Shown in pieces: positions 1-64,000 of a stretch of DNA of 64,000 bases. This DNA is from Streptomyces roseifaciens (lineage in GTDB: Bacteria; Actinomycetota; Actinomycetes; Streptomycetales; Streptomycetaceae), in contig NZ_LNBE01000003.1 of the NCBI RefSeq assembly GCF_001445655.1, positions 1,532,530-1,596,529 of the forward strand. Direction: 5' to 3'. Each line of letters opens with the position of its first letter. Positions within the stretch are counted from its first letter, which is position 1. The position numbers and the translations under genes are program-made. Under the pieces are notes generated by a model that did not search any database, was not told the DNA's origin, and saw nothing but the letters and a program-made list of their open reading frames with translations.

Positions 1-293
1 GCGAGCCTCGGCCGCTTGGTGTGCAGGTCGGCGAGGCCGGCGGAGCCGTTCCAGGTGCCGTGCGCGTCGCGGACCCGCGCCAGGGCGCCGGGGACGCCCG
101 CCTTGACGGCGGCGTCCAGGGCGGCCTGGGTGCGCTCGTGTCCTCCGCCGCGCGCGGCGGGCCGGACGTGCACGGTGGCGCCCGCCGGAGCGGGTGCCGG
201 CGCGGCCCCCGCCATCGCGGTGGCCGTCAGGAACGCGGCCAGTACGGCTCGCGCCGTACGGACCGTCCTCGGTGAACGCGGACGCTTCGTCAT
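1..293 (-). CDS. Serine hydrolase / D-Ala-D-Ala carboxypeptidase-like protein (N-terminal part)
   Basis: Partial gene that runs off the left edge; only the first 97 codons are present. The ATG at 293 is followed by a basic n-region (MTKRPRSP), an Ala-rich hydrophobic stretch and an AxA-type cleavage region, so the product is exported. The visible mature start (GVPGVLARVRDAHGTWNGSA) matches the opening strand of class C beta-lactamase-fold serine hydrolases of Streptomyces, usually annotated as D-alanyl-D-alanine carboxypeptidases. The SxxK and YxN catalytic motifs lie outside the window, so activity cannot be judged. It lies just downstream of the ABC exporter on the same strand, separated by a G-run-rich spacer. 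Confidence 0.7.
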   Translation of the reverse strand, partial: MTKRPRSPRTVRTARAVLAAFLTATAMAGAAPAPAPAGATVHVRPAARGGGHERTQAALDAAVKAGVPGALARVRDAHGTWNGSAGLADLHTKRPRL

Positions 294-312
294 GACAGCC
301 CTCCTTCAGTGG

Positions 313-352
313 GGGTCGGGGGTCGGGGATCGGGATCGGGATCGGGGTCGGT
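313..352 (+). repeat. G-run repeat between ABC exporter and serine hydrolase
   Basis: Six runs of three to five G separated by TC or ATC form a near-tandem GGGATC/GGGGTC array in the 69-nt spacer between two leftward genes. G-runs with 2-3 nt loops are the classic layout of a G-quadruplex. The transcript of the neighbouring genes would carry the C-rich strand. Function unknown. Confidence 0.5.
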
Positions 353-362
353 GGTGGCGCGG

Positions 363-2261
363 TCAGCGCACGGCGCCGCTCACCTCCTCCGGCGCCGTGG
401 GGAGCCCCCGGTCGTTCTGCAGGGACCACAGCTCCCGGAAGAGGCCGGGGGCCTCGACGAGTTCGGCGAAGGTGCCCAGCTGGATGACCCGGCCGTGGTC
501 GAGGACGACGATGCGGTCGGCGACCGCGACGTTGGCCAGGCGGTGGGTGACGAGGACGACGGCCCGTTCCTCGGCGATCTTGCGCAGTCCGGAGAAGATG
601 CGGTGCTCCGCCCGGGCGTCCAGGGCGCTCGTGGGTTCGTCCATGACGAGCAGGCCCGCCGGGCGGTAGAAGGCCCGCGCGATGGCGATGCGCTGCCACT
701 GGCCGCCGGAGAGCTCCACCCCGCCGTACCACTCGCGGGCCAGGAGGGTGTCGAGCCCGCTGCGGAGCTCCTTGACGACTTCGTCGGCGCCTGCGTGCGC
801 GGCCGCCTGGAGGACGAGGCCGTCCCCGTCGTGCACCTGTCCGAGGGTGATGTTGTCGCGCGCGGACAGGGGCCAGTGGGCGAAGTCCTGCGGGACGACG
901 GCGGTCTGCCGCCACATGGCCTGCGGGTCGAGTTCGCCGGAGTCGACGCCGTCCCAGGTGACCCTGCCCTCGGTGGGCAGGTACAGGCCGGTCAGCAGCT
1001 TGCTGAGGGTGGTCTTCCCCGAACCGTTCTCCCCCACCAGGGCCACGACTTCGCCGCGCCGGACCTCCAGGTCGACCTCGTGCAGCGCGGGGCGGTCGGA
1101 GCCGGGGTAGCAGAAGGTGAGGGACTCGGCGCGGACGGCCGCGGGGGCCGCGGGGGTCCGGGCGCCGCGCTGCATGCGGTGCCCGCCGGCCTCGTCGATG
1201 AACTCGGCCCAGTCGTCGAGGTAGAGGCCGGTGCGGAAGAGGCGGGCGCCGTAGGAGACCATGCCGCGCAGGGACGAGCCGACCGACCGCAGGGCGAAGA
1301 CCGCCGTGCCGGCCGAGGCGAGCGACATGTGCCCGGTGCCCAGCAGCAGGGCGAGCGCGGCCCACACCAGGCCGGAGGCGAGCCCGCCGGCCACGGCGCC
1401 CGCGAGCGCGTACCGCGCGCCCCGGTGGACCGCCTTGTCGGTGGTGGTGTGGATGCGGTTGCTGATCGAGCGGTAGCGGCCGAGGAGGAACTCGGCCATG
1501 GTGCCCGAGCGCAATTGGTCGGCGAAGAGCTTGTCGGTGACGTGCCACCGCAGGTGGTTGAGCACGCGGCGGTCGCCGCTCAGGGCGCGGGAGGTCTGGT
1601 AGTGGACCCGCGCCCCCTTCACGCTCGCGATGCCCTGCGGGAGGGTGGCCAGCAGGAGCAGCGGCAGCAGGACCGGGTGCAGGAGCGTGACCACGCCGGC
1701 CGCCGCGATCAGCGACGCGAGGCAGGCCATGAGGTCCTGGGATTCGGTGAGCAGGTCCTGGGCGACGTCCGCGCCGCGGTCGGCGGCTTCGCGCTTGTCG
1801 TTGAAGCCGGGGTGGTCGTAGGCGGCGAGCTCGGCGTTGATCGCCGCGTCGAGCATCTGGAGCTCGGCCTCGCGGGAGATCCGGGGGGCCAGCCGGCTGG
1901 AGATGTTGGCGACGGCGATGGCGAGCAGGGCCCGCGTCCCGGCCGCCCCGGCGAGGAGGGCGAGCGAGGGCAGCGCGTCCACGAGCCGGTCCTCGATGTG
2001 GCCGGAGGTGATCAGCGCGGTGATCGTGCTGCTGGTGGCCAGCAGGCCGAAGGCCTCGAACACGCCGGACAGCACCTGGCAGACGAGGAGCGTCAGGACG
2101 GCCCGTCTGTCCACGCGCCAGGCCAGGTTCAGTGCCTTGCGGACGAGCTGGGGCAGGCGCCGGCTCATCGCACGGGCGGTGAGCGGGCTCTTCTCGAAGG
2201 CGGTCAGGGTCGGGGAGCGGAAGCGTAATTCCTCATGTACCTCGGTGGTCTCGGCGGGCAA
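363..2261 (-). CDS. ABC transporter, fused permease and ATP-binding protein
   Basis: A 632-residue half-transporter that would act as a dimer in the membrane. The N-terminal half (about residues 50-320) carries the hydrophobic segments of an ABC exporter transmembrane domain. The C-terminal half (about 370-610) is a complete nucleotide-binding domain with Walker A GENGSGKTT, Q-loop VVPQDF, signature LSGGQ, Walker B LLVMDEPTSALD and the switch His in LVTHR. The substrate cannot be read from the sequence; exporters of this build often move peptides, lipids or natural products. It stands alone, about 310 bp from the divergent protease gene. Confidence 0.88.
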   Translation of the reverse strand: MPAETTEVHEELRFRSPTLTAFEKSPLTARAMSRRLPQLVRKALNLAWRVDRRAVLTLLVCQVLSGVFEAFGLLATSSTITALITSGHIEDRLVDALPSLALLAGAAGTRALLAIAVANISSRLAPRISREAELQMLDAAINAELAAYDHPGFNDKREAADRGADVAQDLLTESQDLMACLASLIAAAGVVTLLHPVLLPLLLLATLPQGIASVKGARVHYQTSRALSGDRRVLNHLRWHVTDKLFADQLRSGTMAEFLLGRYRSISNRIHTTTDKAVHRGARYALAGAVAGGLASGLVWAALALLLGTGHMSLASAGTAVFALRSVGSSLRGMVSYGARLFRTGLYLDDWAEFIDEAGGHRMQRGARTPAAPAAVRAESLTFCYPGSDRPALHEVDLEVRRGEVVALVGENGSGKTTLSKLLTGLYLPTEGRVTWDGVDSGELDPQAMWRQTAVVPQDFAHWPLSARDNITLGQVHDGDGLVLQAAAHAGADEVVKELRSGLDTLLAREWYGGVELSGGQWQRIAIARAFYRPAGLLVMDEPTSALDARAEHRIFSGLRKIAEERAVVLVTHRLANVAVADRIVVLDHGRVIQLGTFAELVEAPGLFRELWSLQNDRGLPTAPEEVSGAVR

Positions 2262-2416
2262 CGTGATTCCCCTTGGTTGCGGGTGTCGACGGTCCGGTTC
2301 CGATGGTGAGCGCCTGCACGATGCCGTATGACGCGGGCGAGTTACGGCTGAACGCCCTTAATCCACTCGAAGGTGGGCCTTTTGGCTGACCGCTTCGGAG
2401 TGAGCGCAACGGCTCC

Positions 2417-2454
2417 TTGACGCGCCCCTGTCAATCCGCGGGGCCGCGTGGCAC
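2417..2454 (+). promoter_or_regulatory. Bipartite upstream element of secreted protease gene (copy 1)
   Basis: An 18-mer, TTGACGCGCCCCTGTCAA (2417-2434, TTGAC/GTCAA inverted arms), is followed after exactly 14 nt by TGGCAC (2449-2454). The same arrangement with the same spacing stands upstream of both M4 protease genes in this window (20269-20306 on the minus strand and 31917-31954 on the plus strand). The 18-mer agrees with the minus-strand copy at 16 of 18 positions. The TGGCAC end lies 117 nt before the GTG start. This is probably a promoter or operator; the factor is unknown. Confidence 0.65.
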
Positions 2455-2506
2455 TCTGCACCCCACGCACCGTGCATCACGGCATCACGGCACCACGCAG
2501 CTTCCG

Positions 2507-2551
2507 GCACCTGCCGTATGCGCACCTGCCGTATGCGTACCTGCCGTATCC
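2507..2551 (+). repeat. Three tandem 15-bp repeats in the protease leader
   Basis: Three copies of GCACCTGCCGTATGC stand head to tail (2507-2521, 2522-2536, 2537-2551); the third differs at two positions. They lie between the bipartite upstream element and the ribosome-binding site, so they are probably in the 5' leader. The reading frame stays open through them in frame with the protease, giving an Arg/Cys/Thr-rich pseudo-extension, but the Shine-Dalgarno at 2561-2566 argues they are untranslated. The rest of the 310-bp spacer (2262-2571) shows no other clear structure. Confidence 0.7.
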
Positions 2552-2571
2552 GCACCGCAGAAGGAGTACGC

Positions 2572-3585
2572 GTGAGACGATCCCGCCGTACGACCGCAGG
2601 TGTGCTGCTGGCCGCCTGCGCCCTGGTCGCCGCAGGCGCACAGGCCGCGACGGCCGGCCCCGCTCGGGGCGGAGCCCCGGCCCCGGCCCCGGCCGTGCAC
2701 ACCGCCGCGGCCTCACCGGACGCGCAGCAGGCCGTCGCCGACTACTGGACGCCCGAACGGATGCGCACGGCCGTCCCGCTCGACCCGCCCTCCGTCGCAC
2801 CCGGCACGCTCGCGGCACCGGCGGCCCGCGGCGAGGCGCCGGTGGCCAGGGGTGAGACGCTCACCGTCGCCGCCACCCTCCCGGCCGCCGGGTCCCTCGC
2901 CTCCTTCCCGCAGCAGGGAGGCCCGTGGACCGGTGGCGGCGCGGTGGCCAAGACCTCGGGCCGGGTGTTCTTCACCATGCAGGGCCGCAACGCCTCCTGT
3001 TCGGCCGACGCCGTCACCAGCCGCAACGCCAGCACCGTGATCACGGCCGGGCACTGCGTCAAGTACCAGGGCAACTGGCACACCAACTGGACCTTCGCCC
3101 CCGGCTACGACGACGGGAAGACGCCCTACGGAACCTGGGCGGCGACCAAGACGCTGGCCACGCCGCAGTGGACGGCCAGCGAGGACATCAACTACGACAT
3201 CGGCGCCGCCGTCGTGGCCCCGCTGGGCGGCAAGCGGCTCGCGGACACCGTCGGAGCGCAGGGCCTGCAGTTCAACGGCGCCTACAACAAGCCCATGTAC
3301 GCCTTCGGTTACCCCGCGGCGTCCCCGTACGACGGCAAGAAGCTCATCCACTGCAGCGGGAACTCCACCAAGGACTTCCTCCTCACCAAGGACCACGGGC
3401 TGAGCTGCAACATGACGGGCGGCTCCAGCGGCGGCCCGTGGTTCGCATCGTTCGACGAGGCGACCGGCACCGGCCTGCAGGCGTCGGTGAACAGCTTCGG
3501 GTACACGTTCCTGCCGAACACGATGTTCGGCCCGTACTTCGGCGACGAGGCCAAGGCCCTCTACGAGCAGGCGCAGACGACCTGA
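2572..3585 (+). CDS. Secreted trypsin-like serine protease
   Basis: A 337-residue exported protease. The GTG at 2572 is chosen because AAGGAG (2561-2566) lies 5 nt upstream; an in-frame ATG at 2518 would translate leader repeats. The product starts with RRSRR and a hydrophobic Ala/Leu segment typical of a signal peptide, then a propeptide-like region of about 100 residues. The catalytic triad of the chymotrypsin/V8 fold is visible: His in TAGHC, Asp in NYDIGAAVV and Ser in GGSSGGPW. Cysteines near the His and before the Ser could form the usual disulfides. It probably degrades extracellular protein during growth on substrate mycelium or developmental lysis. Expression probably depends on the upstream element shared with two metalloproteases. 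Confidence 0.88.
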   Translation: MRRSRRTTAGVLLAACALVAAGAQAATAGPARGGAPAPAPAVHTAAASPDAQQAVADYWTPERMRTAVPLDPPSVAPGTLAAPAARGEAPVARGETLTVAATLPAAGSLASFPQQGGPWTGGGAVAKTSGRVFFTMQGRNASCSADAVTSRNASTVITAGHCVKYQGNWHTNWTFAPGYDDGKTPYGTWAATKTLATPQWTASEDINYDIGAAVVAPLGGKRLADTVGAQGLQFNGAYNKPMYAFGYPAASPYDGKKLIHCSGNSTKDFLLTKDHGLSCNMTGGSSGGPWFASFDEATGTGLQASVNSFGYTFLPNTMFGPYFGDEAKALYEQAQTT

Positions 3586-3614
3586 CGCAGACGGCCCGAC
3601 GCAGCAGATACGCG

Positions 3615-3644
3615 AAAGGCCCCCGCCGTCCGGCGGGGGCCTTT
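3615..3644. terminator. Strong hairpin terminator after the serine protease
   Basis: Perfect 14-bp inverted repeat AAAGGCCCCCGCCG / CGGCGGGGGCCTTT with a 2-nt loop, 29 nt after the protease stop and just before the convergent tRNA gene. The A-tract on one side and T-tract on the other make it usable in both directions. Confidence 0.88.
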
Positions 3645-3653
3645 CCTCACAAG

Positions 3654-3727
3654 TGCGCCACCAGGGACTCGAACCCCGGACCTGCTGATTAAGAGTCAGC
3701 CGCTCTGACCAACTGAGCTAGCGGCGC
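3654..3727 (-). tRNA. tRNA-Lys (anticodon CTT)
   Basis: On the minus strand the 74 nt fold as a complete cloverleaf. The acceptor stem GCGCCGC pairs with GTGGCGC, the D arm reads AGCTCAGTTGGTCAGAGC, the anticodon stem GCTGA/TCAGC holds loop CTCTTAA with anticodon CTT, and the T arm carries GGTTCGAGTCC. The discriminator is A, and no CCA tail is encoded, as is common in streptomycetes. tRNA genes are frequent integration sites, but no attachment-site duplication was noticed nearby. Confidence 0.96.
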
Positions 3728-3811
3728 GAAATGAATACTACCGTACGAATGACGGTGCATTGCCCGCGGTCCGGAGCGGCCCGGGAGGGACCGGCAGCGC
3801 CTGAGCCGGTG

Positions 3812-4267
3812 TCAGTGACGGCCGTCGTGCCACGGCATCGCTGCCGGAGCCTGGACCGGCCGGGCGCCGCTGTCGGTCCTGCCGTGGTCCTCGACGATCG
3901 GGATGGCGAGCAGGGCCAGGCCGAGGCACGCGGCCACCAGCCCCTGGACGACGACGGTGATGAAGGCCCGCGCGAAGGCCAGGCCGACGGCCGCGACGAA
4001 GGCGAACGCGGCGAGGACGGCGACGCACGTCATCAGCTGTCCGGAGGTGTCCGGCGGCGGGGGCGCATCCCGGCGTCCGCCGTAATCGGCGTTGTACGCC
4101 CAGCCTTCGATGCCCACGGCGTACAGGCAGCCGACGGCCGCGACGACCTCCAGCGCCAGGAGGCCGAGGGCGATCAGCAGATCCGCGTACCAGGGGACGC
4201 CGGCGCTTCTGCCGGCCCCGGACCGGTGCGGGACCACGGCAGGGGGTGCCACGGGGAGAGGTGCCAT
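3812..4267 (-). CDS. Small integral membrane protein (DUF6234-like)
   Basis: About 151 residues with three or four hydrophobic helices: one after PWYADLL, one around MTCVAVLAAFAFVAAVGLAF and one near AACLGLALLAIP. The order of segments and the PWYADL-type opening resemble streptomycete proteins annotated as DUF6234, but this is recalled rather than searched. The ATG at 4267 has GAGG close upstream. An in-frame ATG at 4303 would add 12 residues but lies inside a 20-bp palindrome without a Shine-Dalgarno, so it is less likely. Function unknown. Confidence 0.6.
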   Translation of the reverse strand: MAPLPVAPPAVVPHRSGAGRSAGVPWYADLLIALGLLALEVVAAVGCLYAVGIEGWAYNADYGGRRDAPPPPDTSGQLMTCVAVLAAFAFVAAVGLAFARAFITVVVQGLVAACLGLALLAIPIVEDHGRTDSGARPVQAPAAMPWHDGRH

Positions 4268-4300
4268 GACCTCAGTGTTTCCCCCGGACCGCAGTGGCGG

Positions 4301-4320
4301 CATGAGTACGCGTACTCATG
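4301..4320. promoter_or_regulatory. Perfect 20-bp palindrome upstream of membrane protein gene
   Basis: CATGAGTACGCGTACTCATG is identical to its own reverse complement. It lies 34 nt before the preferred start of the leftward membrane protein gene and 50 nt after the stop of the RlpA-like gene. Size and symmetry suit an operator for a dimeric regulator. Confidence 0.55.
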
Positions 4321-4370
4321 CTCACGCACCTCACGCACCTAACGAACCCGCACTCGCCGCACACTCGCGC

Positions 4371-4778
4371 TCAGGCGACTCCGCCGAGGGTTTCGAGGCT
4401 CACCCGGACCAGGCCCTGGTCGGTGTCGGCGATCTCCTCGAACGCGGCCCGCGACAGGTCGATGCAGCGGCTCGTGTCCCTCGGGCCCCGGTCGTTGATC
4501 CTGACCATGACCTCGTCACCGGTTCCGGCGTTGGTGACCCGTACGCGGGTGCCGAACGGCAGGTCCCGGCTGGCGGCGGTCATCGCCTCCGGGTCGAAGG
4601 GCTCCCCGCTGGCGGTGGGCCAGCCGTCGAGCATCTCCTCCGGCGCGCCGTACCACGAGGCGATGCACGTCCGCGGGCCGCGGTGGTCCGCGCCGACGAG
4701 GAGGGGGACGGCGCAGGCCAGGACCGCCGCCAGCGCCACCCTGGCAGGGGCGCGGCCGGGCGTCCTGGGGTGCGTCAT
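4371..4778 (-). CDS. RlpA-like secreted double-psi beta-barrel protein
   Basis: A 135-residue exported protein. The ATG at 4778 is chosen because GAGGA lies about 5 nt upstream and the product then begins with a normal signal peptide (THPRTPGRAP followed by an Ala/Val/Leu core). The mature part carries the RlpA/expansin-like double-psi barrel signature: ASWYG, then ASGEPFDPEAMTAAS, LPFGTRVRVTN, VRINDRGPR and IDLSRAAF. The Asp of NDRGP is the family's conserved catalytic-type residue. Family members bind or cleave denuded glycan in peptidoglycan, but short actinobacterial forms without a SPOR domain are poorly studied. It lies downstream of the TerD gene on the same strand. Confidence 0.82.
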   Translation of the reverse strand: MTHPRTPGRAPARVALAAVLACAVPLLVGADHRGPRTCIASWYGAPEEMLDGWPTASGEPFDPEAMTAASRDLPFGTRVRVTNAGTGDEVMVRINDRGPRDTSRCIDLSRAAFEEIADTDQGLVRVSLETLGGVA

Positions 4779-4883
4779 CGGGGTCCTCGGTCCTCGCTCC
4801 TCTGATCCTCGGGTCTGGAAGATCGTGTCCGCTGCGGACGGATTCCAGTCCTCGGGGCAGGACGGAGCAGCCGATCGGCGGCA

Positions 4884-4899
4884 TGCCGGCATGCCGGCA
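4884..4899. other. 16-bp perfect palindrome between terD-like and rlpA-like genes
   Basis: TGCCGGCATGCCGGCA equals its own reverse complement and lies in the 186-bp spacer after the TerD gene. It could be a weak terminator stem or a protein-binding site; no T-run follows. Confidence 0.35.
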
Positions 4900-4964
4900 G
4901 GACCGGGGCGGGGGAGTGCCGCCCGGGCGCGCGGTGAGCGTGCCGTGCGGCCCTCCCGCCCCGG

Positions 4965-5510
4965 TCAGGCGCGGCCCATCACCGCTGCGAAGGCGGCCGG
5001 GTCGGTGTCGAACCCGCGGACGGCGGGACGGCACTCCCACGCGCCCTGCCCGGTGCGCACGAACTCCACGACCGTCGCCGCCGTGGCCCCGGCGACCGCC
5101 GCGAAGTCGTCCGCGGCCAGCTCGGTGTACCCCTCCGTGACGCGGACGCCGGTGTTGGCCACGTCCCCGAAGGTCTTGCGCCCGCCGCCCTGCTGTATGG
5201 CCACCCCGACGACGACCCGGGCGTACGCGGGCGCCAGCCGGTCGAGCTCCAGCGTCATGACCTCGTCCGAGCCCAGCCCCATGCCGGTGCGGCTGTCCCG
5301 GTTGAGGAGGATGGTGCCGTCGGGCGACCGGCTGTCGAAGTGCACGAGATAGGCGGGCTTGCCGTACGGCTCGTCCGCGGTGTACGTGGCCGCGATGAGG
5401 TCGAGGTCGTTGTCGGCCAGGCCCATCGGGCTCGGATCCCATCTCAGCGACACCTGGACCTTGCCGAGCCCCTTGCTGAGGCCGTCCGCCCCCTTGTTGA
5501 GTCCACTCAC
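4965..5510 (-). CDS. TerD-family stress protein
   Basis: 181 residues from the GTG at 5510, which has GGGAGGGG seven nt upstream. The sequence shows the TerD/CABP fold: LNKGADGLSKGLGKVQVSLRWDPSP, then DNDLDLIAATYTADEPYG, the HFDSRSPDGTILLNRDSRTG stretch with the acidic calcium-binding positions, and the SDEVMTLELDRL strand. TerD-family proteins bind calcium and are linked to tellurite, oxidative and phage stress and, in streptomycetes, to differentiation; the molecular role is not settled. The usual partner ter genes are not adjacent, so this is a solitary copy. Confidence 0.88.
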   Translation of the reverse strand: MSGLNKGADGLSKGLGKVQVSLRWDPSPMGLADNDLDLIAATYTADEPYGKPAYLVHFDSRSPDGTILLNRDSRTGMGLGSDEVMTLELDRLAPAYARVVVGVAIQQGGGRKTFGDVANTGVRVTEGYTELAADDFAAVAGATAATVVEFVRTGQGAWECRPAVRGFDTDPAAFAAVMGRA

Positions 5511-5577
5511 CGGACATCCCCTCCCACTTCCGTGTTCCTGGTGCACTCCCACCTTGCCGCCGGAACCGCCGGTGCCG

Positions 5578-7901
5578 CTACCCCGGGTGGGTGGGCTCGA
5601 CCGTTTCGGGCGAAGGCGAAGACGAAGGCTGCGGCAGGACGGTGCGCGCGCCGCGCCGGGGCAGTGCCGGCAGCCACCAGTTGGCGCGGCCCGCCAGCCG
5701 CATCACCGCGGGCACCAGGAGCGGGCGGATGACCGCGGCGTCGAGCACGACCGACAGGGCGGTCGTGACGGCGAGGAGCTTCATGAGCGCGACCTCGGCC
5801 GTCGCCAGGGCGAGCAGCACCGTCAGGACGAGCGCGGCGGATGCGGTGAACAGCGGCGCCGCCGCCTGGAGTCCGGCGGCGGTCGCCCGCACGGTGTCGC
5901 CGGTGCGGGCGTGCGCCTCGCCGATGCGGGCCAGCAGCAGGATCTCGTAGTCCAGGGACAGCCCGAAGGCCAGGCAGAAGGCGACGACGGGCATGACGAC
6001 GCTGACCGTGCCCGTGGCCGTGAAGTCCCCCACCAGCCATTTCATATGGCCCTGCTGAAAGATGAACACCATCGCGCCGAAGGTCGCGGTCAGGCTGAGC
6101 AGGTTGAGCGCGAGTGCCTTCAGGGGCAGGAACACGCTCCGGGTGAAGGCCAGGAGGAGCACGAACGTGGCGACGGCCATCGCCCCCAGCGCCCACGGCA
6201 GCCGCTGCGCGAGGGTGTTCCGGGCGTCCCGGAACTGGGCCGTGGGGCCGCCGACGAGCGGCGGCGCCGGTGCCCGGGCCTCCTGCAGCCGGGTGATGAG
6301 GGCGGTGGACGCGGGGGCGTACGGGTCCGCCTCGCCGCTGACCGCCAGCCAGGTGCCCGCCGGCGAGGTGAAGTGCCGCAGGGCCGGGCAGCCCGGCAGC
6401 GTGCCGCGCGCGGGGGAGGCCTCGGCCGGGCAGGCCAGAGGGGCGTCCTTGCCGAGCACGTACGAGCCGGTCGCGGTCCGCACGCCCAGGACGCCGGGGA
6501 GGGCCGACAGCCGCCTCGCGTACGCGTCCAGCTCCGTGATGCGGCCGGGACGGTCGGGCCGCCACCCGGGGAGGGCCACCTCGACGGGGTTGCGCAGCTG
6601 GGGGAAGCCTTCCCGCAGGGCCTGCGTCGCCTGCACCTCAGGGGCGTCGCGGGGCAGGACCCGGTCGTCGCTGAAGCCGAAGACCACCTGGCGGAAGGGG
6701 AGCGCGAGGACGAGCAGCACCCCCGTGGCGAGCGCCGTGACGAGCAGCGGGCGGCGCATCGCGCGCAGGGCCAGCCGCCGCCACCCGGCTCCGGCGCGGC
6801 CCGGCGCCCTGCGCCAGCGCGCGAACAGGTCGCCCCGGCCGATCGCCCGGGGGAAGCAGGCCAGCGCCGCGGGGACGAGCACCAGGGCGGCGAGCGCCGC
6901 GAGCAGCACCACGCTGACCCCGGCGTAGGCCATCGACCGCAGGAAGTACAGCGGGAACGCCAGCAGGCCGAGCAGGCACAGGGCCACGGCCGCCGCCGAG
7001 ACGACGACGATCCGCCCGGCCGACCGGACCGCACCCGCCAAGGCGTCCTCCGGCGGGCTCCCGGAGGCGATCTCCTCGCGGTAGCGCGCCACCAGGTAGA
7101 GGCTGTAGTCGACGGAGAGCGCGAGCCCGACCGCGCCGGTGAGGTTCAGGGCGAACGTCGACACCTCGGTCACGGCGGTCAGGCCGCGCAGCACCGCCAG
7201 GGTGCCGGCCACCGCGACCGCGCCCACCGCGAGCGGCAGGCAGGCCGCGGCCACGCTCCCGAAGACGAACACGAGCAGCAGCAACGTGGCGGGGAGGGCG
7301 ATCAGTTCGGTGCGCAGCAGGTCCCGCTCGCTGTAGCGCTCCAGGGCGCGGTCGAGGACGGCGTGCCCGCTCGCCCGGACCCGCAGGGGACCTTGCGGCG
7401 TGGTGGCGACGGGCAGCAGGCGCTCGACGGTCGCCCGCCCGGCCCGCCCGTCCCCGTCCAGGCGCACGGTCACGAGCGCGGTGCGGGCGTCGTACGAGCG
7501 CAGCGCGGCGTCGTCGACTTCGGCGCCGCCACCCGGCGCCCTGCCGCCGCCCGCCGCAGGGCACGAGCCGCGGGAGACCGGGCCGGTCCAGTACGAGTCG
7601 ACGCCGGTCACCCCCGGCTCGTGGCACAGGCGGCCGACCAGGGCCAGGCCCGCCGCGCGGGCCGTGGGCGCGTCCACCGAGTCCGGTGCGCGGGCCAGCA
7701 GCACGACATCGGGCGCGCCCGCGTGGAAACGGTCCGTCAGCAGGGCCTCGGCGCGGGCCGAGGGGGAGCCCGGCGCCGTCCAGCCGCCGCTCGCCAGCCG
7801 GGCCGCCACCCCGTGCCCGAGCAGCGCGCAGGCCACGGCGGCGAGCGCGGCCAGGGCGAGGACGGGCCGGCGGTGGCGGGCGCTGAAGCGGGCCAGGGAC
7901 G

Positions 7902-7908
<7 letters not shown>
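5578..7908 (-). CDS. MMPL-family (RND-type) lipid transporter
   Basis: A 776-residue polytopic membrane protein. The GTG at 7908 overlaps the stop of the upstream PKS gene (GTGCTGA, 7-nt overlap), so the two are translationally coupled. Topology is typical of MmpL proteins: one N-terminal helix, a periplasmic loop, a block of about five helices with conserved SVDYSLYLVARYREE, a second periplasmic loop, and a second block with LDYEILLLARIGEAHARTG. The Asp-Tyr pairs in both blocks are the proton-relay signature of the family. MMPL proteins of actinomycetes export complex lipids and polyketides to the envelope. The PKS upstream is the obvious source of the cargo. Confidence 0.9.
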
Positions 7909-15485
<7,577 letters not shown>

Positions 15486-15691
15486 GCGTACGACCTTTCC
15501 TGGCGGACCGGGCTCCACCGACGAGCCCGCACGGTTGGTGACGCACCGCATCTTGTCGACTACGCAACGTGAAGGCAAGCGGCCCGGGTCGGGCGGAGGT
15601 CGAATGGGTGACAAGACGGAACATTTACGGCATCGGGGAGTTACCCAGTGCGCGCTCCTGCGGGAACGCGGACTGAGCGAAAGGTGCGGAA

Positions 15692-16087
15692 GTGCTCAAG
15701 AAGGTGATGGCCGCAACGGCCTTGACGGCCTCGGCGGTCGGCATGATCGCCGGACCCGCGGCGGCCGTCGGCGACGGCCGGGACGTGGCCAACGCCAACG
15801 GCGCGCGAACCGGCTCCGGTGAAACGCTCACCGGCGGTTACATGAGCCCGCAGACGACCGCGGTGCAGGACACGCTCAACGACCTCTGCATCGGCGTCGG
15901 CAAGCTCGGCGTGCAGTCCCTCCTGCTGCTCATCAACGTCGGGTTGCAGGACATCCCGGTGCTCACGTCGCAGGAGCAGCAGCAGTGCACCAAGGGCTCG
16001 ATGATCGACAACGGCAACAACGCACTGTCGCACATCGCGGAGCGCATCTCGCTCGTGGACCGCAACGGGACGGGCAACCGCCGCTAG
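15692..16087 (+). CDS. Rodlin-family protein
   Basis: 131 residues from a GTG at 15692, with AAAGG upstream. It begins with MLKK and a signal peptide ending in GPAAA, as rodlins do. The mature part shows the family pattern: GGYMSPQTTAVQDTLNDLC, a hydrophobic middle (LLLLINVGLQDIPVLTS), QQCTKGS, and the terminal LSHIAERISLVDRNG. Two mature cysteines are kept. Rodlins RdlA and RdlB form paired rodlet fibres on aerial hyphae and spores together with chaplins. Here a single gene occurs, divergent from the PKS, without a second rodlin or a chaplin next to it. Confidence 0.85.
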   Translation: MLKKVMAATALTASAVGMIAGPAAAVGDGRDVANANGARTGSGETLTGGYMSPQTTAVQDTLNDLCIGVGKLGVQSLLLLINVGLQDIPVLTSQEQQQCTKGSMIDNGNNALSHIAERISLVDRNGTGNRR

Positions 16088-16096
16088 GCCCCGCTG

Positions 16097-16471
16097 CTAC
16101 ACCTCCAGTTCCGCCTCGATCCGCTTGAGCTGGTGGCGCGCCATCGCCAGGTTGGCGCGCCGGGCGTCCAGCACCAGGTACAGGAAGAGGCCGTTGCCGC
16201 CACGGCCGGACAGCAGCCGGATCAGGTGGTACTGCGAGCCGAGCGTGATGAGGATGTCCTCGATGGCGTCCTGGATGTTGAGCATCTCCATCGTCCGCAG
16301 CTTGGCCCGGACCACGTCCGTGTTGCCCGCGGCGGCCACGTTGAGGTCGAGGGACTGCGACCCGCCGAGGGTGCCCAGCGCCATGCCGCTGCCGTAGTCG
16401 ACGAGGGCCACGCCGAGGGCGCCCTCGATCGAGCTCATCGCGTCCTTGAGGGCCGTTTCGGTGTTCGTCAT
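16097..16471 (-). CDS. Roadblock/LC7-domain protein 1
   Basis: 124 residues forming one roadblock/LC7 domain: ALVDYGSGMALGTLGG, the helix ending VVRAKLRTMEML, then EDILITLGSQYHLIRLL and FLYLVLDARRANLAMARHQLKRIE. Such small proteins (CvnB-like) act as dimeric scaffolds for Ras-like GTPases in streptomycete conservons. The ATG overlaps the stop of roadblock protein 2 by 4 nt (ATGA), so the two are co-translated. No GTPase gene is next to it. Confidence 0.85.
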   Translation of the reverse strand: MTNTETALKDAMSSIEGALGVALVDYGSGMALGTLGGSQSLDLNVAAAGNTDVVRAKLRTMEMLNIQDAIEDILITLGSQYHLIRLLSGRGGNGLFLYLVLDARRANLAMARHQLKRIEAELEV

Positions 16472-16941
16472 GAGGTGATTCCGCTCTGGTTGTCGGGACG
16501 GGGCGTATCGGGACGGGGTGCGTCGAGGCGGGATGCCTCGGGCGGGGCGGGGGCCTGGCGCGGACGCTCCAGGGCTCCGTCGATCAAGGGGGCGATGCGG
16601 GCGCCGGCTCTGCGGGCCTCCAGGTTCAGCCGGCCGACGTTGGCCTCGGCCGAGGCCAGGAGCGTCAGCACGCAGGAGGACCCGGCCGCGTACGTCGCCA
16701 CGTAGCCGCGCTCGCCGCTGACGAGCAGTTCGCGGAAGCCGCCGTGGCCCACGGCGTCCGTCAGCCGCGCGCCCACCCCGAGCGCCGCCGCCGTCAGCGC
16801 GGCCACGCCGTCCGGCTCCATGTCGGTGACCAGGTGCGCGATCACCAGCCCGTCGGTGCTGGCCACCATCGCCCCGGTCAGGTGCGGGACCCGGGCGCGT
16901 AACCCCTGGAGCTCGGTGAGCACCTCGGGTGCGGCGGTCAT
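16468..16941 (-). CDS. Roadblock/LC7-domain protein 2
   Basis: 157 residues from the ATG at 16941, preceded by a strong GGAAGGAG. The roadblock fold covers about residues 5-120: LTGAMVASTDGLVIAHLV, a helix with VAALTAAALGVGARLTDAV, then GYVATYAAGSSCVLTLLASAEANVGRL. A proline/aspartate-rich tail with a DAPRPDTPRPDN repeat follows and looks disordered. It is co-transcribed with roadblock protein 1 (4-nt overlap) and lies 100 nt downstream of the winged-helix-like gene. Confidence 0.82.
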   Translation of the reverse strand: MTAAPEVLTELQGLRARVPHLTGAMVASTDGLVIAHLVTDMEPDGVAALTAAALGVGARLTDAVGHGGFRELLVSGERGYVATYAAGSSCVLTLLASAEANVGRLNLEARRAGARIAPLIDGALERPRQAPAPPEASRLDAPRPDTPRPDNQSGITS

Positions 16942-17041
16942 CGGCTGTCTCCTTCCGGCGAGCTGTCTGAAGGCGCGCCTCATCATGGGATCGGCAGGTG
17001 CAGGCAGGCGTACGGCCCGGTCGTGCAGGTCGGACAGGGAG

Positions 17042-17962
17042 TCACAGGGCCTCCAGGGCGTCGCGGATCCGGTACAGCAGGGAGATCTCCGGAGCGGTGG
17101 GAGGCGGCGGTCCCGGCAGGGCCGGAGCGTCCGCGCGGGGCGTGCGGACCAGGCCGGCGGCCGCCAGCCGCCGCACGTCGAGGAGGGTGGCGAAGGCCGA
17201 ACGCCCCAGCGCCCGCGCGATCTGCAGCGGCGTACGGACGCCGTCGGCCGCGGCGAGCACCGCCTGCCGCCCGCTCGCCGGGCCCGGGCCGCCGCAGCCG
17301 CCGTCGCCGACGGGCACCACCGGCGCCGCATCCACCTCCGGGCAGGGCCAGGCCCGCTCCAGCAGCCTCCGCCGGCGGCCGACCTCCCGCTGGAGCACGG
17401 GCACGGGGACGGGGCGGATGGGGCCCAGCCAGTGCCGGGCCTCGCCGAGGAAGCGGTCGGGCGCGTGCTGGGACCGGTCGAGCGGGGACAGGACGAAGTA
17501 GGCCGCGTCGAACAGCGCGCTCAGGTGGCACAGTTCCAGCTCGCCGCGGCTGAGTCGGCCGCGCTCCACCAGCAGGCTGCCCGCCCGGTAGCCGGGCCCG
17601 CCCTCCGCGACCGCTTCCTCCCAGGCCTGCGGGGACAGCCGGCCGCGGGCGGTCAGCCGCCACCCCATGTCGGGCACGACCGGGCTCTCCGCGTGCACCA
17701 CGGCGCCGTCGGTGAGGTAGAGCGCGCCGACGCGGCCGTGGAGGGCGCCGGTCGCTCCTTCGGCGGCGAGCCGGTCGAGCGTGGGGGCGGGGCGGCCCGG
17801 GGCGGGGGCGGGCCGGTCCGGTGCGGAGGCGGGTAACTCCGATACGGGTAACTCGGGTACGGGTAACGCCGCTGCGGGTGACGCCCCAGGCATGGACGCC
17901 GCAGGTATGGACACCCCAGGTATGGACACCCCAGGTATGGACGCCGCAGGTATGCCGCTCAC
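17042..17962 (-). CDS. DUF4388/winged-helix-like protein with pentapeptide-repeat N-terminus
   Basis: 306 residues; the GTG at 17962 overlaps the stop of roadblock protein 3 (GTGA). Residues 3-60 are built of five-residue units such as (G/A)(V/A)SIP and VSELP, encoded by 15-bp tandem repeats, and are probably disordered. The middle resembles DUF4388/PATAN-type sensor modules (ATGALHGRVGALYLTDGAVVH, then SLLVERGRLSRGELELCHLSALFDAAYFVLSP). The C-terminal third reads as a helix-turn-helix (GVRTPLQIARALGRSAFATL, then VRRLAAAGLVRTP). Genes of this layout occur beside roadblock genes in actinomycetes; the role is unknown, but a regulator or adaptor is plausible. Confidence 0.6.
   Translation of the reverse strand: MSGIPAASIPGVSIPGVSIPAASMPGASPAAALPVPELPVSELPASAPDRPAPAPGRPAPTLDRLAAEGATGALHGRVGALYLTDGAVVHAESPVVPDMGWRLTARGRLSPQAWEEAVAEGGPGYRAGSLLVERGRLSRGELELCHLSALFDAAYFVLSPLDRSQHAPDRFLGEARHWLGPIRPVPVPVLQREVGRRRRLLERAWPCPEVDAAPVVPVGDGGCGGPGPASGRQAVLAAADGVRTPLQIARALGRSAFATLLDVRRLAAAGLVRTPRADAPALPGPPPPTAPEISLLYRIRDALEAL
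17889..17948 (-). repeat. 15-bp coding minisatellite in the winged-helix-like gene
   Basis: Four consecutive 15-bp units (17889-17903, 17904-17918, 17919-17933, 17934-17948) of the type GGTATGGACACCCCA; the second and third are identical and the first and fourth differ at a few positions. A related, more diverged 15-bp array (about 17831-17885, GGGTAAC core) continues the pattern. The unit length keeps the frame and encodes pentapeptides, so copy number could change without breaking the gene. Confidence 0.75.
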
Positions 17963-18342
17963 GCCAGGACCAGCCGCTCGGCGAGGCCCTTGAGCCGGAA
18001 CAGGGCGACGGCGAGATTCGCCTCGTCGCGATCCAGCCACAGGTAGAGGCAGACGCTGCTGTCGAACTCCGTCTCCACGAAGCGGAGGAGGTGGTAGCTG
18101 CCGCGCGCGGTGACGATCAGGTCCTCCACGGGCCCGGTCCGTGCGGTCGCCGCGGTGAACGCGCTGTTCTCGAAGGCGAGCCGGGCCAGCTCGGCGGTGT
18201 CGGCCGCCGCGCTCTCGTGGTCGCGCCCGGGACCCTCGCCCGCCTCTCCCAGCGCGAGCCCGCTCGTCCAGTCCACGAGGCTCGCGCCCCGTGCGCCCGG
18301 GATGGTCATGGCCTCGGCCAGGCACCCGTCGATACCGGTCAC
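17959..18342 (-). CDS. Roadblock/LC7-domain protein 3
   Basis: 127 residues from a GTG at 18342 with GGAGAGGA upstream; first gene of the four-gene unit. The fold is recognisable from GARGASLVDWTSGLALGE, a central helix (TAELARLAFENSAF), EDLIVTARGSYHLLRFVE and CLYLWLDRDEANLAVALFRLKGL. The last segment is close to that of roadblock protein 1 (YLVLDARRANLAMARHQLKRI), which suggests they are paralogues. Its last bases overlap the next gene (GTGA). Confidence 0.82.
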   Translation of the reverse strand: MTGIDGCLAEAMTIPGARGASLVDWTSGLALGEAGEGPGRDHESAAADTAELARLAFENSAFTAATARTGPVEDLIVTARGSYHLLRFVETEFDSSVCLYLWLDRDEANLAVALFRLKGLAERLVLA

Positions 18343-18501
18343 ACGATCCTCTCCAGCCCCCCGTGCCCGATTACCAGTGGCGTCTTCGCTGCGACGGAAG
18401 GTAATCGATGTGAGTGCTGTGAGGGGAGAGTTTTGGCATTTTCTCTCGGCACATGTGAAGCGGGTGTATGGCGGGATCCGGACGGTGTGCGGGCAGGGGA
18501 A

Positions 18502-18534
18502 CGGGGCCCGCCCCGTGGAGGTGGGCGGGCCCCG
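18502..18534 (-). terminator. Terminator hairpin after M4 protease gene
   Basis: CGGGGCCCGCCC (18502-18513) and GGGCGGGCCCCG (18523-18534) form a 12-bp perfect stem with a 9-nt loop, 23 nt beyond the stop of the leftward metalloprotease gene. The remaining spacer up to 18343 holds a relatively AT-rich stretch (18390-18470) that probably carries the roadblock promoter. Confidence 0.8.
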
Positions 18535-18557
18535 GAACGAGCGGGACGGACGCGGGT

Positions 18558-20171
18558 CTACTTGACGTTGACCGCGCTCCAGGCCGCTCCGACGGTCTTG
18601 TACTCGGTGCTCGTGGTGCCGTACAGCGCACCGGCGGCCGACAGCGTCGCGGTCCGCGCGGCCTTGTAGTTGGTGTTGGACGTCATGTACGAGGTCAGGG
18701 CCTTGTACCAGATCTTGGCGGCCTTGTCCCGGCCGATTCCGGTGACCTTGGAGCCGTCGGACGTCGGGCTGTCGTACCGGACGCCGTTGATCGTCTTCGC
18801 GCCGCTGCCCTCGGACAGCAGGTAGAAGAAGTGGTTGGCGACGCCCGAGGAGTAGTGGACGTCCTTGCCGCCCACGCCGCTGTACCAGCTGTCGACGGAG
18901 TTGCCGTCCTTGGACGGCTTGTCCATGTAGCGCAGCGGCTTCCCGTTGCCGAAGATGTCGATCTTCTCGCCGATGAGGTAGTCGCCGACGTCCGAGGAGT
19001 TGTTGGCGGAGAACTCCACCGCGGTGCCGAAGATGTCCGACGTCGCCTCGTTGAGCCCGCCGGACTCGGCGCTGTAGATCAGCTTCGCGGTCGCGGCGGT
19101 GACGCCGTGGGTCATCTCGTGGCCCGCGACGTCGATGGCGGTGAGCGGCTTCTTGTTGCCCGTCCCGTCGCCGTAGGTCATGCAGAAGCAGGCGTCGCTC
19201 CAGAACGCGTTGACGTAGCCGTTGCCGTAGTGGGCGCGGGAGTAGGCGGCCTTGCCGTCGTTGCGGATGCCGTTGCGGCCGAAGGCGTTCTTGTAGAAGT
19301 CCCAGGTCACGGCCGCGCCGTAGTGGGCGTCGACGCCCGCGGTGAGTCGGCCGCCGGCCCAGGTGTCGGTCGCGTTGGAGTAGAGCGTGCCGGTGCCGGA
19401 CGTGCCCTGGTTGAGGTCGTAGGTCTTGTGGCCGCCGCGCGCGCCGTCGTTGAGCTGGTAGCTGCTGCCGCTCTTGGTCGTGGTCAGCGGCACGGTCCCG
19501 CTGTACTGGCTGGTGCCGGTGCCCGTCTCGATCGCCTCGTGGCGGAAGAGCTCGGCTCCGGTCGCGGCGTCGGTGATGACGTGCAGCTCGCTGGGCGTGC
19601 CGTCGCGCTGCACGCCCTCGACGACCGTCTCGTAGGCGAGGACCGGTGTGCCGGAGGAGGCCCAGACGACCTTGCGCGGCGTGCCCGCCGAGGGCTTGGA
19701 GGTGTTCGCCGCGGTGGCGGCCGACAGGGCGGTCCTCGCCGCCGCGGACGCGGACTGCGCCGCATCGGTGGAGGTGAGGGAGATGGCTGCTTCGGTGGAC
19801 TTGGTGACGGAGGTGCGGCCGCTCGACTCCTGGTGCACGACGAGGTCGCCGCCGAGGACGGGGAGCCCGGCGTAGGTGCGCTCGTAGCGGGTGTGCACGG
19901 TGCCGTCCGCGTCCTTGACGACGTCCCGGGCGACCAGCTTCTCCTTGGCGCCGAGACCGATCTTCCCGGCCGTGGCGGCGGCGTTGTCCTGCGCGCCGCG
20001 TATCTCGGACGCCCGCTGGTCGGGGCTCATCGGGACCGCCATGGCGCTCGGGCCGCTCTCGGCCTGGGCACCGGCCACGCCGGTCTGCACGGCTACTGCG
20101 CACAGGGCGGCGGAGGCGAGGAGGGCGGTGGTGCGGACGGTGTGGCTGCGGGGGGTGGTGAAGCGTCTCAA
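18558..20171 (-). CDS. Secreted M4 (thermolysin-type) metalloprotease 1
   Basis: 537 residues from a TTG start at 20171 that is supported by AGGAG eight nt upstream. It has a signal peptide (RRFTTPRSHTVRTTALLASA), then an FTP/PepSY propeptide of about 170 residues (RYERTYAGLPVLGGDLVVHQ) needed for folding and self-inhibition. The M4 catalytic domain follows: zinc motif HEMTH, GGLNEATSD supplying the third zinc ligand Glu, and HYSSGVANHFFYL holding the transition-state His. Length and order match streptomycete griselysin-like neutral proteases. It works outside the cell as a general protease. The upstream region holds the bipartite element shared with the two other secreted proteases. Confidence 0.93.
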   Translation of the reverse strand: MRRFTTPRSHTVRTTALLASAALCAVAVQTGVAGAQAESGPSAMAVPMSPDQRASEIRGAQDNAAATAGKIGLGAKEKLVARDVVKDADGTVHTRYERTYAGLPVLGGDLVVHQESSGRTSVTKSTEAAISLTSTDAAQSASAAARTALSAATAANTSKPSAGTPRKVVWASSGTPVLAYETVVEGVQRDGTPSELHVITDAATGAELFRHEAIETGTGTSQYSGTVPLTTTKSGSSYQLNDGARGGHKTYDLNQGTSGTGTLYSNATDTWAGGRLTAGVDAHYGAAVTWDFYKNAFGRNGIRNDGKAAYSRAHYGNGYVNAFWSDACFCMTYGDGTGNKKPLTAIDVAGHEMTHGVTAATAKLIYSAESGGLNEATSDIFGTAVEFSANNSSDVGDYLIGEKIDIFGNGKPLRYMDKPSKDGNSVDSWYSGVGGKDVHYSSGVANHFFYLLSEGSGAKTINGVRYDSPTSDGSKVTGIGRDKAAKIWYKALTSYMTSNTNYKAARTATLSAAGALYGTTSTEYKTVGAAWSAVNVK

Positions 20172-20268
20172 CTCTGTCTCCTAGCAGGGGCGCCGGGCCG
20201 CGGCCCGGCGAGGGATCGGACATCCCAGGGCGGACTGCCCGTTGATGCAGGAGTGAATCGAGAGGATG

Positions 20269-20306
20269 GTGCCAGCTCGCGCTCAAAGTTGACAGGTGCG
20301 CGACAA
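20269..20306 (-). promoter_or_regulatory. Bipartite upstream element of secreted protease gene (copy 2)
   Basis: Read on the minus strand, TTGTCGCGCACCTGTCAA (20306 to 20289) is followed after 14 nt by TGGCAC (20274 to 20269). The 18-mer matches copy 1 at 16 of 18 positions and copy 3 at 14 of 18. It ends 97 nt before the TTG start of M4 protease 1. The element lies in the 306-bp spacer 20172-20477, which also contains the terminator of the RiPP operon. Confidence 0.65.
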
Positions 20307-20436
20307 GAATGTGGCGCGGAGTTTTCCTACGATGTCCGGTTCGGTGCCGTCGCCTCCGCCGGAGAGGTGGTATCGGCGGCCCGGCCGGCCCGGGCCGCGC
20401 GACCCCTGACCACTGTCCCGGCGCGCGCCCCATCCG

Positions 20437-20462
20437 CCGCCCCACCGTTCACGGAGGGGCGG
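20437..20462 (-). terminator. Terminator hairpin at the end of the RiPP operon
   Basis: CCGCCCC-A-CCG / CGG-A-GGGGCGG with a TTCA loop forms a 10-bp stem with one A-A mismatch, starting 15 nt after the iscX-like stop. Confidence 0.6.
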
Positions 20463-20477
20463 ACGGGGCAGCGAGGA

Positions 20478-20672
20478 TCAGCTCTTTCTGTCGCTCCACG
20501 CGAGTTGTATGGATTCCAGAATGCGGACGTTGTAGCGGGCCGGGTCGTCGCCGAAGCCGTCCAGCCCGACCACCAGGTCGCGGACCTCGGGGAATTCGAC
20601 GGCGAGCGGCTTGCGCTCCGGGTGCTTCGCGGCGAGTTGCGCCGCGATCTGCTGGATGTCAGTCCATCGCAT
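20478..20672 (-). CDS. iscX: IscX-like small acidic Fe-S assembly protein
   Basis: 64 residues that align without gaps to the whole of E. coli IscX (YfhJ) as I recall it. Shared positions include WTD near the start, I-x3-L, P-x3-P-x2-V-x-F, LxxFxDDP, N, ILExIxLxW and D near the end. IscX binds the cysteine desulfurase IscS and iron and tunes cluster assembly in the ISC system. That is odd here because actinomycetes normally rely on SUF and lack isc operons. The ATG at 20672 lies inside the last codons of the MFS gene (14-nt overlap), so it is the last gene of the RiPP operon, whose first gene encodes a [4Fe-4S] radical SAM enzyme. A role in supplying or repairing that cluster is inference. 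Confidence 0.8.
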   Translation of the reverse strand: MRWTDIQQIAAQLAAKHPERKPLAVEFPEVRDLVVGLDGFGDDPARYNVRILESIQLAWSDRKS

Positions 20673-21942
20673 GCGCCCGAGTGTGACCTACACCGTTCGA
20701 ACGGTCCAGGGAGTCCGCCGTGCCGAGCGCGGCGTCGCGCGGGGAGGCGGCGGCGAGCGCGGCCAGGAGCGCGCCGAAGAGCAGGAAGAGGACGTGGCCG
20801 GGCAGTTCGTCGAGGAACAGACCGGTCAGGGACGAGCCGAGCGGGGGAGCGGCCATGAACAGCAGCCCGATGGCACTGTTCGCCCGGCCCTGCAGATGCG
20901 CCGGGGTACGCACGAGGCGGGCGACCGTCAGCACCGAACCCGAGACGGCAACCGCCAGGGTGCACCCCGCCAGCAGTACGGCGAGGACCGGCGCGCTCGC
21001 CGTGCAGGCCATCGCGCCGACGAGCAGCGCGCACAGCACGCCGGTGGCGGACAGGACCCGGGAAGGGGAGAGGAGCCGGCCCACGCGCGGGGCGAGGACG
21101 ACCCCGGCCATCGCCCCCACCGCCGACGTCGCCGTGAGCATCCCGACGGACAGCCCCGACGCTCCCTGCCGGGCGCTGATCACGACGATGGCCAGGTACA
21201 CCCCGTCGAAGACGAAGTTCTGCGCCGACGCGACGAGGGTCAGGCGGCGCAGCAGGCGCTCGTTCCACAGGAAGCCGATGCCCACGGTGAACGACCGCCA
21301 CAGGCCCTCGCGCCCGGCGTCCGGCGGGGGCGGCCCCGTCCGCGTACGCAGCGCGCCGACGCATCCGGCGGAGACCGCGTAGGAGACGCTGTCCAGCCAG
21401 AACGGCCAGCTCGCCCCCGCCTCGAACAGCGCACCGCCGACCACCGGCCCCAGCAGGAACGCGAACTGGCCCCGTACCTGGTTGACCGCCAGGGCGGTGG
21501 CCAGTCTGCTCTCCGGCACGACCTGCCGGACCGCCGGCAGGACCGCGGCGTTGAACGGCGCCGTCAGGAACCCCAGCACCACCCCCGCCGCCAGCAGGAC
21601 CGGCAGCGGCGAGAAGCCGGTGAGGACCGCGGTCGCCAGGGCCGCACTCGCCGCCGCCCGGCCGGTCTCGCAGACCAGCAGGACCGTACGGCGGTCGAAG
21701 CGGTCGGCGACCGGGCCCGCCGGCAGACAGGCCAGCGCCAGCGCACCGGTCCACACCGCCTCCACCAGCCCCACGTGCAACGGCGAGTGCGTGGCCTGCA
21801 GGACCAGCAGCGGCAGCGCGATGGCCGAGGCGCCCGAGCCCAGCATCGACAGCCCCTGCCCGGCGCACAGCAGCTGGAAGTCCCGGTTGCGGCGCAGGCT
21901 GTCGGAGGGCGGCCCCGGCCGCCCGGCCGCCCGGGGCTTCAC
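20659..21942 (-). CDS. MFS transporter of the RiPP operon
   Basis: 427 residues with about twelve hydrophobic helices and the MFS loop motif PAGPVADRFDRRTVLL between helices 2 and 3, plus LGPVVGGALFE in the fifth helix region. The build resembles EntS/MFS_3-type exporters. The GTG at 21942 overlaps the stop of lanthipeptide synthetase 2 (GTGA), and its own end overlaps iscX. No ABC transporter lies in the operon, so this protein is the likely exporter of the peptide product or a self-resistance pump. A leader peptidase domain is not visible. Confidence 0.88.
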   Translation of the reverse strand: MKPRAAGRPGPPSDSLRRNRDFQLLCAGQGLSMLGSGASAIALPLLVLQATHSPLHVGLVEAVWTGALALACLPAGPVADRFDRRTVLLVCETGRAAASAALATAVLTGFSPLPVLLAAGVVLGFLTAPFNAAVLPAVRQVVPESRLATALAVNQVRGQFAFLLGPVVGGALFEAGASWPFWLDSVSYAVSAGCVGALRTRTGPPPPDAGREGLWRSFTVGIGFLWNERLLRRLTLVASAQNFVFDGVYLAIVVISARQGASGLSVGMLTATSAVGAMAGVVLAPRVGRLLSPSRVLSATGVLCALLVGAMACTASAPVLAVLLAGCTLAVAVSGSVLTVARLVRTPAHLQGRANSAIGLLFMAAPPLGSSLTGLFLDELPGHVLFLLFGALLAALAAASPRDAALGTADSLDRSNGVGHTRAHAMD

Positions 21943-24566
21943 GGCCCCGACCCCGGCGGACGCCCGCACGGCGCCGGTGGCGACGACGGCGGCGGGAGCA
22001 GCGGCAGGGGCGGGGGCGCCATCCGTGCCGGGCCGCCGGCCAGTGCGGTGTGCACCGCCAGCAGGACGCCCGCGGCGCCGGTCGCGAGGTCCATGGACAG
22101 TCGCAGCAGCCCGTCGAGCGCGAAGGCCCGCCGGCCCTGGAACCGTACGCAGTGGAGGCCCAGACTCCGCAGGTGCGGGACCAGTGCGGAGTCGGGGCCG
22201 GCAAGGTGGGCGAGGCCGTACAGCAGCCCCGCCTGGCCGTCCAGGAGGCCGGGGGAGAGGAGCAGTTCGGTGCCGAGGCCGTCGCGCATGCGGTCGCGGA
22301 GGAGCGCGAAGTGCGGGTCGTCGGGGCGGTGCTGCAGGTACGCGTCCAGGGCGAGCGCGATGCCCGCGCTGCCGCGGTCCAGGGTCGACAGCCACCGCTG
22401 CCCCTCCCGGACGTGGACCTGACCCGCGCGCGGCGCACCGCAGCGGCCGAGGTCCCTGGCCAGCGCGTTCTCCGCGTGCCGCAGCCACTCCTGTTCGCCC
22501 GTCCTCGCATACAGCCCGGTGAACAGCAGCGCCGGTCCCGACCAGCCGTGCGTGAGGCCCACGGCGTCCGGCTTGCCCGCCACCTGCTCACGGCCCGCGA
22601 GTGCGCGGGCGAGCCGGTCGGCGAGCCGCGCCGCCTCGTCCGCGTCACCGAAGTGCAGGCGGGTCAGCCCGATCCCGGCGAGACCGCCGAACAGGCCCGC
22701 ACCACACCCCTGGAGGCCGATCCCGCCCAGCCGCACGAGCACCTCACGGGCTTCGCCGGGCCGGCCCAGCTCGTCCAGGACGTAGGCGATTCCGGCCAGC
22801 CCGTCGTACAGCCCGGGCCGCGGCCAGCGGGTGCGCTCGCAGGCCCGCACCAGCCAGTCGACGTGGTCGCCGAACGCGGGGTGGTCCGCCCGCCCCGTGA
22901 CGTACAGGGCGTGCAGGACCCCGGCCGCGCCGAACGCCAGCGACGCGCCCTGATCGTCGAACTGCCGCACGTCCCCGGGGAACAGCCGGTCCGCCCGCTC
23001 CGGCGTCGCGCTGAGCAGGATGCCCTCGCGGAGGGAGTCCAGAGCGGCCCGCCCGTCGGCCGTACGCTCCTCAGGCCAGGGCGAGTCGTCCGGTGCGGCG
23101 TCCGCGAAGGGTTTGTCCGCGAAGGGTTTGTCCTCGATCCGTACGGAGGCCGGCGGCGCGAGCTCCCTGCGCAGCCGGTCGCCGAAGCCGGGCGGCACCG
23201 GGAACCGCCCCTCCACCCAGCCCGCCAGCTGCGCGTACTTCGCCCGGGCGAAGCGCAGCAGCGGCGTCAGCGGGCAGAACAGCGCGAGGGTCAGGGCGGC
23301 GAGCGCGTACGTGTCGACGGCGCGACCCGACCGGGCCCACGCGGCGGTGAACCCGGGCGTGCCCAGGACGGGCCGGAGACCGGCGTCGTCCTGCGCGGAA
23401 GCCGTCTCGCAAGCCGTCTCGAAGTCGACCAGGCAGACGCTGTCGTCGGGGCGCACGATGACGTTGCCGGGCTGCAGGTCCCCGAAGACGATGCCGCGCG
23501 CGTGCAGTTCGGCCACGGCCTTCTCGACCCGCCCGAGGACGTCGCAGGCCCACCGCGTGTACGAAGCGACCTCCTCCTCGCCGGAGCCGTGCTGGAACAG
23601 CGGGTGACGCCTGCCGACCGCCTCCTGCAGGGTCTCGCCCTCGACCAGCTCCTCCACGAGGAAGTGGTGCTCCCAGTGGCGCGTCCGCGCGTACACCCGG
23701 GGCACGCAGTCGAGGCCGGCCAGCCGCTGCAGCACCGCGTGCTCGCGCTCCAGGCGCGCCACGGCGTCCAGGCCGCTGTCGTCCAGACCGGCGTGCGGCC
23801 GCGCTTCCCGCAGGACGACCCGCCTGCCGGAACCCTTCTCCACGGCGCGGTACACACCACCGCCGTTCGAGAAGTGCAGCGCCTTCTCCACCCGGTACGG
23901 AAAGCCCCCGGGCGTGCCCGCCTTGGCCGCCCGGATGCGGGCGCCCAGGAAGGCGGGCGCCTCCACCCACGGCGGCACCCGGAACGACGTACCCCGCACA
24001 TCGGGCACGAGGACGCCTCCCGGCCCCTCCATCGCCGGCACGTATTCGCCCTCGGGCGAGAAGCAGTAGGCGAGGCTGAAACCGCCGTAACGCACGTACA
24101 GCGGGCCTTCGTCCCAGCGCAGGTCGCTCAGGACGTACGGGCCTTCGACGCCGCGCAGCAGCGCCGAGAGGTCCGTCAGCGTCCGCTCCAGCTCCTCCTC
24201 GCCGCCGGGGTAGACGGTGACGAGCTTGCCCCCGGCCGAGCGCGGCGCCTGCTTGCTGTTGACGTGCTTGAACACGGTGGCGCTCCGGAGGAACTTGAAG
24301 CAGATGCCGCGCCCGGTGCAGTAGTCCCAGACCGTGTCGATCACGTGCTCCGCCCGGGCGGCCGTGGCGGAGGCGTGGATCTTCCAGCCCTGCCCGGGCA
24401 GCCGGGCCTCCGGCCGGTGGATGTTCACCCAGCCGCCGCGCTCGGCACGCTGCCAGCCCGGAGGCGGAGGGCCGGCCGCGCGGGCGAAGCGGTCGGCGGC
24501 GTCCTCGATGCGGTCGAGCGTCTCGACGAAGTAGGGGTCCGCGACGAGATGACCCTGAGCGAGCAT
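21939..24566 (-). CDS. Class III lanthipeptide synthetase 2 (catalytically complete LanKC)
   Basis: 875 residues from the ATG at 24566 (GGAAGG upstream). Lyase domain about 1-200: GWKIHAS, FKFLRS (Lys91), SKQAPRSAGGK, TVYP and YVRYGGF. Kinase domain about 220-500: FSNGGGVYRA, VVLREARPHAGL, a catalytic loop GIVFGDLQPGN with Asp363, and metal-binding VDFE with Asp381. C-terminal LanC-like cyclase from about 560 with GLYDGLAGIAY and GLTHGWSG but without the Cys-Cys-His zinc ligands, which separates class III from class IV. Enzymes of this class phosphorylate Ser/Thr, eliminate phosphate and add Cys. It follows precursor 2 and overlaps the MFS gene. All three activities look possible, in contrast to synthetase 1. 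A Pro-rich tail is of unclear use. Confidence 0.92.
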   Translation of the reverse strand: MLAQGHLVADPYFVETLDRIEDAADRFARAAGPPPPGWQRAERGGWVNIHRPEARLPGQGWKIHASATAARAEHVIDTVWDYCTGRGICFKFLRSATVFKHVNSKQAPRSAGGKLVTVYPGGEEELERTLTDLSALLRGVEGPYVLSDLRWDEGPLYVRYGGFSLAYCFSPEGEYVPAMEGPGGVLVPDVRGTSFRVPPWVEAPAFLGARIRAAKAGTPGGFPYRVEKALHFSNGGGVYRAVEKGSGRRVVLREARPHAGLDDSGLDAVARLEREHAVLQRLAGLDCVPRVYARTRHWEHHFLVEELVEGETLQEAVGRRHPLFQHGSGEEEVASYTRWACDVLGRVEKAVAELHARGIVFGDLQPGNVIVRPDDSVCLVDFETACETASAQDDAGLRPVLGTPGFTAAWARSGRAVDTYALAALTLALFCPLTPLLRFARAKYAQLAGWVEGRFPVPPGFGDRLRRELAPPASVRIEDKPFADKPFADAAPDDSPWPEERTADGRAALDSLREGILLSATPERADRLFPGDVRQFDDQGASLAFGAAGVLHALYVTGRADHPAFGDHVDWLVRACERTRWPRPGLYDGLAGIAYVLDELGRPGEAREVLVRLGGIGLQGCGAGLFGGLAGIGLTRLHFGDADEAARLADRLARALAGREQVAGKPDAVGLTHGWSGPALLFTGLYARTGEQEWLRHAENALARDLGRCGAPRAGQVHVREGQRWLSTLDRGSAGIALALDAYLQHRPDDPHFALLRDRMRDGLGTELLLSPGLLDGQAGLLYGLAHLAGPDSALVPHLRSLGLHCVRFQGRRAFALDGLLRLSMDLATGAAGVLLAVHTALAGGPARMAPPPLPLLPPPSSPPAPCGRPPGSGP

Positions 24567-24676
24567 GGTGACCTTCCCTTGCGGACTCCGGCGGGTCCCG
24601 GACTTCTGCGGGACCTTGTGACGACCTGCCGGCCGCGGGCAGCCCACGGCCGGCAGTCCTTACGGGCAACGACGCG

Positions 24677-24772
24677 TCAGGCGACGCCGCGAGCGCTCTC
24701 GTAGCTGTTGGCGCAGGGCCACGCGGAAGGGGTCTCCTCCTCCAGCTCCTGCAGTTCCAGGACCTCCGACAT
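24677..24772 (-). CDS. Lanthipeptide precursor peptide 2
   Basis: 31 codons, preceded by an excellent AGGAGGTGA seven nt before the ATG. The leader, MSEVLELQELEEE, carries the (I/V)LxLQxLE-type motif that class III synthetases bind. The core region reads TPSAWPCANSYESARGVA. It has a single Cys (position 20) with Ser16 four residues before it and Ser23, Ser26 and Tyr24 after it. Precursor 1 has the same pattern: TPS, WPCANS and a Ser three residues later are conserved, while other positions vary. The usual class III order Ser-x2-Ser-xn-Cys is absent, so at most one ring per peptide is expected. It lies between precursor 1 and synthetase 2. Confidence 0.88.
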   Translation of the reverse strand: MSEVLELQELEEETPSAWPCANSYESARGVA

Positions 24773-24833
24773 GTGCTTCACCTCCTCTCGGGGCGGTGCA
24801 TCGTGTGGATCCGGCACACCCGTGCACGGGCTG

Positions 24834-24929
24834 TCAGCCCATGCCGAGGGTGCTGTGGGAGCTGTTGGCGCAGGGCCACTGGGAGGGGGTCTCCTCCTCC
24901 AGCTCCTGCAGGTCCAAGATCTCCGACAT
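24834..24929 (-). CDS. Lanthipeptide precursor peptide 1
   Basis: 31 codons starting at ATG 24929, with GGAGGTGA upstream; the Shine-Dalgarno overlaps the stop of synthetase 1. The leader MSEILDLQELEEE is nearly identical to that of precursor 2. The core reads TPSQWPCANSSHSTLGMG: one Cys at position 20, Ser16 before it, Ser23, Ser24, Ser26 and Thr27 after it. Spacing from synthetase 1 is 5 nt, so it is co-transcribed. The two precursors arose by duplication, because even the nucleotide sequence around the leader is conserved. Confidence 0.88.
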   Translation of the reverse strand: MSEILDLQELEEETPSQWPCANSSHSTLGMG

Positions 24930-24934
24930 CCGAA

Positions 24935-27631
24935 TCACCTCCGCTCTTCGGCTCGTCGGGCCGGCGGCCGCGGGTCGAGGTACGGCAGGGCGGGGCCGCT
25001 GCCCTCGAACGCGGATCCCAGAGCGAGCAGTACGCCTGCCGAACCGGTGGCGAGGTCCGCCGAAAGCCGCAGCATCCGGAAGCCCGGGAACGCGAGGTGC
25101 CCGCGGTAGGAGTGCGCGTACCAGGCCAGGCGGCGGATCTGGGTGAGGACCGCGGGCTCGTCCCCGGCCCCGCCCCTCCCTCCGCTCCCGGCCCTCTCCC
25201 CGCTCCCGGGAAGAGGGCCGTCCAGCGCCGCGAGCGTGGCGATCGCGCCCGCCCGTCCCCGCAGCAGCCCGGAGTTGCGCACGTAGAGGGCCCGGCAGGT
25301 GTGCCGGACGGCGGCGAGCGTCGCGGCCCTCTCACCCCCGGGCCGGTGCCTGAGCAGGCCCTGCAGGGGGAACGCGAGCCCGCTGCTCCCGCCGTGCAGG
25401 TACGGCAGGTGATGGGTGCCGTCGAAGAGGGTGAGGGCGCCGTCGCCCTGGACGGTGCACCGGTCGGCGTCGAGGCCCACCGCGCGGTCGGCGAGATCGA
25501 GGTGACGCGTCTTCCCGGTCTCCTCGTACAGGTGCAGGAAGAGCAGGGCGATGCCCGCCGCGCCGTGCAGGAGGCCGCAGGGCGGGGGGACGCCGCGCCG
25601 GGCTGCGAGCGGACCGGCCGTGACGAGCGCGGCCGGCTCCTCGGCGGTACGCAAGGCGCTTTCGTGCAACGCCGCGTCCCCGGTGGCCCGCGCGAACCGC
25701 AGCAGGTTCAGGGCGATGCCCGCCTTGCCGCCCGCCAGGTCGGGGCGGACCGCCTGCGCGTCGAGCGGGCGGCAGCGGGCGAGGACTTCGAGGGCCTGCT
25801 CGCGGTGGCCGAGCAGGTCGAGGGTCAGGGCGACGCCGTGCAGCCCGTCGTACAGGCCCGGCCGGGGTGCGGGGTCGCGCTCGGCGGCGGTCACGAGCCA
25901 CGCGACGTACTCGGCCGGCACCTGCGCGCCCACCCGGTGCAGGGCGTAGAGGACCCCGGCCGCGCCGTAGTCGAACGCGTAGCCGCCCAGGGAGTCCGGG
26001 CCGGTCGGCGTGCAGGGGAAGAGCCGGTCCTCGCGCTCCGGCGTGGCCATGGCGTGGATGCCGGCGACCAGGGAGTCCCGGACGGCCGGCCAGTCGGGGC
26101 GCTCCGCGGCGAGCATCCCGGCGTGGTCCTCCGAGGCCGCGTCGTCCCCGCGTAACGGACCGGTGCCGCGTACCGGTCCGGCGCTGTGGGGCGGCAGGCC
26201 GGGCCGCAGCCCGGTCAGCAGTCCGTCCCCGAAACGCGCGGGCAGCGGGTACAGCTCGTCCACGGCCGCGGTGAGGACGCGCAGCGTCGCCGGGCTGCGG
26301 TACGGGACGGGCAGCAGGAGCCACAGCCGCAGGGCGTCGAGGAGGAAGGCCGTCGCGTCCGCGCCCCGCAGGCCGGGCGGCGCCGTGAACCCTTCCTCGC
26401 CCAGCGCCGACGGCCTGTCGTCGGCGAGGTCCGTGGCGGTCTCGAAGTCGACGAGGACGACGCGCCCGTCGGCGCGGAGCAGGATGTTCTTCGGGTTGAG
26501 CTCGCCGAGGCGCAGGCCCCGGGTGTGGAGGGCGCGCAGGGCTCCGCCGATCCCGTCCACGGTCTTCAAGGCCCAGGCGGCGTACCCGGGTGCCTCTTTG
26601 GCGGCCCGTTCGTCCGAGGTCAGAGGGAATCCGGCGGCCGCGGCTTCGGCCAGCGTGCGGCCCTCGACGTGCTCCACTGCGAGGAAGTGGTGCCCGGCGT
26701 GGACGTGGTGGCCGAGGGCGCGGGGCACGCAGTCCAGGCCTGCCAGCCGCGCGAGGACGGCGCGCTCGTGGGTGAGACGGGTGACGGCGTCGTCGCCGCG
26801 CAGGTCCAGTCCGGCGTGGGGCCGTGCCTCCCGCAGGACGACCGTGGCGCCGGTGACGCTGTCGGTCGCCAGGTACGTGCCGCCGCCGTTGGTGATGTTC
26901 AGGGCCTTCCGCACCCGGTAGGGGAAGGGGCCGTCGGGGGCGGTGTGCAGGGCCGCCAGGTCCGGGCCGAGGATCCCGGGCAGGGGAACCCAGTCCGGGC
27001 AGCGGAAGACCGGGCGGCGGTTCTCGGGGACGAGGCTCCCGTCGGGGCGCTGCAGCGCGGGGACCAAGGCGGGCTCGTCGCCGGGACCGTAGGCCCGGCC
27101 GTCGCCGAGGGCCTGGGGACATCGGCGGGCTCCGGAAGAGCCGTAGCGGACGTAGAGGGGGCCGGACCGGTGGCGCAGACCGCCCAGGACGTACGGGCCC
27201 GGCAGCGTCTCCAGCAAGGTGGTGAGCTCCGTGAGCGCAGCGGCGAGCGCGGCCTCGTCGGCGGGGTGGAGCGTCATCAGGTCGGCGCCGGTGAGGCGGT
27301 CCGCGTGTTCGTCGCCCAGCGCCCGGGCGGCGGGCACGCTGCGGACGACGTCGAAGGGCATGTCGTGGCGCAGGCAGAAGCCACGGACGATCTCCGCCGC
27401 CCGCGCGAGGCGGGGCAGCGTCACGGACACGTGGATCCGCCATCCCTGCGCGGGCGGTTCCACCGCCCGCGGCCGCAGGGTCACCCACCAGCCCGCGTCC
27501 GTACGCTCCCAGCCCTTCGGCGGTGTGCGGCGAGCGGCGGGCAGCCATTCCGCCGAGTCGTCGAGCCGCTCGGGTGATTCGAAGAAGTCCGGATCCGCCC
27601 GGTAGAAGCGGTCGTAGTCCTTGAGTTTCAT
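24935..27631 (-). CDS. Class III lanthipeptide synthetase-like protein 1 (degenerate kinase and lyase)
   Basis: 898 residues from ATG 27631 (GGAGGGG upstream). The full LanKC layout is present: lyase-like region 1-215, kinase-like 235-520, LanC-like cyclase from about 590. Key residues differ from synthetase 2. The catalytic-loop Asp is Glu377 (RLGELNPKN), the lyase FKF lysine position is Asp94 (PFDVV), SKxxxRxxxGK is replaced by a stretch lacking both Lys, and YVRYGGF reads YVRYGSS. The metal-binding VDFE (Asp395) and REARPHAGL are kept. The cyclase lacks zinc ligands, as in class III. The gene is intact and in operon, so it probably has a non-catalytic or partly catalytic role such as scaffold, leader binding or cyclase. 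Reduced activity is inference. Confidence 0.88.
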   Translation of the reverse strand: MKLKDYDRFYRADPDFFESPERLDDSAEWLPAARRTPPKGWERTDAGWWVTLRPRAVEPPAQGWRIHVSVTLPRLARAAEIVRGFCLRHDMPFDVVRSVPAARALGDEHADRLTGADLMTLHPADEAALAAALTELTTLLETLPGPYVLGGLRHRSGPLYVRYGSSGARRCPQALGDGRAYGPGDEPALVPALQRPDGSLVPENRRPVFRCPDWVPLPGILGPDLAALHTAPDGPFPYRVRKALNITNGGGTYLATDSVTGATVVLREARPHAGLDLRGDDAVTRLTHERAVLARLAGLDCVPRALGHHVHAGHHFLAVEHVEGRTLAEAAAAGFPLTSDERAAKEAPGYAAWALKTVDGIGGALRALHTRGLRLGELNPKNILLRADGRVVLVDFETATDLADDRPSALGEEGFTAPPGLRGADATAFLLDALRLWLLLPVPYRSPATLRVLTAAVDELYPLPARFGDGLLTGLRPGLPPHSAGPVRGTGPLRGDDAASEDHAGMLAAERPDWPAVRDSLVAGIHAMATPEREDRLFPCTPTGPDSLGGYAFDYGAAGVLYALHRVGAQVPAEYVAWLVTAAERDPAPRPGLYDGLHGVALTLDLLGHREQALEVLARCRPLDAQAVRPDLAGGKAGIALNLLRFARATGDAALHESALRTAEEPAALVTAGPLAARRGVPPPCGLLHGAAGIALLFLHLYEETGKTRHLDLADRAVGLDADRCTVQGDGALTLFDGTHHLPYLHGGSSGLAFPLQGLLRHRPGGERAATLAAVRHTCRALYVRNSGLLRGRAGAIATLAALDGPLPGSGERAGSGGRGGAGDEPAVLTQIRRLAWYAHSYRGHLAFPGFRMLRLSADLATGSAGVLLALGSAFEGSGPALPYLDPRPPARRAEERR

Positions 27632-27754
27632 CACGGCGGCCCCTCCGTTCGGTAGCGGTGAGGAATTCCATCGGGCGTGGAGGCGGAATCGGGGATACGC
27701 CGGGGCGAATCCCGTCCGGGGTATCTCGTACGCGCAGCTGTCAAACAACACCGG

Positions 27755-28864
27755 CTATTGCGCAACGGCGGTGAATTCCGGGGGATTCGTACGGACCGAG
27801 CGCCGGCGGATCCGCGCCAGGTCCTCCGGGGAACCGAAGCGGAGGTCCATCCGCCGGACGGCCTCCGCCCAGGTCTGCATGGAGTGCACCGAGGAGAGGG
27901 TCTCCACGACGAAGGGATCCTTCAGCCGGTCCAGCGTGCGCTCCCACAGCAGCGCCGCGGGCTCTTCGAGGAGGCTGCCGACCGTCCCTTCGTAGACCGG
28001 GATCCCGCGCACCCTGCCGTCCGGCTCCACCTGCATCACCGGGGTGTCGACGCGGCGCGCCACCCGCTCGGGGGTCATGGCGAGGTTGAAGTTGTCCGTG
28101 GTGAAGACCGACACCGAAGCGGGGGCGAGCTCGCGCAGCCGGGCCAGCTGTTCCGCGCTGGTCAGCCGGGCCACCTGGGCGTCGTCGAGGAGTTCGCGGC
28201 GGCAGAATTCCCGGCGGCTGGCGAGCCCTTCGGGGACGGCCGAATTGAAGGCCAGGGTGCGCAGCCGGGGGAACCGGTGGGCGATGTCGGCGGCGAAGTC
28301 CTCCAGCTGACCGAAATTGCTGCGGATCACCACGCAGTCGATGCCGAAGACCAGCCGTTTCCGCCCCGTCGCCAGGCGCTCCTCCGCCACCTCGTCCAGC
28401 AGCGCCAGCGCGGCCATGACGCGGTCGAAGGAGCCGGCCCGGCCCCGGATGCGGTCGTGGACCTCGGGCGTCGCTCCGTCGAGGCTGACGACGACCTCGT
28501 CGAAGTGGTCGGCGAGGCGCCCGGCGAGCGCCCGGTTCATCACCCAGCCGCTGGTGTTGACGGACATCCTCACGCCTGCGTCGCGCAGCCGCGCCGCCAC
28601 CTCGAAGACGCCCTGGACGATGAGTGGTTCGCCGCCGGACAGGGCGACGACCCGCGGCCCGAGCGGGACGAGGGCGTCGGCGACCCGGAGCATGTCCGGC
28701 GGGCTCAGCTGCCGGGACGGGCGGCGGCCCGACTCCGAGTAGCAGTGCGAGCAGCGCAGGGGGCAGGCGTAGGTGGTGTCCCAGACGATCACTTCGGGAC
28801 CGGACTCGGGGCCGGACTCAGGACCGGACTCGGTACCGGACTCGGAACCGGAGGAACGACTCAT
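27755..28864 (-). CDS. Radical SAM enzyme of the RiPP operon
   Basis: 369 residues; first gene of the operon, 123 nt ahead of synthetase 1. The ATG at 28864 is followed by an odd Ser/Gly/Glu-rich repeat (SGSESGTESGPESGPE) before the fold begins. The radical SAM cluster motif CPLRCSHC (Cys34, Cys38, Cys41), the GGEP motif in ALSGGEPLIV and the VVVSLDGATPE strand are all present. The C-terminus aligns with the shape of SPASM/twitch domains (VMQVEPDGRVRGIPVYEGTVGSL) but has no cysteines there, so only one [4Fe-4S] cluster is predicted. No RRE/PqqD-like domain is visible. The reaction is unknown; thioether, C-C crosslink or epimerisation of the Trp-Pro-Cys-Ala-Asn core are options. Confidence 0.88.
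   Translation of the reverse strand: MSRSSGSESGTESGPESGPESGPEVIVWDTTYACPLRCSHCYSESGRRPSRQLSPPDMLRVADALVPLGPRVVALSGGEPLIVQGVFEVAARLRDAGVRMSVNTSGWVMNRALAGRLADHFDEVVVSLDGATPEVHDRIRGRAGSFDRVMAALALLDEVAEERLATGRKRLVFGIDCVVIRSNFGQLEDFAADIAHRFPRLRTLAFNSAVPEGLASRREFCRRELLDDAQVARLTSAEQLARLRELAPASVSVFTTDNFNLAMTPERVARRVDTPVMQVEPDGRVRGIPVYEGTVGSLLEEPAALLWERTLDRLKDPFVVETLSSVHSMQTWAEAVRRMDLRFGSPEDLARIRRRSVRTNPPEFTAVAQ
28802..28849 (-). repeat. 12-bp coding repeat at the radical SAM N-terminus
   Basis: Four 12-bp units (GGACTCGGGGCC, GGACTCAGGACC, GGACTCGGTACC, GGACTCGGAACC) in tandem, encoding repeats of Gly-x-Glu-Ser on the minus strand. The array keeps frame and adds a flexible acidic extension ahead of the catalytic barrel. 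Confidence 0.7.
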
Positions 28865-29067
28865 GGCAGCCACCCGTTCTCGAAGAACTCGAGGAACCCG
28901 AAGAAACCGAAGAAACCGAAAGGCCCGCGGCGGGCCGGCAGACCGGGCCCGGGCGCCCCGGAGGGCGCGCCGTCCCGGGTCCGGTCTCCCCCGTACCGCT
29001 TCCCTGATGCGATGCCCCGAGTCTGCCGGGCGCCGCCTTTCCGGGGCACCCGGGGGCCCTCCAAAGC

Positions 29068-29089
29068 GCATGGAGGTTAACCGCCATGC
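29068..29089. promoter_or_regulatory. 22-bp near-perfect palindrome in the divergent kinase/RiPP promoter region
   Basis: GCATGG-A-GGTTAACC-G-CCATGC is symmetric except for one central-arm pair (10 of 11 pairs match). It lies 48 nt before the histidine kinase start and about 200 nt before the radical SAM start, in the only intergenic space between the two divergent units. A LuxR/NarL-type response regulator dimer is a natural candidate ligand. Confidence 0.6.
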
Positions 29090-29137
29090 ACGTCGGGGGA
29101 TTTCTTCTCTGGACTGCCGTCGGGACGGCCCACGATA

Positions 29138-31204
29138 ATGTCCTTCGTGGCAGCAGCCAGAAGCAGGGGGATGCGCGTCATCGCCGTATGCGGCGGACTG
29201 TGCATGCTCTGGGCAACGCTCGTCGGGACGACCCAGCTGCAGAACAGGTATACGCTGCCGTGGATCCTGGGTTCCGTTCTCCCGTGCTATTTCGCCGGCT
29301 TGTTCATTTGGTGGCACGCACCGTCAAGTCCGGTCGCAAGGCGCCTCTTGCTGATCGGTACCTGGCTTTCGGTGACCATTGCGATTCGTTACAGCACCAC
29401 ACTTCTGATCCGGGCCTTCGGCTGGAACCTCCGCCCGCGGCCCTACGCCCTCCTCCTGCCCGCGGACTACGGCCTCCAGGTCCTCAGCCAGACCTGCGAC
29501 CTGACCGTCAGCATCCTCCTCGTCCGGCTGCTCGCCCTGCTGCCCGACGGCTCCTTCCTCTTCCCCTACGAGCGCCGGATCCTGCGCGCCCTGTGGGGTC
29601 TGCTGGCCCTGCCCCTCCTGCTGCCCCTGACCGGGATGTCGCAGCTCGCCGTCCACTACGTCGTCTTCTACTACCCCGAGGCCTGGATGCCGGGCCTGGG
29701 CGCCGTCCTCCTCGTCGTGCGCTGCCTGCGCGCCCACGGCGCCGGCCGCCCGGACGTCGCCGCCCTGCTGCCCTTCGCCGTGCCCGGCGCGGCACTCCTG
29801 CTGTTCCGGGCCGCTTCCCGGCTCTTCCGCTCCTGGCAGGGCGAGCAGGGCGTGCTCTACTTCGTCGGCGCCGTCCTCGGCGCGCTGCCCTACGTGTCCG
29901 TGTCCCTCGTCATCGTCTACGCCGCCTTCCGCCACCGCCTCCTCGGCGTCGACCTCGTGCTCCGCCGCTCGGCCGTCTACGGATCCCTGTGGCTCATCAT
30001 CAACAGCTGGTACCTCGGCATGGCCCTCACCCTCGGGCTCACCGCGGGCCAGTACTTCCCCGTCGGCCTGTCCCTGCTCGTCGCCGTCGTCGCCACGGCC
30101 CTCTTCCAGCCCCTGCGCGCCCGCCTCAACGCCCTCGCCGAGCGCCGCGTCTTCGGCAAGCGCCTCAGCCGGTTCGAGCTCCTCGTCCAGTTCGGCACCA
30201 CCCTGGAGCATGCCTACGACCTCGACCGGCTCGCACCGCAGCTCGCCAACGGCCTGCGCGAGGGCCTGAACCTGCAGTGGGTCGCCGTCCGGCTCGGCGG
30301 CGACGGACTGCCCGTGTCCGCGGCCGAGGCCGGGGAACGGCCCCCAGGCACCGCGCCCCTCGGGGAGTTCCCCCTCCTGTACGGCGAGGACGTCCTGGGC
30401 CTCATCGAATACGGCCCCAAGGCCGAAGGCCGCTGCACCCCCGAGGACCACGACATCGGCGAGACCCTCGCCCGCTCCGCCGCCCTGGCCGTGCACAACA
30501 TGCGCCTCGCCGCCGAGCTGTGCGCCCGCGTCGAGGAGGTGCAGCGGCAGGCCGCCGAGCTCGACGCCTCACGCGCCCGCATCGTCCATGCCCAGGACAC
30601 CGAGCGCCGCCGCATCGAACGCCGGCTCCACGACGGCATCCAGCAGGAACTCGTCGCCCTCGTCGCCAAACTGGCCCTCGCCCGCAACCGCCTGCACCGC
30701 GGCGGCGACATCGACGCCGCCCTGACCGAGGTGCAGGACGACGCCTACCGCGTCATCGACGGGCTGCGCGAACTCGCCCACGGCATCCACCCGCCGATCC
30801 TCACCGACCAGGGCCTCGTGGCCGCCGTGACCTCCTGCGCCCGCCGGATGCCCCTCCCCGTCACCGTCCACAGCGAGGAGTCGCTGGGCGGGGTGCGCTT
30901 CGCCCTCGACGTCGAGGAGTCCGCCTTCTACCTGGTCTCCGAGGCGCTCACCAACGTGCTCAAGCACGCCGGAGCCACCCACGTCACCATCCGCATCGCC
31001 CGCAGCGGCGGCCGGCTCCTGGTGGAGGTCCGCGACGACGGCGCCGGATTCCCCACCGAGACCACCCGCGGATCCGGGCTCACCGGCATGCGCGACCGCA
31101 TCGAGGCCGTGGGCGGCGAGCTCACGATCACCAGCGGCACCGGTACGGGCACCACCATCCGTGCGCGGCTCGTGGAGCGAGTGAGGGAGGAGACCCGTGC
31201 CTGA
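29138..31204 (+). CDS. NarL-type membrane sensor histidine kinase
   Basis: 688 residues. About ten hydrophobic segments fill residues 10-320, an unusually large membrane input domain, followed by a GAF-like region (about 340-450), a helical linker and the HisKA_3 dimerisation helix with the phospho-acceptor in ERRRIERRLHDGIQQELVAL. The HATPase domain shows EALTNVLKHAGA (N box), DDGAGF and GSGLTGMRDR. It would phosphorylate the response regulator encoded by the next gene, which it overlaps by 8 nt. An alternative start is the Met at 29171. Divergent orientation from the RiPP operon suggests it may control that operon. Confidence 0.9.
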   Translation: MSFVAAARSRGMRVIAVCGGLCMLWATLVGTTQLQNRYTLPWILGSVLPCYFAGLFIWWHAPSSPVARRLLLIGTWLSVTIAIRYSTTLLIRAFGWNLRPRPYALLLPADYGLQVLSQTCDLTVSILLVRLLALLPDGSFLFPYERRILRALWGLLALPLLLPLTGMSQLAVHYVVFYYPEAWMPGLGAVLLVVRCLRAHGAGRPDVAALLPFAVPGAALLLFRAASRLFRSWQGEQGVLYFVGAVLGALPYVSVSLVIVYAAFRHRLLGVDLVLRRSAVYGSLWLIINSWYLGMALTLGLTAGQYFPVGLSLLVAVVATALFQPLRARLNALAERRVFGKRLSRFELLVQFGTTLEHAYDLDRLAPQLANGLREGLNLQWVAVRLGGDGLPVSAAEAGERPPGTAPLGEFPLLYGEDVLGLIEYGPKAEGRCTPEDHDIGETLARSAALAVHNMRLAAELCARVEEVQRQAAELDASRARIVHAQDTERRRIERRLHDGIQQELVALVAKLALARNRLHRGGDIDAALTEVQDDAYRVIDGLRELAHGIHPPILTDQGLVAAVTSCARRMPLPVTVHSEESLGGVRFALDVEESAFYLVSEALTNVLKHAGATHVTIRIARSGGRLLVEVRDDGAGFPTETTRGSGLTGMRDRIEAVGGELTITSGTGTGTTIRARLVERVREETRA

Positions 31205-31910
31205 CCCCCTGCGCGTCGTCATCGCCGAGGACCACTACCTGGTGCGCGAAGGCACCCGGCGGCTGCTGGAGGACACCGGACAGGCCGACGTCGTCGCCGC
31301 GGTCGGCACGGCCGTCGAGCTCCTCGACGCCGTCGAGCGCTTCCGCCCCGACGTCGTCATCGCCGACATCCGCATGCCGCCCGGCCACCACACCGAGGGC
31401 ATCACCGCCGCGCACGCCATCCGCGCGGGCCACCCCGGCATCGGCGTCGTCGTGCTCTCCCAGCACGCCAACGAGAACTACGCCTTCGACCTCTTCCGCT
31501 GCGGCACCGACGGCCTCGCCTACCTCCTCAAGGAGCGCATCGGCGAGGTCGACGAACTGCTGCGCGCCCTGCGCGAGGTGGTCGCCGGGCGCTCCGTGGT
31601 CGACCCCCGCATCGTGGAGGTGCTGATGGGCAGCCACGCCCGCACCGCCGACGCACCGCTGTCGAGGCTCACCCGCAGGGAGCTCGACGTCCTGCGGCAC
31701 ATGGCGGAGGGCAAGACCAACCGGGCGATCGCCGAGTCGCTGCGGCTGTCGGAGTCGACCATCGAGAAGCACGTCAACTCCACCTTCGCCAAGCTGGGCC
31801 TCGCCGAAATACCGCAACTGCACCGGCGCGTCAGCGCCGTCCTGGCCTATCTCCGGCACGCGCCGCACGGGCCGCACGGATCGCATGGATCGCACGCGCC
31901 GCACAACTGA
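31197..31910 (+). CDS. NarL/FixJ-type response regulator
   Basis: 237 residues from a GTG at 31197 with GGGAGGAG upstream, overlapping the kinase gene. The receiver domain has the acidic pocket (AEDH), the phospho-acceptor Asp in PDVVIADIRMPP and the conserved Lys in LLKERIGEV. The C-terminal LuxR helix-turn-helix reads LTRRELDVLRHMAEGKTNRAIAES and STIEKHVNSTFAKLGL. The last residues form a His-rich repeat (HGPHGSHGSHAPHN) that could bind metal but may simply be low complexity. It probably binds the palindrome at 29068-29089. Confidence 0.9.
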   Translation: MPDPLRVVIAEDHYLVREGTRRLLEDTGQADVVAAVGTAVELLDAVERFRPDVVIADIRMPPGHHTEGITAAHAIRAGHPGIGVVVLSQHANENYAFDLFRCGTDGLAYLLKERIGEVDELLRALREVVAGRSVVDPRIVEVLMGSHARTADAPLSRLTRRELDVLRHMAEGKTNRAIAESLRLSESTIEKHVNSTFAKLGLAEIPQLHRRVSAVLAYLRHAPHGPHGSHGSHAPHN

Positions 31911-31916
31911 CATTCG

Positions 31917-31954
31917 TTGTCGGGATCCTGACAAGAAGCGGCATGCGGTGGCAC
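31917..31954 (+). promoter_or_regulatory. Bipartite upstream element of secreted protease gene (copy 3)
   Basis: TTGTCGGGATCCTGACAA (31917-31934) is itself an 18-bp palindrome with one mismatched pair. TGGCAC (31949-31954) follows after 14 nt, exactly as in copies 1 and 2. The element ends 70 nt before the ATG of M4 protease 2 and begins 6 nt after the response regulator stop. Confidence 0.65.
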
Positions 31955-32024
31955 GCTCGTTCCTGCCCCACGGTTCCCCCGCAGGCACAGCCCCTCACCG
32001 CCGCTGCCCGAAGAAGGTGCCGCC

Positions 32025-33158
32025 ATGCCCCTCGGAAAGTCCCTCGGAAAGTCCCTCGGAAAGTCCCTCGGAAGGACCTGCAGAAAGCCCCTCGCTCGCG
32101 CTCTGGCTCTCCCGGCCGCCGCCGTCCTCCTCGTGTCCGGACTGCAGGCCGGCTCCGCGAGCGCCCGCTCCGCCGGCGACCCGGCCACCGGCACCGGCTG
32201 CAGCAGCTACGGCACCGTCACGCTCGACACCACCCGCAACACCACCACGGGCCTGTACGAGCTCGACGACCCCAGGCGCGGCAACCACAGGACGTACGAC
32301 ATGAAGGGCGCGACCAGCGGCAACGGCACGCTGTTCACCGACGCCGACAACGTCTGGTGCGAGGGCGGCCGCCAGTCCGCCGGCGTCGACGCCCACTATG
32401 TCCAGGCCGTCGTCTGGGACTACTACCTGGGCACGCACGGCCGCAAGGGCGTCCACGGCGACGGCCGCGGCACCTGCAGCCGCGTCCACTACGGGAACAA
32501 CTACGCCAACGCCTTCTGGGACTCCGGCAGCGGCTGCATGACGTACGGCGACGGCGCCGGGAACGGGCGGACCGTCATCACCATCGAGACCGGCGCGCAC
32601 GAGATGACCCACGGCGTCACGGCGGCGACCGCCAACCTGACCTACAGCGGCGAGTCCGGCGGCCTCAACGAGGCGACCAGCACCATCTTCGCCGCGGCCG
32701 CCGAGTTCTTCGCGAACAACCCGGCGGACCCGGGCGACTACCTCACCGGCGAGCGCACCGACGTCTCCGGGACCACCGCGACCGGCTGGATGGACAAGCC
32801 CTCGAAGGACGGCCGGTCCAAGGACTACTGGTACCCGGGCATCGGTGGCATCGACGTCCACTACTCCAGCGGCCCCGCCAACCACTTCTTCTACCTGCTC
32901 GCCGAGGGCAGCGGGCCCAAGGTCGTCAACGGCGTCCCCTACGACAGCCCCACCTACGACGGCAAGCCCGTGAAGGGCATCGGCCGGTCCGCCGCCGAGA
33001 GGATCTGGTACCGCGCGCTCACCACCCGCATGACCTCGAACACCGACTACGCGGCGGCCCGCGGCGCGACCCTGCGCGCCGCAGCCGATCTCCACGGCGC
33101 GAGCAGCAACGAGTACGCGACGGTCGCCGCCGCCTGGGCGGCGGTCAACGTCAAGTAG
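32025..33158 (+). CDS. Secreted M4-type metalloprotease 2 lacking a propeptide
   Basis: 377 residues from ATG 32025. The n-region is a 12-bp-repeat-encoded LGKS array, followed by a hydrophobic core and a SASA-type cleavage site. Unlike protease 1 there is no FTP/PepSY propeptide: the catalytic domain starts within about 30 residues of the signal peptide. Zinc motif HEMTH, third ligand Glu in GGLNEATST and catalytic His in HYSSGPANHFFYL are kept. The Asp that follows the Glu ligand in thermolysins (NEAxSD) is Thr here; that Asp normally holds a zinc-ligand His. Two extra Cys pairs near the N-terminus may stabilise the fold instead. Much of the catalytic domain is clearly related to protease 1, so duplication is likely. 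Activity is uncertain. Confidence 0.88.
   Translation: MPLGKSLGKSLGKSLGRTCRKPLARALALPAAAVLLVSGLQAGSASARSAGDPATGTGCSSYGTVTLDTTRNTTTGLYELDDPRRGNHRTYDMKGATSGNGTLFTDADNVWCEGGRQSAGVDAHYVQAVVWDYYLGTHGRKGVHGDGRGTCSRVHYGNNYANAFWDSGSGCMTYGDGAGNGRTVITIETGAHEMTHGVTAATANLTYSGESGGLNEATSTIFAAAAEFFANNPADPGDYLTGERTDVSGTTATGWMDKPSKDGRSKDYWYPGIGGIDVHYSSGPANHFFYLLAEGSGPKVVNGVPYDSPTYDGKPVKGIGRSAAERIWYRALTTRMTSNTDYAAARGATLRAAADLHGASSNEYATVAAAWAAVNVK
32031..32074 (+). repeat. 12-bp tandem repeat encoding the signal-peptide n-region
   Basis: Three perfect copies of CTCGGAAAGTCC (32031-32042, 32043-32054, 32055-32066) and a partial fourth. They encode LGKS repeats that add positive charge before the hydrophobic core of the signal peptide; copy-number change would alter n-region length. 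Confidence 0.8.
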
Positions 33159-33273
33159 AAGAACGTCGAGCAAGGGGCCGCTCCGCGTCAAGCAAGAGCC
33201 CTCCACGACCACTCCGTTGCGTTATAAGATCATTACTTTACGTCCGGGGCGGTCGGGGAGGGGCGGAGCACTC

Positions 33274-35376
33274 ATGGGCGCGGGGGGATCGGCGTGGAAG
33301 CGGGCGCAGGAGGCCCGGCGGTACGAACGCGAGCTGCGCGAGCAACTCAGGGCGGCCCAGTGGGAGGTCCGCAACTGGGAAGCCGCGAGCGAGGGTGAAC
33401 GCAAGGTCGCCGCGAAGCTGCAGGTCCTCACCCGGCGCGGGTGGCGCCTGCTGCTCGACCGGCGCTGGCCCGGCACCCGCTCGGCCAACGTCGACATGCT
33501 GCTCGTCGGCCCCGGGGGCGTCTTCGTCATCGACGTCAAGAACTGGCGACACGCCCCCGAGGCGGCCGACGGACACCTGACGGCCGGCGGGCGCACGTAC
33601 GACCGCGAGGTCGAGAAGCTGCTCAAGGTGACCCGGCTGGCGGAGAACGCCGTCTCCGCGCGGAACCTGTCACCCGTGGCCGTCCAGCCGCTGATGGTCT
33701 TCGCCGGCCGGTCCGTGAACGCCCGGCTCGGCACCGTACGGCTGCTGGGGGAGCGGGACGTGACACCGGCGCTCGTCGCCGAACGGCTGCGGCTGCGCCC
33801 GTCCGAGGTGAAGACCGTCGCCGACCACCTGGAGCAGGTGTTCCGCGACTACGAGGACACCTCGGCCCGCACCGGGCCCGCAGCGCCGGCGGTGTCGGCA
33901 GCGCCCTCCGCGGCCGGGCCCGGCGACGCGCCCTTCGACGACGCGCTCTTCGACGCGGAGGGGATACGGAACGCGGCCGTGGAAGCCGCCCGCAGCGCCC
34001 CGATCGAACAGTGGATGACGTTCCTCCACCCCGACCAGCTCGCCCTCGTCCGCCGCAACTGGTCCGGCCCCGCGCGCGTCAGCGGCCCGGCCGGCACCGG
34101 CAAGACCGTCGTCGCCCTGCACCGCGCCGCGTACGTCGCCCGGCGCACGACCGGCCGCGTCCTCTACGTGACCTTCGCCAACAACCTGCCCCGCGTGCAG
34201 AGCACCTTCCTCAGGACGATGGCCCCGGCCGTCGCCGACCGGGTCGACTTCAGCAGCCTGCACGCGTGGGCCGGGCAGTTCCTCCGCGACAGGGACGTCG
34301 CCGGCCGGCTCGACCCCGACAAGGCCGTGGACGCCTTCAGCCGGGCCTGGCGGAGCCACGGCCGCGGCACCGTCCTCGAAACCCTCGACCCGGTACCCCG
34401 GTACTGGCAGGAGGAGATCGACTACGTCATCAAGGGCCGGGGGATCACGGCCTTCGAGCAGTACGCGACGCTGCGGCGCGTACGCCGCCGCACCAACCTG
34501 CGCCGGACCCACCGCGAGGCCGTGTGGGCGCTGTACGAGGCGTACGAGCGCAACCGCACCGCCAAGGGCGTGCACGACTTCAACGACATCCTCGCCCTCG
34601 CGCTCGACGAGGCCCTCGCGCACCCCGGCGCCACCCCGTACACCTCGGTCATCGTCGACGAGGTGCAGGACCTCACCCTCGTCGGCGTACGCCTCCTGCA
34701 CGCGCTCGTCGGTGACGCGGCCAACGGCCTGCTGCTCGTCGGGGACGGGCAGCAGGCCGTCTACCCGGGCGGGTTCCGCCTCTCCGACGCGGGCATCGAC
34801 GTGCGCGGCGACCGCGGGCAGGTGCTGCGCAAGAACTACCGCAACGCCAAGGAGATCCTCGACGCCGCGCTCGCCGTCGTCGCCGACGACTCCTTCGACG
34901 ACATCGACGGCACCCCCACGGCCGGGCGCCGCGACGTCGACCTGGCCTACGGCGACGGCCGGGTCACCAGGTGCACCGCGGCGACCCGGGCCGAGCTCGA
35001 CGAGGCCCTCCTCGCCGCCCTGCACGCCCTCGGCCCCGGGGCCTGGCCCGACTCGGCGGTGCTCTGCCGCACCGGAACCGAGCGGGAGCACTACCGGCGG
35101 CTGCTCACCCGGGCCGGCATACCTGCGATCACCCTGGAGCAGTACGACGGCCGCCCGGTGCCCGGCGTGAAGCTGGGCAGCTACCACCGGGCCAAGGGGC
35201 TGGAGTTCAAGCACGTGCACCTGCCCGACCACGACGCCCCGGCCACGGCCGGGGCGGGCGACGGCACCGACGACGGCGTCGCCCGCGAGCGCCGCGAACT
35301 CCACCGCAGCCAGCTCTTCGTCGCGATGACGAGGGCGCGGGACACGCTGTGGCTGGGCTCGGTGACGCGGCCCTGA
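33274..35376 (+). CDS. NERD-domain and UvrD-like helicase protein
   Basis: 700 residues from ATG 33274 (a TTG at 33217 is in frame but has no ribosome-binding site). A coiled, charged N-terminus leads into a NERD nuclease-related domain at about 40-150 (ASEGERKVAAKLQ, VDMLLVGPGGVFVIDVKNW). A UvrD/Rep-type superfamily 1 helicase follows with Walker A GPAGTGKTVVALHRA, Walker B VIVDEVQDLT, QQAVYPGGFRL, KNYRNAKEI, and the C-terminal RAKGLEFKHV and FVAMTRARDTLWLG motifs. Such proteins act on DNA, and some are linked to defence or repair, but the exact role is unknown. It stands alone between M4 protease 2 and the convergent dhaK gene. Confidence 0.86.
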   Translation: MGAGGSAWKRAQEARRYERELREQLRAAQWEVRNWEAASEGERKVAAKLQVLTRRGWRLLLDRRWPGTRSANVDMLLVGPGGVFVIDVKNWRHAPEAADGHLTAGGRTYDREVEKLLKVTRLAENAVSARNLSPVAVQPLMVFAGRSVNARLGTVRLLGERDVTPALVAERLRLRPSEVKTVADHLEQVFRDYEDTSARTGPAAPAVSAAPSAAGPGDAPFDDALFDAEGIRNAAVEAARSAPIEQWMTFLHPDQLALVRRNWSGPARVSGPAGTGKTVVALHRAAYVARRTTGRVLYVTFANNLPRVQSTFLRTMAPAVADRVDFSSLHAWAGQFLRDRDVAGRLDPDKAVDAFSRAWRSHGRGTVLETLDPVPRYWQEEIDYVIKGRGITAFEQYATLRRVRRRTNLRRTHREAVWALYEAYERNRTAKGVHDFNDILALALDEALAHPGATPYTSVIVDEVQDLTLVGVRLLHALVGDAANGLLLVGDGQQAVYPGGFRLSDAGIDVRGDRGQVLRKNYRNAKEILDAALAVVADDSFDDIDGTPTAGRRDVDLAYGDGRVTRCTAATRAELDEALLAALHALGPGAWPDSAVLCRTGTEREHYRRLLTRAGIPAITLEQYDGRPVPGVKLGSYHRAKGLEFKHVHLPDHDAPATAGAGDGTDDGVARERRELHRSQLFVAMTRARDTLWLGSVTRP

Positions 35377-35392
35377 GGCGGCGGCCGGCGGG

Positions 35393-36385
35393 TCAGCGCC
35401 CCCAGCGCAGCCCGGGCGTCTGCACGGGCGCGTCCCACAGCCGCAGCAGCTCCTCGTCCACCTGGCAGAGCGTCACCGACGCCCCGGCCATGTCGAGCGA
35501 GGTGACGTAGTTGCCGACGAGCGTCCGCGCCACCGGCACGTCGCGCTCGCGCAGCACGCGGTGCACCTCGGCGGTGAAGCCGTACAGCTCCAGCAGCGGC
35601 GTTCCTCCGGCCCCGTTCACCAGCGCCAGCACCGGGCCGGTCGGCTGCAGGTCGGCCAGTACGGCGTCCACGGCGAAGTCCGCGATCTCGCCCGACGTCA
35701 TCATCGCCCGCCGCTCCCGCCCCGGCTCGCCGTGGATCCCCACGCCGAGCTCCAGCTCACCGGCGGGCAGGTCGAAGGTGGGACTGCCCTTGGCGGGAGT
35801 GGTGCACGAGGCCAGGGCCACCCCGAAACTGCGCGACGCCTCGTTCACCCGCCGCGCGATCGCCTCCACCTGCTCCAGCGACGCACCCTCCTCGGCGGCC
35901 GCACCGGCGATCTTCTCCACGAAGAGCGTGGCACCGGTACCGCGCCGCCCGGCGGTGTACAGGCTGTCGGTGACGGCGACATCGTCGTTGACGAGCACGC
36001 TCGCCACCTGGATGCCCTCGTCCTCGGCCAGCTCCGCGGCCATGTTGAAGTTGAGGACGTCACCCGTGTAGTTCTTCACGATGAACAACACACCCTTGCC
36101 GCTGTCCACGGCAGCGGCGGCCCGCACCATCTGATCGGGCACCGGCGAGGTGAACACCTCCCCGGGACAAGCAGCATCCAGCATCCCGGCCCCCACGAAC
36201 CCCCCGTGCAACGGCTCGTGCCCGGACCCGCCCCCGGACACGAGCGCCACCTTCCCGGCCACGGGCGCGTCCCGTCGCACGACGATGCGCCGCTCGACAT
36301 CGACACTGAGCTCGGGATGCGCGGCGGCCATACCGCGGAGGGCATCGGGGACGACGGACTCGGGGACGTTGATCAACATTTTCAC
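35393..36385 (-). CDS. dhaK: Dihydroxyacetone kinase subunit DhaK
   Basis: 330 residues. The GTG at 36385 gives the usual MKMLINVPESVVPDALRG opening and has AAGGAG upstream. The dihydroxyacetone-binding domain is complete: ALVSGGGSGHEPLHGGFVG, KNYTGDVLNFNMA, RRGTGATLFVEKI and the substrate-linking His in GVGIHGEPG. DhaK works with DhaL (ADP/ATP-binding) and, in PTS-type systems, DhaM. Neither is next to it: the following gene is convergent and the upstream one is unrelated. Either DhaL is elsewhere or this copy has another role. Confidence 0.92.
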   Translation of the reverse strand: MKMLINVPESVVPDALRGMAAAHPELSVDVERRIVVRRDAPVAGKVALVSGGGSGHEPLHGGFVGAGMLDAACPGEVFTSPVPDQMVRAAAAVDSGKGVLFIVKNYTGDVLNFNMAAELAEDEGIQVASVLVNDDVAVTDSLYTAGRRGTGATLFVEKIAGAAAEEGASLEQVEAIARRVNEASRSFGVALASCTTPAKGSPTFDLPAGELELGVGIHGEPGRERRAMMTSGEIADFAVDAVLADLQPTGPVLALVNGAGGTPLLELYGFTAEVHRVLRERDVPVARTLVGNYVTSLDMAGASVTLCQVDEELLRLWDAPVQTPGLRWGR

Positions 36386-36476
36386 AGGAGGCTCCTTCAG
36401 CGATGGTGTCATGCTGACTTACTGACGGCATGTCATTGTGACGCTGCCGTCCCTCGGCCCGGTCGCATTGCGTTCA

Positions 36477-37772
36477 TCAGGCGCAGGCGGCCCCCAGACG
36501 GGCGGCGGTCCGGAAGGCGTCGCCGCGCCAGCCGTTCCGGTACGGGTGGCTCGGACGGTCGTTGCGCGTCTCCCGGAAGGACGCCAGCACCTCCGCGGCC
36601 TCGTCGAGGGTGTGCTCCTCGCGGCCGAGGAGTTCACGGACGGCGACGAGCGCCTGGATGCAGTGCAGCGAGCGCGCGGCGAGCCACTCCTCGACGGCCG
36701 CCATGCCGCCCGCCTCGTGCTCGCCCCGGAGGATGTCCGTGGTGAGGTCGAAGGCCGCGGCCAGCTGCGCGTAGGTGCCGTCCTCCTCCGGGTGGAACCC
36801 CGGGGCGAGGGCGACGATCAGGCGCGTCAGCCAGCCCTCCCCGTCCTCGGCGAGGGCCGCGTGGTCCTTGGCGAACTCGTCCCAGTCGGCCTCGGTCGCG
36901 TGGTAGAGGATGTCGCCGAGGCCGGCGGGCTCGCCCGCCTCCGCCAGCACCCGCTCCAGGAGCGGGTACGGGACACGGACGTGCTCCGCGAGCAGCACGG
37001 CGTCGTAGAGGTCCTTGGCCTCGGGGTGCATGTCCGTCACCAGCCACAGGAGCTTCCATACGAGCGAGAGCTCCGGGCTCGCCGCCGGCATAGGCACCCC
37101 GGGGAGCACCTCGGTCCGTACGGGCGGGGCGGGCAGGGTCTCGTTGAAGACGAAGTCGAGCTGGACCGTGCCGGGCGGCACACCGTCCGCGACGGCCGTC
37201 CAGGGCAGGACGAGGCGGCGGCCCGGCACCCGGTCGTACGTCCAGATCTCGTCGCTCACCGCGCCCGCCGCGTCGATCCGCACCGGGCTCCCGGCCTCCC
37301 GCGAGCGCTCCTCGGCGGCCCGGGCGATCTCCTCCAGCATCGTGTCGGTGCGGGCGTCGCCGAGCTGCCAGGTGCCGGGCACGACGACGAAGTCCAGGTC
37401 TCCGGGCTCCCGGGCGGCGTCCCCGAACCACGCCTTGAGCAGCACGCTCCCGCGCAGCACCAGGTGCTCCGCCCACGAGGAGCCCGCGACCGCCGCGAGG
37501 GTGAGGTCGAGGGCGCGGCGCCGGGCGGTGTACCAGGCGCCGCCCGCTCCCGGGTCGGTGAACTCGGGCTCGCTCAGCCGCATGCCCAGGGCGTGGTGGT
37601 TGGCCGCCGGGTCGTACACCGGATGCTGGACCACCCCTTCGCCCGGGACCGGGCGGAGCGTCGGGGGAAGGTCCCGCTCCGCCCGGGTCCCCTCGTCCGG
37701 CGGCAGCTGGGGGACGACCACTTCGGCGTCCCACGGTCCGTACCGGAAACGCTCCCACGGTGTCGTCGTCAT
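36477..37772 (-). CDS. AbiEii-type nucleotidyltransferase-like protein
   Basis: 431 residues. The nucleotidyltransferase core (about 80-260) has HLVLRGSVLLKAWFG followed by REPGDLDFVV, the same order as the GG/S and RxxxDhD motifs of AbiEii/AbiGii toxins, then VQLDFVFNE as the third acidic strand. The C-terminal part contains a helical region with SLVWKLLWLVTDMHPEAKDLYD, matching the KxxDhxD region of that family. AbiEii toxins transfer nucleotides to tRNA; whether this relative is toxic is unknown. The ATG overlaps the stop of the partner gene (ATGA). No AbiEi antitoxin-like helix-turn-helix protein is present. Confidence 0.7.
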   Translation of the reverse strand: MTTTPWERFRYGPWDAEVVVPQLPPDEGTRAERDLPPTLRPVPGEGVVQHPVYDPAANHHALGMRLSEPEFTDPGAGGAWYTARRRALDLTLAAVAGSSWAEHLVLRGSVLLKAWFGDAAREPGDLDFVVVPGTWQLGDARTDTMLEEIARAAEERSREAGSPVRIDAAGAVSDEIWTYDRVPGRRLVLPWTAVADGVPPGTVQLDFVFNETLPAPPVRTEVLPGVPMPAASPELSLVWKLLWLVTDMHPEAKDLYDAVLLAEHVRVPYPLLERVLAEAGEPAGLGDILYHATEADWDEFAKDHAALAEDGEGWLTRLIVALAPGFHPEEDGTYAQLAAAFDLTTDILRGEHEAGGMAAVEEWLAARSLHCIQALVAVRELLGREEHTLDEAAEVLASFRETRNDRPSHPYRNGWRGDAFRTAARLGAACA

Positions 37773-38491
37773 GCGCCCGTCCCCTGTCCGTCGTTGTCGG
37801 TGCCGCCGGTGCCGTCCGTCTCGTCGATCCAGCCCGCGTCGAGCGACTCGTCGCTGTCGTGGACGACGAACTCCCGCTCCTCGGAGACGAGGGTGTGCCC
37901 GCCGGCCCGCACGGCCGCCACCAGGGCGTCCAGCCGGGCCCCGGCCGTCCGGCGGCCGACCGCGCGGCAGCGCTGGGTGACGAACCGCTCGGCGCGGCCG
38001 TCGGCGCGCACCCGGCGGGCGTTGCGAGACAAGTGCGCGCGGTGGGCGGCGGCGAGGCCGGCCAGCGCCACGAGGTCCGTACCGGGGGTGAGCAGCAGCT
38101 TGAGGTGGTGCTCGAAGTAGTAGCGCGCCCCGAGGGCCGCCGCCTCCGCGTCGGTCTCCGGGACCCCGTCGGCCCACGGGGCCGCCTCGATCTTCGTCCG
38201 TACGACCGTGAACCCGGCGCCGTCCAGCCCCCGGGCCGCGCCGTCCACCGTCCCCCGCACTTCCGGCAGCGCACCGGACTGGCGCAGGGTGAGCATCGGC
38301 TGGCTGGGGGTGCGGCCGCGGTCCAGCAGGATGTCGGTGAACTTCATCCCGTGGGCCGCCGCGTGCCGCTGGAGGGCCCGGTCGTCCCCGGCGGTCGCGG
38401 CGGGGCGGACGGTCAGATGGGCCTCGAAGTCACCGGCGAAGGCCGGTATCGGGGCGGGTGCGGGTGCGGTGGTGCTCGGTATCACCGGCAC
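37769..38491 (-). CDS. Hypothetical protein partnered with the nucleotidyltransferase
   Basis: 240 residues, not recognised with certainty. Visible features are a strand with FEAHLTVRP, then KFTDILLDRGRTPSQPMLTL, FTVVRTKIEAAPW, ARYYFEHHLKLLL, HLSRNARR and RFVTQRCRAVG, ending with EREFVVHDSDESLDAGWID. The HLTV and EHHLKL segments recall the HxT-type strands of 2H or CYTH folds, but this is weak. It is the first gene of a two-gene operon with a 4-nt overlap, in the place an antitoxin or cofactor might take. Confidence 0.5.
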   Translation of the reverse strand: MPVIPSTTAPAPAPIPAFAGDFEAHLTVRPAATAGDDRALQRHAAAHGMKFTDILLDRGRTPSQPMLTLRQSGALPEVRGTVDGAARGLDGAGFTVVRTKIEAAPWADGVPETDAEAAALGARYYFEHHLKLLLTPGTDLVALAGLAAAHRAHLSRNARRVRADGRAERFVTQRCRAVGRRTAGARLDALVAAVRAGGHTLVSEEREFVVHDSDESLDAGWIDETDGTGGTDNDGQGTGA

Positions 38492-38575
38492 ATGATCGCA
38501 GGTCGGCGGGGGCGGGCTCCCGGAATTTCACCGCCGCCCGCCCACGCGAGCGGCGGACCCGGCGCCCGCCACCTC

Positions 38576-38764
38576 TCAGGACCGGTCCGGCCCGGTCAGC
38601 CGGCGCATGACGGCGAGGGGCAACGCCGGGTTGCGGGCGGCTCCGGCCGCGGTCCCGCTGTCCTCCAGCATCCGGGCCGGCGCCCGTGCGGGCAGCCTCG
38701 GGCACCGGACAGCCGCCCGCCACACGGCCTCGAGGTCGTCCCTCCCGGGCTTGTTCCGGTGCAT
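38576..38764 (-). CDS. Short ORF with LRV-like helical repeat
   Basis: 62 codons from ATG 38764. The stretch RMLEDSGTAAGAARNPALP followed by LAVMRRL resembles one unit of the leucine-rich-repeat variant found in larger streptomycete proteins (a two-helix repeat containing NPALP). It may be a remnant of a longer gene or a real small gene. The rest of 38492-38889 shows nothing else convincing. Confidence 0.3.
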   Translation of the reverse strand: MHRNKPGRDDLEAVWRAAVRCPRLPARAPARMLEDSGTAAGAARNPALPLAVMRRLTGPDRS

Positions 38765-38889
38765 CGCTGGCGCTTCGATCCGTCGGCCGACACGGAGCGC
38801 CCGCAAGGAGACGATCCGGGAAGCGAGCTTGAGAAGCTGCTCTACGGAATGGTGTGCCGCCTTCGCTGAGTCGGGCCCCGTCGTCCGGG

Positions 38890-39192
38890 TCAGGCCCCGT
38901 CGTCCTGCGAGCGGTCGGCGGCCGTCGGCCTGCTGGTCGTCAGCCAGGACTGTGCGGGTCCGGCGGGATGCGTGGTGTCCACGGTGAGGTGGAGCCGGGT
39001 GCCGCCTTCGCGGCCGGCCGGGTAGCTGCGTTGCTCGGTGGAGTCGAAGCAGTGCCGGAGGACTTCCGCGACACGGCGGGCGGTCTCGGGGGACGCGGCG
39101 ACGACGCGAACGTCGGCGCACCCCACCGGCGGCACCGGATTCGCCGGTGTGGGGGTGGGTGTGGGTGCCGGGCGTGCGGACGTCATCGTCAC
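38890..39192 (-). CDS. Small hypothetical protein (third gene of a compact operon)
   Basis: 100 residues from a GTG at 39192 that overlaps the upstream stop by 4 nt (GTGA); an ATG at 39186 is the alternative. After a Pro/Thr-rich start it shows a small alpha/beta unit: DVRVVAASPETARRVAEVLRHCF, then GTRLHLTVDTTH. No family recognised. Confidence 0.55.
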   Translation of the reverse strand: MTMTSARPAPTPTPTPANPVPPVGCADVRVVAASPETARRVAEVLRHCFDSTEQRSYPAGREGGTRLHLTVDTTHPAGPAQSWLTTSRPTAADRSQDDGA

Positions 39193-39458
39193 CGCCCCCG
39201 GCCGGAGAAGAACCGGGGTCGCCGGCGCTCCCCGTGCGGTTGCTCGCGGCGGATGCGGGCGAGGAGAGGTCCGGCGGGGTCGACCGGCGACCGGGGGCGG
39301 TTGCGGCTGCTGCCGTCGCGCCACGGCAGGACGCCGCTGTAGCGGAAGCTCGCGATCCTTTCGTCGTGCTGGGCGTTGAGCCGGTGGATCAGGCGGGCTC
39401 CGACGGCGATCACGATGAGGATCACGGCCAGGGTGACGGCAGCCTCCACGGTTCTCAC
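39189..39458 (-). CDS. Small single-pass membrane protein
   Basis: 89 residues from GTG 39458 (GAGG upstream). One clear transmembrane helix lies near the N-terminus (AAVTLAVILIVIAVGARLI), followed by an Arg/Pro-rich cytoplasmic-type tail. It overlaps both neighbours by 4 nt, so it is the middle gene of a three-gene unit. Function unknown. Confidence 0.6.
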   Translation of the reverse strand: MRTVEAAVTLAVILIVIAVGARLIHRLNAQHDERIASFRYSGVLPWRDGSSRNRPRSPVDPAGPLLARIRREQPHGERRRPRFFSGRGR

Positions 39459-39724
39459 ATCCCTCGGGCGGAGAGGGAGGCTCCGACCGGGCTTCCGGCC
39501 GGTGACGGCGCGGTCCCGCCGTCCGTCTCCCACCTCTCTACGCTGTCCTGTGCATCCACCGCGTCGTCCACCGCTGGTGCGGGGAGTTCGCGGGAGAGGC
39601 CGCGCGAGCGGGGCCACCAGGCGCCGTCCAGCAGGACCGGCGTCGTTCCCGGTGTCGGGGACAGGCGGGCGGGTGGCGAAGGGGCACGCTCGTCAGCGGC
39701 CGTACGGTCGATGGTCACGGTCAT
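39455..39724 (-). CDS. Truncated DUF5994-like protein
   Basis: 89 residues. The N-terminal block TPVLLDGAWWPRSRGLSRELP is the signature opening of DUF5994 proteins and closely matches the intact gene at 40033. After about residue 50 the similarity ends in low-complexity sequence, so the domain's second half is missing. It heads an operon of three 4-nt-overlapped small genes. It may be a degenerate duplicate kept for translation coupling, or a short functional version. Confidence 0.55.
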   Translation of the reverse strand: MTVTIDRTAADERAPSPPARLSPTPGTTPVLLDGAWWPRSRGLSRELPAPAVDDAVDAQDSVERWETDGGTAPSPAGSPVGASLSARGM

Positions 39725-40032
39725 GATGCCGACCTGCCCCCGGGCTCGTCGTCGACTGCCCGGCACGATGGCTCGCCGGGAACGACACCTGCTTGGAAGC
39801 CGGTGTACGAAGTGCTCCCGGTCTTCCCACCCTACTCCGGTCGGCGCTTCCGAGAGCATCTGCGACCAGGCGTTTCTCCGGGGAGTGCGGGCGTGTACCC
39901 GGCCCGGTCGGCGAGCCTGCCGCCGGGCCCGCGGAGTACGGTGGGGATATCGCGAGCGCTTCGCCCGGTCACTGCGACGCACCCCGGACGACGAATGGAT
40001 GCGCCGAATTCCCGGAGACAGGCGAGCACACC
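39725..40032. other. Divergent intergenic region between the two DUF5994-type genes
   Basis: 308 bp between oppositely oriented DUF5994-type genes. It must contain promoters for both. I see no strong palindrome, repeat or convincing -35/-10 pair in it. Confidence 0.4.
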
Positions 40033-40509
40033 ATGGCCGATCCCGACACCCCACGCCTTCACAGGCTGCTGCCGGACGCAATTCACCAAGCCGTGAAACC
40101 CGGGACGGCGCTCCTGCGCCTGGAGACCACGCAGGAGCGCGGAGGAATCCTGGACGGCGCGTGGTGGCCGCGCTCCCGCGACATCGGCGCCGAGCTTCCC
40201 GGCCTGATCACCGCCCTCACCGAGCACCTCGGCCCCATCACGCGCGTCGGTCTGGACACGAGCGCCTGGGAGGAGCTCCCCGCACGGCTGACCGTCGACG
40301 ACCAGGTCGTCCACCTCGATTCCTTTCCCGTCGGTGACGACACGGTCCTCATCACCCGGGGCGACAACGATCACTTCGCCCTGCTGGTGGTCCCGCCCGA
40401 AGCGACACCCGACGCGGCACAGGCCGCCATGGCCAGAGCCGTACGGGCCGACAACGTCACCCAAGCCGAGCAGATCCTCATCGACACCGGCAGCACCCCG
40501 CAGACCTGA
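40033..40509 (+). CDS. DUF5994 family protein
   Basis: 158 residues from ATG 40033; no strong Shine-Dalgarno is visible. The family pattern is complete: ALLRLETT, GGILDGAWWPRSRDIGAELPGL, PITRVGLDTSAWEELP, VHLDSFPVGDDTVLITRG and the closing FALLVVPPEAT, then a helix with DAAQAAMARAVRADN. DUF5994 proteins are common in streptomycetes and their function is unknown. Confidence 0.8.
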   Translation: MADPDTPRLHRLLPDAIHQAVKPGTALLRLETTQERGGILDGAWWPRSRDIGAELPGLITALTEHLGPITRVGLDTSAWEELPARLTVDDQVVHLDSFPVGDDTVLITRGDNDHFALLVVPPEATPDAAQAAMARAVRADNVTQAEQILIDTGSTPQT

Positions 40510-40674
40510 AAGTCAGGGCAGCGCGTGGCGCGGGGTCCGAAGTGCCCCCGCCGCCCGGCACGGCTCAAGGGCCGTTCCGTGCAGCCCTGTTCGTGACGTG
40601 CGGGCAGGACTAGGCTGCGCGGTGAGGCCCCAGCCCTCGGCAGCATCGAGATGTGATCCGCTCCGAGGAGGCAC

Positions 40675-41178
40675 GTGGTGCCCGTAGAGCGCACGACCGT
40701 CCCCGCCCCCGCAGAAGTTCCCCGAGGGGCAGGCGGGCGAGTGTCCGCTTCGCACTGGCACTCCCCGCCCTCCGGCGGCCCACGGGACCGCGTGCTCGTG
40801 GTCCGTGGAAGGCTGGACCTCTCCGGGGTCCCGAGGCTGCGCGAGCGCCTCCTGCACGTGTCCCACAGGCCCGGAAGCCGGCTGGTCCTCGACCTGTCCG
40901 GCGTCACCTCCTGTGATGCCCTGGGCCTCGGGCTGCTCGTCGCCACCGCCCGCTGCGCCCGGTACTCCGGCGGCGACCTCTGCCTCGTCGCACCGTGCCC
41001 CGCCGTCGCCCGGGCGCTGAAGGCCAGCGGGCTGAGCAGGATCCTCCCGGTCTTTCCCGGCTTCGACGGGCAGCCCGGCGCCGGGACGGACGGCCGCCCC
41101 GACCTGCGCCTGGGCGGTCACGGGCAGGAGAGCGGCCGCATCAGCGGCGTTCGCGCCACCAGGCCACCGTCGCCTTGA
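40675..41178 (+). CDS. STAS-domain (anti-sigma factor antagonist-like) protein
   Basis: 167 residues from GTG 40675 with GAGGAGG upstream. The STAS fold is at about 35-130: DRVLVVRGRLDLSGV, GSRLVLDLSGVTSCDALGLGLL, CLVAPCPAVARAL. In SpoIIAA-type antagonists the loop reads D-S-S-G-L-G, with the second Ser phosphorylated by the anti-sigma kinase. Here it reads D-A-L-G-L-G, so the phosphorylation site is lost. The protein may therefore be permanently in the unphosphorylated, partner-binding form. No sigma or kinase gene is adjacent. Its tail overlaps the end of the convergent epimerase gene by 38 bp. Confidence 0.78.
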   Translation: MVPVERTTVPAPAEVPRGAGGRVSASHWHSPPSGGPRDRVLVVRGRLDLSGVPRLRERLLHVSHRPGSRLVLDLSGVTSCDALGLGLLVATARCARYSGGDLCLVAPCPAVARALKASGLSRILPVFPGFDGQPGAGTDGRPDLRLGGHGQESGRISGVRATRPPSP

Positions 41179-42070
41179 TCTGCTCGTCGAGCGGTGTGGC
41201 CCGTACCGTGAATCCGGCTTCGTACGCGCTCGAGTCCACCACGAACGGGCGGTCGAACTGGTAGCGGATCTCTTTCAGTTCGCGGAGGAGCGGGGAGAAG
41301 AGGGACGCGACGCCCAGCACCGCCGGTGAGAGCCCGCGCACCACGACCGGGCCCGATCCCGCCTGGGCGGCCAGGCGGGCGGTCATCTCGCGGGTGGACA
41401 GGGCGGGTTCCGTCGGGGCGTGCCAGGCCTTTCCCCAGGCCCGTTCCTCGCTCGCGACCTCGGCCAGGGCCCGGGCCACATCGGGCAGATAGGTCCAGCT
41501 GTGCGGGGCGTCCGGGTCCCCGAGGACGGAGACCGGCTTGCCGCGCAGCAGGCGGGGCACGACCCGCGCGGCCAGGTGCCCGCCGTCGGTCACGCCGGGG
41601 CCGAAGAAGTCCGAGGCCCGCACCTCGACCGCCTTGATGCGGCCCTGCTCGTGCAGGGTCCGGGCCTGCTCCCAGACGGCGGCGCGCGCCTTCCCCTTGG
41701 GGCCGGTCGCGGCGAGCGGCAGCTGCTCGGTCAGGGGACCCGCCACCGGGCCGTAGCCGTAGAGGTTGCCCAGCAGGACCAGGACCGCCCCGGTGGCCTC
41801 GGCCGCCGCGCAGAGCGACGAGGCCAGCGGTGGCCAGTCGCCCGCCCAGCGGTGGTACGGCGGCGCGGCACAGCCGAAGACGGCGCTCGCGCCCTGCGCC
41901 GCCTCGGCCAGCCGCTCGCCGTCCGTGGCGTCGAGCGCGACGTGCTCGATGCCGGGTTCCGGGCTCCGCCCCGACTTGGTGACGACCCGTACCGCATGGC
42001 CCTGCCCGGCCAGCAGCCGGGCTGTGGCCGCCCCGGCGGGCCCGAATCCCACGACTACATAAAGACTCAC
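41141..42070 (-). CDS. NAD(P)-dependent epimerase/reductase (SDR-like)
   Basis: 309 residues with an N-terminal Rossmann motif GFGPAGAATARLL, then a short-chain epimerase-like body: ALDATD, FGCAAPPYH, VLVLLGNLYGYGP and RASDFFGPGV, ending with DEQIKATVAWWRE, which is typical of nucleoside-diphosphate-sugar-type epimerases. The YxxxK catalytic pair is not clear, so the reaction is uncertain; NmrA-like reductase is an alternative. It lies downstream of the valine operon, 28 nt after the enoyl-CoA hydratase stop. Confidence 0.78.
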   Translation of the reverse strand: MSLYVVVGFGPAGAATARLLAGQGHAVRVVTKSGRSPEPGIEHVALDATDGERLAEAAQGASAVFGCAAPPYHRWAGDWPPLASSLCAAAEATGAVLVLLGNLYGYGPVAGPLTEQLPLAATGPKGKARAAVWEQARTLHEQGRIKAVEVRASDFFGPGVTDGGHLAARVVPRLLRGKPVSVLGDPDAPHSWTYLPDVARALAEVASEERAWGKAWHAPTEPALSTREMTARLAAQAGSGPVVVRGLSPAVLGVASLFSPLLRELKEIRYQFDRPFVVDSSAYEAGFTVRATPLDEQIKATVAWWRERR

Positions 42071-42098
42071 ATGCGCACACTAGCGCGAGTGCATGCGT

Positions 42099-42890
42099 CT
42101 ACCGGTTGGTGAACTCCGGCGGGCGCTTGTCCACGAAGGCGGCCATGCCCTCCTTCTGGTCCGCGGTCGCGAAGACCGCGTGGAACAGCCGGCGTTCGAA
42201 GCGGACGCCCTCGGCGAGCGTGGTCTCGAAGGCCCGGTTGACGGCTTCCTTGGCCATCATCGCGACGGGAGCCGACATGCCCGCCACGGTCTCGGCGACC
42301 GCCAGCGCTTCGGAGAGGAGCTCGCCGGCGGGCACGACCCTCGACACGAGGCCGGCGCGCTCGGCCTCGTCGGCGTCCATGGTGCGGCCGGTCAGGCACA
42401 GCTCCATGGCCTTGGCCTTGCCGACGGCGCGGGTCAGCCGCTGCGAGCCGCCGATGCCCGGGATGACGCCGAGCTTGATCTCCGGCTGGCCGAAGACCGC
42501 GGTGTCGGCGGCGAGCAGGATGTCGCACAGCATCGCCAGCTCGCAGCCGCCGCCGAGGGCGTAGCCGGAGACGGCTGCAACGGTGGGGGTACGGAGCTGT
42601 GCGAGCCGGTCCCAGGCGGTGAACCAGTCGCTGAGGTACATGTCCATGTAGCTCTGCGGGCGCATCTCCTTGATGTCGGCGCCCGCGGCGAAGGCCTTCT
42701 CGGAGCCGGTGAGGACGATGCAGCCCACGTCCGGGTCGCGGTCGAGGGCCTCGGTCGCGGCCACGACCTCGTTCATCACCTGCAGATTGAGGGCGTTGAG
42801 GGCCTTCGGGCGGTTGAGGGTGAGGAGGGCGGTGCGGCCTTTGCGTTCGACCAGGACGGTCTCGTAGGAGTGGTCGGTGGTGTTGGTCAT
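42099..42890 (-). CDS. Enoyl-CoA hydratase
   Basis: 263 residues of crotonase fold: [12 protein letters not shown], the oxyanion-hole segments [10 protein letters not shown] and [15 protein letters not shown], and the catalytic acids in [16 protein letters not shown]. In valine breakdown this step hydrates methacrylyl-CoA to 3-hydroxyisobutyryl-CoA. It is the last gene of a five-gene operon and overlaps mmsB by 4 nt (ATGA). Confidence 0.9.
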
Positions 42891-43813
42891 TCCGGGGTTC
42901 CGTTCTGCGTCATGGACGGTTCCGAGCGGCGGCGTATCGCTCGCACGATTCCGGAGAAGTCCTGGCCCTCTCCCTCGCCCTCCGCGAATTCCGCGTACGT
43001 CCGTGCTGCCCGCAGGCCCAGCTCCGCGTCGACGCCGCCCGCGCGGGCCGCGTTCGCCGCGAGCCCGAGGTCCTTCGCCATCAGCGGGGCGGCGAACCCG
43101 GGCGCGTAGTCGCGATTGGCAGGGCTGCCCGGGACCGGGCCCGGCACGGGGCAGTTCACCGTCAGCGCCCAGCACTGGCCGGACGCGGTGGAGGCCACGT
43201 CGAACAGGGCCCGATGGCTCAGGCCCAGGCTCTCGCCCAGGACGAACGCCTCGCTCACCGCGATCATCGAGATGCCCAGGATCATGTTGTTGCAGATCTT
43301 GGCGGCCTGCCCCGCACCCGCGCCTCCGCAGTGCACGGCCTTCTTCCCCATCGCCAGCAGCAGTGGTTCCGCGCGGGCGAAGTCGGCCGCCTCCCCGCCG
43401 GCCATGAAGGTGAGGGTGCCGGCCTCGGCGCCCACGACGCCCCCGGAGACCGGGGCGTCCAGCGGCCGGTGACCGGCGGCGAGCACGGCCTCGTGCGCGG
43501 CCCGGGCGTCGGCGACGTCGATGGTGGAGCAGTCGGCGAACAGCGTGCCGGGCCTCGCCGCGGCGAGGAGCCCCTCGCTCCCGTAGAGGGCGAGGACGTG
43601 ACGGCCGGCGGGCAGCATGGTGATCACCACGTCAGCGCCCGCGGCGGCCTCCGCGGCCGACGCGGCGGTCTCGACGCCCGCGTCCGCCGCCGCGGCACGC
43701 AGGCCGGGCACCAGGTCGTAGCCGATGACGCGGTGACCGGCCTTGACGAGGTTGGCGGCCATGGGCCCGCCCATGTGACCGAGTCCGATGAAACCGACGA
43801 CGCTGCTGCTCAC
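42887..43813 (-). CDS. mmsB: 3-hydroxyisobutyrate dehydrogenase
   Basis: 308 residues from a GTG that overlaps the hydrolase stop (GTGA). The beta-hydroxyacid dehydrogenase signature is complete: [15 protein letters not shown] for NAD binding, [22 protein letters not shown], catalytic Lys region [12 protein letters not shown] and KDLGLA. It oxidises 3-hydroxyisobutyrate to methylmalonate semialdehyde, the substrate of the mmsA product encoded at the head of the operon. Confidence 0.93.
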
Positions 43814-44886
43814 CAGGGCACCTCCTGCGGGGAGTCACCGGCGGCGAGGCGGAGCTCCCGCCCGCCGAGCGGTGCGAAGAACCGGGCCACGTCCGCTGCG
43901 CTCACCTCGGCGAGCGTGGCGGGGGACCACCGGGGGCTGCGGTCCTTGTCGATCACCTGGGCCCGGATGCCCTCGACGAGGTCCGGCGAGACCAGCGCGG
44001 CGCAGGAGACGCGGTACTCCTGCTCCAGGACCCGCTCCAGGGGCCCGAGCTCCCGTGCACGGCGCAGGGCGGCCAGGGTGACCTTCAGGGCGGTGGGCGA
44101 CTTGGCGGCGAGCGTGCCGGCGGCTTCCCGGGCTTCGGGGACGCCGCTGCCCTGCAGCCGGTCCACGATCTCCTCCACCGTGTCGGCCGCGTAGCAGCGG
44201 TCGATCCACTGCCTCTGGGCGTCCAGCACGCCGGGCGGCGCCTGACGGACGTGCGCGGCGAGGACGTCGTGCACGGGGGCCTGAGCCAGGCCTGCGACCA
44301 GTTCGGGCAGCAGCTCCGACGGGACGTAGTGGTCCGCAAGCCCGCACAACAAGGCGTCCGCCGCACCCACCACCGCACCGGTCAGGGCCAGATGGGTGCC
44401 CAGCTCGCCGGGGGCCAGCCCGAGCAGGTACGTGCCGCCGACGTCGGGGACGAAGCCGATGCCCGTCTCGGGCATGGCCACGCGCGAGCGCTCGGTGACG
44501 ATCCGCACGCTGCCGTGCGCGGAGACGCCGACCCCGCCGCCCATGACGATGCCGTCCATGACGGCCACGTACGGCTTGGGGTAGCGGGCGATCAGGGCGT
44601 TGAGCCGGTACTCGTCCCGCCAGAAGTCCGCCGACGCCGACCCTCCGGTACGCGCGTCCTCGTGGATGGACCGGATGTCGCCGCCCGCGCACAGCCCCCG
44701 CTCGCCCGCCCCGGTGACGACCACCGTCTCGACGGCGGGGTCCTTCTCCCATTCGGCCAGGGCCTCGTCGATGCAGCGCACCATGGAGTGGGTGAGGGCG
44801 TTGAGGGCCTTCGGGCGGTTGAGGGTGACGTACGCCGCGCGCCCCTCGGTGCGCAGCAGGACGCTGTCGGTGCCGTCCGCCGTCAT
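43810..44886 (-). CDS. 3-hydroxyisobutyryl-CoA hydrolase (crotonase family)
   Basis: 358 residues, longer than enoyl-CoA hydratases, as is normal for HIBCH. Crotonase strands [41 protein letters not shown] and AMPETGIGFVPDVGGTY are present, with the Glu of MPETGIG and Asp of PDVGG as catalytic residues of the hydrolase subgroup. It hydrolyses 3-hydroxyisobutyryl-CoA, which pulls the valine pathway past reactive methacrylyl-CoA. It overlaps both neighbours by 4 nt. Confidence 0.9.
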   Translation of the reverse strand: MTADGTDSVLLRTEGRAAYVTLNRPKALNALTHSMVRCIDEALAEWEKDPAVETVVVTGAGERGLCAGGDIRSIHEDARTGGSASADFWRDEYRLNALIARYPKPYVAVMDGIVMGGGVGVSAHGSVRIVTERSRVAMPETGIGFVPDVGGTYLLGLAPGELGTHLALTGAVVGAADALLCGLADHYVPSELLPELVAGLAQAPVHDVLAAHVRQAPPGVLDAQRQWIDRCYAADTVEEIVDRLQGSGVPEAREAAGTLAAKSPTALKVTLAALRRARELGPLERVLEQEYRVSCAALVSPDLVEGIRAQVIDKDRSPRWSPATLAEVSAADVARFFAPLGGRELRLAAGDSPQEVPW

Positions 44887-46036
44887 CGCACGGCCTCCGT
44901 GAGTCCGCGGGCCACGATCAGGCGCATGATCTCGTTCGTTCCTTCCAGGATCCGGTGCACCCTGAGATCGCGGACGATCTTCTCGATGCCGTATTCGCTG
45001 AGGTAGCCGTAGCCGCCGTGCAGCTGGAGGGCGCTGTCGGCCACCGCGTAGCCGGTGTCGGTGGCGAACCGCTTGGCCATCGCGCACAGCTGTGCGGCCT
45101 GCGGGAGGCCCTGGTCCAGGGCGTCCGCCGCCTGGCGGACGAGCGCCCTGGCGGCCGCCAGCTCGGTCGCCATGTCGGCGAGCCTGAACTGCAGGGCCTG
45201 CGCGTCGAGCAGCGGGGCCCCGAACGCCTCGCGGTCCGCGAGGTACGCCAGGCTGCGGTGGAGCGCGCTCTGCGCCCCGCCGAGGGAGCAGGCGGCGATG
45301 CCGAGCCGGCCGCCGTTGAGCCCGTGCATGGCGATGCGGAAGCCGTCGCCCTCGGCGCCGAGCCGGCGGCCGGCCGGGATGCGCACGCCGTCGAGGACCA
45401 CCTGGCGGGTGGGCTGGGCGTTCCAGCCCATCTTCTTCTCGTCGGGGCCGAAGGACAGCCCGGGGTCGTCGCGTTCGACGACGAAGGCCGTGACGCCCCG
45501 GGGCCCGGGCTCGCCGGTGCGGGCCATGACGATGTAGACCTGCGAGGTGCCGGCGCCGGAGATGAACTGCTTGACGCCCGTGAGGACGTAGTGGTCGCCG
45601 TCGCGCCGGGCGCGCGTGCGCAGTGCGGCCGCGTCGGATCCGGCGCCCGGTTCGGTGAGGCAGTAGCTGCCCAGGAAGTCCATGGAGCACAACGCCGGGA
45701 GCAGGCGGGCGCGCTGGGCCTCGTCGCCGTAGCGGTCGATCATCCAGGCGACCATGTTGTGGATGGAGAGGTAGCCGGCGATCGAGGGGCAGCCGGTGGC
45801 CAGGGTCTCGAAGACGACGACGCCGTCGGAGCGGGTCAGTCCGGAGCCCCCGGAGGACTCGCGGACGTAGACGCCGCCGAGCCCCAGGTCCGCGCCCTTG
45901 CGCAGGACGTCGACGGGGAAGTGCTTGCCCTGGTCCCAGGCGACGGCGTGCGGGGCGAGGTGTTCCTCGGCGAAGTCGAGCGTCGTCTCGGCGATCGCGA
46001 GCTGCTCGCCGGAGAGCATGGTGCCGGTCATCGCCG

Positions 46037-46040
<4 letters not shown>
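44883..46040 (-). CDS. Acyl-CoA dehydrogenase (probably isobutyryl-CoA dehydrogenase)
   Basis: 385 residues. The ATG at 46040 overlaps the mmsA stop (ATGA); a second ATG at 46031 is possible. FAD-binding and family motifs are clear: CLTEPGAGSDAAALRTRA, VKQFISGAGTSQVYIVMARTG, catalytic-region LHGGYGYLSEYGIEKIVRDLRVHRILEGTNEIMR. Position between mmsA and the hydrolase points to oxidation of isobutyryl-CoA to methacrylyl-CoA, although substrate specificity cannot be proven from sequence. Confidence 0.92.
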
Positions 46041-47536
<1,496 letters not shown>

Positions 47537-47917
47537 GGAAGCCTGCTCTCGTCAGGTCAGGTGAGATCCGGGGATGGGCATGGGGCTTCGCGGCTCCGCC
47601 GGGAGCTACGGGTGCGCGGACAGGTGTGCGCGCTCCGCCGGATCACCAGGGTCGTGAGTACGGACCGGTGCCATGCGTGTCTGCTCCATCCTCGTGGACA
47701 ACACGGAACACCCCGCGGCCGGTATCCTGACTCCCGGATCACCGCGCGCCGCCAGCCTTCCCGACGAATGACGCATCTCGTCAGTGGCGTGCTGTCGACG
47801 GCACACTCCCCGGTCACAGTGGCGGGACCGTGCCGGAATCACACCGGCTTCCCTGCACCGCGGGCCTTGGTCACGAACATATAGTTGGACGTCCTAGTAA
47901 GTCCACCCCCGGCGTGA
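47537..47917. other. Leader and promoter region of the valine operon
   Basis: 381 bp between the RamB-like gene and mmsA, both leftward. The only structure noted is the inverted repeat at 47886-47905, about 350 nt upstream of mmsA. AGGT and GGTG stretches just before 47536 could serve for ribosome binding but are not strong. Confidence 0.45.
47886..47905. promoter_or_regulatory. Inverted repeat between RamB-like gene and valine operon
   Basis: TGGAC and GTCCA arms separated by 10 nt, with an inner 8-bp palindrome GGACGTCC in the left arm (47887-47894), in a locally AT-richer context. It may be an operator of the valine operon or a weak terminator for the regulator gene, whose stop is 13 nt away. 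Confidence 0.45.
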
Positions 47918-49327
47918 TCACTTGTCCGCCACCGGGTACGGCACGAACGTGCTGCTGTTCTCGTCGATCGCCAGGGGGCGGCCGAGCGGGGGTACGGCCC
48001 GCTGCGGGCAGTCGAGGCGTTCGCAGATGCGGCAGCCCATGCCGATGGGCGTGGCGGCGGAGGCGTTGCCGAGGTCGAGGCCGTCGGAGTAGACGAGCCG
48101 GGAGGCGTGCCGGATCTCGCAGCCGAGCCCGATGGCGAAGGTCTTGCCGGGCTCGCCCCAGCCGCCGCGCTGGCGGGTGACGGTGCGGGCGGTCCACAAG
48201 TAGCGCTGCCCGTCCGGCATGGCGGCGATCTGCACGTGGATGCGGCCCGGGGCGGCGAAGGCCTCGTAGACGTTCCACAGCGGGCAGGTGCCGCCCGCGC
48301 GGGAGAAGTGGAAGCCGGTCGCGGACTGGCGCTTGGACATGTTGCCGGCGCGGTCGACCCGGACGAACGAGAAGGGCACGCCCCGCAGCCGCGGCCGCTG
48401 GAGCGTGCTGAGCCGGTGGCAGACGGTCTCGTAGCCGACGCCGAAGTGGTCGGTGAGCCGTTCGACGTCGTAGCGCAGCTCCTCGGCCGTCGCGTGGAAG
48501 GTGCCGTACGGCAGGATCAGCGCGGCGGCCACGTAGTTGGCGATGCCGATCCGCGCGAGCGACCACGTGGTGGAGCCCTCGTCGTAGTCCTGCGAGGCGA
48601 GCGCGGACAGCTCCCCGGCGAACTCCAGCAGGGCCAGCTGCGTGGCCATCCGGAAGGCCCGCTGGCCGGGGCGGAGCCGGCCGGAGAGGTGCAGGGTCCG
48701 GCGCTGCGGATCGTAGTGGTGCAGGCGGCCGGAGTCCGCGACGAGCTGTACGGCGTGCCGCTGCGTGAGGCGCGCGGTCAGGGCCGGGAGCACTCCGCCG
48801 GGGCGGACGCCGAGGCCGGCGGCCAGCTCCTCGGCGGCGATGTCGAGGTCGTGGAGGTAGTTCTGGCGGCGGTAGAAGAACTCCCGGATCTCCTCGTGGG
48901 GGGAGCGGGGTGAGGCCGGGCCGGTGCCGCCGCTCCCGCCCCGGCCGTCCGCGGCCTCCGCCAGGCGCTCGGTCAGGGCCTGGTTGCGGCGGCCGAGATC
49001 GATCAGGACGGCGGCGACCGCGGGCAGGCGGGAGGCGAGTTCGGACAGGTCCGACGGGGAGACCCGGGCGCCGGCGATCTCGTCGGCGAGTGCTTCCCGC
49101 AGGTCGGCGAGGACGCGGGTGGTGCCGGTCTCGGAGAAGAAGGCGGGGTCGATGCCGAACGCCTCGGTCAGGCGCAGCAGGACGGGGACGGTCAGCGGCC
49201 GGGAGTCGTGCTCCATCTGGTTCAGGTAGCTCGGGGATATGGCCAGGACGCGGGCGAACTCGGCCTGGCTGAGCCGCCGTTCCTCGCGCAGCCTGCGCAG
49301 CCGGGCTCCCGCATACGTCTTGCTCAC
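47918..49327 (-). CDS. RamB-like XRE/short-chain fatty-acyl transcriptional regulator
   Basis: 469 residues from a GTG with AGGAGT upstream. The N-terminal Xre helix-turn-helix reads LRRLREERRLSQAEFARVLAISPSYLN. The middle is the IrrE/DUF955-type domain (LASQDYDEGSTTWSLARIGIANYVAAALILPYGTF), and the C-terminus is the DUF2083-type domain with the Cys cluster MGCRICERLDCPQRAVPPLG. This is the build of RamB, which controls the glyoxylate shunt in corynebacteria. Here it is divergent from isocitrate lyase and malate synthase, which supports the same role. The spacer carries repeats like RamB boxes. Confidence 0.88.
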   Translation of the reverse strand: MSKTYAGARLRRLREERRLSQAEFARVLAISPSYLNQMEHDSRPLTVPVLLRLTEAFGIDPAFFSETGTTRVLADLREALADEIAGARVSPSDLSELASRLPAVAAVLIDLGRRNQALTERLAEAADGRGGSGGTGPASPRSPHEEIREFFYRRQNYLHDLDIAAEELAAGLGVRPGGVLPALTARLTQRHAVQLVADSGRLHHYDPQRRTLHLSGRLRPGQRAFRMATQLALLEFAGELSALASQDYDEGSTTWSLARIGIANYVAAALILPYGTFHATAEELRYDVERLTDHFGVGYETVCHRLSTLQRPRLRGVPFSFVRVDRAGNMSKRQSATGFHFSRAGGTCPLWNVYEAFAAPGRIHVQIAAMPDGQRYLWTARTVTRQRGGWGEPGKTFAIGLGCEIRHASRLVYSDGLDLGNASAATPIGMGCRICERLDCPQRAVPPLGRPLAIDENSSTFVPYPVADK

Positions 49328-49362
49328 CGTCGACTCCTGTCCGCGTTCCGATGGGATGCGAT

Positions 49363-49390
49363 GGGAATTGAACCTTGGGAATTGAACCTT
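49363..49390. repeat. Tandem 14-bp repeat upstream of the RamB-like gene
   Basis: GGGAATTGAACCTT occurs twice head to tail (49363-49376 and 49377-49390) without mismatch, 36 nt before the regulator's GTG on the opposite strand. A TTCGCA box follows directly. Likely part of the control region shared by the regulator and the shunt genes. Confidence 0.6.
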
Positions 49391-49612
49391 CGCAGACTTG
49401 GCGGAACGTGCGGAGAAGATTCGCAACACTTGGCAGAAGGCCACGCTTGATGGCACGCAGTGCCACTGCCAGAGTCGTGATGCGGCCCGACGGAACCCAG
49501 CCGGAGCCAAGGCGGAACTCAGCCGGAACCACGGCGGGCAAGCCTTTGCGCACCCGGGCGAGGCACGGCGGGCCATGACGTTCCAGGGGGAGCGGCTTCC
49601 CTTCGCAGGATT

Positions 49613-49643
49613 GACAGAACTTCGCAGTATCGACAGAACTTCG
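49613..49643 (+). promoter_or_regulatory. Direct repeats resembling RamB boxes upstream of isocitrate lyase gene
   Basis: GACAGAACTTCG occurs at 49613-49624 and again at 49632-49643, 19 nt apart. The first extends to AGAACTTCGCAG, close to the corynebacterial RamB box (A/G)AACTTTGCAAA. Further TTCGCA copies lie near 49390, 49430 and 49602 in the same 361-bp spacer (49328-49688). The element ends 45 nt before the ATG of the lyase gene. Confidence 0.6.
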
Positions 49644-49688
49644 ACGCGGTCCAGGACACGGTCCGGAGCGCGACACCGGGAGACGATC

Positions 49689-50969
<1,281 letters not shown>

Positions 50970-51132
50970 GAGCGCCCCGGCCCGCCCCGTGCCGGGTGCG
51001 GGCCGGCCCCACCCGGCCCGGTCCCGGGCCGGACCACGGCGTCACGCGCGTGCGCACGCCGGTTCACGTCCAGGCGGGGGCCGGACGACCGTCCTCGCCC
51101 GGCCCCCGCCGCTCCGCCGATGGAGACCCCGC

Positions 51133-52733
<1,601 letters not shown>

Positions 52734-52737
<4 letters not shown>

Positions 52738-53600
52738 ACGCATCCCTCCGACGGGTCGGCGTGGTCGGCGGCGGCCAGATGGGCGCCGGCATCGCCGAGG
52801 TATGCGCCCGCGCCGGGCTCGACACCGTGGTCTGCGAGGCGGACGCGACCGCCGCACACGCCGCACGCGACCGCGTCACGGCGTCCCTCGCCCGCGCCGT
52901 GGAGAAGGGCAAGCTGGACCGGGCCGCCGCCGAGGACGCCCTGGCCCGCCTCGTCTTCACCGGCAGTCTCGACGACCTGGCCGACCGCCACCTCGTCATC
53001 GAGGCCGTGGTCGAGAACCCGGACGTGAAGACCGAGGTCTTCGCCGCCCTGGACAAGATCGTCGAGGACCCCGGGGCGATCCTCGCCACCAACACCTCCT
53101 CCATCCCCGTCATGCGCCTCGGCATGGCGACCCGGCGCGCCGACCGCGTCGTAGGCCTGCACTTCTTCAACCCCGTGCCCGTTCTCCCCCTGGTGGAGGT
53201 GGTCGCGTCCCTGCACACCGCGCCGGAGGCCGTCACCGCCGTCGAGGACTTCGCCGCAGCCCTGGGCAAGTCGGTCGTCCGCTCGCAGGACCGGGCGGGC
53301 TTCGTCGTCAACGCGCTGCTCATCCCGTACCTCCTCTCGGCCGTCCGCATGGCCGAATCGGGGTTCGCCACCGCCGCCGACGTGGACGCCGGCATGGAGC
53401 TGGGCTGCGCCCACCCGATGGGCCCGCTCAAGCTCGCCGACCTCATCGGCCTGGACACCGTCGCCTCCATCGCGGAATCCCTCTACGAGGAGTTCAAGGA
53501 GCCCCTGTACGCACCGCCGCCGCTGCTGCAGCGGATGGTCCAGGCGGGCCTCCTCGGCCGCAAGACCGGCAGGGGGTTCCACGTGTACGGCAAGGGCTGA
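52734..53600 (+). CDS. 3-hydroxybutyryl-CoA dehydrogenase family protein
   Basis: 288 residues from a GTG overlapping the malate synthase stop. NAD-binding GGGQMGAGIAEVCARAG, catalytic His region VVGLHFFNPVPVLPLVEV, ATNTSSIPV, and the C-terminal DRAGFVVNALLIPYL and HPMGPLKLADLIGLDT are all those of short 3-hydroxyacyl-CoA dehydrogenases. Coupling to the shunt genes suggests a role in turning butyryl- or crotonyl-CoA-derived units into acetyl-CoA, or in polyhydroxybutyrate or ethylmalonyl-type metabolism. Confidence 0.93.
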
Positions 53601-53615
53601 GGATCCCGGGCGGCC

Positions 53616-53643
53616 GGCGCCGGGCCCGAGGGGGCCCGGCGCC
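53616..53643 (+). terminator. Terminator hairpin after the glyoxylate-shunt genes
   Basis: GGCGCCGGGCCC / GGGCCCGGCGCC perfect 12-bp stem with loop GAGG, 15 nt after the dehydrogenase stop. Confidence 0.82.
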
Positions 53644-53751
53644 GCTTGCACGTGCCCCGAGAACTGCCGCGTCCGGTCAGCCGCCGGCCGGGACCGGCCG
53701 CCCTCTCGGCCCGCCGCGCCCGTTGTCAGTGGTCCCGTGCATGATCGCCCC

Positions 53752-54627
53752 ATGACACAGAACACCACCGGCGCCCTGCACGCGGTCGCCCGCGAACACC
53801 TGCCCGCCGAGATCGCCGAGCGGTGGATCGGCCTGCTGCGGCCGGCCCTGGGCCTGGTGAAGGCCGCGGACGAGGGGGCCGGTCCGGGGGCGGACGCGGG
53901 GACGGACGTCGTCGTCGGCCGGCTCGGCGGGCTGCCGGAGCTCCCCGAGAACGAGGAGTGGCCCGTATGGGAGGGGCACGGCCCCCTCACCTTCATAGCC
54001 TCCCTCGACTGCGCCGCGCTCCCCTCCGAGGCCCTCGACATCGACCTGCCGGAGGACGGCACCCTGTCCTTCTTCTACTTCGACGGGCAGCTGGACGACG
54101 GCCGTGCGTGGGTATCGCCCGATGAGCCCGGCACCTGGGCGGGAGCGCGCGTGCTGTACGTACCGGCGGGCGTCCCCCTCGTCGAGCGTCCGGCACCCGA
54201 GGGAATCCGGCCCTACGCCGAGGTACGGCTGACGGCGCGCGTGGAGGTGACCGCTCCCTATTCCTGGCATCCGGTGGTCTACCGGGAGTTCGCGCCGATG
54301 CCCGACGAGCACCCGCTGTGGGACGAGGAGTTCCAGGAGGCCCTGTGGGACGTCCCGGGTGCGGGACACCTCGTCGGAGGCCACGCCGACCCGGTGCAGG
54401 ACGACGTGGAGTCCGAGGTCGCCCGCGCCGCCCTGGGCAACCCGCCGAACGACGACCCCCGCATCGACGAGGAGGCGCTGCGCTGGACGCTGCTCGCCCA
54501 GATCGACTCGGACGACGTCGCCGGGATGATGTGGGGCGACTGCGGCGCCCTGTACTGGCTCATACGCCCCGAGGACCTGGCCGCCCGCCGCTTCGACCGC
54601 GCCGTGTTCACCTGGCAGTGCAGCTGA
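53752..54627 (+). CDS. DUF1963 (YwqG-like) protein
   Basis: 291 residues from ATG 53752 (an ATG at 53737 is in frame). The family's features are visible: VVVGRLGGLPELPENEEWPVWEG near residues 50-75, LTFIASLDCAALP, LSFFYFDGQLDDG, a middle WHPVVYREF, and the final WGDCGALYWLIRPEDLAARRFDRAVFTWQCS. DUF1963 proteins are widespread cytosolic proteins of unknown function. It stands alone. Confidence 0.85.
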   Translation: MTQNTTGALHAVAREHLPAEIAERWIGLLRPALGLVKAADEGAGPGADAGTDVVVGRLGGLPELPENEEWPVWEGHGPLTFIASLDCAALPSEALDIDLPEDGTLSFFYFDGQLDDGRAWVSPDEPGTWAGARVLYVPAGVPLVERPAPEGIRPYAEVRLTARVEVTAPYSWHPVVYREFAPMPDEHPLWDEEFQEALWDVPGAGHLVGGHADPVQDDVESEVARAALGNPPNDDPRIDEEALRWTLLAQIDSDDVAGMMWGDCGALYWLIRPEDLAARRFDRAVFTWQCS

Positions 54628-54680
54628 CGGACGGGGTGCAGGGGTCGTGGCGCAGGGCCCCGGTCCTGCGCCACGACCGG

Positions 54681-55112
54681 CTATTGACCGGCCGGTGCCG
54701 GGACGAGCCCGTCCGCGATCAGGCCCGCGAGCACCGCCTGGCCGAGGGCATGGACGGCGGACTGAGGCCGGACCATGACCGTGAACTCCTTGATCCGACC
54801 GTCATCGCCGAAGTGCAGCAGGTCGATGCCGTGGATCTCCTTGCCGCCCGCCGTCGCGCGGAACAGCAGGACCGCCGACGGAGCGGGGGCGCCGTCGCTG
54901 CTGGTCTGCGCGGTGCCCGTGTAGTCGCCTGTGTAGCGGAAGTCCTCGAATGTGCGCAGGAGGACCCCGAAGAGGCCCAGCACCTCCGGCTTGCCCTCGA
55001 ACGGCGTGAACTTCACCGGGCTGTAGAGGCGGACGTCCTCGGTGAACAGGTCGTCGAGAGCCGCGAGGTCACGGTTGTCGACGGCGGCGCGGAAGCGGTC
55101 TGCGGTGGTCAT
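54681..55112 (-). CDS. NTF2-like / SnoaL-like small protein
   Basis: 143 residues from ATG 55112, which has GAGGGG six nt upstream (an ATG at 55118 is possible). The NTF2-like fold is seen in RFRAAVDNRDLAALDDLFTEDVRLYSP, the FRYTGDYTGTAQ and VLLFRATAGGKEIHGIDLLHF strands, and DGRIKEFTVMVRP. Such proteins can be enzymes or ligand binders. A 42-bp perfect palindrome begins 15 nt upstream of the start, so expression is probably tightly controlled. Confidence 0.82.
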   Translation of the reverse strand: MTTADRFRAAVDNRDLAALDDLFTEDVRLYSPVKFTPFEGKPEVLGLFGVLLRTFEDFRYTGDYTGTAQTSSDGAPAPSAVLLFRATAGGKEIHGIDLLHFGDDGRIKEFTVMVRPQSAVHALGQAVLAGLIADGLVPAPAGQ

Positions 55113-55126
55113 GGCCATCCCCTCAG

Positions 55127-55168
55127 GTGGTAGTCATGAATATGACTAGTCATATTCATGACTACCAC
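55127..55168. promoter_or_regulatory. 42-bp perfect palindrome upstream of the NTF2-like gene
   Basis: Two 21-nt arms (beginning GTGGTAGTCATGAATATG) meet without a spacer. The centre contains two abutting smaller inverted repeats, AGTCAT-GAAT-ATGACT and AGTCAT-ATTC-ATGACT, so the site looks like two operators back to back. It is AT-rich against the background, and the 5' part would be in the mRNA leader. Confidence 0.8.
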
Positions 55169-55276
55169 GAGGTGTGCGTCCGACGACAGGGCCTGGAGGC
55201 GGGGTTCCCGGACGCGGTCGCCGCGCGCGCAACTCTTCGGCGATGTACGTTGAGCACGGTCGCCAACGTCTTCAAC

Positions 55277-55288
55277 ACTCGTACGAGT
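55277..55288. promoter_or_regulatory. 12-bp palindrome upstream of the GH65 promoter
   Basis: ACTCGTACGAGT is perfectly symmetric and ends 11 nt before the -35 box of the GH65 gene. Its position suits an activator or repressor site. Confidence 0.5.
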
Positions 55289-55299
55289 TACCGAAGGTA

Positions 55300-55328
55300 T
55301 TGACGTTTACCGTTCACAAAATTATGGT
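55300..55328 (+). promoter_or_regulatory. Sigma-70-type promoter of the GH65 gene
   Basis: TTGACG and TATGGT separated by 17 nt, ending 38 nt before the ATG of the GH65 gene. The stretch is AT-rich for this genome. This is the best housekeeping-type promoter I can see in the window. Confidence 0.6.
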
Positions 55329-55366
55329 CGCGGGACTCTCGCAGGAGATCAAAACGACGGAGCACA

Positions 55367-58135
55367 ATGACGTACTCTCCCGGCGCGCGGCCGCGTCCCG
55401 TCCGCCTGTCCGCACTGCTGCTCGCAGGCGCGCTCGTCGCCTCGGCGGCGCCCGCGGCCGCCGCCCCGGCGGCACAGCCCCCCACCGACCGTCCCCCCAC
55501 CTCCGTCTCCCCGTCCTCCGGCAACTGCCGGACGGACGACGGCTGGACCCTCGAGAACACCCGCCTCGACCCCGACGACACCCACCACGCCTACGTGGGC
55601 AACGGCTACCTGGGCCAGCGCGTCGCGCCCAACGGGGCCGGCTACACCGACAGCAGCGCCAAGACCGGCTGGCCGCTCTTCACCCCGAGCTACGACGGCT
55701 CCTTCGTCTCCGGTCTCTACGCGCACAACAAGCAGACCGCCGGGGACCGGCAGGCCGCAGCAGCCCTGCCCACCTGGACCACGCTCAGCGTCGGAACCGG
55801 CGGCGAACACGGCGACACCTTCAACTCTTCGACGAATCCGGGTCGTATCTCCGGATACCGGCAGACCCTCTTCCTGCACTGCGGCATCGTCCGGACGTCC
55901 CTGACGTGGACCGCCGCCGACGGACGGAAGACCGACCTGGTCTACGAAGTGCTTGCCGACCGCAACGACCCGCACGCGGGCGCCGTACGGCTGAGCATGA
56001 CGCCGCGCTGGAGCGGCGAGGCCACCGTGACCGACCGGATCGACGGGCGCGGCGCCCGGCGCATCCGGCAGACCGGCGGCGGCGACCGGACCGCGGGGTC
56101 CGGCCGCGGCGACCAGGGCGACCGGAACGGCCGGACCATGGACGTCGCCTTCCGCACCGACGGAACGGACACCGACGGCGCGGTCGCCTCCACCCTGCGC
56201 GCCGGCCACGGCGTGCGCCCGGCGAAGGCCCGGCAGGCGGACGCCGCCGAGGACCTGAGCGCACAGCAGTCCCTCACCTTCCCCGTCCGCAAGGGCCGGG
56301 CGTACGAACTCACCAAGTACGTGGGCGTCGACACCGCCCTGACCTCGCGCGCGCCCCGCCAGGACGCCACGAACGCCTCGCAGCGCGCCGCCCGGCGCGG
56401 ATGGGACGGTCTGGCGCGCGCCCACACCGCCGCCTGGGCCCGGCTGTGGCGTTCCGACATCGAGGTGCCCGGCCGGCGCGACCTGCAGGCATGGGTGCGC
56501 TCCGCACGCTACGGGCTGCTGTCCAGCACCCGGGAGGGCGCCGCCAACAGCATCGCCCCGGCCGGGCTGACCAGCGACAACTACGCTGGCCTGGTGTTCT
56601 GGGACGCCGAGACCTGGATGTACCCGGCCCTGCTCGCCACCTCGCCCGAACTGGCCAGGACCGTCGTCGAGTACCGCTACCGGACCCTGCCCGGAGCGCG
56701 CGAGAACGCCCGCAAGCTCGGCTACCAGGGGCTCTTCTACCCCTGGAACAGCGGCAGCAAGGGCGATCTGGCCCGGGAGTGCCACAGTGTGGACCCGCCG
56801 CACTGCCGCACCCAGATCCACCTCCAGTCCGACATCTCCCTCGCCACCTGGCAGTACTACCTCGCCACCGGCGACACCGCCTGGCTGCGCGAGCGCGGCT
56901 GGCCGGTGATGAAGGGCATCGCCGAGTTCTGGGCCGGGAGGGTGCACCGCAACGCGGACGGCAGCTACTCCATCAAGGACACCGCCGGCCCCGACGAGTA
57001 CAGCAACGGCGTCGACGACGCGGTCTTCACCAACGCCGGAGCCGTCACCGCGCTGCGCAACGCCGCCCGCGCCGCCCAGCTGCTCGGCGAGCGCGCGCCG
57101 GGGGAGTGGAAGACGATCGCCGACCGCATCCGGATCCCCTACGACGCGCAGCGCAAGGTCTTCCAGCAGTACGACGGCTACCAGGGCAGCAAGATCAAAC
57201 AGGCCGACACGGTGCTGCTGATGTACCCCCTGGAGTGGCCGATGCCCGAGGGCGCCGCGACGAGCACCCTCGACTACTACGCACAGCGGACCGACCCCGA
57301 CGGCCCCGCCATGACGGACTCGGTCCACGCCATCGCCGCCGCCGGAACGGGCGAACCGGGCTGCTCGGCGTACACCTACCTGCAGCGCTCCATCAGGCCG
57401 TTCGTCCGCGGCCCCTTCGCCCAATTCTCCGAGGCGCGCGGCGCCAAGGCGGGCGCCGAGGACCCGCTGGCCGGCTCGCCCGCGCACGACTTCCTCACCG
57501 GCAAGGGCGGCTTCCTGCAGACGTTCACCAACGGCCTGACCGGCATGCGCATGCGCGAGGACCGGCTCCGCCTCGACCCGATGCTGCCCCCGCAGCTCGG
57601 CCGCGGAGTCACGCTGCGCGGTCTGCACTGGCAGGGACGCACGTACGACATCGAGCTCGGCGCCCACGACACCACCGTGCGGCTCACCGACGGTGCGCCC
57701 ATGACCCTGGACACCCCGCAGGGCGAACAGGTCCTCACCGAGGCCGCCCCGGCCGTCCTCAAGACGCGCCGCCCCGACCTCGTCCCGACCGGCAACCTGG
57801 CCCGCTGCACCGCGGTCACCGCCTCCTCCGAGGAGCCCGGCATGTACGCGGCCGCCGCCGTCGACGGCAACGCGGCCACGGCATGGGTCCCGGACGGGCC
57901 GTCCGGCACCCTCACCACCGACCTCGGCAAGCCCGTACGCGTCACCAAGGTCACCCCCGCCTGGAACGGCCCGGCACCGGCCTCGTACGACGTCCAGCTG
58001 TCCGCCGACGGGCGGCAGTGGCGCACCGTCGCCACCGGTGGCGGGGCGGCATCCGCGCGGTACGTACGGGTGGTGGTACGCAGTGATGCCAAGGCCGAGT
58101 CCCGAACGGGCATTGCGGAGCTGACGGTCTCGTAG
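55367..58135 (+). CDS. Secreted glycoside hydrolase family 65 enzyme with F5/8-type C-terminal domain
   Basis: 922 residues. A signal peptide (hydrophobic core LSALLLAGALVASAAPAAA) is followed by the GH65 N-terminal beta-sandwich (DDTHHAYVGNGYLGQRV, LPTWTTLSVGTGG), the (alpha/alpha)6 barrel (GLVFWDAETWMYPALL, GYQGLFYPWNSGSKG) and the catalytic acid Glu in KDTAGPDEYSNGVDD. After about residue 790 comes a discoidin/F5-8C-like carbohydrate-binding domain (CTAVTASSEEPGMYAAAAVDGN, TAWVPDG, YVRVVVRSD). Acid trehalases of GH65 share this build and are extracellular, so trehalose or another alpha-glucobiose is the likely substrate. It could use a phosphorolytic or hydrolytic mechanism; secretion favours hydrolysis. 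Confidence 0.88.
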   Translation: MTYSPGARPRPVRLSALLLAGALVASAAPAAAAPAAQPPTDRPPTSVSPSSGNCRTDDGWTLENTRLDPDDTHHAYVGNGYLGQRVAPNGAGYTDSSAKTGWPLFTPSYDGSFVSGLYAHNKQTAGDRQAAAALPTWTTLSVGTGGEHGDTFNSSTNPGRISGYRQTLFLHCGIVRTSLTWTAADGRKTDLVYEVLADRNDPHAGAVRLSMTPRWSGEATVTDRIDGRGARRIRQTGGGDRTAGSGRGDQGDRNGRTMDVAFRTDGTDTDGAVASTLRAGHGVRPAKARQADAAEDLSAQQSLTFPVRKGRAYELTKYVGVDTALTSRAPRQDATNASQRAARRGWDGLARAHTAAWARLWRSDIEVPGRRDLQAWVRSARYGLLSSTREGAANSIAPAGLTSDNYAGLVFWDAETWMYPALLATSPELARTVVEYRYRTLPGARENARKLGYQGLFYPWNSGSKGDLARECHSVDPPHCRTQIHLQSDISLATWQYYLATGDTAWLRERGWPVMKGIAEFWAGRVHRNADGSYSIKDTAGPDEYSNGVDDAVFTNAGAVTALRNAARAAQLLGERAPGEWKTIADRIRIPYDAQRKVFQQYDGYQGSKIKQADTVLLMYPLEWPMPEGAATSTLDYYAQRTDPDGPAMTDSVHAIAAAGTGEPGCSAYTYLQRSIRPFVRGPFAQFSEARGAKAGAEDPLAGSPAHDFLTGKGGFLQTFTNGLTGMRMREDRLRLDPMLPPQLGRGVTLRGLHWQGRTYDIELGAHDTTVRLTDGAPMTLDTPQGEQVLTEAAPAVLKTRRPDLVPTGNLARCTAVTASSEEPGMYAAAAVDGNAATAWVPDGPSGTLTTDLGKPVRVTKVTPAWNGPAPASYDVQLSADGRQWRTVATGGGAASARYVRVVVRSDAKAESRTGIAELTVS

Positions 58136-58250
58136 GGCCGTCAGGGCAGGCTCGGCTCCAGAGACTCCAGAGGCTCCTGAGGCATTCCCGGTCCGTCCGC
58201 CGTGGGCGCGGGCCGGGAAAGCACGGCGGGCGGACCGCTCGGCGGCTCGC

Positions 58251-58907
58251 TCAGCCGACGACGATCTCCAGCTCCCCGGCCTCGTCGACCCGGGCGGACA
58301 CGGCGGTCAGATCGGCGACCGTGGCGTCCGCGTCGAGTTCGTCCGGGCGGTGCGTCGTCGTCAAGGCGATCGTCGCCATGCCGGCCGCCCGCCCGGCGGC
58401 CAGGCCGGCGGGCGCGTCCTCGACGACGATGCACCGGGACGGGTCGACACCGAGCCGCTCGGCCGCCAGGAGGAAGGGCTCCGGGTGGGGCTTGTAGTGG
58501 GTGAGGTCGTCGTCCGAGGTGATGAGGAACTTGGGGTGGATCCCCACCTGGCCGAGGCGGGTCTCGGCCACGCGCCGGCTGCTGGACGTCACCACGGCCC
58601 AGCGGTCCTGGGGCAGCGAGGCCAGCAGCGCGACGGCACCGGGCACGGGCACCACGCCACCGGCGAGCGCGTCGGCCACCTCTGCGTCGGCCAGGCGCCG
58701 GAGCCCTTCGGCGACCTGACCGGCGGGCAGGAGGGCGGCGGCGATCTCGGCGGCCGGCCGGCCGTGCACCTCGACGCGGGCCATGGCCTCCTCCAGCGTC
58801 ATGCCGTACGACTCGACCCAGCTGCTCCAGACGCGCTTGACCGACTGCAGGGAGGAGACCAGCGTTTCATCGCTGTCGAAGAGGAGGGCACTCGCCGAAA
58901 ATCGCAT
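58251..58907 (-). CDS. HAD-superfamily sugar phosphatase-like protein
   Basis: 218 residues. HAD motif I is FDSDETL (DxDxT), motif II is VVTSSS, motif III Lys is in THYKPHPEPFLLAAERLG and motif IV is VVEDAPAGLAAG. The cap domain lies between I and II. The sequence is of the beta-phosphoglucomutase/sugar-phosphatase subgroup; closeness to the GH65 gene (convergent, 115 nt away) would suit a phosphosugar substrate but is not proof. No clear Shine-Dalgarno precedes ATG 58907, though CTCCC-type spacing suggests a weak or leaderless start. Confidence 0.88.
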   Translation of the reverse strand: MRFSASALLFDSDETLVSSLQSVKRVWSSWVESYGMTLEEAMARVEVHGRPAAEIAAALLPAGQVAEGLRRLADAEVADALAGGVVPVPGAVALLASLPQDRWAVVTSSSRRVAETRLGQVGIHPKFLITSDDDLTHYKPHPEPFLLAAERLGVDPSRCIVVEDAPAGLAAGRAAGMATIALTTTHRPDELDADATVADLTAVSARVDEAGELEIVVG

Positions 58908-58981
58908 GGCTGGGAGCGTACATGGCGTGTCCATGCATCCGTTCCGGGCGGGTGGTGGGGCCTACGGTGCGGAGTCCGCCG

Positions 58982-59110
58982 TCATGCGGCGACGGTCAGG
59001 ACGATCTTTCCCGTGGTGCGGCCGTTGTCGCCGATCCCGTTGCCTTGGCGGCCCGTTCGAGGGCAGCACCGTGTCGATCAGCGGGCGCAGCCGGCCGGCG
59101 CCGGCCGGCG
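58982..59110 (-). pseudogene. Remnant of a zinc-type alcohol dehydrogenase / quinone oxidoreductase C-terminus
   Basis: Three pieces of the typical C-terminal end of medium-chain dehydrogenases appear in different minus-strand frames, one after another: LRPLIDTVLP, then LERAAKATG, then GDNGRTTGKIVLTVAA and a stop. In intact genes these are contiguous, so at least two frameshifts separate them and the N-terminal 85-90 percent is missing. The remnant fills most of the gap between the HAD gene and the XRE/NB-ARC gene. Confidence 0.65.
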
Positions 59111-59165
59111 CCGCGATCTCCTGCCTGCCCGGAGACGTCTCCCGCCCGAAGCGGTGCCCCGCCGA

Positions 59166-61604
59166 TCAGGAGGCGGGAAGCGCCGGTCGGCCGACGCGCG
59201 AGCCGGCCACCTGTCCGGGACCGCCGCCGTCCGCCGCGCGGCAGGGCGCCAGCCCGGCGAGGGAGCGCCGGACGTCCTGCTCGCGCGGATCCGCCAGCGC
59301 TTCGTAGACCGCCCACGCCCGCAGCCAGGCCCGCCGCGCCTGCTGCGCCCGGCCCTGCAGGCTCAGGCAGATGCCGAGCTGGTGCAGGGCCTGCGCGGTG
59401 CCGGCGAGCATTCCGGTGCGGCCGTGGAGCTCCAGCGCCGCGCGGTAGCAGTCCTCCGCGCTCGTGTGCTCGCCCAGGTCCCGGTAGGCGGTCCCGGTGA
59501 GCGTCCAGGACGACGCCTGCAGCCACAGCGAGCCGTGCGTGCGGTGCAGCTCGCGCGCCCGGGACAGCGGTGCGAGCGCCGCCCGCGGCCGGCCCTGGGC
59601 CAGCAGGGCCTCGCCCAGTGCGAAGAGCGCCATCGCCGTGCCCCAGGCGCTGCCGGCCGCCGTGAACAGCTCCAGGGCCCGCTCGACATGCCCGTTCGCC
59701 TCGGCGACGCGGCCCTGCCGCATGCAGGACAGGGCGTAGCCGAGGAGCACGCCCCCTTCGCCGGTGTGATCCCCCGCCGCGGCGAACCGCTCGATCGCCC
59801 GGCGGTAGTGCCCGTCCGCCGTCGCGTGCCGGCGAAGGCCCGCGCAAGCGCTGGCCAGGACCAGCTCCGCACATGCCTCGGCCAGTGCCGCCCCCGGGGC
59901 GGCGGCGCCGCGGGCGATGCGCCCGGCCTCCAGCTGGTCGTGATGGTGGTGGCGCAGGAACGAGAAGCTCCAGAGCGCGTGGGGCAGCTGCCAGGCCACC
60001 GTGCTGCCCGCCGCGCGGGCGGCCCGCGCGCAGGCCAGCAGGTTCACGCGCTCGTGCTCGTACCATTCCAGCGCCTCGGTGACGGACGCGAAGCGCCGCG
60101 GGCGGCACCCCTCGGGAAGCGGATCGAGCGGCACGCGGTGGCGCCCGAGCCCGAGCAACTGGTCGGCAGCGGCCTCGGCGGTGTGCAGGTACCAGCCGAG
60201 CACCCGCCCGGTGGAGGCCGCCAGCGCCTCCGGGGACTCCTCGGCCTCGGCGCGTTCCCCCGCGTACTCCCGCAGCAGGTCGTGCATCCGGTACCGGCCC
60301 GGCGCGACCTCCGCCACCAGATGGGCGGCGTGCAATTCGCCGAGCAGGCGTAAGGCGACGGCGGGCGGCTCGCCCAGGAGGGCCGCCACGGCATCCACCC
60401 CCGCCACGACGCCCGGGTGACGTGCCAGCAGCCGGAACGCCCGCGCCTGTTTCTCCGGCAGCGTCCGGTACGAGCAGGCGAACACCGGCCGCACCGCCGT
60501 CTCGGCCTCTCCCGGCACCGCCAGGGCGTCCAGCCGCGAACTCGCCCCGCCCAGCTCCTCGGCCAGCGCGGCGGCGAAGACCGGGCCCCGTTCGGCCACC
60601 CGCTCGGCGGCTATGCGCAGCGCCAGCGGAAGGTACGCGCAGCGGTGCGCGATGGCGGCCAGCACGACGTCGCCGGCGGGGGAGCCGGCCGGAACGGCCT
60701 CATGAGGCACCGGTTCCGGAAGCGCTGCCGCCGGGGACACCGCGCGCCGGTCGAGCGCTCGCCGCAGCAGCAGCACGGCCTCGTCGGCGGACATCGGCTC
60801 CAGGCTCAGGCGCATCGCGTCGTGCCGGACGCTCAGGCCCGTCAGCCGCCGTCTGCTGGTGACCAGGACGAGGCTGTGGCCGGTGCCGGGCAGCAGCGGC
60901 GCGACCTGCGAGGCCGAGTCCGCGTCGTCGAGGACCATGACCACCCGGCGCTCCGCCAGGACGCTGCGCAGCAGTGCCGCACGCTCGGCCGGCTCGACGG
61001 CGATGTCCTCCGGCGCCGCTCCGAGAGCGCGCAGCAGCCCCGCGGCCACGTCGCCCGGCACCGCGGGGCTGCCGTCCGGGCCGTGGGCCCGCAGGTCGGT
61101 GAAGAGCGCCCCGTCTGGGTACGACGGGCCCAGGCGCCGGGCCAGCGAGACGGCGAACGTGGTCTTGCCCGCGCCGCCCATCCCGTCCACCACGAGCACC
61201 GACGGTCCGGGGTGCCGCGCGAGGAGCGCCTCCGCACGGGCCAGTTCGCCGTCCCGGCCCCACATCTCCCCGGCGGCGGGCAACTGCGCGGGGAGGGGAC
61301 GCCTGCGGCCCTCCGCCGCCCGGGCCTCCTCGGTACGGGCCCCCGCCGTCCGGGCCTCCGCCGTCCGTGCCTCCGGCTCGCGGCAGCCCAGCGCGGGCGG
61401 GCCCGCCGCCGTGACCAGCCGCGTCAACTCGCCGTCCGCGTCCATCACGCGGTCGCACAGCCGGGCGAGTTCGGGGGAGACCGCACGGGTGCCGTTCTCG
61501 ACCCGGCTCAGATAGCTCTTGCTGTAGTTGACGAGCTGCGACAGCTGCGACAGCGACCACCCGCGCTCCATGCGCAGGGCCCGGATCCGCTCCCCGATCA
61601 GCAC
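59166..61604 (-). CDS. XRE-type regulator with NB-ARC ATPase and TPR domains
   Basis: 812 residues from GTG 61604. N-terminal helix-turn-helix (RIRALRMERGWSLSQLSQLVNYSKSYLS) is followed by a linker with EARTAEARTAGART repeats. The NB-ARC/STAND ATPase has Walker A DGMGGAGKTTFA, Walker B VVMVLDDAD, LVTSRRRL, and winged-helix-type YRMHDLLREYAGERA. From about 560 to 780 run TPR-like helices (HYRRAIERFAAAGDHTGEG, ALGEALLAQGRPRAALAPLSRA). STAND proteins of this kind integrate signals and switch nearby natural-product genes. It is divergent from the Rieske/ATP-grasp unit and probably controls it. Confidence 0.9.
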   Translation of the reverse strand: MLIGERIRALRMERGWSLSQLSQLVNYSKSYLSRVENGTRAVSPELARLCDRVMDADGELTRLVTAAGPPALGCREPEARTAEARTAGARTEEARAAEGRRRPLPAQLPAAGEMWGRDGELARAEALLARHPGPSVLVVDGMGGAGKTTFAVSLARRLGPSYPDGALFTDLRAHGPDGSPAVPGDVAAGLLRALGAAPEDIAVEPAERAALLRSVLAERRVVMVLDDADSASQVAPLLPGTGHSLVLVTSRRRLTGLSVRHDAMRLSLEPMSADEAVLLLRRALDRRAVSPAAALPEPVPHEAVPAGSPAGDVVLAAIAHRCAYLPLALRIAAERVAERGPVFAAALAEELGGASSRLDALAVPGEAETAVRPVFACSYRTLPEKQARAFRLLARHPGVVAGVDAVAALLGEPPAVALRLLGELHAAHLVAEVAPGRYRMHDLLREYAGERAEAEESPEALAASTGRVLGWYLHTAEAAADQLLGLGRHRVPLDPLPEGCRPRRFASVTEALEWYEHERVNLLACARAARAAGSTVAWQLPHALWSFSFLRHHHHDQLEAGRIARGAAAPGAALAEACAELVLASACAGLRRHATADGHYRRAIERFAAAGDHTGEGGVLLGYALSCMRQGRVAEANGHVERALELFTAAGSAWGTAMALFALGEALLAQGRPRAALAPLSRARELHRTHGSLWLQASSWTLTGTAYRDLGEHTSAEDCYRAALELHGRTGMLAGTAQALHQLGICLSLQGRAQQARRAWLRAWAVYEALADPREQDVRRSLAGLAPCRAADGGGPGQVAGSRVGRPALPAS

Positions 61605-61740
61605 CTGTTTCCCCCCGGCACTCCTGTCGGCCGCCCTGCCGTGCGCGCCGCCCCGTTTCTCACCCTACGTCAGCTCAGCCGACGGTGTCCGTGCAGGTGA
61701 GAGGCGTGTTGCGGCCCGGAGTGCCCCATCCGGCGCGGCC

Positions 61741-61779
61741 GTTGTCAGCCGTTGCCCAATCGCTCGGACAACAGGCAAC
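61741..61779. promoter_or_regulatory. Interleaved inverted repeats in the regulator/Rieske intergenic region
   Basis: Half-sites GTTGTC (61741), GTTGCC (61751), GACAAC (61767) and GGCAAC (61774) are arranged so that first pairs with third and second with fourth. All are variants of one GTTGYC box, suggesting two overlapping dimer sites in the 347-bp divergent spacer 61605-61951. Confidence 0.5.
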
Positions 61780-61848
61780 GCCTTGAACACCGGTGGCATC
61801 GCGCCACAGGCTGGCCGCAGGAAAGGACGGAACCCGCTTCCACGGTTC

Positions 61849-61918
61849 CTTCCGAACCCCCCTTTCCGAACCCCCCTTTCCACCCCCCGAATTCCCCCCT
61901 TTCCACGCTCCTTTCCCC
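61849..61918 (+). repeat. Homopyrimidine tract upstream of the Rieske gene
   Basis: Seventy nt almost entirely C and T, with a 14-nt unit CCTTTCCGAACCCC repeated twice and several CCCCCTTT variants after it. It ends 33 nt before the Rieske GTG. The complementary strand is purine-rich with G-runs, a potential triplex or quadruplex site. Confidence 0.65.
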
Positions 61919-61951
61919 ATTCGTTTTCACGGCGCGAAAGACAGGATCACA

Positions 61952-63256
61952 GTGCTGTCAGCGGAGAAGAACCGGACCTTGACGGAAGTGGGTCCCGGCA
62001 CGCCCATGGGTGAACTACTGCGCCGGTATTGGCACCCGGTCGCTCCGGCCATGGAGCTGCGCGAACGGCGGGTCAAGCCGGTCAGGCTGCTGGGCGAGGA
62101 CCTCCTGTTGTTCCGCAAGCAGGACGGCGGCCACGGCCTGATCTCCCGCCACTGTCCCCACCGGCGTGCCGATCTCGCCCTCGGCTGGGTCGACGGCGAC
62201 GACATGCGGTGCGCCTACCACGGGTGGGCGTTCGACGCGAGCGGCCGCTGTGTCAGCCAGCCGTTCGAGGAGGCGGGCCCGGCCGGAGGGTTCCGCGACA
62301 AGGTCCGCGTGGCCTCGTACCCCACCGCGACGCTCGGCGGTCTCGTCTGGGCCTACCTGGGCCCGGACCCCGCGCCGCTGCTGCCGGACTTCGAACCCTT
62401 CAGCTGGAGCCACGGCTTCGTCGAAGTCATCATGACGGAACTCCCCTGCAACTGGTTCCAGTGCCACGAGAACGGCGTCGACCCGGTCCATTTCGAATGG
62501 CTGCATTCGAACGGAAACGTGGTGCGCGGCAACCCCGACGCCCGCGACTACGTCGCGACCCACCTGGACATCGAATTCCTGGAGTTCGAGTACGGATTCG
62601 TCAACGGCCGGGTCGTCGACACGGTCGATGCCCCGAAGGGCGAGTACGCGCGCACCAGCAACGTGGCCGACGGAGGAATCCTCTGCCTGTGGCCGTACAC
62701 CCTGGTCTCCGGCAGCACGATCGAGTTCCGCGTGCCGATGGACGACCGGCGCACCCTCAACATCACCTGGCAGTACTCCGTGCTCCCGGAGGACGTGTCC
62801 ACCGGCGAGCAGGACTCCGACACCGTCCCGTACTGGTACGGCCCGTACACCGACCCCGAGACCGGCGACGTCATCATGTCGCACACCCTGAACCAGGACT
62901 TCGCGACCTGGGCGGGCCAGGGAGCCGTCACGGACCGGACCAGTGAGCAGCTGGGGCGCAGCGACGCGGGCATCACCATGCTGCGCCGCCGGTACTTCGA
63001 GGCGATCCAGCAGGTCGCCAGGGGCGAGGACCCGCCGGGAACGGTGCGCGATCCCGGGGCCAACGTGAGGATCCAGCTGCCGATCCACAGCAAGTCCTAC
63101 TACACCGAAGGAATGCCTCGCGCCGTCTTCGAGGAGAAGCTCGCCGCCCGCAAGCGCAGCGGGCTGTTCGGGATCGGCGGATTCCACGCCGTCCAGGCCG
63201 GCCGCCCGGAGCACCTCCAGGCGAGGTACGAAGAGATCGCAGGTATCGCGGAGTGA
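61952..63256 (+). CDS. Rieske non-heme iron oxygenase, alpha subunit-like
   Basis: 434 residues from GTG 61952 with AGGAT upstream; an upstream in-frame extension through the C/T tract is not protein-like. The Rieske [2Fe-2S] motif is CPHRRADLALGWVDGDDMRC with AYHGW (C-x-H and C-x2-H). The mononuclear iron site is in ENGVDPVHFEWLH, with two His and a nearby acidic residue. Such single-component-type oxygenases hydroxylate or demethylate aromatics or tailor natural products, using a separate reductase. It overlaps the ATP-grasp gene by 4 nt (GTGA), so the two act in one pathway. Confidence 0.9.
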   Translation: MLSAEKNRTLTEVGPGTPMGELLRRYWHPVAPAMELRERRVKPVRLLGEDLLLFRKQDGGHGLISRHCPHRRADLALGWVDGDDMRCAYHGWAFDASGRCVSQPFEEAGPAGGFRDKVRVASYPTATLGGLVWAYLGPDPAPLLPDFEPFSWSHGFVEVIMTELPCNWFQCHENGVDPVHFEWLHSNGNVVRGNPDARDYVATHLDIEFLEFEYGFVNGRVVDTVDAPKGEYARTSNVADGGILCLWPYTLVSGSTIEFRVPMDDRRTLNITWQYSVLPEDVSTGEQDSDTVPYWYGPYTDPETGDVIMSHTLNQDFATWAGQGAVTDRTSEQLGRSDAGITMLRRRYFEAIQQVARGEDPPGTVRDPGANVRIQLPIHSKSYYTEGMPRAVFEEKLAARKRSGLFGIGGFHAVQAGRPEHLQARYEEIAGIAE

Positions 63257-64000
63257 TACGGAATTCTGTCGTCAAAAGCGTCCTGATCGTCGGGGGCATG
63301 CGTACGGAGGTGCTGGAGGCGGCCCGGAACGCGGGCCTGCACATCACCTACCTGGGCCCCGAGTCCTCGGTGACCGGGCGCCACCACGACCTCGCCGATT
63401 CCCTGACCGCGCTGCCCGGGCTCACGCCGGAGCAGGCCGTCCGTACCGCGATCGCGCTGCACCGGGAGGCGCCGTTCGACCTGGCCCTGACGGCGGGGGA
63501 CACGTACCTCCAGGCCGTCGCGCAGATCAACCACGAACTCGGGCTCGGCGCGAACCCCCTCCGGACGACCTCGGCCGTCAACGACAAGGCGCTCATGCGG
63601 GACGTCCTGCGGGGCACGGCAGTGCGCCAGGTGGCCGCCGCGAAGGTGCGGAACCGGGACGACCTGCGGGAATTCGCCGCAGCCCACGGATTCCCGGTGA
63701 TCCTCAAGCCGGCCCGGGGGACCGGGAGCACGGGCATCCACGTCGTCACCGGCCTGCCGGAGCTCGAAAGCGCGGCGGAGGAGCTGGACTCCAGCGGTGC
63801 CGGCGACGGGGAAGGCGCGGCGCCGTGGGTGGTCGAAGAGTTCCTCGTGGGACGGGAATTCAGCGTCGAGACCCACAGCACCGCCGGCGAGCACCACCTC
63901 CTGGCCGTCACCGAGAAGTTCACGAACGACAACCGCGTCGAGATCGGCCACGTGGTGCCCGCGCGCATCACGCCCTCGGAGCGTGCCGCGCTCGCCGACG
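63253..64000 (+). CDS. ATP-grasp ligase (N-terminal part)
   Basis: At least 249 codons, open at the right edge. The GTG at 63253 overlaps the Rieske stop. The start has a preATP-grasp Rossmann-like region (KSVLIVGGMRTEVLEAARNAG, FDLALTAGDTYLQAVAQINHELGL), then NDKALMRDVL, the ATP-binding FPVILKPARGTGSTGIHVV and VVEEFLVGREFSVETHS. This is the pattern of carboxylate-amine ligases such as those that join amino acids or amines to carboxylates in natural-product pathways. The catalytic C-terminal metal-binding residues lie outside the window. Confidence 0.88.
   Translation, partial: MIRNSVVKSVLIVGGMRTEVLEAARNAGLHITYLGPESSVTGRHHDLADSLTALPGLTPEQAVRTAIALHREAPFDLALTAGDTYLQAVAQINHELGLGANPLRTTSAVNDKALMRDVLRGTAVRQVAAAKVRNRDDLREFAAAHGFPVILKPARGTGSTGIHVVTGLPELESAAEELDSSGAGDGEGAAPWVVEEFLVGREFSVETHSTAGEHHLLAVTEKFTNDNRVEIGHVVPARITPSERAALAD

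Follow-up and report, generated by a model that had tools for sequence, protein, structure and literature searches.

What a radical SAM gene, two LanKC-like genes and two precursor genes make together, and which of their neighbors belong with them, is the question raised by a locus of Streptomyces roseifaciens. It is described here from the window, a stretch of 64,000 nucleotides that was analyzed as a whole. The explanation that we favor, with somewhat better than even confidence, is that the synthetase KC2 would dehydrate the precursors, KC1 would serve as cyclase or scaffold, and the radical SAM enzyme (rSAM) would act on an aromatic-Pro-X site. The features of the locus are listed in Table 1.

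Table 1. Features of the radical SAM-lanthipeptide locus in the window
Feature	Position	Strand	Evidence
Radical SAM enzyme (rSAM), 369 aa	27755..28864	-	PF04055, 81.5 bits
CPLRCSHC, three cysteines expected as [4Fe-4S] ligands	28742..28765	-	Invariant in 63/63
KC1 (LanKC-like 1), putative pseudo-LanKC	24935..27631	-	NF038151, 742 bits, cut-off 575
Precursor peptide 1, MSEILDLQELEEETPSQ-WPCANSSHSTLGMG	24834..24929	-	LxLQ-type leader; orthologues with similar cores
Trp-Pro-Cys in precursor 1, candidate rSAM site	24870..24878	-	
Precursor peptide 2, MSEVLELQELEEETPSA-WPCANSYESARGVA	24677..24772	-	LxLQ-type leader; basis as for precursor 1
Trp-Pro-Cys in precursor 2, candidate rSAM site	24713..24721	-	
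KC2, class III lanthionine synthetase	21939..24566	-	NF038151, 925 bits, cut-off 575
MFS exporter, MFS_3-like	20659..21942	-	PF07690, PF05977
IscX	20478..20672	-	TIGR03412, 76.6 bits, cut-off 40.4
Divergent sensor histidine kinase (HK)	29138..31204	+	PF07730, PF02518
LuxR-type response regulator (RR), HK partner	31197..31910	+	PF00072, PF00196

Organization and conservation of the locus

The earlier note on this DNA had described seven leftward genes, and all seven were found on the minus strand where it had placed them. Of the spacers of 100-130 nt that it had reported, those between rSAM and KC1 (123 nt) and between precursor 2 and KC2 (110 nt) were recovered, but the two precursor genes are separated by only 61 nt; KC1 and precursor 1 lie 5 nt apart, KC2 and MFS overlap by 4 nt and MFS and IscX by 14 nt, all lengths depending on the start codons chosen in the analysis. 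A divergent HK/RR pair, absent from that note, lies beside the cluster. An M4 protease is also nearby.

Relatives of the rSAM gene were drawn from 100 matching stretches, of which the 80 best, corresponding to 76 named loci, were retained. Besides the window, 17 of the 76 (L013-L021, L023, L025-L027, L029, L032, L036 and L082) have the complete order rSAM-KC1-precursor(s)-KC2, which excludes a chance grouping of the operon. rSAM, both LanKC genes and the precursors form one conserved biosynthetic unit, as these loci support. The hybrid of lanthionine and radical chemistry on the same peptide that had been suggested before would be the best reading. The rSAM and IscX genes, which might have proved unlinked from the synthetases in relatives, part ways here: rSAM is linked, but IscX mostly does not adjoin.

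The rSAM gene also occurs apart from synthetases. Ten actinobacterial rSAM loci (L030, L031, L033, L034, L040, L061, L064, L068, L076 and L083) have no synthetase in the stretch examined, and a recognized precursor was present in L040 only. Microvirga relatives (L084-L088) show a syntenic neighborhood without a synthetase, and in the two Microvirga genomes tested (L084, L085) there was no LanL match at E <= 1e-80.

The two LanKC-like proteins

In KC2 the residues K62, H64, K91, K114, D148, D363, N368 and D381 are each present in 21 of 21 sequences, and 98.8% of the lyase, 99.2% of the kinase and 94.9% of the cyclase consensus columns are kept. The protein has LanKC relatives in the PDB. Its K62 and K91 align with K65 and K94 of ThurKC, where, according to the part of the ThurKC paper available, the changes K65A and K94A abolish modification (PMC10604976). 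KC2 is predicted to bind the LxLQ leader of both precursors and, judging from its intact residues, would phosphorylate and eliminate core Ser/Thr.

KC1 clears the NF038151 cut-off yet fails the lyase/kinase residue test. In the window it has R65, D94, D117, G151 and E377 where KC2 has K62, K91, K114, D148 and D363; these five positions are kept in none of 19 KC1 sequences versus 61 of 61 other neighboring synthetases. The synthetase alignment covered open frames longer than 700 aa; it omitted L008, L010 and L012 (contigs shared with L032, L027 and L062), both KC1 fragments of L024 and a pair of ORFs in the wrong frame. The loss of these positions in all 19 orthologues suggests that KC1, presumably a LanKC long present in this rSAM lineage, no longer dehydrates. 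The description of the locus as carrying two class III synthetases needs amending: KC1 no longer has the dehydration residues and by itself is probably no synthetase. Some residual activity is possible, because KC1 of the window retains the kinase Asn and the DFE Asp, and the KC1 group retains the lyase His H64 in 17, R159 in 16 and R191 in 17 of 19 sequences.

A complete synthetase for each precursor, KC1 acting on precursor 1 and KC2 on precursor 2, is hardly credible in view of the missing dehydration residues. In the window and in eight named loci (L013-L020) precursors and synthetase genes do both come in pairs, but the remaining nine of the 17 complete loci (L021, L023, L025-L027, L029, L032, L036 and L082) gave one precursor only.

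The same decay could mean that KC1 is a functionless relic that was replaced by KC2. Its lyase and kinase residues were lost in varied ways; the gene is in pieces in the draft of S. lilacinus (L024) and absent in S. orinoci (L028), a single case in which rSAM and KC2 remain and the core has no Cys (LWPTTNLDAAD). Nevertheless, a relic is very unlikely: dN/dS between the window and six relatives is 0.29-0.44 for KC1, near the 0.27-0.40 of KC2, frames of more than 700 aa stay open in 19 type-A loci, and KC1 keeps 99.3% of the cyclase consensus columns as against 63% of the lyase columns (kinase, 75%). KC1 is thus best regarded as a putative maintained pseudo-synthetase, with decayed lyase and kinase sites and a conserved cyclase domain. 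Because this domain is kept under purifying selection, KC1 would most likely be a cyclase, or a scaffold in complex with KC2. The S. orinoci locus, which lost KC1 and has a core free of Cys, fits the explanation that we favor. The cyclase activity remains putative, since the column taken as ThurKC D771 holds Arg in 19 of 19 KC1 sequences, although this column is variable in further class III groups as well. The three activities of ThurKC are reported, in the available part of the paper, to be interdependent (PMC10604976).

FastTree phylogenies, in which class IV was represented by 5 of 27 synthetases and the controls by 43, recovered KC1 as monophyletic (support 1.0) and KC2 as separate (1.0). 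A tandem duplication giving rise to KC1 and KC2 finds no support here, as the lyase-kinase tree nests KC1 among the single LanKCs of rSAM clusters (0.967) and KC2 falls in another lineage. In the cyclase tree five controls fall within the clade of KC1 and single LanKCs, and the deeper branch uniting KC1, KC2 and 31 controls has a support of just 0.71-0.73.

The radical SAM enzyme and its candidate target

Among the 25 best of 65 NCBIfam matches of rSAM none is over cut-off (best, TIGR03962, 99.8 against 265). CxxxCxxC is present in 63 of 63 aligned sequences, where C34, C38 and C41 are the only invariant cysteines; no further invariant Cys was found that could belong to a SPASM or other auxiliary cluster, and this count weakens a SPASM-type reading. 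The AlphaFold2 model has a mean pLDDT of 90.8. In the fold comparison (VIA list) Z is similar for SkfB, viperin-like enzymes, SuiB and others, so the chemistry cannot be read from the fold. The RiPP maturase SkfB (PDB 6efn) is 22% identical and differs in that rSAM is without SPASM cysteines. Titles among the fold matches include EpeE C223A.

Both precursors score below cut-off with the NCBIfam class III precursor models (precursor 1, best 17.3 against 22; precursor 2, 19.4 against 27 and 19.4 against 22), and the labionin motif SxxSx(3-5)C is absent from both sequences. Both carry W-P-C, which fits the aromatic-X2-X3 substrate motif of the triceptides. The rSAM gene accompanies class III and class IV synthetases alike, and the precursors carry aromatic-Pro, mostly as [W/F/Y/H]-P-C. 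Precursors were called by a leader pattern that contains no motif letters but was devised once precursors were known. In 79 rSAM loci (the window, L009, L011 and L013-L088) it called an ORF in 58 and gave none in 21. [WFYH]PC was present in 51 of the 58, [WFYH]P with another third residue in five and neither form in two, both of which look spurious. A motif search found motif-bearing ORFs in L049, L062, L071 and L077 that the leader calls had missed; they stand outside the count of 51.

The control collection comprised 82 loci after removal of the repeats L116-L118. Five of these hold rSAM, and all five carry [WFYH]PC. In the other 77 the stretch includes a synthetase but lacks rSAM; an ORF was called in 65 and none in 12, and [WFYH]PC occurs in 1/65, aromatic-Pro elsewhere in three and no such motif in 61. 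Flanks of only 1.5 kb were covered in 27 of these 77, in which an rSAM lying farther off would escape notice. Fisher's test on the motif in rSAM versus control loci gives p = 1e-25, uncorrected for relatedness. At the level of sequence, these counts demonstrate an association of the aromatic-Pro motif with rSAM. In two genomes whose rSAM has no adjoining synthetase, LanL loci found elsewhere have precursors with WPP, WPP and YPP.

In the precursors compared, the motif is situated near the leader/core border, where it might instead be a shared structural or proteolytic element, a Pro turn that places the core or a site of leader cleavage, with rSAM acting elsewhere on the peptide. Some loci fit this alternative: L181 has FPC and its genome no rSAM match, and the genome of L033 has rSAM and class IV precursors that read LRPC. 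We consider it rather unlikely, given the rarity of [WFYH]PC in the controls. Moreover, near-identical class IV leaders differ at precisely this site, MELDINALDMLPAADESSL-WPC with rSAM (L053) versus MELDINALEMLPATEETQL-RGC and -RDC with no local rSAM (L193, L194), and the motif stays the same while nearby proteases differ (S9 in class IV loci, M4 at the present locus). Further exceptions to the association are one motif-free paralogue each in L053 (RSC) and L080 (MAC), and genome G403, which holds rSAM plus the motif-free locus L193.

Our preferred reading remains that rSAM, whose only cluster motif is that of the SAM-binding [4Fe-4S] cluster, would modify aromatic-Pro-X at the leader/core border. 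The occurrence of its relatives beside different lanthipeptides that share the aromatic-Pro(-Cys) motif points to an undescribed peptide modification. The likeliest product, and the weakest step of the proposal, would be a crosslink joining the aromatic residue i with i+2, usually Cys. Radical SAM epimerases use an enzyme cysteine as hydrogen donor. Epimerization of the aromatic residue or the Cys, with a D-residue adjoining Pro as the outcome and no crosslink, is quite unlikely, as beyond CxxxCxxC none of the cysteines is invariant (C177 in 35 and C191 in 49 of the 63 sequences).

Known systems and accessory genes

With the class III lanthipeptides ThurKC/andalusicin and SapB/AmfS the cluster has in common the LxLQ leader, the LanKC domain order and the intact KC2 residues. 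It differs in the KC1 pseudo-synthetase, the conserved rSAM neighbor and the WPC motif; in addition, the sole Cys of each core precedes the core Ser/Thr, and there is no SxxSxxxC. Noursin (NorKC; PMC10206099) shares an LELQEL-type leader and a single Cys in the core, but the precursors of the window score only 13.4 and 15.2 on NF050143 (cut-off 40). The available portion of the noursin paper names one NorKC, NorA, NorP and NorF together with unspecified other enzymes, and there the term radical SAM appears in the reference list only (PMC10206099). The class IV ALQxL family (NF038157) has both the aromatic-Pro(-Cys) motif and the rSAM family in common with the cluster; its leader differs and its synthetase is LanL, whereas the window is class III. 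As far as the accessible text describes triceptides (three-residue cyclophanes), they have an aromatic W/F/Y/H at i and the target at i+2, as here, but their first enzymes contain SPASM (PMC11002830), whereas the rSAM family has no extra cysteines. Known cyclophane synthases likewise carry SPASM clusters, a difference that speaks against a cyclophane reading.

Lanthipeptide clusters that include radical SAM genes are on record (PMC7268733, in the part available). The literature searched, with most subscription journals outside its reach, held no description of the rSAM-lanthipeptide family, the motif or a pseudo-LanKC, including the available parts of PMC10206099, PMC7268733, PMC10604976, PMC11002830 and PMC13380574. 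In agreement with the view that no family with this gene set had been described, the cluster apparently belongs to an undescribed rSAM-lanthipeptide family. A fuller proposal is put forward tentatively, as a possibility: a two-protein class III synthetase, with KC2 as dehydratase and KC1 as kinase/lyase-dead cyclase or scaffold, plus an rSAM that crosslinks the aromatic residue to i+2 without an auxiliary Fe-S cluster and serves class III and class IV, sometimes in trans. If true, the pseudo-LanKC would be a natural split of dehydration and cyclization in class III, and peptide maturation by an enzyme free of SPASM clusters would broaden the view of what this kind of enzyme requires. The rSAM family would have a readable target motif common to two lanthipeptide classes; precursor and enzyme could therefore be paired, which is directly testable.

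IscX, counted as part of the set in the earlier note, lies beside the cluster in just four of 20 named loci of the window's type, elsewhere in the genome in seven, and is absent from nine. Among the loci examined it adjoins the cluster in the window and L013-L016 only. It is the sole match in its own genome, and IscX over the cut-off occurs in 6 of 295 Streptomyces genomes (its own and five others), all six with rSAM. This co-occurrence first suggested IscX as a core part, an idea that was dropped with nine of 20 loci lacking it and seven of the 11 copies unlinked. The six genomes could share IscX by descent. Around eight unlinked copies there was no match to the other window proteins searched. 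IscX may be an accessory to Fe-S assembly, a lineage-specific passenger or a helper, which might aid Fe-S supply in one clade, outside the core.

The MFS gene follows KC2 in the window and in 11 of the 20 loci of this type (L013-L020, L029, L036 and L082). The gene is frequent, and the exporter is variable, ABC transporters adjoining other rSAM genes (e.g., L012 and L048). From position and co-occurrence, export of the cluster product by MFS is probable. The divergent HK probably belongs to the cluster as well, and by the same reasoning HK/RR would control expression. HK and RR are found together near rSAM in L013-L029 and L032, and HK, at E <= 1e-150, is present in 4 of 121 Streptomyces genomes, all four of them carrying rSAM.

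Gene set and relatives of the radical SAM enzyme

The seven minus-strand genes described at 20478-28864 in the earlier note are present as described there; they encode the radical SAM enzyme (rSAM), two LanKC-like proteins (KC1 and KC2), two precursors, an MFS pump and IscX. Features in and around the set are summarized in the table. The closest rSAM proteins in a large protein collection share 96% identity and belong to S. rectiverticillatus and S. roseifaciens. A search of 297 genomes of the family detected the enzyme in six, S. roseifaciens among them.

Features of the window
Feature	Position	Strand	Remark
rSAM	27755-28864	-
KC1	24935-27631	-	LanKC-like protein
KC2	21939-24566	-	LanKC-like protein
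Histidine kinase and response regulator	29138-31910	+	next to the seven-gene set, divergent
M4 (thermolysin-type) metallopeptidase	18558-20171	-	family match; one side of the cluster
M4 (thermolysin-type) metallopeptidase	32025-33158	+	family match; other side of the cluster
Short ORFs like roadblock/LC7 regulatory proteins	about 16468-18325	-	impression from translations
Cobalamin riboswitch	47700-47877	-	93.4 bits

Genome contigs were scanned for rSAM; of 100 matching stretches the best were kept, giving 76 named loci. The order rSAM-KC1-precursor-KC2 is whole in 17 of these 76. Three further loci are of the same type: L024 carries KC1 in pieces, L028 has no KC1, and L022 stops inside KC1. 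Among these 20 loci, the MFS gene comes next in 11 and the IscX gene in four. The earlier note had made linkage of both rSAM and IscX to the synthetases in relatives decisive; in the 76-locus scan rSAM is linked, but IscX in most of the 20 loci is not, being a neighbour specific to one lineage. The observation was correct, and short of the full case.

Further rSAM loci contain one synthetase of class III (13 in the alignment) or a synthetase of class IV (27), the latter label being given by scores above 1000 bits with NF038150 for two representatives and by similarity for the others. Cytochrome P450-like genes flank the class III synthetase near rSAM on both sides in L072, L073 and L075 (a Pfam call for L073, a gene-clustering call for the other two). 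Microvirga rSAM homologues (L084-L088, 40-43%) have syntenic surroundings without a synthetase. The S. roseifaciens genome contains three more LanKC loci (L100, L179, L187), one of them with three precursors.

KC1 as a pseudo-synthetase

The 80 synthetases adjoining rSAM (19 KC1, 21 KC2, 13 single class III and 27 class IV) were aligned. K62, K91, K114, D148, D363, N368 and D381 (KC2 numbering) are invariant across the 61 non-KC1 synthetases. The first five are present in none of the 19 KC1 proteins, N368 in six and D381 in four; H64 is found in 17 of 19, R159 in 16 and R191 in 17. K62 and K91 align with K65 and K94 of ThurKC, a class III synthetase of solved structure, in which change of either to Ala abolished modification according to PMC10604976. 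Consensus columns were taken from 61 synthetases that are neither KC1 nor KC2: 43 controls (from loci without nearby rSAM), 13 single class III and five class IV. KC1 retains 63% of the consensus in the lyase (33 columns), 75% in the kinase (31) and 99.3% in the cyclase (38); the figures for KC2 are 98.8%, 99.2% and 94.9%. Since KC1 of the window still has the kinase Asn and the DFE Asp, its decay is plainest in the lyase. Evolutionary constraint on KC1 is similar to that on KC2. KC1 is a pseudo-synthetase, and this pseudo-LanKC is one of two new points.

In the lyase-kinase tree KC1 is nested (0.967) within the single LanKCs from other rSAM clusters and KC2 forms a separate lineage; in the cyclase tree five controls also lie inside the clade of KC1 and single enzymes. 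On the economical view, the cluster gained a second synthetase and the older one then dropped dehydration. S. orinoci (L028) has neither KC1 nor Cys in the core, a single case that is compatible with a ring-closing role for KC1.

Motif pairing and predicted rSAM chemistry

The second new point is the pairing of rSAM with an aromatic-Pro-Cys motif, [WFYH]PC, at the leader/core border of precursors, which spans two lanthipeptide classes. Precursor ORFs were called from the leader pattern alone and were found in 58 of 79 rSAM loci: 51 carry [WFYH]PC, five aromatic-Pro followed by P, E, D or T (WPT in L028, WPP in L035 and L044, WPE in L041, WPD in L074), and two neither. The controls were 77 synthetase loci with no rSAM in the examined stretch, which extends just 1.5 kb each side in 27 of them. 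An ORF was found in 65; one has [WFYH]PC (L181), three have aromatic-Pro elsewhere and 61 have none. The difference gives p = 1e-25, a value that ignores relatedness and overstates the case because the loci are kin. At least three leader types carry the motif: WPC stands on LELQEL, HPC on LQLQ/LELQ, and YPC, FPC and WPC on ALQxL/ALDML. Class IV leaders may be nearly equal, yet L053, with rSAM, reads WPC, whereas L193 and L194, without local rSAM, read RGC and RDC; the L193 genome has rSAM elsewhere, and no rSAM match was obtained in that of L194.

Two cases speak against the pairing. The class III precursor at L181:7705-7806 has FPC, and a search of its genome for this rSAM gave no match; class IV precursors of the L033 genome read LRPC despite the presence of rSAM. 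At ten actinobacterial rSAM loci the examined stretch lacks a synthetase. For these, 11 of 24 class IV matches were inspected (ten above the cut-off and the next one); the 11 come from six genomes. Three of the 11, from two genomes, have WPP or YPP precursors (L258, L259, L255), and with rSAM elsewhere in the genome their sequences suggest a putative action in trans. Another, L257, lies on the contig of its rSAM, about 15 kb apart by coordinates.

The three cluster cysteines are the sole invariant Cys in 63 aligned rSAMs. SkfB and viperin-like enzymes are similar to the structure model, which is a confident one (mean pLDDT 90.8). Some class IV cores, counted from the aromatic residue, hold three Cys and one Ser/Thr (FPCCGTC, FPCRCSC, FPCKCTC), so lanthionine cannot take every Cys; a thiol is unnecessary at some sites, since the third motif residue may also be Pro, Glu, Asp or Thr. 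Compared with triceptides as described in PMC11002830, the link from the aromatic residue to i+2 suits the residue set of the rSAM precursors, but the SPASM clusters missing from rSAM make a poor fit. A crosslink is tentatively ranked above epimerisation as the predicted chemistry.

Flanking regulators and peptidases

Among the 76 named loci (the best of 100 matches), only L013-L016 again have M4 peptidases on both sides of the cluster; these enzymes might have a role in leader removal. A search of 121 Streptomyces genomes at E <= 1e-150 detected the histidine kinase in four, all of which have rSAM, and the kinase/regulator pair is close to rSAM in 18 of the named loci (L013-L029 and L032). 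The same pair is located about 5 kb downstream of two Streptomyces class IV rSAM loci (L035:16393-19078 and L041:16371-19092), with 83-85% for the response regulator and 58-59% for the kinase.
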